DNA from: a virus
Virus record (IMG/VR): IMGVR_UViG_3300034190_001251
Coordinates: 1 to 35,411 of that record
Length of the DNA: 35,411 nucleotides
Reading direction: 5' to 3' (one strand)
Made by a program: the position numbers and the translations under genes. Of this stretch, positions 1 to 35,411 are shown piece by piece. The notes under the pieces were generated by a model, which saw nothing but the letters and a program-made list of their open reading frames with translations, ran no database searches and was not told the origin of the DNA. Numbering within the stretch: the first letter of the stretch is position 1; each line of letters begins with the position of its first letter.

Positions 1-3000
1 GTAAAGCCTCTTAACTCCAGTGTGTACCTCCAAAGCCCCTTCGTATGCGTATGTCTTTGTCTCGAAATTGGCTGCTGTAACAAAAGCAGTAGTAGCTAGC
101 TGAGTAGTATTAGTACCAGCGGCTGCCGTAGGCGCTGCGGGGACACCAGTAAATGTTGGGTCTGCTAGAGGTGCTTTTGCAGCGATGGTAGCTGCGGTCA
201 AATACTCATAAGTTGTTGAATCCGACGAGCCAAGTGCAAACGTCTGTACATGATAAGGGCTAGTGCCCCCCATAGTCGCACCTGCTACACCTTCATTATA
301 TTTAACAAGGCGCCCCCAAGTTTGATTTGTAGTAGTAGAAGCAGAGTTTGAAAACGTAGCCGTGTGAGTGTGACTATCGGCGCTTATAGAGTAGAAATGC
401 AAAGCATCGCTAGTAGTAGCAGTAGGCATAGCAGTTCCTACATCTTGTCTCCACTGCGAAGTTACAACAATATCGCCTTCTACCTTAACCCCGTCTTGGC
501 CGAAGAAAGTGCCTCCCATATTTGCCTGAGACGAGAGAGATACGAACGTATTTGTAATATTACCTGCTAAGTCCCAAACATGAACAACCCCTTTATGGTC
601 AACACCGCCTACATTCAGTACCTGACTGTAAGCAGTAGCTGCTATGTGTGTCTCACTCATACCCATAGCGTTATAGCTGGCACCCCCTGAGACAAACAGA
701 TAAGAGCCATCAGCGCCAACAGGGGCTGCAATCGTAGATGTGACCTCACCGGTAGCAAGAGAGCGTACTACTATCTGAGCTGAAGCGCCTGGATTAATAC
801 TGTATGCAAAATGAGTGCTATTTAAAACAAGAGACGTGCTATTTAAAGTCGAGCCACTAGTTCCTGCAATATTCCACAACTCAGTTCCAGAGATGTCATA
901 GATTCTTACATTACCATATCCCAGACCATCTGTCCCTTCGTGATGACAAATTGCGGCATGTGTACTTGTAAGAGAGACTTCGCCACGACCAAGCAACGCA
1001 AGAGTATTTGCGGTTGAACCAGTTTTATTCCATAAAACACTTTCAGAAGATATGTCTACTAACATTACTCTGCCCGTATTACTATTCTGGTTTGGCATTG
1101 CTACAAGGCATTTACCATTTGCAACAGCAATATGTCTTATTTCGGCTAAAGCGCCAGTCAAGGTTATAGTTTTAATAAAAGACATATTAGACGAGTTATA
1201 AACATGTAATTTATTATTGCTCTCTCCTATAACAGTGTAGGTGCTATCCAGACCCCATCCTGTAACTGACCCATGAGAAACAATGGGAGAAGGCGTTACG
1301 CTTGCTGTAGAGTAGGCAGAGGTAGTAGTTGAGCCTGAAACAAGCTTATCAGGAATGGGTGCTGTTCCCCAGCTCGCATCAGTACCATCAGTAGTTAAGA
1401 ACTTACCAGTGTTATCTGTTTGAGCTGGAAGGCTATCGCCGGCTGCAGCTGTAACAAAAGCAGTAGTAGCTAGCTGAGTAGTGCTGGTACCAGCAGCTGC
1501 CGTAGGCGCTGAAGGTACACCAGTGAATGTTGGGTCTGCTAGAGGTGCTTTCGCCGCTAAAGACGAAGTAGTCGCACTAGCGTCTGCTTTTGCAGCGATA
1601 GAGTTAGTAACTGTAGTTGAGAAGTTGGCATCGTCTCCAAGTGCTGCAGCTAACTCGTTTAGAGTATTAAGAGCAGCGGGAGATGAGTCGACCAAGTTAC
1701 TTACAGAAGTATCTACATAGGCTGTAGTAGCGATAGTATTATCTGGCTGTAGATAGCTCGTTGAGGAAACAGTTCCGTTGTATATACGAATCTTTCCCGG
1801 ATTACCTGTGCCAAAGTTATCATGTGCGCCTGTTACAAATACACCTGGAGCAGCAGAAACAGCGTAGCCCTCTTTGGCATAAAAGGAAGTTCCCAATACA
1901 GAGTATAGCAGACTGCCATCTGTGAGGTCATACAAGTAAGCTGCTCCAGCCGATGTAAAACCTCCAGCAACAGAACTATATGCACCAACAGCCAGATAAC
2001 CACCAGACATGGATACAGTAGACCCAAAAGATGGCCCAGCGCCCGCAACGGTAAGTGTGTATAGAGGCGAGGAAGTAGGAGAGCTTATCAAAGCTGTGAT
2101 ACTATGCACATGCACAGCCCCGTCACTAGGGTAAGAGTCATTAGGCCGGAAAGCAACTAAGTCTCCAGATGCAGAAATAGACCGATTTTCATCAAGGTCT
2201 GACCCATACCTTTTGCCCGCTCCTGGTGTTGGAGGAATTCTAGTACATAGTAAATTACCGTTACTTGCATCAAATATATAGACGAGACCCGCGTTAGCCG
2301 TCCCACCGGGGTTAGCATGGACTGCCGATGCTATAATATAACTTGGAGTTATAGCTAATCCATACTGGCCAAAAGCATCGTTAGTATCTCCTCCATCACT
2401 ATTGGGATTATTAATTGTGTAAAGCAATGCCCCTGTCGTAACATTAAATACGCTAAGGGCGACGTTCGCGCCACTAACAACGGCATAGTTTCCAGAAATA
2501 CAGACCTGATAACCAAACTGTTCAAGAGAGCTACTGAGTGTGTGAAGCAATGCCCCTGTTGTTACATTATAAATATACGCTTTCCGTGCACCCCGCGCGC
2601 TAACAATAAGAGTAGTGCCATCAAGATCTAGAGAGCCTAGGTAAGTTTGAGGAACAACAATAGTTCTTATAAAGGCTCCTGTACGTGCATTATAAACCTC
2701 AATATCATCTCCATCACCATGGCCGGACACAACATAGTCCGCAGTAGCAGCAATAGTATGTCCAAGATAAGGTTTAGCAACCGTTCCATCGTTTTGCGCT
2801 GTCAAGACAGGGCTTGCAGGCCAAGCTACAGTCGTAACAGGGTCTGTCAACTCAAGACCATCACCGATCGCATAACCTGCACCAGCACTAACAGTAGCCC
2901 AGCTCGCAGCTGTGCCATTAGTAGTTAGAAACTTACCTGAGTTGTCTGTTTGGGAAGGAAGGCTATCACCCGTAACCGGAGGAGTATACGTAAATTCTCC

Positions 3001-3198
3001 CGAAGTATTATCATACGCAATACCTCCATCACCAGAGGCGGCAGCTTCTGCACCTACAGAAAGACTATTGAGCTGAATACCGTTAACAGTAGTAACCGCA
3101 TCCCATCGAGTCTTTGTAGAATTATACGTATAAGTGGTATTTCCACTTGTGAGAGTATCCCCGTTTGAGGGGCTACTTGGAAAATTGACGGCTGTCAT
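1..3198 (-). CDS. Tail fibre-like protein with two beta-propeller-like regions (3' end outside window)
   Basis: An uninterrupted frame of 1066 codons runs from an ATG at 3198 to the left edge with no stop, so the gene is partial. The start is supported by AGGAG five bases upstream (3204-3208). Residues about 1-120 are a short fibre head. Residues about 126-480 hold repeated strands of the type VSGNYAVVSG and MSGGYLAVGA, each followed by a GxxYxxD/GxVxVH strand, which resembles FG-GAP/integrin-like propeller blades. Residues about 480-600 carry phage tail repeats ([33 protein letters not shown]). Residues about 620-1000 hold a second set of propeller-like strands, and the tail-repeat motif then returns at the edge. 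It follows its own promoter (3252-3280) and lies last in the fibre array. A host-binding fibre is inferred; the propeller fold is a pattern call, not a domain search. Confidence 0.8.
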   Translation of the reverse strand, partial: MTAVNFPSSPSNGDTLTSGNTTYTYNSTKTRWDAVTTVNGIQLNSLSVGAEAAASGDGGIAYDNTSGEFTYTPPVTGDSLPSQTDNSGKFLTTNGTAASWATVSAGAGYAIGDGLELTDPVTTVAWPASPVLTAQNDGTVAKPYLGHTIAATADYVVSGHGDGDDIEVYNARTGAFIRTIVVPQTYLGSLDLDGTTLIVSARGARKAYIYNVTTGALLHTLSSSLEQFGYQVCISGNYAVVSGANVALSVFNVTTGALLYTINNPNSDGGDTNDAFGQYGLAITPSYIIASAVHANPGGTANAGLVYIFDASNGNLLCTRIPPTPGAGKRYGSDLDENRSISASGDLVAFRPNDSYPSDGAVHVHSITALISSPTSSPLYTLTVAGAGPSFGSTVSMSGGYLAVGAYSSVAGGFTSAGAAYLYDLTDGSLLYSVLGTSFYAKEGYAVSAAPGVFVTGAHDNFGTGNPGKIRIYNGTVSSTSYLQPDNTIATTAYVDTSVSNLVDSSPAALNTLNELAAALGDDANFSTTVTNSIAAKADASATTSSLAAKAPLADPTFTGVPSAPTAAAGTSTTQLATTAFVTAAAGDSLPAQTDNTGKFLTTDGTDASWGTAPIPDKLVSGSTTTSAYSTASVTPSPIVSHGSVTGWGLDSTYTVIGESNNKLHVYNSSNMSFIKTITLTGALAEIRHIAVANGKCLVAMPNQNSNTGRVMLVDISSESVLWNKTGSTANTLALLGRGEVSLTSTHAAICHHEGTDGLGYGNVRIYDISGTELWNIAGTSGSTLNSTSLVLNSTHFAYSINPGASAQIVVRSLATGEVTSTIAAPVGADGSYLFVSGGASYNAMGMSETHIAATAYSQVLNVGGVDHKGVVHVWDLAGNITNTFVSLSSQANMGGTFFGQDGVKVEGDIVVTSQWRQDVGTAMPTATTSDALHFYSISADSHTHTATFSNSASTTTNQTWGRLVKYNEGVAGATMGGTSPYHVQTFALGSSDSTTYEYLTAATIAAKAPLADPTFTGVPAAPTAAAGTNTTQLATTAFVTAANFETKTYAYEGALEVHTGVKRLY
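74..1554 (-). repeat. Direct DNA repeats encoding tail-repeat modules in the propeller fibre gene
   Basis: Positions 74-180 and 1448-1554 match at about 98 of 107 bases, 1374 bases apart (458 codons). They encode the module ADPTFTGVP, APTAAAGT, TTQLATTAFV. The copies flank the second propeller-like region. A second, weaker pair is 1370-1440 and 2900-2970 (1530 apart), encoding a QTDN-GKFLTT module. All offsets keep the reading frame. Confidence 0.85.
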
Positions 3199-3213
3199 AC
3201 TGTCTCCTATGCT

Positions 3214-3231
3214 TTAGATAAATCTATCTAA
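3214..3231 (-). promoter_or_regulatory. 5' leader hairpin upstream of the propeller fibre gene
   Basis: TTAGATA and TATCTAA form a perfect 7-bp AT-rich stem with a 4-base loop. It lies between the predicted transcription start (near 3245) and the ribosome binding site at 3204-3208. There is no T-run after it, so it is not a terminator. A role in mRNA stability or translation is inferred. Confidence 0.45.
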
Positions 3232-3251
3232 GGTTCTTGAAATTTTTAAAA

Positions 3252-3291
3252 AGTATACCTCAACCAGTGTCAAAAGTCAAGGTATATTTTT
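3252..3291 (-). promoter_or_regulatory. Sigma70-type promoter with A-tract, upstream of the propeller fibre gene
   Basis: Read on the minus strand, the -35 is TTGACT (3275-3280), the spacer is 17 bases and the -10 is TATACT (3252-3257). AAAAATA (3285-3291) lies three bases before CTTGACT, in the position of a proximal UP element. A second TTGACA-like hexamer overlaps the spacer. The element lies just after the stop of the collagen-like gene and reads into the fibre gene starting at 3198. The same layout occurs three more times in the window. Confidence 0.8.
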
Positions 3292-3301
3292 AGAGGGTTG
3301 G

Positions 3302-5101
3302 TTAGGACGAAGTAAATAATCGAACCCACTGCGAGGAGCTACCATCACTATAATATATAAAAGTTTGTAAAACCGAGGGGTCAAACCACATATCTCCTGT
3401 ATCGGGACTAACAGGGGCAGTCTCAGATATAGTAATACTGCCATCAGCACCTGTGTCGCCTTGAGGGCCCGCAACACCTGTAGGGCCTTGAGGGCCCGTA
3501 GCACCTGTGGGACCTGTGGGACCCGTAGCACCTGCAGGGCCTGTAGCACCTGCGGTACCTTGTACGCCGGTATCACCTTGTAGACCTGTCGGGCCTTGTG
3601 GGCCTTGTGCACCATCAGCACCGGCAGGACCAGTAGAGCCATTAGACCCTGAAGGACCGGTGGCCCCAGTAGATCCCGTAGGTCCAGCAGCACCCGCAGG
3701 CCCAGTAGCTCCCGTAGGTCCCGTAGAACCTGTAAGCCCTGTGTCACCTTGTAGACCTTGAGTACCTTGCAGACCTTGAATACCTTGAGGTCCTTGCGCA
3801 CCATCAGCACCGGCTGGACCTGCAACGCCTTGAGCACCTTCCTGGTTCATAGATACCCACTGAGCACCATCAATATCTACATAGTAAGTAAACGTTTTTA
3901 ATACGGAAGGGTCAAACCACATATCGCCATCTGAAGGACTAGAAGGGGCTGTCTCTGAGATTGTCAGAGAAGCATCCTGCCCTTCCGGACCCGCAGGACC
4001 GGTAGCACCAGTATCTCCATTCGCGCCTTGAACACCTTGTATACCTTGAGGGCCGGTAGGGCCTGTAGCTCCATTTGCCCCATTGTTGCCTTGTACGCCT
4101 TGAGGCCCTTGTGAGCCTGTTTCGCCTTGTATACCTTGTATACCTGCCGAACCTGATAAATCTACTACGAAAGAGTAAGAACTACCGTTCCATAGATATA
4201 ACCTACCATTCTGTGCGTCTTCAACATTATCTGTGCTGACTAAAGCAAACTCGCCACTAACTATATCGGTAGGTGAGGTATCTGCAAGAAGATCTGCTTC
4301 ATCTGTATAGGTTTTTGCTATGTTAAACCCTAGACCAGTAGCACCTACATCTCCATCTACACCTTGTATACCTTGTGTGCCTTGCTGACCCTGAGGCCCT
4401 GTAGCTCCAGTAGGCCCAGTAGGTCCTTGATCTCCGGTAATTCCCTGAGTACCTTGAGGGCCTGTGGGACCAATCGCTCCCTGGATACCTTGTATACCTT
4501 GAACACCTTGTATACCTTGTATACCTTGTGGGCCTGTAGCACCTGTAGAGCCAGATAAATCAGCTACGAAAGAGTAAGCAGTTCCGTCCCATACATATAG
4601 TTTTGCGTTTTCCGCATCTTCTACGCTACCCGTATCAATTATTGCGAATTCACTAACGAGTATGTCAGTAGGCTCGGTATCGGCAAGCAACTCAGCTTCG
4701 GAAGCATAAGTTTTTGCTATATTAAAAGCTAGTCCAGTTACGCCTTGTATACCTTGTATGCCTTGTATACCCTGTGTACCTTGAGGACCTCTTACGTTTC
4801 CAGGGTTTAAAGTAGTACCATCATTAAGAATAACTACTAAATTATCTCCGACTACGGTGGCCGAGGATACACCGGCAAGTCCATCTCCCTGAGGGCCTAC
4901 TATACCTTGTATACCTTGTATACCTTGTATACCTTGAGGGCCTATGTTAGAGTAAGTAAGAGAGCTCCAAACAGTTACGCCATCACCTATTTTTAAATAA
5001 TCGGTATCGAGTTCGTAACCTAGTTCCCCATCTGCTAAAACTGGATTTGCGGACGTCCAGTTAGCTGCACTGTCTCTTCTTACTTGAATTTGTACTGCCA
5101 T
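3302..5101 (-). CDS. Collagen-like tail fibre protein with Mtd/hyaluronidase-type N-terminus
   Basis: This 599-residue protein starts at an ATG preceded by a GGGGGAG ribosome site and lies two bases after the stop of the preceding fibre gene. Residues 1-52 ([29 protein letters not shown]) match the small N-terminal domain of many phage fibres, including Mtd-like and phage hyaluronidase-like proteins. The rest alternates Gly-X-Y collagen repeats ([18 protein letters not shown]) with globular inserts. One insert of about 60 residues ([25 protein letters not shown]) occurs twice, near 124-184 and 265-325. Another ([23 protein letters not shown]) occurs near 377-417 and again at the C-terminus. 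A trimeric, rod-like fibre is inferred from the collagen repeats. Which part binds the host is not evident. Confidence 0.85.
4901..4936. repeat. Perfect 9-bp tandem repeat (4 copies) inside the collagen-like gene
   Basis: The unit TATACCTTG (plus strand) is repeated four times without mismatch. On the coding strand it encodes Gly-Ile-Gln triplets. Shorter runs of the same unit occur near 4367-4378, 4488-4528 and 4741-4770. Because the unit is a multiple of three, copy-number changes would keep the frame. Confidence 0.9.
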
Positions 5102-5102
5102 G

Positions 5103-6155
5103 TTATGCTCCCCCTCCGTTAAGGGCTATTGTAGAAGTATTCCTAATTGTTGTTGCTGTACCACCGTCTATATTCAAGCCGCCCCCGTTTGCAAGAACAA
5201 AAGCTGTCGTTGCTACTTGGTTACTATTTGTAGTAGGCGCCGCGGTTGGTGCTGTAGGTATACCTGTAAAATTTGGGCTATTTAAAGTAGATAAAGAAGC
5301 AAGCTCTTGGTCTACATAAGCAATGGATGCTTTAGTGGCAAGAGTATTGTTTACAGAGGAGGCAAAATTACTGTCATCTCCAAGAGCTGCAGCCAGCTCG
5401 TTTAATGTATCTAAAGATTCTGGGGCTGCATCTACTAAATCATTAATTGCATCTGTTACATATTGAGTTGTTGCAAAGTTGGTAAGCGATCCCGGTGTGA
5501 ATGTAAACACACCCGTAGTGTTATCGTATGAAAGAGAGGACCTATCTCCATCAGAAGTTGTTACAGCACTTAAACTAATAAGTTCTATCTTATCTACCAG
5601 ATTTGTAGGGATAATATTAGAAGTATCTCCTACAGAAGTATTTAAAGGAAGTACAACACCCCCAGTATCTGATGCAGAAATAGAAGCTGTTCCGAGTGTA
5701 ATAGTATTTGCTGCAAAGTTACCGGACTCAACAAAAAGATTAGCAAACCTTTTTGTTGGGCTACCGATATCAATACCAGAGTATGTGGTTACATCGTTTA
5801 CAGTAGTACTTGCTGCGTTTATGTCTGGAAGAATTGCGCTATTCAATGCTCCCAATCTTGTATCTATAAAGTCAATAGTAGTTACTATTGGACCTGTGGC
5901 CCCGTTTAAAGGTGTAGGAGCTTGCACTAAACCCGTAAACGTAGGGTTATTTATATTAGCTTTTAAAGATAATCCGGAAACTAAATTACTGTTTACTTGT
6001 AATAAACCTGCGATTAAATCAGCATTTACTTGTCCTACTCCCGTTAATAAATTAGAAAAGTTATTATCAACTTCCTGATTCGTTAACGACCCTAGATCAG
6101 GCTGCCCTGCTAGTGGAAGTCTTAAACGGAGAGTAGGAGAAGTATAAGTAGGCAT
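5103..6155 (-). CDS. Phage tail fibre / virion structural protein
   Basis: This 350-residue protein has no visible enzyme motif. The ATG at 6155 has GAGG just upstream. The N-terminus ([11 protein letters not shown], then [12 protein letters not shown]) is of the type found at the start of many short phage fibres. Tail-repeat motifs follow: [17 protein letters not shown] near residue 68, a coiled segment [14 protein letters not shown] near 250, and [14 protein letters not shown] plus NQVATTAFV near 295-325. The same motifs are in the gene at 1-3198, so the two proteins share modules. It is two bases from the collagen-like gene, which suggests co-translation and a joint fibre complex (inferred). 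Confidence 0.75.
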
Positions 6156-6168
6156 TTTAAATCCTCTA

Positions 6169-7041
6169 TTAAGTCTGGTCTGCTATTTTAATAGACCAAG
6201 TTACCTGTAGGCTATCTTGTGGAGCCTTGTTTACTTGTTTGAATCGAGTACGACAAAGCATGCTCTGATCTTTGTTAATAAACTGACCGTTGCCACTACC
6301 ACCGCCAACAGTATTATTTGCTTTAATCATTGCTTGCTTGTTAAAGATACCTGCTTCTGTGATAGGTAGAGATACTGGACCATTTGCACCTGCAGCAGTT
6401 GCAGCTAGAGACCCTACTGTATGCCCTCTCAAAGAAGGATGATTTTCTCCAAAGAAAGCACGATAAACTAGACGATCTCCTGATTTTCTTACCGTTATAA
6501 CTGCGCCTGTTGTGGTATCATAAGTACCTTCAGGACTTACACCAGCGTCTTCTTGAAGAACGCCAGAACCAGCAGGGTTTTCAATAGCTTGGTAAACTTT
6601 ATTTTCAACGTGCCCCACGCCTCCAGTATTTGCAGCAATATTTGCGGTACGAGCCATATCTACTCGCCCACTCTGATAAGTGACTAAAGGAGTGCCTGGA
6701 TTAGCAGGATCATCTTTTCCACTAGTAGCTGCTGCGTTCGCGGTAGTACCTACAGTACACTCACGCTCTAGAATCTCGTTTGAAGCGCTCGGTGCCGCTG
6801 CGGAAATAATACCGTCAATAGTACTGGTATCCCCCGTACCAAGACCCATATATCGCATCATATCGGGAAAGCCACTATATGCTTCTCGATCTTGTCCGGA
6901 ATCAATCATGCGACCTACGATATGCGCCAGGCCTTGATCTGTAATTTTATTTCTTACTGTTTTGTGTTGCTTTACCTTACCTAACTCATCTCTGAGAACT
7001 AGGTTAACGGTGCCTCTAGCCATTAGTCCGTCTTTGTGCAT
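6169..7041 (-). CDS. Virion structural protein, probably tail fibre-associated
   Basis: This 290-residue protein is of unknown exact function. The ATG at 7041 is chosen over the ATG seven codons further in because AGGAGAT lies five bases upstream of it, inside the last codons of the preceding gene. The N-terminus has RGTVNLVLRDELGKVK, then ITDQGLAHIVGRM and MRYMGLGTG. The C-terminus has ITEAGIFNK and LQVTWSIKI. This layout, a strand-rich protein with a conserved GLGTG and a final aromatic beta strand, is common among uncharacterised structural proteins found beside phage fibres. It has no signal peptide or membrane segment. Function beyond a virion role is not known. Confidence 0.65.
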   Translation of the reverse strand: MHKDGLMARGTVNLVLRDELGKVKQHKTVRNKITDQGLAHIVGRMIDSGQDREAYSGFPDMMRYMGLGTGDTSTIDGIISAAAPSASNEILERECTVGTTANAAATSGKDDPANPGTPLVTYQSGRVDMARTANIAANTGGVGHVENKVYQAIENPAGSGVLQEDAGVSPEGTYDTTTGAVITVRKSGDRLVYRAFFGENHPSLRGHTVGSLAATAAGANGPVSLPITEAGIFNKQAMIKANNTVGGGSGNGQFINKDQSMLCRTRFKQVNKAPQDSLQVTWSIKIADQT

Positions 7042-7043
7042 AA

Positions 7044-9650
7044 TTAATCTCCTATGATTGTGCTGCCGACATATGCTTGTGAAAAATACCCAGATGAGTA
7101 GTTCTGTGAAAATGCAGAAAATGTGTCGTCGGCTAACGCGTTCTCTGCTTGGTAATCTCGTTTATAATTTACTTGTCTATAAAATGTACTAATTGTACTT
7201 AAAAGTTCTTCTGTTGTTTGTTTTTGAATTTCTCGTGCATCTGTATCTGAAGCCTTGAAGAAGTCAAAGCTAAATACAGGTCTAAAAGTATTTGAAGTTG
7301 TCGCAGCATTTACATTTTCGTTTAATTTTTTTAGTGTATCTTTAGTATTTTTAACGCTTAATCCAGCTGCAAACTCGTCAAAAGAAGATATTGGCGATAA
7401 AATACCTGTAACATTTGATGCCTTAACCTTTAGGAGTATAGTTTTATTTTCTAAAGTTGCTAAAGCCGTGAGTTGTTCCCCCTCTGGTAATATAACTTTT
7501 GCAGGTAAAACGTCAACAATAGATGCAACCTCGTCTAAAAAAGTTGCTTTATCTACAAACTTACCTGTTATTCCTTCTATAAGAGCCGTATCTGCTCTAG
7601 GGTATACGGATTCTTCGTAATCTATAATTTTTAGATCCATAAATAAGTCTGAAATATCTGCTTCAAGTATTGCTTTTTCTTTGTTCAATATAACTTTTAC
7701 AGGTAAAACGTAGTCAGTGCGTGCTGAAAATAATTCCGGCTCAAGAGTTAGAGGCAAACCAAAAGACATTTGATCTCGTCCTGCGTATCCGCTTAATAAT
7801 TCTCCATCTCTCTCAGTCATTCTACTATTATTGACTTGAGTCGGATTCCGAGCTACTTTTGTATAATAACCTGGTTCGTAGTAACTAAATACTTGAATTA
7901 CTCTATAGTATGGATACTGTGGCGCTACCTGTCCGGTATTAGTCCTAATATTCAGGAGCAAGAAGTCGTCGGTAGAGCGATTCCTTTGGTAAAACTCGTA
8001 AGTGCCTTGGCTGACAGGAGCATACGTCTCTGTATACACAGCCGGGCCAGGAACATATACTGTATCTAATAAACCATCAGACCAAGTTTTATTCCCATCA
8101 CTATCTTCTTCAAAACTTCTACCTATAATAAAGTCTGTACTTAAAAATCTTCCAACAAGGTGTTCTGCATTTACAGTATCTCTAGCAAGATGTATTTTAT
8201 TAGCAAGTACGTTTTCGTCAAGCTCTACTACATCTTTGAGTCTTGGTGACATATCTAAAGAAACTCCTATTCCTTTAAACTCATTATCATGCCAACGAGC
8301 ACTTTCAACAACTGCTAACTCTGTATCTCTATCAGTAAAAGTGCCGTCCCCTGCAGACCTAGTATACAGATAGTTCGTGCCTTCTGAATAAGTATTATTT
8401 GAGTAGCGCTGGAAGTAGACGTTTTTGGACAGGTGTAAATAAGGTCTTTTGTACTTTGTAACTCCTATATTTAAAAATTTCTTTGGGTCATCTTCAAGAT
8501 TTGCAGTATCATTTCGAAATACAATTCTTGAAGGATAAATTAGCTCATCTAACTCTGCTACATCTTTCAATCGAGGTTTTAAGTCAAAAGAAACTCCTAT
8601 TCCTTTAAACTCATTATCATGCCATCTAGAAGACTCGATGACAGCAAGCTCTGTATCTCTGTCTGTAAGAGGTCCTTGGCCTGCGCTCAGTCTATTTGCG
8701 TTGCCTCCTCCGCCCGTAGTCGCAGTAGTAGTAAACTGAGTATAGTTTTTATGACTTCCATACTGTAAATAAGGTCTTTTAAAAGCTTTAAAAGCTAGAC
8801 CGAATAACTTCTTTGGAGGTGCATCTTCAAGATTTGCAGTATCATTTCCAAGTACAATTCTTGAAGGATAAATTAGCTCATCTAACTCTGCTACATCTAG
8901 TAGTCTTTTTAATGTTTTTGTCTTGGTTGAATCCTCCAGATGGGTTTCATCAAAAAGACTTTTATTAGTACCTTTTTTAGCTAAAGTTGTTATATGGGCC
9001 TGATCTATACTTAGTACGGCTCTTACAGGCTCTATATAATCTGAACTACCTATAAAAGTTTGTAAAGTTGGTTGATATAAAAACTGAGCCAAGTCATCTA
9101 ACTCTGCAGCACTTTCCAATATTAAGTTAGCACTCCAATTCAAGTAAAGAGCTTCTTCAAAAGTTAGTACATCTACTAAACCCTTCTCTACTTTAAAAGG
9201 AAGCAGCTCAGCTCGTGCAAAAGCTATATCCTCCAGCTTTTTCATGGGCTGATTCTTACTGTATTCTGCCACCGAAAAATAGTCTAAAAATGGTGCTTTA
9301 TCTACAAGCTTACCTGCTACATCAGAAAGTTGCGGAATATCTTCAAAAGCTTTCTTTATCTCAAAACCATGTAATGTATCTTCTAAGTCAAGCTGGTCAA
9401 AAGGATTACTATGCCTTCTCATAATTAAGTCTAAATTCAAAGACTTAATCAAAGGGCTTGCCATATTCAAAGTAGAAAAAGTAGCTGAGGTAGTCTGTAT
9501 TCTTCCAAGTGCTATTAAAAGCTCTTCTACTATTGTAGGTTTACTTGTTTCTGAAGATTTTACAGTACCTAAAAAAATACCTCCGGAGAGGTTGACAGTA
9601 CCTAACGAAGGGACAGAAGATATATACGCTAGGCTAAGTACTGCTTTCAT
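7044..9650 (-). CDS. Large repeat-containing structural protein of unknown function
   Basis: I do not recognise this 868-residue protein. Its most striking feature is a repeat of about 110 residues: one copy begins near residue 251 (AELDELIYPSRIV, DTANLED, then TDRDTELAV, RWHDNEFKGIGVS), a second near 362, and a degraded third near 460. Looser relatives of the short unit (P-x-[RK]-x-[IV]-L followed by an acidic residue and xALE) recur before and after, for example VLPVKVILNKEKAILE and VLPAKVILPEG. The C-terminal 80 residues are different (TTEELLSTISTFYRQVNYKR) and end in an aromatic-rich QNYSSGYFSQAYVGS tail. It lies inside the fibre block, after a 51-residue ORF. A virion role is inferred from context only. 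Confidence 0.6.
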   Translation of the reverse strand: MKAVLSLAYISSVPSLGTVNLSGGIFLGTVKSSETSKPTIVEELLIALGRIQTTSATFSTLNMASPLIKSLNLDLIMRRHSNPFDQLDLEDTLHGFEIKKAFEDIPQLSDVAGKLVDKAPFLDYFSVAEYSKNQPMKKLEDIAFARAELLPFKVEKGLVDVLTFEEALYLNWSANLILESAAELDDLAQFLYQPTLQTFIGSSDYIEPVRAVLSIDQAHITTLAKKGTNKSLFDETHLEDSTKTKTLKRLLDVAELDELIYPSRIVLGNDTANLEDAPPKKLFGLAFKAFKRPYLQYGSHKNYTQFTTTATTGGGGNANRLSAGQGPLTDRDTELAVIESSRWHDNEFKGIGVSFDLKPRLKDVAELDELIYPSRIVFRNDTANLEDDPKKFLNIGVTKYKRPYLHLSKNVYFQRYSNNTYSEGTNYLYTRSAGDGTFTDRDTELAVVESARWHDNEFKGIGVSLDMSPRLKDVVELDENVLANKIHLARDTVNAEHLVGRFLSTDFIIGRSFEEDSDGNKTWSDGLLDTVYVPGPAVYTETYAPVSQGTYEFYQRNRSTDDFLLLNIRTNTGQVAPQYPYYRVIQVFSYYEPGYYTKVARNPTQVNNSRMTERDGELLSGYAGRDQMSFGLPLTLEPELFSARTDYVLPVKVILNKEKAILEADISDLFMDLKIIDYEESVYPRADTALIEGITGKFVDKATFLDEVASIVDVLPAKVILPEGEQLTALATLENKTILLKVKASNVTGILSPISSFDEFAAGLSVKNTKDTLKKLNENVNAATTSNTFRPVFSFDFFKASDTDAREIQKQTTEELLSTISTFYRQVNYKRDYQAENALADDTFSAFSQNYSSGYFSQAYVGSTIIGD
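8489..8898 (-). repeat. Near-identical direct DNA repeats in the 868-residue protein gene
   Basis: Positions 8489-8565 and 8822-8898 match at 75 of 77 bases, 333 bases apart. A second pair, 8257-8294 and 8587-8624, is identical over 38 bases, 330 apart. Both offsets are multiples of three, so the protein repeats are in phase. Identity at the DNA level suggests recent duplication or ongoing gene conversion (inferred). Confidence 0.9.
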
Positions 9651-9658
9651 TTAGAGTC

Positions 9659-9814
9659 TCATTTAAACACAGGATTCTGTGTAGCTACTTTTTTTAGTGT
9701 TGGAGCATTAAAATTACTGCTAAGTATGCTAATAGGTGTTCTTATTGTTTGCAGCTTTGATATACGGACATCTCCGCTATAACTTAGCTTAGCTAGTTTA
9801 TAGGGCTGCCTCAC
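9659..9814 (-). CDS. Small 51-residue ORF, function unknown
   Basis: The frame starts at a GTG (9812-9814) that overlaps the TGA stop of the upstream gene as GTGA and ends at a TGA at 9659-9661. GAGG lies nine bases before the GTG. The product is basic and polar, with VRQPYKLAKLSYSGDVRISK at the start and KKVATQNPVFK at the end. It has no cysteine, signal peptide or membrane segment. It fills the only gap between two structural genes and ends eight bases before the next start. Coupled translation makes it credible, but similarity to a known family is not recognised, and a chance frame cannot be excluded. Confidence 0.5.
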   Translation of the reverse strand: MRQPYKLAKLSYSGDVRISKLQTIRTPISILSSNFNAPTLKKVATQNPVFK

Positions 9815-10152
9815 GAAAATTGACCTCGTACTCTAAAAGTAATATGCTCAAATACTGTTTGCTGAGTTCCATCATCAAAAGTAATTGAAAGCTCGCCTTC
9901 ATAATAACCTTCCTCAATAGTAGCAACCCAAGGACCTAAAGGAAACTGTATTGCACCCGCAGCAATGTCAGAGTTATCTGCATCAAAAGTAATAGTAGTT
10001 AATATTGTATTTGTAGATTTCTTTCTAATTGCTAAAGTAATAGTTCCCGAAAGACCTAAGTTTATATTAAACGCAGCAGCCGTGTCATCTCTTACAAGAT
10101 TAACTTGTAGGTTTGCTAAAGTATCTCCTGATACAAGTGAAATTATGTTCAT
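9811..10152 (-). CDS. Small beta-rich structural protein, BppU N-terminal-like
   Basis: This 113-residue protein begins MNIISLVSGDTLANLQVNLV and has the alternating strands ITLAIRKKSTNTIL, AIQFPLGPW, EGYYEGELSITFDDG and FEHITFRVRG. This pattern, a paired fold of the type 'LVQGDT ... YEGEIEVTFxDG ... F.VR', is known from the N-terminal domain of Siphoviridae baseplate upper proteins (BppU) and from small stand-alone proteins beside phage fibres. It would act as an adaptor attaching or spacing a fibre (inferred). It is the first gene after the consensus promoter at 10205-10233, and its ribosome site (AGGT) is weak. Confidence 0.6.
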   Translation of the reverse strand: MNIISLVSGDTLANLQVNLVRDDTAAAFNINLGLSGTITLAIRKKSTNTILTTITFDADNSDIAAGAIQFPLGPWVATIEEGYYEGELSITFDDGTQQTVFEHITFRVRGQFS

Positions 10153-10174
10153 AAAATTACCTATTCGTTTTCCG

Positions 10175-10197
10175 ATCTTTGGGAATTATTTCCAGAT
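10175..10197 (-). promoter_or_regulatory. 5' leader hairpin downstream of the 10205-10233 promoter
   Basis: ATCT-GGAA and TTCC-AGAT pair around a 4-base loop with a 3-base bulge. The predicted transcription start is near 10198, so the hairpin would sit at the very 5' end of the mRNA, a position that commonly protects transcripts from decay. The role is inferred. Confidence 0.4.
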
Positions 10198-10204
10198 ACA
10201 GAGA

Positions 10205-10244
10205 ATTATATCTAAGTTAACCTTGGATGTCAAGATTTATTTTT
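10205..10244 (-). promoter_or_regulatory. Perfect-consensus sigma70 promoter
   Basis: On the minus strand it has TTGACA (10228-10233), a 17-base spacer and TATAAT (10205-10210), an exact match to the sigma70 consensus. AAAAATA (10238-10244) lies three bases before CTTGACA. It reads into the BppU-like gene at 10152 and the fibre genes beyond. It follows the stop of the 101-residue gene by less than 30 bases. Confidence 0.9.
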
Positions 10245-10261
10245 GGTAGGGGGTTATACTC

Positions 10262-10567
10262 TTACCAGGGAACGCCTGTAGAGATTGCTGGAGCCTTGGA
10301 CTCTTCAATCTGATCTGCGATTCTTTCTTCAATAGCACTACCCTCTACTCCGGCTTTAACCCATGCCACAACGGTGGCCTCTGTTAGGTTTGCATACTCG
10401 ATGTAACCCTCGGCTTCAGTATCGGGGGCAAAGCTCGTAGAGCCATAGCTGCTACCTTTATGCTCTACTCCTTCGATTACTTCTGAGTCAAAAGCTGTCC
10501 AATGCGCCGTTACTACTCCGTTATCCGTATTTCTTTCCAACTCTACAATTTTCCAAGTTACTGCCAT
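10262..10567 (-). CDS. Conserved small phage protein, DUF7936-like
   Basis: This 101-residue acidic protein begins AVTWKIVELERNTDNGVV and contains AHWTAFDSE, then YGSTSFAPD and LTEATVVAWVKAGV. It ends with a short helix (IEERIADQIEESK) and P-W. Small proteins with this ending and the W-x-[IV]-x-x-[LE] start are frequent in marine phages next to fibre genes; I believe they fall under DUF7936, but the name is from memory. No function is known. The ATG is preceded by AGGAG, and the gene starts 37 bases after the S74 fibre stop, on the same transcript. A fibre cap or chaperone role is possible but not shown. Confidence 0.6.
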   Translation of the reverse strand: MAVTWKIVELERNTDNGVVTAHWTAFDSEVIEGVEHKGSSYGSTSFAPDTEAEGYIEYANLTEATVVAWVKAGVEGSAIEERIADQIEESKAPAISTGVPW

Positions 10568-10603
10568 TTTATTTCTCCTATTTCTATGCGTTTTATAACG
10601 CTG

Positions 10604-13600
10604 TTAAAGTGCTGCTATTATGAATGCGAGTAACTCGCTGTAGCGAACGCCAAGTCTAGTTTTTTCTTCGTTTGTTTCTTCGTCAGTCCAAGTAGTGCTA
10701 ATAAACATTGCATAGTCACTTGCGTTTAATCCTTCAGAACTAAACGCGTCTTGTAGGTCTTGAGCAATGATACCAAAGTGTGTACGAGCTTCATCGCCCT
10801 TCTCATCTACTGAGTCCTTCCAGCGGAACTTGCGTAACAAACCTTTACAAGCTACAGCTACACGAGTTTCTGCATCAGACAGTTCTTCAATATCCTGCTT
10901 TTCATTGCGGTCAGAAGTTTGAATAGTTCCGTTAGTGGCGTAAACGTCATCAAATCTTGCGTTAGATTGACCAAGATCCAAAGAGTTATCATTAGGCAGG
11001 TTTGATAATACATTAAAAGGTCTAATATATTGAGCCTGTTGATAAGAAACATACTGTAATCCAGCAGCCTTGTTACCCATAGATATGTAGCTATCTGTAG
11101 CAGTGCCGTGTACGTTTATCTGACCAGCATTTGTGTTATCTTTGCGGAATACAGCAATGCTACCTGTCGCAGTTAGTTTATTAAGCAATAACGGTTGAGC
11201 TGTTGCTGTAGCTACAATAGCTGAATATGCGCCTGTACCTGATTGCAGCTCTACTCCGGCAGTACCTGTGCTACTAGCAGTTTTATTTACTAGCAATTGA
11301 CCTAAAGTATTAATTCTAACTTTTTCATTACCGCCAATATTAAATCTGTGCTCTGAAGCAATGATTTTATTTATGACATAAGCTGTCCCGCTTCGGTTGT
11401 AATGCTGAGTTGTGTTTAATCCACTTTGATTTGCAGGGAAAAACTCTATCCCTTCAGCGCCATTATTAGAGACTGATAACTTGCCTTGCGGTGTGGTTGT
11501 ACCAATACCCACGTTTGAGGTAAAGTTCTTAACGCCGCCAATAGTCTGAGTGCCAGTGGTATTGACATAGCCAGAACCCTGAACGCCATCGAGTAAGTCA
11601 GCGTCTAAGCCAGAGCCAGCGCCATCGTTGGCAGAGTTCCATTGTTTAGCCCAAGCCGTCCAAGTACCGTTATAGTAATGACGTACATACTTATCATTAT
11701 TATTGTATTGGGAGTAACGCTGCTCAGTTTGCAGACCATTACCTTGGTCGCCAGTTATTACTTCAAGGATACCCGCTGCTAATACAGGGTAATTAGAGCC
11801 ACTTGTTGCGTCAGCGTTTGAGTCTTGAGCGTAATATCCTGTAGTCCTGTATGTGTTTAAATCCTGCGAACCTGCAATCTCAGCGCCAGACTTAAACAAT
11901 TTAGTGCTAGTGTTTAGGTAATAACTACCTTGCTGGTTATCTAACAAGTCAGCATTTAGGCCGGAACCGGGGCCATCGTTGCCTGCGTGCCAGACTTGAT
12001 TTCCCGATATTAAAGCATTAGAAAAATCAACATAAGCTCCACTTCTAGGTCCATGCATAGCGAGAACGCCGGTGGCGTTGTTATCATGCCCCCACATACC
12101 CCACTCACCGTTACCTATGGCTGCAAGCCCTGTCCAAGTGTTGCCGCTTGCGCCTTCAATTGAAGTAGCTCCGCCGCGATAACCAAGCGACATTCCATAA
12201 TTGTCCATACTGGCTGTAGTGCTATTATGCTCTGTGAAGAATATTCGGCTTGAACCTTCTCCACTAGTGTCGGTATTTCCTTCTATAGAAAGGTATCGAG
12301 CGCCAACTGTTGCGCCTGCACCGGGCACGCCCATAGTCAAGAATGAATCGTCAGCGGTTGAGGTTATATTTCCGTTAACGTTTATGCCTGTGCTTTCTAT
12401 ACTTAAAACACCATTTACTCCGCCAGCTTTAAAAGACATGCGGTCTATCAAATGGTTGTAAGTAAGTGCTCCAACATCATTGTCGCCACTGTCGCCAAAC
12501 AACAGCCCAGCTTCTAAAAAGGTAGGGCTAAGAAAAGATATATAAGCGTTTGAATCGTCTTCTATGACCATTGCAGAGTTTACATTAGATGCAAGAGCAC
12601 TAGATTCACCATTAAAAATATGCAGTTTTCTTTCCGGCAAAGTAGTGCCAATACCCATATTACCTGAACTGTTTATTCTAACATCTTCACTACCGCTTCC
12701 GAAGAATCTAATATTACCAGTTGAGCCAGGCTTTAATGTTATATCTGTTATAAGCGCTGTTCCACCTTGACCAATTTCAAGAATACCTGTAGAGCCATGT
12801 CCAATAATTTTTCTTAAATAGTTATTATCATCAGAATATATATAATTATTTTTTTGTATTATTAAGCCAGCATCAGTTGCAGTTTCTATACCTGAAGTAA
12901 ATGACCCGCCTTCAGATACAATTGCTCCATCAACTTGCAGTTTTGCAGCGGGCGAACTCGTACCAATACCCACGTTGCCAGAAGCCAGTAAATTAATATT
13001 TGCAGCTTCAATAGAGAAGTCTCTCCAAGCGCCTGCGTCCCAGTCTCGAGATCGAATTCTTCCCGTATTAGCCCCGGATTGCTGGAAGTCTATAACTACT
13101 GCGTTATTGATTCCAGAGGGGTTACTTCTTACACCCCCTTCTGCTACAAAGGTACCATCCACGTGTAGTTCTTTGACAGGAGCAGTTGTTGCGATACCCA
13201 CACGACCAGCGCTGGATATGCGCATGCGTTCTGAGCCGTTTATATACGTTCGTAAACTACCGTTTTCACGCATATTTATATAGCCGTCATTCGCGTACTG
13301 AAGTATAGACATACCATCAGAAGATGTTGCGCCTGTTGTAACATCAGTAAGATGTAGCTCTGCACCATTACCTGAAGCATGGATGTGCAGACTTGGTTGC
13401 GCGTATGCACCACTAGGCGAACTAGTACCAATACCTACACGACCTGCGCTGTTTATGCGCATACGTTCTGTGTTATTAGTTTGGAATATTAGGTCTCTGT
13501 TATCTCGTAAGTTAAAATATACGTTACCGCCAGTATGCTGACCAATATCTATACCAGTGTATGAAGAATTATTAAATCTAGCGTAAGCAAATCCAGAACT

Positions 13601-16600
13601 AGTCAAATGTAAAAGCTGAGAAGGCGAACTAGTACCAATACCCAAAGACTCCGCAGACGCATCCCAAAAGAACTTAGCCGTTGTGCCTGTGTCCTCGTAG
13701 AAGCTGATGTCTCCTGACTCCTGAACATCTAACAGAGTTTTAGTAGCCCCATCATGGGTTACGCGGAAAGACCTATTAGTAGCAGTGTTGTCTGAGTCAA
13801 TATCTATATAGAAGTTGTTTTTAGCTGTTATTGCGCTGCTAGATTCAGCGTTGAAGCTGTTTATTGAGCCTTCAAATATATTAGCCGTGGCTGTGCCAGT
13901 GACGTTTATGCCATTAGCTGTTAATACGCCAGCTCCAGCATTAGTCCCACTCCCTGCATTAATCTCGACATTTCCATAAAACGTTCCAGCTTTAGGATCT
14001 ACATGACCTGAAGTACCTCTACCATGCAATTCAAAAACTAAACCATTATCTGGTTCATAAAATTTTAAATCAGAATCCGGATAAATGCTTGCAGTTGTTT
14101 CATTTATCACTGTCCAATTAACATCTCTGGCAATACTATTATTAGTGTCCCATGCACTTGCCTCAAAAACTAAAGATGCAGAATCATATTCTTGGTTATT
14201 TATATCTGCCGTTCCTTGCTTTTTTAGACGAACCTGAGTATTAACATTAGCTGTGCCTGATAGGTGGAGGTCTTTGAAGCGTTCAGAAGAAGCGCCAAGG
14301 TCGATGTTGCCATCCGCACTTGTTCCATTGGTATTATATGGTTGAATGTTATCTACTACAGCATCTCTAAAACGAAGACCAGACGCACCAGAACCAATAA
14401 GAAGGTCTGTCCCACCTAAACTACCAATACTACCTACGGTTGTGCCGTCTTTGTAAAACTCTGCAATGTTCCCATCAGATGTTGTTCGGCTAAGATATAG
14501 AGCTGGGCCAGCACTTCTAGTCATAAATGAACGACCTTCAGGGCGTAAATCAATTCCAGCAGTAGTGAAAGCTGATGATGTGCTAGTCTTCCCCACCAAC
14601 AGGTTGCCTGCGCTGTCTATGCGCATACGTTCTGTGCCAGCAGTAGTGACAGCCAAGGTATCTGTTGTAGGTCTATATAAACCTGTGTTGGTGTCGCTAC
14701 CAAAGCTATAAGCAGGGCTTCCAGCAGATCCACCACCTGCATGGACATTAGTTAAGGAAACAGTAGCTGTGCTAGATACCGAAAAGAAACTACCAATACT
14801 TACGTTACCTGATTGGTCTATGCGCATACGTTCTGTATCATTGCCATCAGCATTAGTCGTATGAAAAGTCATCCCATAATGACTACCAATACTATTTAGA
14901 GCGATAGTTTGTATAGATGTTTTTACACCTGCTCCGGGCGCGGAGGCATCAACAGCGGAAACTGCAAATTTACCTATAACTTGATTTAACGCAACGCTAG
15001 TATCTGTATCAGCTATAAGAACAGTAGGTGTGGCAGTTTGACTATTGCCCGTGACTGTGATAGCCCCGGTAGAGATAGTTCCAATGTTGGTCAGGTTGCG
15101 GCTAGAGTCTATTACTGTGGTTGTACCAATTTTGAAGTCTCCATCAGTGCGAACATCTCCCCCAAAATAGTTTTGTACAGCATCAGAAATATAAACTCCG
15201 TAGGCAGTTGTTGGCAGCTCTCCCGCATAGTTTCCATAGTATAGGTAGGTTGTGTTTGTCTGAGATACGCCACTGTTGTTGTCGTATTGAGCGCTGTAAA
15301 CATAGCTAGTACCTAATAAATCACTAGTACCATTTACTTCGATTTCAGAATATGTACCATACGCGGCTGTAACCGCCGCACTGTCTGTGGTGGTTGACGA
15401 TTTAAAATAACCACCATACATGTTATTTGTGTCAGCGGTGCTGTTATCAGACACGGCGACTCCTGTAACGCCGGCAATGTTTTGGACAGCTCCTGCTCCA
15501 CCATTATCTTCTGCTTTAAAATAGCCCCCATAAACTTGACTCGTCTGACCTATCGTAGGAGTAGAAGTAGCATCAGCGAATATTCCGTATACAACGTCTG
15601 CGTCACCTGTGGAATCCACATCAATGTAAGCACCATAAGCTCTATGCTCATTACTCGTATCTCCACCCGTAGCACTAGAATTAATATCTATGTAGAGACC
15701 GCCCTGCTCTCGGTCTGCAGTAGTAGCTGCAGTACCGGAAAGAGTTGATACAATTTCTTCAGCAAAGTAAAAATCTTGATTGGGATTTGTTTGATTTGCT
15801 GTAATTCTTAAAGCACCATTTGGTTCATTATCAACATCAATAACTAATGCACCAGTCAGCGTACCACCAGCAAGAGGCAGGTAGTTGGCAAGAGAGCTGT
15901 CGGCAGCATATCCGGCTAAAGCATGGTCACCCCACCCGTAAGCTGTATTCCAGTTAGTAGAGGTACCTCCAGTGGCTGTGATAATCCCGCTAGAGATAGT
16001 TCCAATATTAGTTAGGTTTCGATTAATATCTAATACAAGTGTACCGTTTGAAGCTAAACCGCCTTGCCTAATATCAATACCATTAGCATCATGATAAGAG
16101 TATGCACTGGTACCTCCAGCTATTACAACTCTATCAGCTGAAGTAGTGCCTGAGGCGTTAGTGGCTAACCATAAACTTCCATTCGTAAGGCCGGGGTTTC
16201 TAGCTATAAAAGCTCCTCCGACAACATTAAAGTTACTAGCTTCGACAGAGGTCGAGAACTCTGCACTTGTACCTGTTAAAGCTCCTGTAAGAGATATTGT
16301 GCCTACAGATAAGTTATAGTTTCCTGCAACTCGGGTGCCCCAAGTATTCCAGCCAGTTCCAGCGGCATTCAATACGCGCAAATTATTTCTTGTATAAAGA
16401 AAGCTGGTCGCTTGTAAGTAACCTCCTGCTGTAATGTCTGTTCCAATCAGAGCACCTGTTATCGTACCTCCTGTAAGAGGCAAGTGTCCAGTCTGTGAAT
16501 AAGCATAGGCGGTGTTCCAGTTAGTGTCATTATAGCCTGTTGCTGTTATAGTACCATTTATAACAACACCGTCATTCTCTAATCTTAGCTTTTCTTCAAA

Positions 16601-17176
16601 GGCGCCGCCACTGCCTCCACGCTTGATAGAAAATACCATGTCAGAACCATAGTCACCAATGCCCCATGTTCCTGTAGATACTTGTTGTATTTGACCCGCT
16701 AAAACATTACCAGAATCATCAGCACCTCTAAACTCAACCGTACCAATAACCTGGTCAGCAATTATACTGGTGTCAGTATTTTTAATTGTTATTGTAGGGT
16801 TTGTTGCAGTCTCAAGAGATATATCACCACTCAGCGTACCACCAGTAAGAGGCAAGTGTCCGGTCTGTGAATAGGTATATGAAGAGTCCCACTGACCTAT
16901 TTTTGTATAACTTAGGGTCGCTTCACTGGCTCCATCATATACTTTAATAACGCCCGTGGAGGGGCGTAAGTCAATATCACCCGATGCCGTACCAATATTT
17001 AGATCGAGGTCTCCGTAGATTTCATTAGGATCGAAAGCTAGAGTATTAGTTCCGTTTGTAATTTGAAGATAACCGTTGGCTATAGTACTTAATCCAATTG
17101 TGCCGGACGAAGTTATTGTGGTTTTATCGCCTACATCAAGGCCATTTTTTACTTTGAAATTCTTATCATTTGCCAC
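10604..17176 (-). CDS. Giant tail fibre with C-terminal S74 intramolecular chaperone
   Basis: This 2190-residue protein starts at a GTG (17174-17176) with GGGGAG nine bases upstream. The body is built from phage tail repeats: LPLTGGTLSGDI near residue 110, related copies near 235 and 432, RNLTNIGTIS, and many copies of ERMRIDSAGN and VGIGTSSP. The last 103 residues are a peptidase S74 domain. Ser2088 of SDRNEK and Lys2093 have the Ser-x4-Lys spacing of the catalytic dyad in the endosialidase family. FGIIAQDLQDAF and the final RYSELLAFIIAAL also match. In that family the domain guides trimer folding and then cuts itself off just before the Ser. The mature fibre would then end at residue 2087 (inferred). 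The gene has its own promoter after J. Confidence 0.9.
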   Translation of the reverse strand: MANDKNFKVKNGLDVGDKTTITSSGTIGLSTIANGYLQITNGTNTLAFDPNEIYGDLDLNIGTASGDIDLRPSTGVIKVYDGASEATLSYTKIGQWDSSYTYSQTGHLPLTGGTLSGDISLETATNPTITIKNTDTSIIADQVIGTVEFRGADDSGNVLAGQIQQVSTGTWGIGDYGSDMVFSIKRGGSGGAFEEKLRLENDGVVINGTITATGYNDTNWNTAYAYSQTGHLPLTGGTITGALIGTDITAGGYLQATSFLYTRNNLRVLNAAGTGWNTWGTRVAGNYNLSVGTISLTGALTGTSAEFSTSVEASNFNVVGGAFIARNPGLTNGSLWLATNASGTTSADRVVIAGGTSAYSYHDANGIDIRQGGLASNGTLVLDINRNLTNIGTISSGIITATGGTSTNWNTAYGWGDHALAGYAADSSLANYLPLAGGTLTGALVIDVDNEPNGALRITANQTNPNQDFYFAEEIVSTLSGTAATTADREQGGLYIDINSSATGGDTSNEHRAYGAYIDVDSTGDADVVYGIFADATSTPTIGQTSQVYGGYFKAEDNGGAGAVQNIAGVTGVAVSDNSTADTNNMYGGYFKSSTTTDSAAVTAAYGTYSEIEVNGTSDLLGTSYVYSAQYDNNSGVSQTNTTYLYYGNYAGELPTTAYGVYISDAVQNYFGGDVRTDGDFKIGTTTVIDSSRNLTNIGTISTGAITVTGNSQTATPTVLIADTDTSVALNQVIGKFAVSAVDASAPGAGVKTSIQTIALNSIGSHYGMTFHTTNADGNDTERMRIDQSGNVSIGSFFSVSSTATVSLTNVHAGGGSAGSPAYSFGSDTNTGLYRPTTDTLAVTTAGTERMRIDSAGNLLVGKTSTSSAFTTAGIDLRPEGRSFMTRSAGPALYLSRTTSDGNIAEFYKDGTTVGSIGSLGGTDLLIGSGASGLRFRDAVVDNIQPYNTNGTSADGNIDLGASSERFKDLHLSGTANVNTQVRLKKQGTADINNQEYDSASLVFEASAWDTNNSIARDVNWTVINETTASIYPDSDLKFYEPDNGLVFELHGRGTSGHVDPKAGTFYGNVEINAGSGTNAGAGVLTANGINVTGTATANIFEGSINSFNAESSSAITAKNNFYIDIDSDNTATNRSFRVTHDGATKTLLDVQESGDISFYEDTGTTAKFFWDASAESLGIGTSSPSQLLHLTSSGFAYARFNNSSYTGIDIGQHTGGNVYFNLRDNRDLIFQTNNTERMRINSAGRVGIGTSSPSGAYAQPSLHIHASGNGAELHLTDVTTGATSSDGMSILQYANDGYINMRENGSLRTYINGSERMRISSAGRVGIATTAPVKELHVDGTFVAEGGVRSNPSGINNAVVIDFQQSGANTGRIRSRDWDAGAWRDFSIEAANINLLASGNVGIGTSSPAAKLQVDGAIVSEGGSFTSGIETATDAGLIIQKNNYIYSDDNNYLRKIIGHGSTGILEIGQGGTALITDITLKPGSTGNIRFFGSGSEDVRINSSGNMGIGTTLPERKLHIFNGESSALASNVNSAMVIEDDSNAYISFLSPTFLEAGLLFGDSGDNDVGALTYNHLIDRMSFKAGGVNGVLSIESTGINVNGNITSTADDSFLTMGVPGAGATVGARYLSIEGNTDTSGEGSSRIFFTEHNSTTASMDNYGMSLGYRGGATSIEGASGNTWTGLAAIGNGEWGMWGHDNNATGVLAMHGPRSGAYVDFSNALISGNQVWHAGNDGPGSGLNADLLDNQQGSYYLNTSTKLFKSGAEIAGSQDLNTYRTTGYYAQDSNADATSGSNYPVLAAGILEVITGDQGNGLQTEQRYSQYNNNDKYVRHYYNGTWTAWAKQWNSANDGAGSGLDADLLDGVQGSGYVNTTGTQTIGGVKNFTSNVGIGTTTPQGKLSVSNNGAEGIEFFPANQSGLNTTQHYNRSGTAYVINKIIASEHRFNIGGNEKVRINTLGQLLVNKTASSTGTAGVELQSGTGAYSAIVATATAQPLLLNKLTATGSIAVFRKDNTNAGQINVHGTATDSYISMGNKAAGLQYVSYQQAQYIRPFNVLSNLPNDNSLDLGQSNARFDDVYATNGTIQTSDRNEKQDIEELSDAETRVAVACKGLLRKFRWKDSVDEKGDEARTHFGIIAQDLQDAFSSEGLNASDYAMFISTTWTDEETNEEKTRLGVRYSELLAFIIAAL

Positions 17177-17200
17177 GGTTCACATCTCCCCAACTGGCTT

Positions 17201-17217
17201 GCCCCCGTTGCGGGGGC
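17201..17217 (-). promoter_or_regulatory. GC-rich leader hairpin upstream of the S74 fibre gene
   Basis: GCCCCCG and CGGGGGC form a 7-bp stem around a 3-base loop. It lies between the predicted start of transcription (near 17231) and the ribosome site at about 17186-17191. No T-run follows on either strand, so it is unlikely to terminate transcription. A stabilising or translational role is inferred. Confidence 0.5.
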
Positions 17218-17237
17218 GGTATATTTTATTTGATACA

Positions 17238-17277
17238 AGTATAGAAAATTTGATCTACTTTGTCAAGTGTTATTTTT
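17238..17277 (-). promoter_or_regulatory. Sigma70-type promoter with A-tract, upstream of the S74 fibre gene
   Basis: It has TTGACA (17261-17266), a 17-base spacer and TATACT (17238-17243) on the minus strand. AAAAATA (17271-17277) lies three bases before CTTGACA. The -35 lies 12 bases after the end of J. It allows the 2190-residue fibre and the 101-residue protein to be made separately from J. Confidence 0.85.
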
Positions 17278-20200
17278 CTATGCTGGGAGTAATTGTTTTG
17301 CCACTTTGTATGTAGTAGAGGTTGCAGTAGCACCTACAGCGAATACTCTTACTACTCCTGTACCTAAAGTTACATCATATGTAGCTAAACTGCCGTTTGT
17401 AAGTACAGAACCGTACTGAGTTGAGACTGCAGTTGTACCATTATGGGTAACTAAAAGTTCGCAGATATGTCGATTCGTACCTTCAGAAGCGCAGATAGTT
17501 AGCTTTGCACCTACAAAGTCAGCTGCTACAAAGCTAGCAATTTCTGTAGAAGTAACAGACGCTACATCTGTAGTTTCTGAAGCAAGTGTTAAACCGCCAG
17601 CACCAACTGAAAGATTTGTAGCAATATCGAGAGTAGCGTTGTTAAATACATCTTGAGTATCGCTTTCTCCATATCCGACACGAATCTTAGAAGCAACAGT
17701 TAGCTTACCGTCGGTAGACAAAGCCATTGCACCTTGAGCAGTTGTATGCACATCATCGCCCCACCAGAAGCCTCGGTCATTATCACTATTCATCTGAAAG
17801 GTCATTGCCCAGTCAGAGTTAAGAGACCCGAAGTTAACGCCAGACTGCATACCAATAGCATATGTACCTACACTATATACTCTTAACTTATCTCTCGAAG
17901 AAGAGGCAGGCATTTGAATACGAGTTGCTTCAAGCTGGTCTACTAGTAAGTCTGCTCTGTTATAAGAAGGGTGCGCAGTATCAATAAAAACAGCTTCATC
18001 TGGTTCAGGTGTATACTGGTCAAATAACTTCCATACGCCATCATCAGCGTCTCGGAACAAACCAGCATGAGCATAGCTAGTATCAAAGTATCCTGCAGCA
18101 AAACCTAAATCTGGATTAGCATTAGTATGAGCTCTTGCAGAACCTCCGGAAACATAGGTACCTGTGGCAGTGTTTTCTACAGTAAACGTATTAGCAGTTA
18201 CAGCTGTAATAAGCTCTTCTACTACGTTATAAGCAGCAGGCGTGATGCCTACAACATTCACGGACATTCCAGTAATATACCCATGATTCTCAGAAGTTGT
18301 GTAAACTATTATTGTTCCATTTCCTACTGCATTCGTAATTGTAGTTTGAATGGCGTTGTTCAGGAAAATCATATTATCGGCAACAGTTAAGTTCTGAGCA
18401 CTTACTGTGGTTGTAGAGCCTCCAACAACAAGGTCTCCTTCTATGGTGACGTTATTTTCAAACGTTTTATCTCCGCTAATTGTTTGAGCACCCGTAGTTC
18501 TTACAACAGTAGAGTCTACAGCTAAATTTGCTTCCCCAGAAGTTGCTCCGCCAGATAAACCATCACCTGCAATAACTGCTGTTATATCTCCAGCTCCTGG
18601 TGCGGTACTACCTCCTCCATTTGATATAAGGAAGCCAGCAGTAGAAGTAGGTAAGCTCGCAGTAAAGATCCTAGAACCTTCTACAATACTTGTTGCGCCT
18701 GTAGTAAGAAAATCTACTTCTATATCAAAGTAATATGTACCCGCTGTTAAAGATACAGTAGTACTCTTTTCAATAAAACCCTGAGCATTTACAGCTCCTG
18801 CAAAATTGCTAAGTACTACACTGTGGTCAGCTTCAATTAAACCGTCAGATACAACGTTATCTAAATCCGGTGTTACTAAATATTGCAAGGAAGTTGGAGT
18901 GCCTGAAGTTACTCTCTGAATAGGTGCCGCAGTCCAGTTGTCTAGTCTTAAAGTAGGGCTAGTATCAGTAGGGCTGTTTCTTTGGAACAAGCGAGTTTTT
19001 ACTGTGTTTGGGATACTGTCTAGCACTGCTTGAGTTAAGTCAGGCACTGCAGTAGTGTTTACAGTGCTTCCTGTTCCGGAACCCACTCGTGTAATTTCAT
19101 AATATTCCCAAAGACCAGCAAAGTCAGTATGCCTAAGTACCGTACCTTTTGTATAAGTATAGCCTCCTGTAGTAATCTCGTTAACGGTATCAGCAGTAGT
19201 CTGCAAAAGAATGTCATTCCACATCCAATAATGCAAATTTTCAAAAAGACTAGCAGGTCTTTTTAAAACATAATATTTTGGGCTGGTTGATTTTGCATAG
19301 TAAGTCTCATCTACTTCTCCGCCAGCTTTAAAAAGTTGATCACCGGTAGTTGCTGCCCCTACTCTGAAACTAAACTCTTGCCCTGCTACAACTTTAAAAT
19401 AGAGTACGACAGTATTTTCGTTAGAAAGCTGCGTTACACTCGGCCATGCACTACCATCTACTTTGGTAGCTCCAATTACATTTCTTATATTTTTACTATA
19501 GTTAACTACTAGTGTAACTCGTACGACTTCGCCTCCTTTTAAAGCTCTTCCTAGCGGTTCTGAAACTCCGTTTCGTATTACTGTTAGATTAGCATTTGTT
19601 GTTCTTTGGTGGTATTCAAAACCTCTAACTTCTAGATTTACGGCAGTCTCTGGGGTCTGTCCTCCAAAGTACTCCTCACTTAGATAGCTACTAAAGTTAG
19701 AAACATTTACGGCGCTTTTAAAAGTTACGTCGGCTGGTTCGGTAAGTACTATCTCTTGATAGGTTGTAGCATCCCCGCTATTGAGGTCTCCAGAGAGATT
19801 CTTTGTTATGTTATATACACGAGAACTTGTCGCGCCAGCAATCTGTGCTATGGCCGTCTCTGTGAAACCTCCCTCAGAATCAAAATACACGGCGCCAGCA
19901 GAGTCAGATAGTTGTATATTCTTTGCTCTAACTAAGCCTTCTTTTGTCACGCTGAAAGGGGCTTGTAGAGGGCTTTCAGATCCTGCGTATATTCTGAAAG
20001 TTTCGTTTGCTCCATCTAATGCTGCGTAAGAATTATCGACAATAATATTGTTTTCTTTTGTATAAACGGCTAGCTTCGTGTTTTCGTTTATATTACCGCC
20101 AGTTATAGTACTTTGTGCTATTTCAGTGTGAGTAACAGTACCATCTTGTATATTATCAGCAACAATTGTTTGGTCAGCTACTTCACTATTTGTTACACTT

Positions 20201-23200
20201 TTAGGTTGGAGTATTTGAGAAGCTTCATTAACACTAGCATTTACAGTTACTAAAGGAACTGTGAAATATCCGTCTTCGGTTCTATAAACTCTAGCTATAA
20301 CTGTATCATTGGTGTAGTCTACAAAGATATTAGACGTTTGAAATCCTTGAGAAAAGTACGCAGGTACAATAGCTCTGTCTAAAACGAGTTCGGTATCACT
20401 TTTAATATACGCGATTCTTGCTACTTCAGACTGGCTGACAGCTTTAAATATCTCTCCAACTTTACACTCTGTAGTAAAGCTAGTTCCTGTTCCTATAATT
20501 CTACTTCTATTTGCTGCCTTAATTATAGTGCCTGTCAGAGTTGTGAGACCTGTTGTCTCGCTGCCTGTTCCTGCCTCAAACCAGTAGGAATGAGTATCAT
20601 TATACTTCATCAATTTTAAACGATCATCACTATCGCTAGCATCAAGCATGACATAGGCATGTTCTGATATAAAAGCACCTGGAGAAGATTGCTCTACTTG
20701 TGTAATTACAGGTAAGTCTGTACAAACTTGCTTGTATGTCGCATCAATATCTTCAATGTTTGAAAATACCGCTGCAGTAGGATGTGAAGATTCAATTGTA
20801 TAATTAAATCCGTGCGAGTCTGTTCCAAGCATGAAAGTGCCTGATTCATTTATAGAAAGACCTACATTGCTGCTTCCTCCATAAGGTAGGCCTTGCGGCA
20901 GCCTAACAGTCTTTGTAGAGAAACGGTCAAGTATAGTTACTGTAGTTTTTACAAGTATGGATCTATTGCCTAAAGTGTTTATAGTTCGCACACCTAGAAC
21001 ATAAGTCCCATCTTCTACGCCTGTAAATTCAATACTGGTACTATCGCTACTGACTAATATAGGGTTAGGATGCGAGGGCATATTATGAAAAATTTCATAC
21101 CCTGATATAAACTCATAGTCAATGCCTGCAAAATCTACTCCGTTCTCGGGGGCGGGAGGAGTCCATTGCAATGTAAATTCTTCGCCTTCTACCAAAGAAA
21201 CAGGTGTAATTAAAGCATGGGGCTCTAAAGGTGGAGGGACTATAGAATCTGGATTTACTGAAGGAAGTACATTTTCTTCAACATAAAGATTAAACTCCTT
21301 GTCTACTGCATCAAATTTCTCATTATAATGAACCACCGCTGTAATATCGTATTTATCTTCTGAACCTTGAGAAATTGATAGTACTTTATACTGCTTTGCA
21401 GAACCCAAGACGGTAGAGCCATTAATTGACTCTTTTAACATCCATACAGTAGCGGCAGCTGGAGTAGTAGTAAATGCAGTACCTACGGTTAAAGAGGTTA
21501 CATTACCAGATGGAGTTGTTACTTCTTGAGTCTCAACACGAGTATACTCAGACCAATTTACTTGAATAGGGTTACCACTATCATCTACTAAATTACTTGC
21601 ATCTTCTTCTGTGGTTATCGACGGAACTAAGTCGCCTTTATTATATACTACTGTGTCAATTACTGACTCGCCTTCTGTAATAATAAAAGCGCCAGGCTCT
21701 ACTATAAGTACACTTAGATCATAGGTTGAGCCAGATGCAAGCGTAACAGTAGAGTCTATTGGTATAGTAGTTGTGTTTCTAGTACCTACGGAGGGTATGC
21801 GTCCGCTGTACCTTATCGCGAAGCGATCAGCGTCCTGAACATTTACTATGTCCCCCGGAGCTATGAAAGCTGCATTTATAGAAGTGGAGAAAGAAACAAT
21901 CTCTGTTTGGTTAATTGCTGTCCAAAGCTTCCATCTACCATATCGAATAGCTTGGCCTTCGCTTGTGGCTCCAAATGCTACGGCTTCGGAAGTTATGATC
22001 TGCCCTGTTTCTATTATATTATTTCTGTCCTCGATCAATACCGGAACGGAATTATAGTTATTGGCTGGGTTATTCCAGCTAACATATATTTGATTTGCGC
22101 GAGTTTTACTTCCTGTGCCTTCATAGCTAAACGAGCCGTCTAGTATGTTACCTTTTGTAAAGTTATATACGGGTTCTTTAGGTTGATCCGTGACTGCAAA
22201 AACCTGTCCGTCTAGCCAGTAGACCATACTTCTAAATACTGTGGCAAAGTCTTTTATAACTTTGTAAGCATCACTAGATTTTGTAAGATATATATTTGCA
22301 GTAAATCGAGGCTCTAAACCTCCTTTACCGTCTGACACAAGTTCGTCACAGTATCTACCAATTCTATATAGAGCATATTTATCTATTTGCGCAGTATTTA
22401 AGAAAGCTCCTAAACCGTACCGGTTGTTTACTAGTATATCATAAAAAATCCACGCAGGATTATTAGTATATACTTTAACAGGTCTAAACAATCCATTCCA
22501 AGCTTGATAGTTTGCTTCTATAGTGCCATTACTTGAATTACGAGTGTATTCAGCAATACCTGTACTGCTTTCTTCGCGAGTCACATAGTTAGAAGGAACG
22601 TTTACTAACAGACCTCTTGCGTGGTAAGTACGAGTAGGCATACTATTAAACTGCTTAGAGCTGAAAGTAACGTTAGAGTATGCAGTGTAAGGATGATTTA
22701 ATCGTTCTTTAATAGTAGTAGTAACGCTACTAATAGTAACTTCGGCAGCTGTGTTAAGCTTTCCAGTACGGTCCCCATATTGATCGTAGCTATCCCCTGT
22801 GTGTGCAGTTTTTCGAGAGATAGTGACTCTAAAGTTGCTATAAGGTTTGAAAGGGCTTAAATCAATAACACTTGAAAAACTATACGCATCTTTTGATTTA
22901 CCTCCATGTCTTAAATTACTGGCAACAATTACTTCGTCTGTCCACTCGTTGGGGCTGTCCAACGTAGCAAAAGCAATACTAACTTTAAAAAAGACATAGT
23001 TATGTCTGTCTCCCTCACCATCTTTTCGGCTAGAGTATAGTCCATTTCCATAACTATACACTACTCTAATTTCGTCTGCTTCTTGAGCTTGTTCAGGGGT
23101 CAGATTAAAGCCTTGCGTTTGAGAAGTAGCCACTAATTGCAAAGGTGCTACACTTCCCCCAGCAAACTCAGTAGACTGCTCTAAAGGAGGTCCTCCAGTA

Positions 23201-24114
23201 GGGGTATGACTTATAGACGTAGAGCCTACACCGCCCTCTCCATTCATTGGGGACTGAAGTAGCGTACCTACGCGAAACTGAGCTGAAAAACCTTGAAAAG
23301 TGCTAGTAGTATCTAAAGCAGCGTCCAATCTTTCTAAGGTTAGTATGTTAGCTGAAATGGCGCTACTCAAGTCAAATTTATAGTATCCTGTAGCCCCTTC
23401 CCAAGCATCTGGTAAAGTAGCTGAAAATGCCTCTAAAAACCCGACTAGGCTTATATTAACGACACGATCAACTTCAAGCCTGTAAGTTCCATCATCTATT
23501 AGAGTAGAAGCGTCTGCTCCTACTCCTGCTTGAAAACCTACGTTTTCTCCATCATCTCTGTGGTATATTATACCTTCGATAGGTAAACCTTCATTAGCAG
23601 TCCCGTACAGTCTTGCAGGAGAAAATTTAGTAATAGATTCAGTAGTGGAGGCCCTTTGAGTGGCAGTAGTAACCATTCCTGGTTGAAAAAACCCTACCTC
23701 TGTTGTAGTAAGGTGATTAAGTCTGCTAGTTCTATACTCGTTAGGGGCTCCTTGAGAAAGAGTCACCATAGTGCTTCCCCAGCCAGATCTAACAAGTAAT
23801 TGCTTTAGTGTTGGTTCCAGAGGGTTGCGAATAGTTTCCTCTACTAGCCCTACAAAAGAAGCTTCGGTCTCGTTCTGAGTTAGTAACACTGTCGCAGGTG
23901 TACGAGCGTAAGTCTCGACAGCATACTCAAGAGGCTGGGCTCTGTCATCATTAAGGTAGATAGAAGCAGAACCCGCAACAAGACCATGGATAGGACCCTC
24001 TGATATTACATCTGTAATAGATATTGACTGGCTAATTTGACCAAAGCCGCCTGAGAGCAGGTCGCCGCCATTAGTAGTGTCTAGTTCTATTACACTATCT
24101 TGAAATCTTTTCAT
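17278..24114 (-). CDS. J: Tail tip attachment / host specificity protein J
   Basis: This 2278-residue protein is about twice the length of lambda gpJ. AAGGAG lies upstream of the ATG. The N-terminal core is gpJ-like: SISITDVISEGPIHGLVAG and SIYLNDDRAQP near residues 28-58, then the tail-hub region (ILDGSFSYEGTGSKTRANQI near 650, APGDIVNVQD near 755). A fibronectin III-type domain follows near 955-1060 (FTLQWTPP, SGYEIF, GTYVLGVRTINTLGNRS). Near 1300-1420 there is a DUF1983-like stretch (VTHTEIAQSTITGGNIN). The last 440 residues begin with AVIAGDGLSGG and GAQTISGDKTF, motifs seen in pyocin and phage fibres. J forms the tip of the tail and contacts the host receptor. The extended C-terminus is the likely specificity part (inferred). 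Confidence 0.93.
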   Translation of the reverse strand: MKRFQDSVIELDTTNGGDLLSGGFGQISQSISITDVISEGPIHGLVAGSASIYLNDDRAQPLEYAVETYARTPATVLLTQNETEASFVGLVEETIRNPLEPTLKQLLVRSGWGSTMVTLSQGAPNEYRTSRLNHLTTTEVGFFQPGMVTTATQRASTTESITKFSPARLYGTANEGLPIEGIIYHRDDGENVGFQAGVGADASTLIDDGTYRLEVDRVVNISLVGFLEAFSATLPDAWEGATGYYKFDLSSAISANILTLERLDAALDTTSTFQGFSAQFRVGTLLQSPMNGEGGVGSTSISHTPTGGPPLEQSTEFAGGSVAPLQLVATSQTQGFNLTPEQAQEADEIRVVYSYGNGLYSSRKDGEGDRHNYVFFKVSIAFATLDSPNEWTDEVIVASNLRHGGKSKDAYSFSSVIDLSPFKPYSNFRVTISRKTAHTGDSYDQYGDRTGKLNTAAEVTISSVTTTIKERLNHPYTAYSNVTFSSKQFNSMPTRTYHARGLLVNVPSNYVTREESSTGIAEYTRNSSNGTIEANYQAWNGLFRPVKVYTNNPAWIFYDILVNNRYGLGAFLNTAQIDKYALYRIGRYCDELVSDGKGGLEPRFTANIYLTKSSDAYKVIKDFATVFRSMVYWLDGQVFAVTDQPKEPVYNFTKGNILDGSFSYEGTGSKTRANQIYVSWNNPANNYNSVPVLIEDRNNIIETGQIITSEAVAFGATSEGQAIRYGRWKLWTAINQTEIVSFSTSINAAFIAPGDIVNVQDADRFAIRYSGRIPSVGTRNTTTIPIDSTVTLASGSTYDLSVLIVEPGAFIITEGESVIDTVVYNKGDLVPSITTEEDASNLVDDSGNPIQVNWSEYTRVETQEVTTPSGNVTSLTVGTAFTTTPAAATVWMLKESINGSTVLGSAKQYKVLSISQGSEDKYDITAVVHYNEKFDAVDKEFNLYVEENVLPSVNPDSIVPPPLEPHALITPVSLVEGEEFTLQWTPPAPENGVDFAGIDYEFISGYEIFHNMPSHPNPILVSSDSTSIEFTGVEDGTYVLGVRTINTLGNRSILVKTTVTILDRFSTKTVRLPQGLPYGGSSNVGLSINESGTFMLGTDSHGFNYTIESSHPTAAVFSNIEDIDATYKQVCTDLPVITQVEQSSPGAFISEHAYVMLDASDSDDRLKLMKYNDTHSYWFEAGTGSETTGLTTLTGTIIKAANRSRIIGTGTSFTTECKVGEIFKAVSQSEVARIAYIKSDTELVLDRAIVPAYFSQGFQTSNIFVDYTNDTVIARVYRTEDGYFTVPLVTVNASVNEASQILQPKSVTNSEVADQTIVADNIQDGTVTHTEIAQSTITGGNINENTKLAVYTKENNIIVDNSYAALDGANETFRIYAGSESPLQAPFSVTKEGLVRAKNIQLSDSAGAVYFDSEGGFTETAIAQIAGATSSRVYNITKNLSGDLNSGDATTYQEIVLTEPADVTFKSAVNVSNFSSYLSEEYFGGQTPETAVNLEVRGFEYHQRTTNANLTVIRNGVSEPLGRALKGGEVVRVTLVVNYSKNIRNVIGATKVDGSAWPSVTQLSNENTVVLYFKVVAGQEFSFRVGAATTGDQLFKAGGEVDETYYAKSTSPKYYVLKRPASLFENLHYWMWNDILLQTTADTVNEITTGGYTYTKGTVLRHTDFAGLWEYYEITRVGSGTGSTVNTTAVPDLTQAVLDSIPNTVKTRLFQRNSPTDTSPTLRLDNWTAAPIQRVTSGTPTSLQYLVTPDLDNVVSDGLIEADHSVVLSNFAGAVNAQGFIEKSTTVSLTAGTYYFDIEVDFLTTGATSIVEGSRIFTASLPTSTAGFLISNGGGSTAPGAGDITAVIAGDGLSGGATSGEANLAVDSTVVRTTGAQTISGDKTFENNVTIEGDLVVGGSTTTVSAQNLTVADNMIFLNNAIQTTITNAVGNGTIIVYTTSENHGYITGMSVNVVGITPAAYNVVEELITAVTANTFTVENTATGTYVSGGSARAHTNANPDLGFAAGYFDTSYAHAGLFRDADDGVWKLFDQYTPEPDEAVFIDTAHPSYNRADLLVDQLEATRIQMPASSSRDKLRVYSVGTYAIGMQSGVNFGSLNSDWAMTFQMNSDNDRGFWWGDDVHTTAQGAMALSTDGKLTVASKIRVGYGESDTQDVFNNATLDIATNLSVGAGGLTLASETTDVASVTSTEIASFVAADFVGAKLTICASEGTNRHICELLVTHNGTTAVSTQYGSVLTNGSLATYDVTLGTGVVRVFAVGATATSTTYKVAKQLLPA

Positions 24115-24128
24115 TTTTTATATGCTCC

Positions 24129-24836
24129 TTAGCCTATTCTTGATATGTTTAATGGTTCTATATTTGTTGGTTCTGACGATAAACTTGATATGTCATTGTT
24201 TAAGCTAACATACTCGTAGTTAAGCGTAGGTTGCCCAGATCTAATATACACAGATACCGGCCTTCCTGGTACTCTCAGTTCTCCATAAAGTAAAGGAACC
24301 GGATCTCCCTCTTGTATATTTTGACCTGCGCCATTAAATAAGTAGTTTTCTGGTCCTTCGTCTACTGAAGGGTCTGGAGCCATTAGCTGCTGCATACCTG
24401 TCATTGCCAGATTAAGGGCGAGCATGGCTGTGGCTTTTCCTGCTGTAGTTGCCATCGCAGCTCCTATCCCTTCCATAGTTGTCATTCCAGGACCTACAAA
24501 ACTTCCTGCCCCAATCATAGGAAGAACAAAAAAAGCAAGAACAAGTGCTGCAAATATCTTAGCGCCACCACTCTTTGAGCCCGCAGGAATAGCAGAAATA
24601 GTAATGTCTCCTGCTTTTATAGGGAGTAGCAAGTCTTCTTCGTGTTCTTCTGCTACACCTTCTATTTCTAATGTGAACCCGACACCTGCTTCGTGCGCAT
24701 CCAAAAGATATTTCTTGAGTGTAGGGTTATTAGCCTCAATACACTTCATAACGTCGCTGTAGCTCTCGGCATGTACAGAATGAGTTCGCCCAAATCTGTC
24801 TCCAATATCTCCAACTAGATAAACTTTACGCTCCAT
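24129..24836 (-). CDS. I: Tail assembly protein I
   Basis: This 235-residue protein starts at the ATG at 24836 because GGAG lies nine bases upstream. A longer frame begins at a GTG 15 bases earlier (24851), which lacks a good ribosome site. The N-terminus (RKVYLVGDIGDRFGRTHSV) is a ubiquitin-like beta region. Two hydrophobic stretches follow, around residues 94-115 (FAALVLAFFVLPMIGAG) and 130-150. The C-terminal segment EGDPVPLLYGELRVPGRPVS is the conserved gpI signature. The start overlaps K by 11 bases and J begins 14 bases downstream. gpI is required for assembly of the lambda tail tip; in the family it is not clearly part of the finished tail. Confidence 0.85.
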   Translation of the reverse strand: MERKVYLVGDIGDRFGRTHSVHAESYSDVMKCIEANNPTLKKYLLDAHEAGVGFTLEIEGVAEEHEEDLLLPIKAGDITISAIPAGSKSGGAKIFAALVLAFFVLPMIGAGSFVGPGMTTMEGIGAAMATTAGKATAMLALNLAMTGMQQLMAPDPSVDEGPENYLFNGAGQNIQEGDPVPLLYGELRVPGRPVSVYIRSGQPTLNYEYVSLNNDISSLSSEPTNIEPLNISRIG

Positions 24837-25527
24837 AGCGATACACTCCACTTATATACTTAACCCAGAAAGGGTATATGTTCTCTCTGCAAGATAGTCT
24901 GTTTACTGCATGATGATAAAATATATCATCCCCTAAATACACTCCGCAATGGTTTCCTACATTCGCCATTACTTTAAAAATAAGTAGATCGTTCTCTTTC
25001 ATAGTGCCGTCTTCTACTTTATGAAAATTCCAGGTTTTGATGTATTCATCTGTGAAGTAGTCTAAACCCTTATCCCACCAATCATCTTCGAATAATGCCC
25101 TTGTAGGTAGTTGTATCCCTATAGACTTATAATAATCTATGCCTGCCTCTAAACAATCTGTAACCCCGAACTGATAGTCTCTACCCATTAAGGGTTTTTC
25201 TTCCTGTACTGGATCAAGTTTAACAAGCTCCATACCGGGATAGCTAAAGATATAATAAGGGATTTTAAGAGTATTACATTGATCTACATCGCACTTACTC
25301 GGTTCAGGGCTTGCATCTGGATGACTGTGTACAATTCCTACTATGTCGCATCTTTGCGCTATCGAAATATACTGCCTAGAGTCTACTATAAAGTCCTCTT
25401 CTCCTTCTGCTACGTTATCGCAAGGAAACCACTTTAAGGAGCCTTTAACAACTCCAAGTACCCCACAACCTTCTTTGGGATACCATTTTTCAAAGTGTTG
25501 TTCTATCTCTTCTAAAAACTGGATCAC
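24826..25527 (-). CDS. K: Tail tip assembly protein K: JAMM peptidase plus NlpC/P60 domain
   Basis: This 233-residue protein carries two protease-like domains. The first is a JAMM/MPN domain with Glu19 (KEGCG), then His67 and His69 in HSHP, followed after six residues by Ser77 and Asp80: an intact zinc motif. The second is NlpC/P60-like, with Cys125 in YQFGVTDC, His193 in GNHCGVYLG and a third polar position at His205 or His206. This is the usual gpK arrangement. In this family K works in assembly of the tail tip, and the NlpC/P60 part may cut peptidoglycan during DNA entry. The start overlaps the L stop as ATGA, which implies coupled translation. Confidence 0.9.
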   Translation of the reverse strand: MIQFLEEIEQHFEKWYPKEGCGVLGVVKGSLKWFPCDNVAEGEEDFIVDSRQYISIAQRCDIVGIVHSHPDASPEPSKCDVDQCNTLKIPYYIFSYPGMELVKLDPVQEEKPLMGRDYQFGVTDCLEAGIDYYKSIGIQLPTRALFEDDWWDKGLDYFTDEYIKTWNFHKVEDGTMKENDLLIFKVMANVGNHCGVYLGDDIFYHHAVNRLSCRENIYPFWVKYISGVYRYGA

Positions 25528-26666
25528 TTGTACTTTGTACTCCCTGGATAAGCCCCGAAAGGAAGTACATTAAGCGTGTTTCTGTCTCCTCTCGGAGGTT
25601 GATCAGCTGTTGCTGAAGCGATGGGTATGGATTGAAATCTGCACTTACACGAAGAGATCTCTTTACCGCATACGTCAGCACGAACCCAATATATAGATTT
25701 ATTTACTGGAGTTTGGTTTGTAGCAGAAGAAGGCGCTATGTATCTCCATATTGTTTCTTCGTCTAAAGTGGCTCCGTATTTTACGTAATCTCCTGCAACA
25801 TAGTCAGTTTTTGAACTACTATAATCTGTATATAAATAAACTTCTCTCCACTGATCTTCTTCTACGCCTGGCTCATTATTAATATTATCTTTCGTTTTAG
25901 ATACAAATACTTTTAAAGAATGAGTAACATAATCAATAGGTGTATAAGTAGCGGTAGAGGACCAAGCAGGTGCAGTAGTACCAAAAGGTACTAAAGGTAT
26001 ATCGTCTTGCGTAAAATAAAAATGATGGGCTGTAGTAACGCCAGGGCTGTCTAAAACTACCATTTCTCCGTTTTTCTTCCAACTACAGGCACCAACAGGA
26101 GTACTTTGTGATAAGCCCTGATAAACCCAACTGCAGTACTTACCTACAATTACTCTTCGTGGTAAAGTTATGCCTTCTAAATCAAAAGGAGAGGCTAGTT
26201 CAAAACTGATAGATACATTATTCTCTGAACTAATTCTATCAATAATATACTCTCGAATAGGAAACTCTGTAGGTAGTGTGACTGGATTAGTCACGGTATT
26301 TTCTTGAGTACCATCTTTTAGAAACTTTCGAAAAGTCTGTCGGCGAACAAGTGTTTTACCAATTAAGTCTTCATTTGTAAGACCTCCAAGAGCATCTTTA
26401 AATACACTTGTTACGTTTGCCATGGTAATGGTAGGTCTGGACTGGGCGCCATCTGCTGCGATTTCCATTCCATCAATTAAAATTGGTAGAGCTAAGTAGG
26501 TTCTCATGGCGCTACCGTCTCTATCGAGGAACTGTACGTTATCTAAGTCCTCATCGAGGCCTGCATGAAAGTACGCATATGCTCCGTCTATCTCTATTTC
26601 AAATAGGGTTACAAGACCGCTATCTACATAATGGCCTTGTACATCTGATGCAATTATATCACTCAT
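25524..26666 (-). CDS. L: Minor tail protein L with inserted carbohydrate-binding-like modules
   Basis: This 380-residue protein lies between M and K, as in lambda, but is about 150 residues longer than lambda gpL. Lambda gpL binds an iron-sulfur cluster through four cysteines. Here the candidates are Cys178, Cys194, Cys333 and Cys340, with a fifth, Cys342. The 7-residue gap between 333 and 340 fits the last pair of the family. Between 194 and 333 lie two short aromatic modules, near 233-273 (PAWSSTATYTPIDYVTH, EDQW) and 279-328 (YTDYSSSKTDYVAGDYVKY, SIYW). They resemble type 3 chitin-binding/CBM5/12 repeats. The first ATG base overlaps the M stop. L forms part of the hub at the tail tip; sugar binding is inferred. 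Confidence 0.87.
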   Translation of the reverse strand: MSDIIASDVQGHYVDSGLVTLFEIEIDGAYAYFHAGLDEDLDNVQFLDRDGSAMRTYLALPILIDGMEIAADGAQSRPTITMANVTSVFKDALGGLTNEDLIGKTLVRRQTFRKFLKDGTQENTVTNPVTLPTEFPIREYIIDRISSENNVSISFELASPFDLEGITLPRRVIVGKYCSWVYQGLSQSTPVGACSWKKNGEMVVLDSPGVTTAHHFYFTQDDIPLVPFGTTAPAWSSTATYTPIDYVTHSLKVFVSKTKDNINNEPGVEEDQWREVYLYTDYSSSKTDYVAGDYVKYGATLDEETIWRYIAPSSATNQTPVNKSIYWVRADVCGKEISSCKCRFQSIPIASATADQPPRGDRNTLNVLPFGAYPGSTKYK

Positions 26667-27031
26667 TATTCGTATACTCTGTTAAAAGTTGCAGTACAGC
26701 TATAGTATTCACCATAGTCAAATACCTTATTCCACGTGGGACAAACTACTTTAATAGTTGTCTCCCCGCCTTGATTTGTGTCTGGGATTGTAAAGTCAAA
26801 AGGTACAACACCTCTATTTGTGTCAAAGAAAGTTACAATGTCGTCAATATCTTCTTTTGTACGAGTATTGAAAGATAGGCTAAAGGTTTCTTTCAGAGTG
26901 TTGATACCGTCTGGTAGTCTTTGCTCATATCCGTCTCCAAAAGAAGCTAAACGAACCTTTGGTTGTGTAGCTCTCGATAACATCTTATCGGGAGTTACAA
27001 GTGTAACCCCTACTGTAAATCCTATTGCCAT
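26666..27031 (-). CDS. M: Minor tail protein M
   Basis: This 121-residue protein has the gpM signature: PKVRLASFGDGYEQRLPDGI near residue 24, then ETFSLSFNTRT, and a C-terminus TWNKVFDYGEYYSCTATFNR. Length matches the family (lambda M is about 109 residues). M attaches at the end of the tape measure, below the tail tube. The ATG overlaps the tape measure stop by one base, and the stop overlaps L in the same manner, so H-like, M and L are translationally coupled. Confidence 0.92.
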   Translation of the reverse strand: MAIGFTVGVTLVTPDKMLSRATQPKVRLASFGDGYEQRLPDGINTLKETFSLSFNTRTKEDIDDIVTFFDTNRGVVPFDFTIPDTNQGGETTIKVVCPTWNKVFDYGEYYSCTATFNRVYE

Positions 27032-30000
27032 TATGCTACTCCATACGGGTTCAATATACCGCCTGATCGTTTCTGTGCTTGTAGTTCTTTTTGTACAGCT
27101 TCTGCAATGGCTCCGCCTAACTTATCCATGTCAGGGCCAGTACTACCTTCTGTACTGGTTTGTCCACTACTGCTTACATTAACAACTACGTTATTAGTTT
27201 GTTGTCCACCGTTCTGCATCTCTACAGGTATTGAGCGACCATTTGGAAGAGGTACCACTGCTTCAGTTCCGTGCAATACTGCAGGGTATCCAGCACCTGG
27301 GCCTCTTGCTACGCCTCCCGTAGCGTAGCCTGAAACTTTTTCTCCGTCTGACATAATGCCACCAGTTCTTGCTCCTGGTATGCCCATAAAGTTTCCGAAG
27401 GCTGAACCCTGAAACATCGAAAAAACCATTTGTTTTGCAATCATTGAGGCTAGGTCTGCTAAAATAGACATTGCCATGCTCGAGAATGCTTGCTTTGCAC
27501 TTTGAGTACCTGTAACAATAGCTGCAAATGCTCCGCTCATACTTTGAAAAACACTGTCGCCCAAGTCTTTAAGCCCTGCTGTAAGAGGTTCTAAATCTGC
27601 GGCCTTCGTTATTAAGTCCGCGACTACTTGTTTTGCAGCTGTAAGAGCTTCTGTCTCTTCTTCACCAAGAAGCTTTATTATGGCTTCGCCTCTCTCAGGG
27701 AGAGCTGCTATTATTGTGTTGATAGAGGCTAAAACATTATCCATAACTTTAGTAGAGCCGAGAGACTCCGCTTGAGCCAGCAGAGCCTTAGCTGCGTCGC
27801 TGCCTGCAGGCTTGGTCGCTGCCTCCAGTCGGAACTCTTTTGCCAAAATTTCTCTTTCAATTTTTAGCTTCTGCATTTCCATCTGTAGAATCTGCATCTT
27901 AAACAGCTGAATATCATTATCTTCCTCTTGTAGCTTTTTTCTTAAAGCAAAGTCTGCTTTAATATCTGTTTCTGTTTGAGCAAGTCCTCCAGAAGCTACT
28001 GAAGCCTCTGCTTTAGCCTGAACATAAGAAGAATTCTGCAATAAACCCCCAAACCCAGGACCTCGTGATGCGGCTTTAACAGCTCTCGCACCTTCAGCTT
28101 TTGTTATTGCCTGTCGTCTTTTTGCAATACTAAGAGACTCTTTATCGAAGTCTAAAAGCTGTTTTGAAACATTCACAAGTTTCTGGTTAGATTTTAGGTC
28201 GAAGAGGCTCAGCTCTATTTCTTTTAGTTGCAGTTTTAGTGAGAGCTCTTCATCCATTAAGCCATTTTGGGTTCTGAGAGTCGCAAGGTTCTCTTTAATT
28301 ATAGCTACTCGTGCTATTTCTCCCTCAGTTATTTCACCTCCAGACCTTTTGACATTTGCATATATATTATTAAACTCTTGTACTAAGCTAGTCTGCTTTT
28401 GTAGATTTCCTGTTTTTTTAACTTCCAGAACAGCTATAGCTTTAGTTACAGGGTGTTGCATAGCCTGTGCTTTTATCATCTCTCTAGCATTTCTTAGGCT
28501 CGCTATCTCGCTAGAGCGTTTCAGATCATTGATATCTTTTAAAAACTTTAAGTTTGACTTTATTAGTTTTATTGACTCTTCATTGGCCAGGGTAAGCTTA
28601 CCTTGCATATTAAGCTTTTCGTAATTTGCTAGTTCTGCATTAAAGTCTTTCATGGCTTTTTCTGCAGTATTTAAAGGAGCTAAGCCTTGCGTAAAGGTGC
28701 TCATAGATTTAGCACTATTACCGCTTAGAACTGATATGTCATTTAGTGTTCGTCCTAAGTTAACAGCGGCCATACGCGCTGCTTCAGTATCTTTTGCCGA
28801 AGCATTTATATCGTTTAACATATCTCGATATGCAGTAAAAGCCTTCATCTTTCCGAATCGCTCTTCAAACAAGTCTAAGGCATCCGTTTGCTTAGTAATA
28901 AAGGCAAGAGCACTTTCTTGTTCATCAGTGGCGCCTGCTACTCTACCAGCCCTGCGCTTACCTTGGGGTCCCGAAGATCTTAATGAGTCTTTCTGATTTT
29001 GTATGTTTTGAGCAATACGAGCATCCTTAATAGCTTGCTGCATAGCCGCAGGTCCTGCAGATCCTGCAAGATTACCGATTGCTGCACCGAAGGCCGAACG
29101 GCCTGCCCCGCCTTCGGTAAGTATCCTTTGAGTTTCTACAAACATCTTGAACTCTTCGTTTAACTCTTTTATCTTATTTCGATAGTGTTCTGTAGCTTGA
29201 GCCGCACTACTCATTGCAGGCTCGGCACTTTTAAATACGTTGTATATCATAGTACCAGCAGTAACAATTAAACCAATCCAGCCCAAAGCCCCTAAAATTT
29301 TTGAACCCCACGTTAGCATGAAAGCCCCGAAACCTTTAATTGCTGCAGAGGCTCCTAGATAAGCTCCTTTGATTCTAACAGTGTTTTTCACTGCTTTAAC
29401 TTCTGTTATATCACCTGCTACTTGTAGAGCAGTGTAGGCTTTTTGCATGTCTCTAACAATACTAACAGCTACACCTTTGTAGATGCCTTTTATGACAACA
29501 CCATTTTTAGAGGCCCCCGTTTTTAGGGCGGCGTCCGTAGCTCTCATAAAGGTTGTAGAATCTCTAGGTCCCAGCTTCTCTCCTTTACCTACTTGTGCTA
29601 AGAGAGTGGAGCCTTTACCTGTTGTAGACTTTTGTGCTTGTAAAGCTATGCGGGATGTTGTAGCTAAGTAGTCTTTTTGACTAAGGTTGGCGGCATCAAT
29701 GGCTGCTTTTATCTTAGTGTACTCTGCTTTTTGGATGTCTGCAGTAGCTTTAGTCTTAGCTGCAATGTCTACCATGTTAAAGCCCATTGCTTTCAAAGGA
29801 CCTGTTAGTAGTAACGCAAAAGAAGCGCCCGCGAGTAAGGGTAAGTCAGTTAGTACTTTTGCTAAAGCTTCTGCTACAGGAATTAACATGCTCTGTATCT
29901 TCATCACGACTTCATCAAGAGCTACACTTAACTGTGCGAAAGCGTTTACCGTGCCGCCACCTGTAAGGTCTAATATCTTACTATACTTTCGTTCGGACTG

Positions 30001-30672
30001 TTCTAGTACTTCATTAACTACTGCCTGGCTTCTTTCAAATGCCGTTAAGTCATCAGCGCTTTTGTTTATAGTTTTTCCGTAATCTTCTGTAGCTTTTTTA
30101 AGTCTCAGAATAATACCCAATTCATCAAGTAATTCTGGTTCTGCTTTTGTAACACCTCGAATAAGGCGGTTGAAAGAGTCTGTAACATCTCTACCAAGAA
30201 CGGCAGAAGCATCTTTAGCAGCTTTACCTAGACGTACAAGCTGATCAGCATTGAGACCTGCTGCAGTACCGATAGCGGTGGCCTGCGCTGCGTCTCTGAA
30301 GGCTACCTGAGCACCCGTAGCTTCCATAATATCTTTAGTCATGCTTTTCATCGCAATACCGGTACCAGCAGCATAAGCTAACTGACCAGCTTGCAAAGTT
30401 TTAAGATCTCCAGCTCTTTTGAAAAAACCAAAAGCAGCAGTAAGAGCAAACATCTGAGCAGCGAAAGCAGCATAAGCAGGAACTAGCACTCCACCCATAC
30501 CTTGAGACATTTTCGAGAATGCCTTGGTAGAGTTAGAGGTTGCGCCTGCAACACCTTTTTGCTTTCTGCTGTAGTTATCAGCAGCTGCACCAGCTTTTTT
30601 TGTATCGTTGGTTACTTTCTTTAAAGTACCTTTATCGTCTACTATTATACCAACTTTTACGTTATTTGCCAT
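27031..30672 (-). CDS. Tape measure protein
   Basis: This 1213-residue protein is Ala- and Lys-rich and mostly helical. Hydrophobic stretches lie near residues 62-86 (VLVPAYAAFAAQMFALTAAF), 275-300 (LLAGASFALLLTGPL) and 460-485 (GALGWIGLIVTAGTMIYNV). They are typical of tape measures that enter or cross the host membrane. The C-terminal part (SGYATGGVARGPGAGYPAVL, HGTEAVVPLPNGRSIPV) is the conserved end. In the family the length of this protein sets tail length; about 0.15 nm per residue would give roughly 180 nm (inference). The ATG overlaps the stop of the chaperone T frame by one base. It follows the G-T chaperone gene, as expected for its partner. Confidence 0.95.
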   Translation of the reverse strand: MANNVKVGIIVDDKGTLKKVTNDTKKAGAAADNYSRKQKGVAGATSNSTKAFSKMSQGMGGVLVPAYAAFAAQMFALTAAFGFFKRAGDLKTLQAGQLAYAAGTGIAMKSMTKDIMEATGAQVAFRDAAQATAIGTAAGLNADQLVRLGKAAKDASAVLGRDVTDSFNRLIRGVTKAEPELLDELGIILRLKKATEDYGKTINKSADDLTAFERSQAVVNEVLEQSERKYSKILDLTGGGTVNAFAQLSVALDEVVMKIQSMLIPVAEALAKVLTDLPLLAGASFALLLTGPLKAMGFNMVDIAAKTKATADIQKAEYTKIKAAIDAANLSQKDYLATTSRIALQAQKSTTGKGSTLLAQVGKGEKLGPRDSTTFMRATDAALKTGASKNGVVIKGIYKGVAVSIVRDMQKAYTALQVAGDITEVKAVKNTVRIKGAYLGASAAIKGFGAFMLTWGSKILGALGWIGLIVTAGTMIYNVFKSAEPAMSSAAQATEHYRNKIKELNEEFKMFVETQRILTEGGAGRSAFGAAIGNLAGSAGPAAMQQAIKDARIAQNIQNQKDSLRSSGPQGKRRAGRVAGATDEQESALAFITKQTDALDLFEERFGKMKAFTAYRDMLNDINASAKDTEAARMAAVNLGRTLNDISVLSGNSAKSMSTFTQGLAPLNTAEKAMKDFNAELANYEKLNMQGKLTLANEESIKLIKSNLKFLKDINDLKRSSEIASLRNAREMIKAQAMQHPVTKAIAVLEVKKTGNLQKQTSLVQEFNNIYANVKRSGGEITEGEIARVAIIKENLATLRTQNGLMDEELSLKLQLKEIELSLFDLKSNQKLVNVSKQLLDFDKESLSIAKRRQAITKAEGARAVKAASRGPGFGGLLQNSSYVQAKAEASVASGGLAQTETDIKADFALRKKLQEEDNDIQLFKMQILQMEMQKLKIEREILAKEFRLEAATKPAGSDAAKALLAQAESLGSTKVMDNVLASINTIIAALPERGEAIIKLLGEEETEALTAAKQVVADLITKAADLEPLTAGLKDLGDSVFQSMSGAFAAIVTGTQSAKQAFSSMAMSILADLASMIAKQMVFSMFQGSAFGNFMGIPGARTGGIMSDGEKVSGYATGGVARGPGAGYPAVLHGTEAVVPLPNGRSIPVEMQNGGQQTNNVVVNVSSSGQTSTEGSTGPDMDKLGGAIAEAVQKELQAQKRSGGILNPYGVA

Positions 30673-31100
30673 TAGCCTTTCACATTATGGGTGAAATTCT
30701 TTCCACCGCCGGAAGAAGATTTCTTTTCTTCTGCTTTACGTTGCTTGTCTGCCTCTTGTGATCTATATTCTATTATGGCGCTTTCATAAAGCTTCATAAT
30801 ATATAACATTGTTCTAGGTTCTTGTACGTCATAGAGCTTGAATAAGTATTCTATATTGGACCAGTCTTTTCCGACATAGGTTCCAGACATACCTTCCCAT
30901 CTGTCAGGTAAAAAGCCAGATATAAAAAATGCCACTTGAACCTCATACGGAAAATCCGATGGGTCTAGCGGCATCTTTTGTGGGTCGGGCTCTTCCCCTA
31001 ATTGTTCGCAAATCAGTAAGTACTTATCAAGATCTATCTGATTAGAAGACTTTACATACTTCTCAAGTAGGGATTTTATTTCGCCTACTTGTTCCCAGTA
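30672..31100 (-). CDS. Tail assembly chaperone T frame, expressed as a G-T fusion by -1 frameshift
   Basis: This frame has no good start of its own. It is open from the slippery site at 31100-31106 to a TAA that overlaps the tape measure ATG. Read through a -1 slip, the fusion from 31507 has 278 residues: 136 from G and 142 from this frame. The T part begins YWEQVGEIKSLLEKY and contains FFISGFLPDRWEGM and ENIEYLFKLYDV-like helices, with a charged C-terminus (AEEKKSSSGGGKNFTHN). A short version could start at the ATG at 30974, but the arithmetic and the slippery site favour the fusion. In lambda, G binds the tape measure with G-T, and T recruits the tail tube protein. Confidence 0.85.
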   Translation of the reverse strand, partial: YWEQVGEIKSLLEKYVKSSNQIDLDKYLLICEQLGEEPDPQKMPLDPSDFPYEVQVAFFISGFLPDRWEGMSGTYVGKDWSNIEYLFKLYDVQEPRTMLYIMKLYESAIIEYRSQEADKQRKAEEKKSSSGGGKNFTHNVKG

Positions 31101-31106
31101 AAATTT
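31064..31106 (-). promoter_or_regulatory. Programmed -1 ribosomal frameshift site in the tail chaperone gene
   Basis: The slippery heptamer A-AAT-TTT (31100-31106, minus strand) is in the zero frame of G, seven codons before the G stop. It fits the X-XXY-YYZ rule. After an 8-base spacer, CAAGTAGG (31084-31091) pairs perfectly with CCTACTTG (31064-31071) around a 12-base loop. Slip, spacer and stem match the layout of known -1 stimulatory sites. Confidence 0.85.
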
Positions 31107-31507
31107 TCTAAAGCACTCACTGTTTCTGTAACCCAGGAGTCGAAATCAGTAGAGTTCTTCATAAGAAGCTCTGCGTTTTCTTGTGAGAAAGCTAGTGTAT
31201 CTTGTGGGTCAAAAGCCGACACATCTACCAAAAGAAGCTCTTCTAGGTAACAATATTTAAAGCCTGACCAATTCTTGATAACTGCTTTACAGTATTCTAA
31301 TAAGAAAGTATCTTCGTCAAGAAGTTCTTCCGGCTGACGAGTCTTTTTACTAAACTTAGTAGTAACACACTTTTTACGTAATTTAACTAACTCTTCACGG
31401 GCTAGGTAGCATAAATCAACTGTCATGCCTTGGAAACCTGGGAAGTCTAATGTTACAGTTTTACTTGGTGTCATTAGAGTAGCTAATGAAATGGGGGTAT
31501 CGCTCAT
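31085..31507 (-). CDS. Tail assembly chaperone G
   Basis: This 140-residue protein starts at an ATG with AAGGA seven bases upstream. It contains TVTLDFPGFQGMTVDLCYLA near residue 18, a basic patch KKCVTTKFSKKTRQPEE near 45, and FLLEYCKAVIKNWSGF near 67. The C-terminus (DSWVTETVSALENFTG) includes the slippery site. Size, position between tube protein and tape measure, and the frameshift into a second frame mark it as the gpG-type chaperone. It is the first gene after the promoter and terminator at 31543-31613. Confidence 0.88.
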   Translation of the reverse strand: MSDTPISLATLMTPSKTVTLDFPGFQGMTVDLCYLAREELVKLRKKCVTTKFSKKTRQPEELLDEDTFLLEYCKAVIKNWSGFKYCYLEELLLVDVSAFDPQDTLAFSQENAELLMKNSTDFDSWVTETVSALENFTGNK

Positions 31508-31542
31508 GTTTTAATCCTTATTATTAAATTATGGGAACAAAA

Positions 31543-31564
31543 CAGGGGTGAAAAATCACCCCTG
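31543..31564 (-). terminator. Intrinsic terminator between the tail tube gene and the chaperones
   Basis: CAGGGGTGA and TCACCCCTG form a perfect 9-bp stem with a 4-base loop, followed on the minus strand by TTTTGTT. It follows the tail tube gene but lies downstream of the promoter at 31585-31613, so it would act on transcripts from both. Confidence 0.85.
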
Positions 31565-31584
31565 CTTCGATTTTCTATTTACAT

Positions 31585-31624
31585 AGTATATTTCAAAAGA
31601 CCATAAAAGTCAAGAAATATTTTT
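31585..31624 (-). promoter_or_regulatory. Sigma70-type promoter with A-tract, upstream of the tail chaperone genes
   Basis: It has TTGACT (31608-31613), a 17-base spacer and TATACT (31585-31590) on the minus strand. AAAAATA (31618-31624) lies three bases before CTTGACT. It begins within 20 bases of the tail tube stop. Transcription would start near 31578, then meet the terminator hairpin at 31543-31564 before the G start. Confidence 0.8.
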
Positions 31625-31631
31625 AACTATG

Positions 31632-32774
31632 TTATAGTGCTACGCCTTTGTACTCGATAACTACTTCATCAGTTCCGCCAATTGTAGAAGGCAGGCCATG
31701 GAAAGCAGTAGTCAATGAAACCACATCAGAAATATCATGTGCGGGAATTTCAAAGTGGGCAGTTGGGAAGCTGAACTTAACTACTGGATTAGTAGAACTT
31801 GCAGTACCGCCAACAGATAGATCTACAGAGAACGAGTTAGTAACAATACTTGTTGCTCCCATCAGGTCATCAAAAAAGTCTGCGCTATCACCAGCACCAG
31901 CACCATTCAAATAGCAGTCTAAAGAGCCGGAAACACTACGAGTACCAGTTACATGGCCAAGTGGAGTATTTACACAACCCAGGGTTGAAGGCGTTAAGAA
32001 AGTAATATTATTACTAATAGTAACACTTCCGCCTGTCAATACTAAGTTATAAGCACCTGCTCCTGCTCCTGGGAACGTGGCAGTGTCAGCAGCAGTAATA
32101 GCTACTGTGCTAAGACGGTTACGAATAAAGTTACTTGTAACAGAACAAGCAGTACCTTCATTAATTACGTTAGCAAGAGCAACACCGAGGGCTGCATTTA
32201 GAGCAGTTTGATCGGACTCTTCAATCAAAGAAGCAAAACCAGACCAATCAATAGTAGCAATACCATCAATATCAAAGTTCATAGTAGCTTCATTTACACA
32301 GCCTTTAGTCATCTTGTAGATAGTAGGGTTAGTAGCATCTGGAAACTCGAACCAAATGGTAGCTTCGCCGAGTACAGAAACATTCGACTCAGAAAAATCA
32401 ATAGTCTGCTCAGTAAGAGTAGGTGCGCTTTGGTCTGTAAAAACACCTGCTGCATAAGCAGCTGGACCGCCCATAAGGGCCCACAATACTTCTTCTACTG
32501 CGTGATGGTTTGCTGCGGTATCCGCTGCACCTACACCAGCACCTGATGAAACAAAAGGACGAGCATAAGTTGAGAAAGACCATTCAGCCGGAGCCAAAGA
32601 ATCATTAAATAGCTTACGACCACGAGTGCTTGTACCACTCATCTCATTGAGCGTAACTTCTACGTTATTTGTAGATTGTGAAAAAGAAAAGCCGTCAAGT
32701 ACAGGAATATCCCACATCTTACCGCCGTGTTGTACATATACTTTTACATCTCTGCTAAAATATAGTTGTGCCAT
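31632..32774 (-). CDS. Major tail tube protein
   Basis: This 380-residue protein starts at an ATG with AGGAG upstream. The first part (SRDVKVYVQHGGKMWDIPV, then GFSFSQSTNNVEVTLNEMSG and LAPAEWSFSTYARPF) is typical of phage tail tube proteins. The remainder is strand-rich with low charge (TIDWSGFASLIEES, SFSVDLSVGGTASS, VKFSFPTAHFEIP). It is longer than lambda gpV, so an additional C-terminal region is likely. The gene stands between the tail terminator and the G chaperone. It is followed by a strong terminator, in keeping with a product needed in high copy. Confidence 0.9.
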   Translation of the reverse strand: MAQLYFSRDVKVYVQHGGKMWDIPVLDGFSFSQSTNNVEVTLNEMSGTSTRGRKLFNDSLAPAEWSFSTYARPFVSSGAGVGAADTAANHHAVEEVLWALMGGPAAYAAGVFTDQSAPTLTEQTIDFSESNVSVLGEATIWFEFPDATNPTIYKMTKGCVNEATMNFDIDGIATIDWSGFASLIEESDQTALNAALGVALANVINEGTACSVTSNFIRNRLSTVAITAADTATFPGAGAGAYNLVLTGGSVTISNNITFLTPSTLGCVNTPLGHVTGTRSVSGSLDCYLNGAGAGDSADFFDDLMGATSIVTNSFSVDLSVGGTASSTNPVVKFSFPTAHFEIPAHDISDVVSLTTAFHGLPSTIGGTDEVVIEYKGVAL

Positions 32775-32836
32775 AGTTTATCTCCTATGTATCTTGAAAA
32801 GACTAGGACGTGAACGTCTGTTCGTGCCTGTATTTT

Positions 32837-33289
32837 CTAGTATCGAACCTCAATTAGCATCTCTCCGACACCTAAAGGTTCAAGTACACCCTCGTCAGTA
32901 TCTATACTAACGATGGTGATTTGTTGGGTGTAATTAGTTACACCATTTAAATCGACATAAGCCAGTCTTGAGTTATTTTCCAAAACTGTTTCTACATCTT
33001 CTAATAATTTATCTAGTTCTAAAACAGAATCTTCTGCTTGTACATAACAACGTAGAGTTATAGAAAGGTAACGATCTTTGTGTCCCGCACCTTGATAAAC
33101 TCTTGTTTCAGATCCTGCATTTAAGTGTACTGCAGGAAAATCTTCTACTTCATCCCAGAATAACAAACGCTTAGAAACGTTATTATTAAGATCTATCCTA
33201 AAGTCGCCTGAGCCGTTAATACCTGTTAAAGCTGTAACTAAGCCTACTAGTATTTGCGATCTTCGTGTTGTATGATCTCGTGCTGCCAC
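32837..33289 (-). CDS. Tail terminator protein
   Basis: This 150-residue protein starts at a GTG that overlaps the preceding stop by one base, with AGGAG six bases upstream. It begins ARDHTTRRSQILVGLVTALT and contains FPAVHLNAGSETRVYQGAG, LSITLRCYVQAEDS and LDKLLEDVETVLENN. This order, with the helix-strand core and the ERV-like helix after the middle strand, is characteristic of gpU-type terminators. They form the ring that stops the tail tube and joins it to the head. The C-terminal strand GVGEMLIEVRY fits the same fold. The gene lies directly before the tail tube gene. Confidence 0.8.
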   Translation of the reverse strand: MAARDHTTRRSQILVGLVTALTGINGSGDFRIDLNNNVSKRLLFWDEVEDFPAVHLNAGSETRVYQGAGHKDRYLSITLRCYVQAEDSVLELDKLLEDVETVLENNSRLAYVDLNGVTNYTQQITIVSIDTDEGVLEPLGVGEMLIEVRY

Positions 33290-34704
33290 TACATTCTCCT
33301 AGTGTAAAATCTTCCGATAGCTAACTCAGCTGCAATCTCTCGAATAGATCTATCAATTAATTTTCTTGGGTCTCTTTCTGGAGTTGCCCAAGGTGGGGCT
33401 CCCCCGCCCATTTCAAAAACCCCGTAGGGCTCTCTGTCATAAGTATAACCTATACTTGGAAATCCCTGAGGTGTTTGAGTTACGTCTGTAACGCGTACAC
33501 TTTCTGAAAAACGACCTGTGCGATTTTCTAAAGCAGGTAAATCCATATTATTTCTTACTGTTTCAGGTAGCTTTCTATTAATAAGGGCTAGCATTGCTAA
33601 AGGGCTAAAACTAGTACTTCTACTCTTTGTCAGCTTAAGTCCTTTAGCGGCTCGATTACGCTTAACGTTTGTCTTGCCCGACTTTGCAGACTTACTTGAG
33701 ACTTTACCTTTACCAGATTTTACGGAGCCTTTAAACTCCTTGTCAAGTTCTACTTTTATATTTTTGTGTTTTTTACCTAAAGATACCATTGGGGCCAGTA
33801 CAGTTTTTACAACTTGTGTCTTAATACTATCAGAGCCTTCCATGTTAATGAGTACATCTGTATTAAAGCTTTTAGCAAACTTAAACATTAAATCTTTTAC
33901 AAATTTCTCTCTGGGAGCGTCTACTGCACGGTTACTATACTTGTCTTGAAATTGAAGTGCTGGAACATACTCGGCTCTCAGATTTCCCTGTTTATCTACA
34001 GAAGTGGAGTACTCCATAAGTATTCCAGTTATCATACTTAAATGAGCATTATCAATTTGACCACTCTTTATTAAACCATCAGCCTGCGCTAAAACGTAAG
34101 CGTCAAACTCCCTCTTCTGGTCAGGAGTTAAAACTTGAGCAACTGCGTTTACTCCGCGGCTAGCACTTAGTGTAGAGATGGCTTGTCCTGTACCTGCACC
34201 ATGCCCTCTATCTACCTTACCTATAATTGTCTCTACAAAGTTCTTATGACTTTTACGAGTGACTAAAGCTTGTATTATTTCTTTCTTGAGTACTCCTGCT
34301 GTAGAAAAAGAGCCTACAACAAAAGCTTCACCTTTTAATATTAAGTTGTATAAGTCGGGAGCAAATTGCTCTAGTCTTTGACCGACATGAGTATGTAATA
34401 TATGGTTGCCTGCACTGCCTGGAAGCTTATCTCCTGCCAGCCACCTGTCGTGTTTTATTTTCGCAAGATTTCGAGCTTTAGCTAGGTTTTTTCCTCTTGG
34501 ATCGCTGTATCTTTTAAACCGTTTTTTGGGCATGTGCCCTCTATCCATCATCTCAAGTATAATATTGTCCAACCACTCTAGGTCTTGTAGTATAATAACT
34601 TGGGGCCTGCTGGAAGCAGTGCTCCGTATCATTTTACCTTCTGACTCCAATGCTAAGCGTAATAGCTCATCAGCAAGATTAGCTCTAACGGATTTGGTAG
34701 ACAT
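33289..34704 (-). CDS. Putative neck / tail completion protein with basic insert
   Basis: This 471-residue protein has no single recognised family over its whole length. The N-terminus holds an acidic-helical region (LADELLRLALESEGK, QDLEWLDNIILEMMDRGHMP) and ILHTHVGQRLEQFAP near 105. Residues about 310-350 are very lysine- and serine-rich (KSGKGKVSSKSAKSGK). The C-terminal part (RTGRFSESVRVTDV, GFPSIGYTYDREPYGVFEMG, ERDPRKLIDRSIREIA) is conserved among proteins at this place in other phage genomes. The stop of the connector overlaps the ATG, and its own stop overlaps the tail terminator. Position implies a head-tail joining role. It is larger than the usual 100-200-residue neck proteins. Confidence 0.6.
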   Translation of the reverse strand: MSTKSVRANLADELLRLALESEGKMIRSTASSRPQVIILQDLEWLDNIILEMMDRGHMPKKRFKRYSDPRGKNLAKARNLAKIKHDRWLAGDKLPGSAGNHILHTHVGQRLEQFAPDLYNLILKGEAFVVGSFSTAGVLKKEIIQALVTRKSHKNFVETIIGKVDRGHGAGTGQAISTLSASRGVNAVAQVLTPDQKREFDAYVLAQADGLIKSGQIDNAHLSMITGILMEYSTSVDKQGNLRAEYVPALQFQDKYSNRAVDAPREKFVKDLMFKFAKSFNTDVLINMEGSDSIKTQVVKTVLAPMVSLGKKHKNIKVELDKEFKGSVKSGKGKVSSKSAKSGKTNVKRNRAAKGLKLTKSRSTSFSPLAMLALINRKLPETVRNNMDLPALENRTGRFSESVRVTDVTQTPQGFPSIGYTYDREPYGVFEMGGGAPPWATPERDPRKLIDRSIREIAAELAIGRFYTRRM

Positions 34705-35288
34705 TAAAAGTTCTTATAAAGATCCAGAACGCGTTTAATATGGTCTGGAAATGCAATATTATTGCGTAGACTGGTAGACGAAGCATTTTGTAAACTTGCT
34801 CCTGCAATAGTTTGACGAGTTTTATGCTCGTCTTTAAAGTAGTAAGTAATTAAATCAATTACGGCTAACTTTAAGTCTGCGGGGCAGTCTGTGTACCCTG
34901 CTTTATATGTAATTTTTACAGCAGCAGGTCCGCTAGGCCAGGACTTTCCAATACCGCGTGTGTTAACGCGATAAATACTATCAGTAGAAAAATCAAGATA
35001 ATACTCTGTAGAAGGAATAATGTTGTAGGTATCTGCGAAAGTCTTTCGTTCTTCGACAGATACTACTGATACTACAGGTGTTTCTGTCAACTGAACTAAG
35101 TTAGTATCCCAGTTTATGCTAAATTCTTCTACTTTGTTATTTGTATAATAGTCTACTAAACTATTTCCACAATAAGTTTTTACTAATTGACTCACAGATT
35201 CAATAAGCGTAGTCAATACAAAATCGTGGGTAGTAGAAGTTATACCCTTTACGTCTTTGTAAGTTGCTAATGTGATTAAGTTTGCCAT
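34704..35288 (-). CDS. Head-tail connector protein (gp6-like adaptor)
   Basis: This 194-residue protein is helical at both ends. It begins with LITLATYKDVKGITSTTHDF and LTTLIESVSQLVKTYCG. In the middle it has the strands VQLTETPVVSVVSVEERKTF, and near residue 125 VKITYKAGYTDCPADLKLAV followed by DLITYYFKDEHKTR. This is the layout of HK97 gp6-type and related adaptors, which form a ring under the portal. It lies directly after the capsid gene and its terminator, as expected. The ribosome site (GGA) is weak. The C-terminus has PDHIKRVLDLYKNF. Confidence 0.85.
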   Translation of the reverse strand: MANLITLATYKDVKGITSTTHDFVLTTLIESVSQLVKTYCGNSLVDYYTNNKVEEFSINWDTNLVQLTETPVVSVVSVEERKTFADTYNIIPSTEYYLDFSTDSIYRVNTRGIGKSWPSGPAAVKITYKAGYTDCPADLKLAVIDLITYYFKDEHKTRQTIAGASLQNASSTSLRNNIAFPDHIKRVLDLYKNF

Positions 35289-35312
35289 TTATAAGTCCAT
35301 TAGTAAAAACTT

Positions 35313-35331
35313 AGGGGAGTTTATCTCCCCT
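35313..35331 (-). terminator. Intrinsic terminator after the capsid gene
   Basis: AGGGGAG and CTCCCCT form a 7-bp stem around a 5-base loop. On the minus strand it is followed by AAGTTTTTA, and on the plus strand by TCG and six T, so it may work in both directions. It would lower expression of the connector genes relative to the upstream capsid gene. No promoter is visible between it and the connector start, so some read-through is needed. Confidence 0.75.
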
Positions 35332-35352
35332 TCGTTTTTTACTCTTTGTAGA

Positions 35353-35411
35353 TTAGGTATCAGTACGTACCAGCTTAACAACAGATACATCAGTAGTACC
35401 ATTGTTAGCAC
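35353..35411 (-). CDS. 3' end of the upstream gene, probably the major capsid protein
   Basis: Only the last 18 codons are present: ANNGTTDVSVVKLVRTDT, then TAA at 35353-35355. The frame is open to the window edge, while the other two frames are either stopped or unlike protein. Assignment to the major capsid protein rests on position (just before the connector, followed by a terminator) and on the VxVVKLVRTDT-like ending, which is a plausible C-terminus but too short for certainty. Confidence 0.5.
   Translation of the reverse strand, partial: ANNGTTDVSVVKLVRTDT

Follow-up and report, generated by a model that had tools for sequence, protein, structure and literature searches.

Gene setting and modular layout

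What kind of protein is encoded by the long open frame at the left end of this 35,411-base virus record (all of it referred to here as the window), and does it carry two genuine beta-propellers? Our reading, to which we give a probability of roughly two in three, is that the gene encodes a side tail fiber of a lambda-like siphophage with two different seven-bladed propellers, each set between like joint and shaft modules. An earlier note made from the sequence alone had described a stop-free frame of 1066 codons in which tail-repeat modules alternate with two propeller-like regions, and both points are borne out. On the minus strand, the frame extends from an ATG at position 3198, with a ribosome-binding-like AGGAGA just before it, down to position 1; since it reaches the left edge of the window without a stop, the gene is truncated at its 3' end. 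The features used below are as follows.

1..3198, minus strand: tail-fiber gene, 1066 codons visible, 3' end lost at the contig end; AGGAGA; PHROG tail-fiber matches
2977..3198, minus strand: N-terminal anchor, residues 1-74; common to related contigs L002 (100%), L257 (74%) and L258 (62%)
2898..2970, minus strand: joint module copy 1, GDSLPSQTDNSGKFLTTNGTAASW, residues 77-100; precedes propeller 1
1738..2841, minus strand: propeller 1, residues 120-487; modeled with seven four-stranded blades, FG-GAP_2/integrin-alpha type
1552..1740, minus strand: helical shaft linker, within residues 487-549; phmmer and PHROG matches
1445..1557, minus strand: shaft module copy 1, AAKAPLADPTFTGVPSAPTAAAGTSTTQLATTAFVTAA / PTFTGVPSAPTAAAGTSTTQLATTAFV; after the linker, before joint copy 2
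1368..1440, minus strand: joint module copy 2, GDSLPAQTDNTGKFLTTDGTDASW; precedes propeller 2
184..1362, minus strand: propeller 2, about residues 613-1005; probably seven-bladed, in no named family
71..183, minus strand: shaft module copy 2, AAKAPLADPTFTGVPAAPTAAAGTNTTQLATTAFVTAA; behind propeller 2
1..69, minus strand: first residues of the C-terminal part, NFETKTYAYEGALEVHTGVKRLY; truncated at the contig end
3302-5101, minus strand: collagen-like fiber gene, upstream of the two-propeller gene
5103-6155, minus strand: short fiber gene with the same linker type as the two-propeller fiber, upstream
10604-17176, minus strand: S74-chaperone fiber, upstream of the two-propeller gene
17278-24114, minus strand: J-like host specificity protein, upstream of the S74-chaperone fiber

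The two-propeller gene closes the visible part of a lambda-like siphophage tail operon. Beyond the J-like gene lies a full lambda-like tail set that reaches a head-tail connector at the right end of the window; the operon order is head-tail connector, tail terminator, major tail protein, tape measure, M- and L-like minor tail proteins, NlpC/P60, tail assembly, J-like protein, and then the fibers. Two more genes, along with small genes, lie on the minus strand between the short fiber gene and the S74-chaperone fiber. Its place downstream of the tail set and of the other fiber genes marks the two-propeller gene as a late fiber gene of a siphophage. Assignment to the phage tail fibers came from this position and from PHROG 2631 (7e-38), which was matched through the helical linker; the linker accounts for the best PHROG fiber matches and is also related to the tail collar fiber 9d93 gp4 (phmmer, 8.8e-11) and the phi80alpha upper fiber 6v8i gp68 (phmmer, 4.4e-4). 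An NCBIfam search returned no match, nor did tblastn with the whole protein against 50,697 phage records.

Two neighboring proteins have features of their own. The collagen-like fiber (3302-5101, minus strand) has an Mtd N-terminal domain (PF18454, 2.4e-16), a family of major tropism determinants diversified by diversity-generating retroelements (DGR). At 7044-9650 (minus strand) lies a protein of 868 residues that matched no family. It has direct repeats, each about 110 residues long (RDTELAVVES.RWHDNEFKGIGVS...RLKDV), and its DNA holds exact repeats of 46 nt and 38 nt about 330 nt apart.

Both propellers are bracketed alike, with a GKFLTT...SW joint in front and a PTFTG...TTAFV shaft module behind. 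The two joint copies, on the N side of the propellers, are 82% identical in DNA over 73 nt, and the figure for the two shaft copies, on the C side, is 90% over 113 nt; exact sequence common to the flanking copies reaches 35 nt at most. The repeats that had been proposed are thus real and present on both sides, but they are not identical as claimed, and this degree of likeness indicates diverged duplicates or separate recruits.

Repeats of this kind raise the question of whether the double propeller is an assembly chimera, formed at the repeated modules of two strains' fiber genes. The contig does end directly behind a repeated module, and the fiber gene of the related contig L002 breaks off in the same part. 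However, the copies differ to the extent just given and share no exact stretch beyond 35 nt, the frame is intact through 1066 codons, and another contig, L009, also has two propellers in one fiber-like frame; we therefore regard a chimera as very improbable. A search for the sequence beyond position 1, with a degenerate pattern for the last 13 residues, matched no viral contig.

Propeller 1 is an FG-GAP_2 propeller

The resemblance of region 1 to FG-GAP or integrin blades that had been suspected was confirmed by both profile and modeled structure. Pfam FG-GAP_2 (PF14312) matched above its cut-off in three stretches (1.9e-9, 38 bits versus 23), and internal repetition was significant, with a self-alignment score of 148 compared with a maximum of 66 in 60 shuffles. 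From an alignment of 12 sequences, AlphaFold2 predicted seven four-stranded blades (pLDDT 80.7, pTM 0.86) in a closed propeller, the last blade being completed by the N-terminal strand. When this model was compared with solved structures by VIA-align, integrin alpha (4wk0) ranked first (Z 30.8, 325 residues, rmsd 2.9 Å), with WD40 propellers close behind; the best PDB matches by Foldseek were Fbw7 and WDR5. BFVD yielded viral matches as well, among them a virion protein of cyanophage S-TIM5, Agrobacterium phage Atu_ph07, and Pithovirus FG-GAP proteins.

Relatives of propeller 1 were found by motif. The degenerate blade pattern VY[VI]FDxxTGxLL led to 14 viral contigs with ORFs that match propeller 1. 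By tblastn against the 50,697 phage records, region 1 had no more than weak matches, in the phages nt-1 and C48C1, and an exact-peptide scan of genome contigs found no relative.

Several other propeller classes were considered and rejected. The earlier note's suggestion of a PQQ-like propeller found no support, as neither region matched a PQQ family in the Pfam profile search up to E 10, and the PQQ motif is absent. WD40 family membership was rejected because only sub-cut-off WD40-like Pfam models were matched, the best at 15 bits. An integrin-type calcium-binding FG-GAP propeller was rejected on the lack of repeated DxDxDG loops: one loose DLDEN occurs in propeller 1 and none in region 2. The five-bladed platform of phi11 does not agree with the seven blades of the propeller 1 model. 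Sialidase Asp-boxes were found in neither propeller, and with both these and PQQ motifs absent, an endosialidase-like or PQQ enzyme is unsupported.

Region 2 is very probably a diverged propeller

As had been supposed, the two regions are not close copies of each other: BLASTP aligned them at about 21 to 23% identity, with an E value of 6e-6 when composition correction was left off. Region 2 matched no Pfam family up to E 10, FG-GAP_2 included, and had no convincing match among PDB sequences. Its self-repeat score of 62 was reached by 5 of 60 shuffles and is not significant. No match was found by tblastn against the 50,697 phage records, and exact-peptide scans of viral and genome contigs found no relative; a region 2 blade motif had no match, and a looser version led to FG-GAP propellers without a close relative.

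More sensitive comparisons pointed to a propeller. Among 3760 ORFs from the fetched contigs, the seven best phmmer hits of region 2 (best, 2.1e-5) were without exception ORFs matched by the propeller profile; FG-GAP propeller ORFs made up 7 of its top ten hits versus at most 4 of 10 for 40 shuffled versions, none of which equaled the strength of these hits. A propeller profile aligned weakly with region 2 in hhalign (probability 25%, E 8e-4 as a single comparison), and MAFFT placed seven region 2 blades in register with those of other propellers. The AlphaFold2 model, made from an alignment that included ten distant propeller sequences, has six clear blades and a weak seventh (pLDDT 68.3, pTM 0.75), with pLDDT below 60 at the ends and in the seventh blade. 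In VIA-align, it matched the CylK propeller over about 325 residues at Z 28.7, and integrin and WD40 propellers at Z of about 26. Since propellers were present in its alignment, the model is support for the fold rather than proof of it.

An alternative is that only region 1 is a true propeller and that region 2 is some other beta-rich domain, which took on a propeller-like look from an alignment laden with propellers. The missing Pfam and PHROG matches, the nonsignificant internal repeat, and the low scores at the ends and seventh blade would fit this explanation. Sequence searches alone, however, put FG-GAP propeller ORFs in the top seven places, as happened in no shuffle, and six of the modeled blades are mostly well scored within a long structural alignment, and so we consider this alternative rather unlikely. 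On the strength of the modeling and the searches together, region 2 is very probably a propeller belonging to no named family.

FG-GAP propellers are present in the structural proteins of many environmental phages, yet neither region matches any PHROG family up to E 10, so annotation misses such domains.

Related contigs point to exchange of domains at the joints

The earlier note had suggested that one of the propellers could have been inserted or swapped by means of its flanking repeats, and comparison with three related contigs supports this idea in kind. L002 carries the same gene: its anchor protein is 100% identical, and the DNA is 98% alike across the first 221 nt. It has 34 additional residues between anchor and joint, and its propeller 1 is 91% identical to that of the window; its sequence diverges after PTFTG and is without the linker, at a junction that fits recombination at a short ACTAC match. 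Upstream of the fiber gene, L002 has a different gene, and the DNA likeness ends at the end of the window's collagen gene. L257 and L258 (anchors 74% and 62% identical) have other domains behind the anchor.

The L257 protein (286-2280, plus strand) combines a similar anchor and shaft module with a different beta-rich middle of about 400 residues, and the protein has no Pfam or PDB sequence match.

The GKFLTT motif is a widespread joint in phage fibers: it was found in at least 118 viral stretches, where it stands before many unrelated sequences; in none of these was a propeller detectable by profile. Domain mosaicism is well documented for tail fibers (PMC10684548). Since L002 retains the anchor and propeller 1 with altered flanks, and L257 and L258 differ behind the anchor, domain exchange at the fiber joints is well supported at the sequence level. 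We postulate that the shared modules would serve as joints, with binding domains gained, lost, or substituted by recombination there. The GKFLTT motif offers a handle for finding exchangeable binding cassettes, and two unlike propellers between matching joints provide a clear, testable model for the gain and exchange of such domains.

Possible roles of the propellers

By analogy with established fiber biology, the chain would trimerize as other phage fibers do, in which case the shaft of each fiber would be surrounded by propellers in two tiers of three. The propeller faces with long inter-strand loops would then bind molecules on the surface of the host, probably glycans. Of the 33 amino acid differences in propeller 1 that separate the window from L002, 21 fall in residues 181-260 (blades 2-3). 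The D-A and B-C loops of propeller 1 are for the most part the long ones; differences occur at 17 of 132 positions in these and at 15 of 211 elsewhere (p = 0.087, not significant), which gives only a hint that the long-loop face meets the receptor.

The C-terminal domain of phage fibers is often the receptor-binding tip. Here the truncation leaves that domain outside the window, and the propellers could be mere spacers or lateral decorations of the shaft, with binding left to the missing tip or to another fiber. The same operon does encode other candidates, the S74-chaperone fiber and the collagen fiber with the Mtd-like N terminus, and in phi11, whose propeller is a presumed GlcNAc binder, a GlcNAc soak did not reveal binding (PMC4901313). 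On the other side, the concentration of window/L002 differences in two blades of propeller 1 speaks for a role in contact, and for receptor-binding proteins of other phages, contact between propeller and glycan has been proposed or is known (PMC4901313). We consider a purely decorative role somewhat unlikely, though a real possibility. If the propellers do bind, they could form a dual-specificity fiber in which domains of different descent recognize two surface molecules and the shared modules allow them to be traded as cassettes; we offer this as a tentative proposal with clearly less than an even chance of being correct.

Comparison with known propeller fibers

The statement that propellers are unusual in phage fibers was too strong. 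They are known in phi11, PRD1 P2, phiKZ gp131C, and the endosialidases of K1F and phi92 (PMC4901313), and FG-GAP propellers are encoded by many viral contigs. FG-GAP-like propeller sequence was detected in 59 ORFs of the fetched contigs, a count that carries no frequency because the contigs were picked by motif. Contigs L011, L013, L015, and L017 have frames of 3000 to 4000 residues with several propeller regions, apparently interrelated, and the phage contigs L151, L169, L200, L218, and L246 have adjoining frames in runs, each with propeller sequence. What is unusual is the arrangement: two unlike propellers spaced along one chain. We found no description in the open-access literature of a fiber in which shaft modules separate two unlike propellers of seven blades each.

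The closest solved fold to propeller 1 is the integrin alpha beta-propeller, also with seven blades, at about 15% identity. Among phage proteins, Gp45, the receptor-binding protein of Staphylococcus phage phi11, is a trimeric siphophage fiber whose chains each have a propeller placed between the stem and the tip (PMC4901313). That propeller has five blades and a proposed GlcNAc site (PMC4901313), one per chain as opposed to the two seven-bladed propellers here, and no sequence match to it was found. The seven-bladed propeller of phiKZ gp131C, likened here by description, is a proposed receptor-binding domain (PMC4901313), but it is the single C-terminal propeller of a myophage baseplate protein, unlike a two-propeller siphophage fiber. 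The eBAP3 fibers of eCIS, also likened by description, combine propeller lectins with collagen shafts on phage-derived particles (PMC12923769), which differ in type from the siphophage tail here.

At the sequence level, the nearest systems are the FG-GAP_2 propellers of phages (for example nt-1 AGN30308.1 and the environmental contigs L009, L010, L016, and L221), which share the blade pattern FGxxVxIxxxxxIVGA...GxxYIFDxxTGxLL and match propeller 1 over its full length. The "FG-GAP repeat protein" of Vibrio phage nt-1 (AGN30308.1) is a single stand-alone propeller gene, unlike the two-propeller fiber. In L009 (10898-13708, minus strand), a collagen shaft is followed by 14 FG-GAP_2 repeats, which make two adjacent propellers. 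In the window, by contrast, a helical linker and two shaft modules lie between the propellers, and the second propeller, unlike that of L009, has diverged beyond the FG-GAP_2 family.
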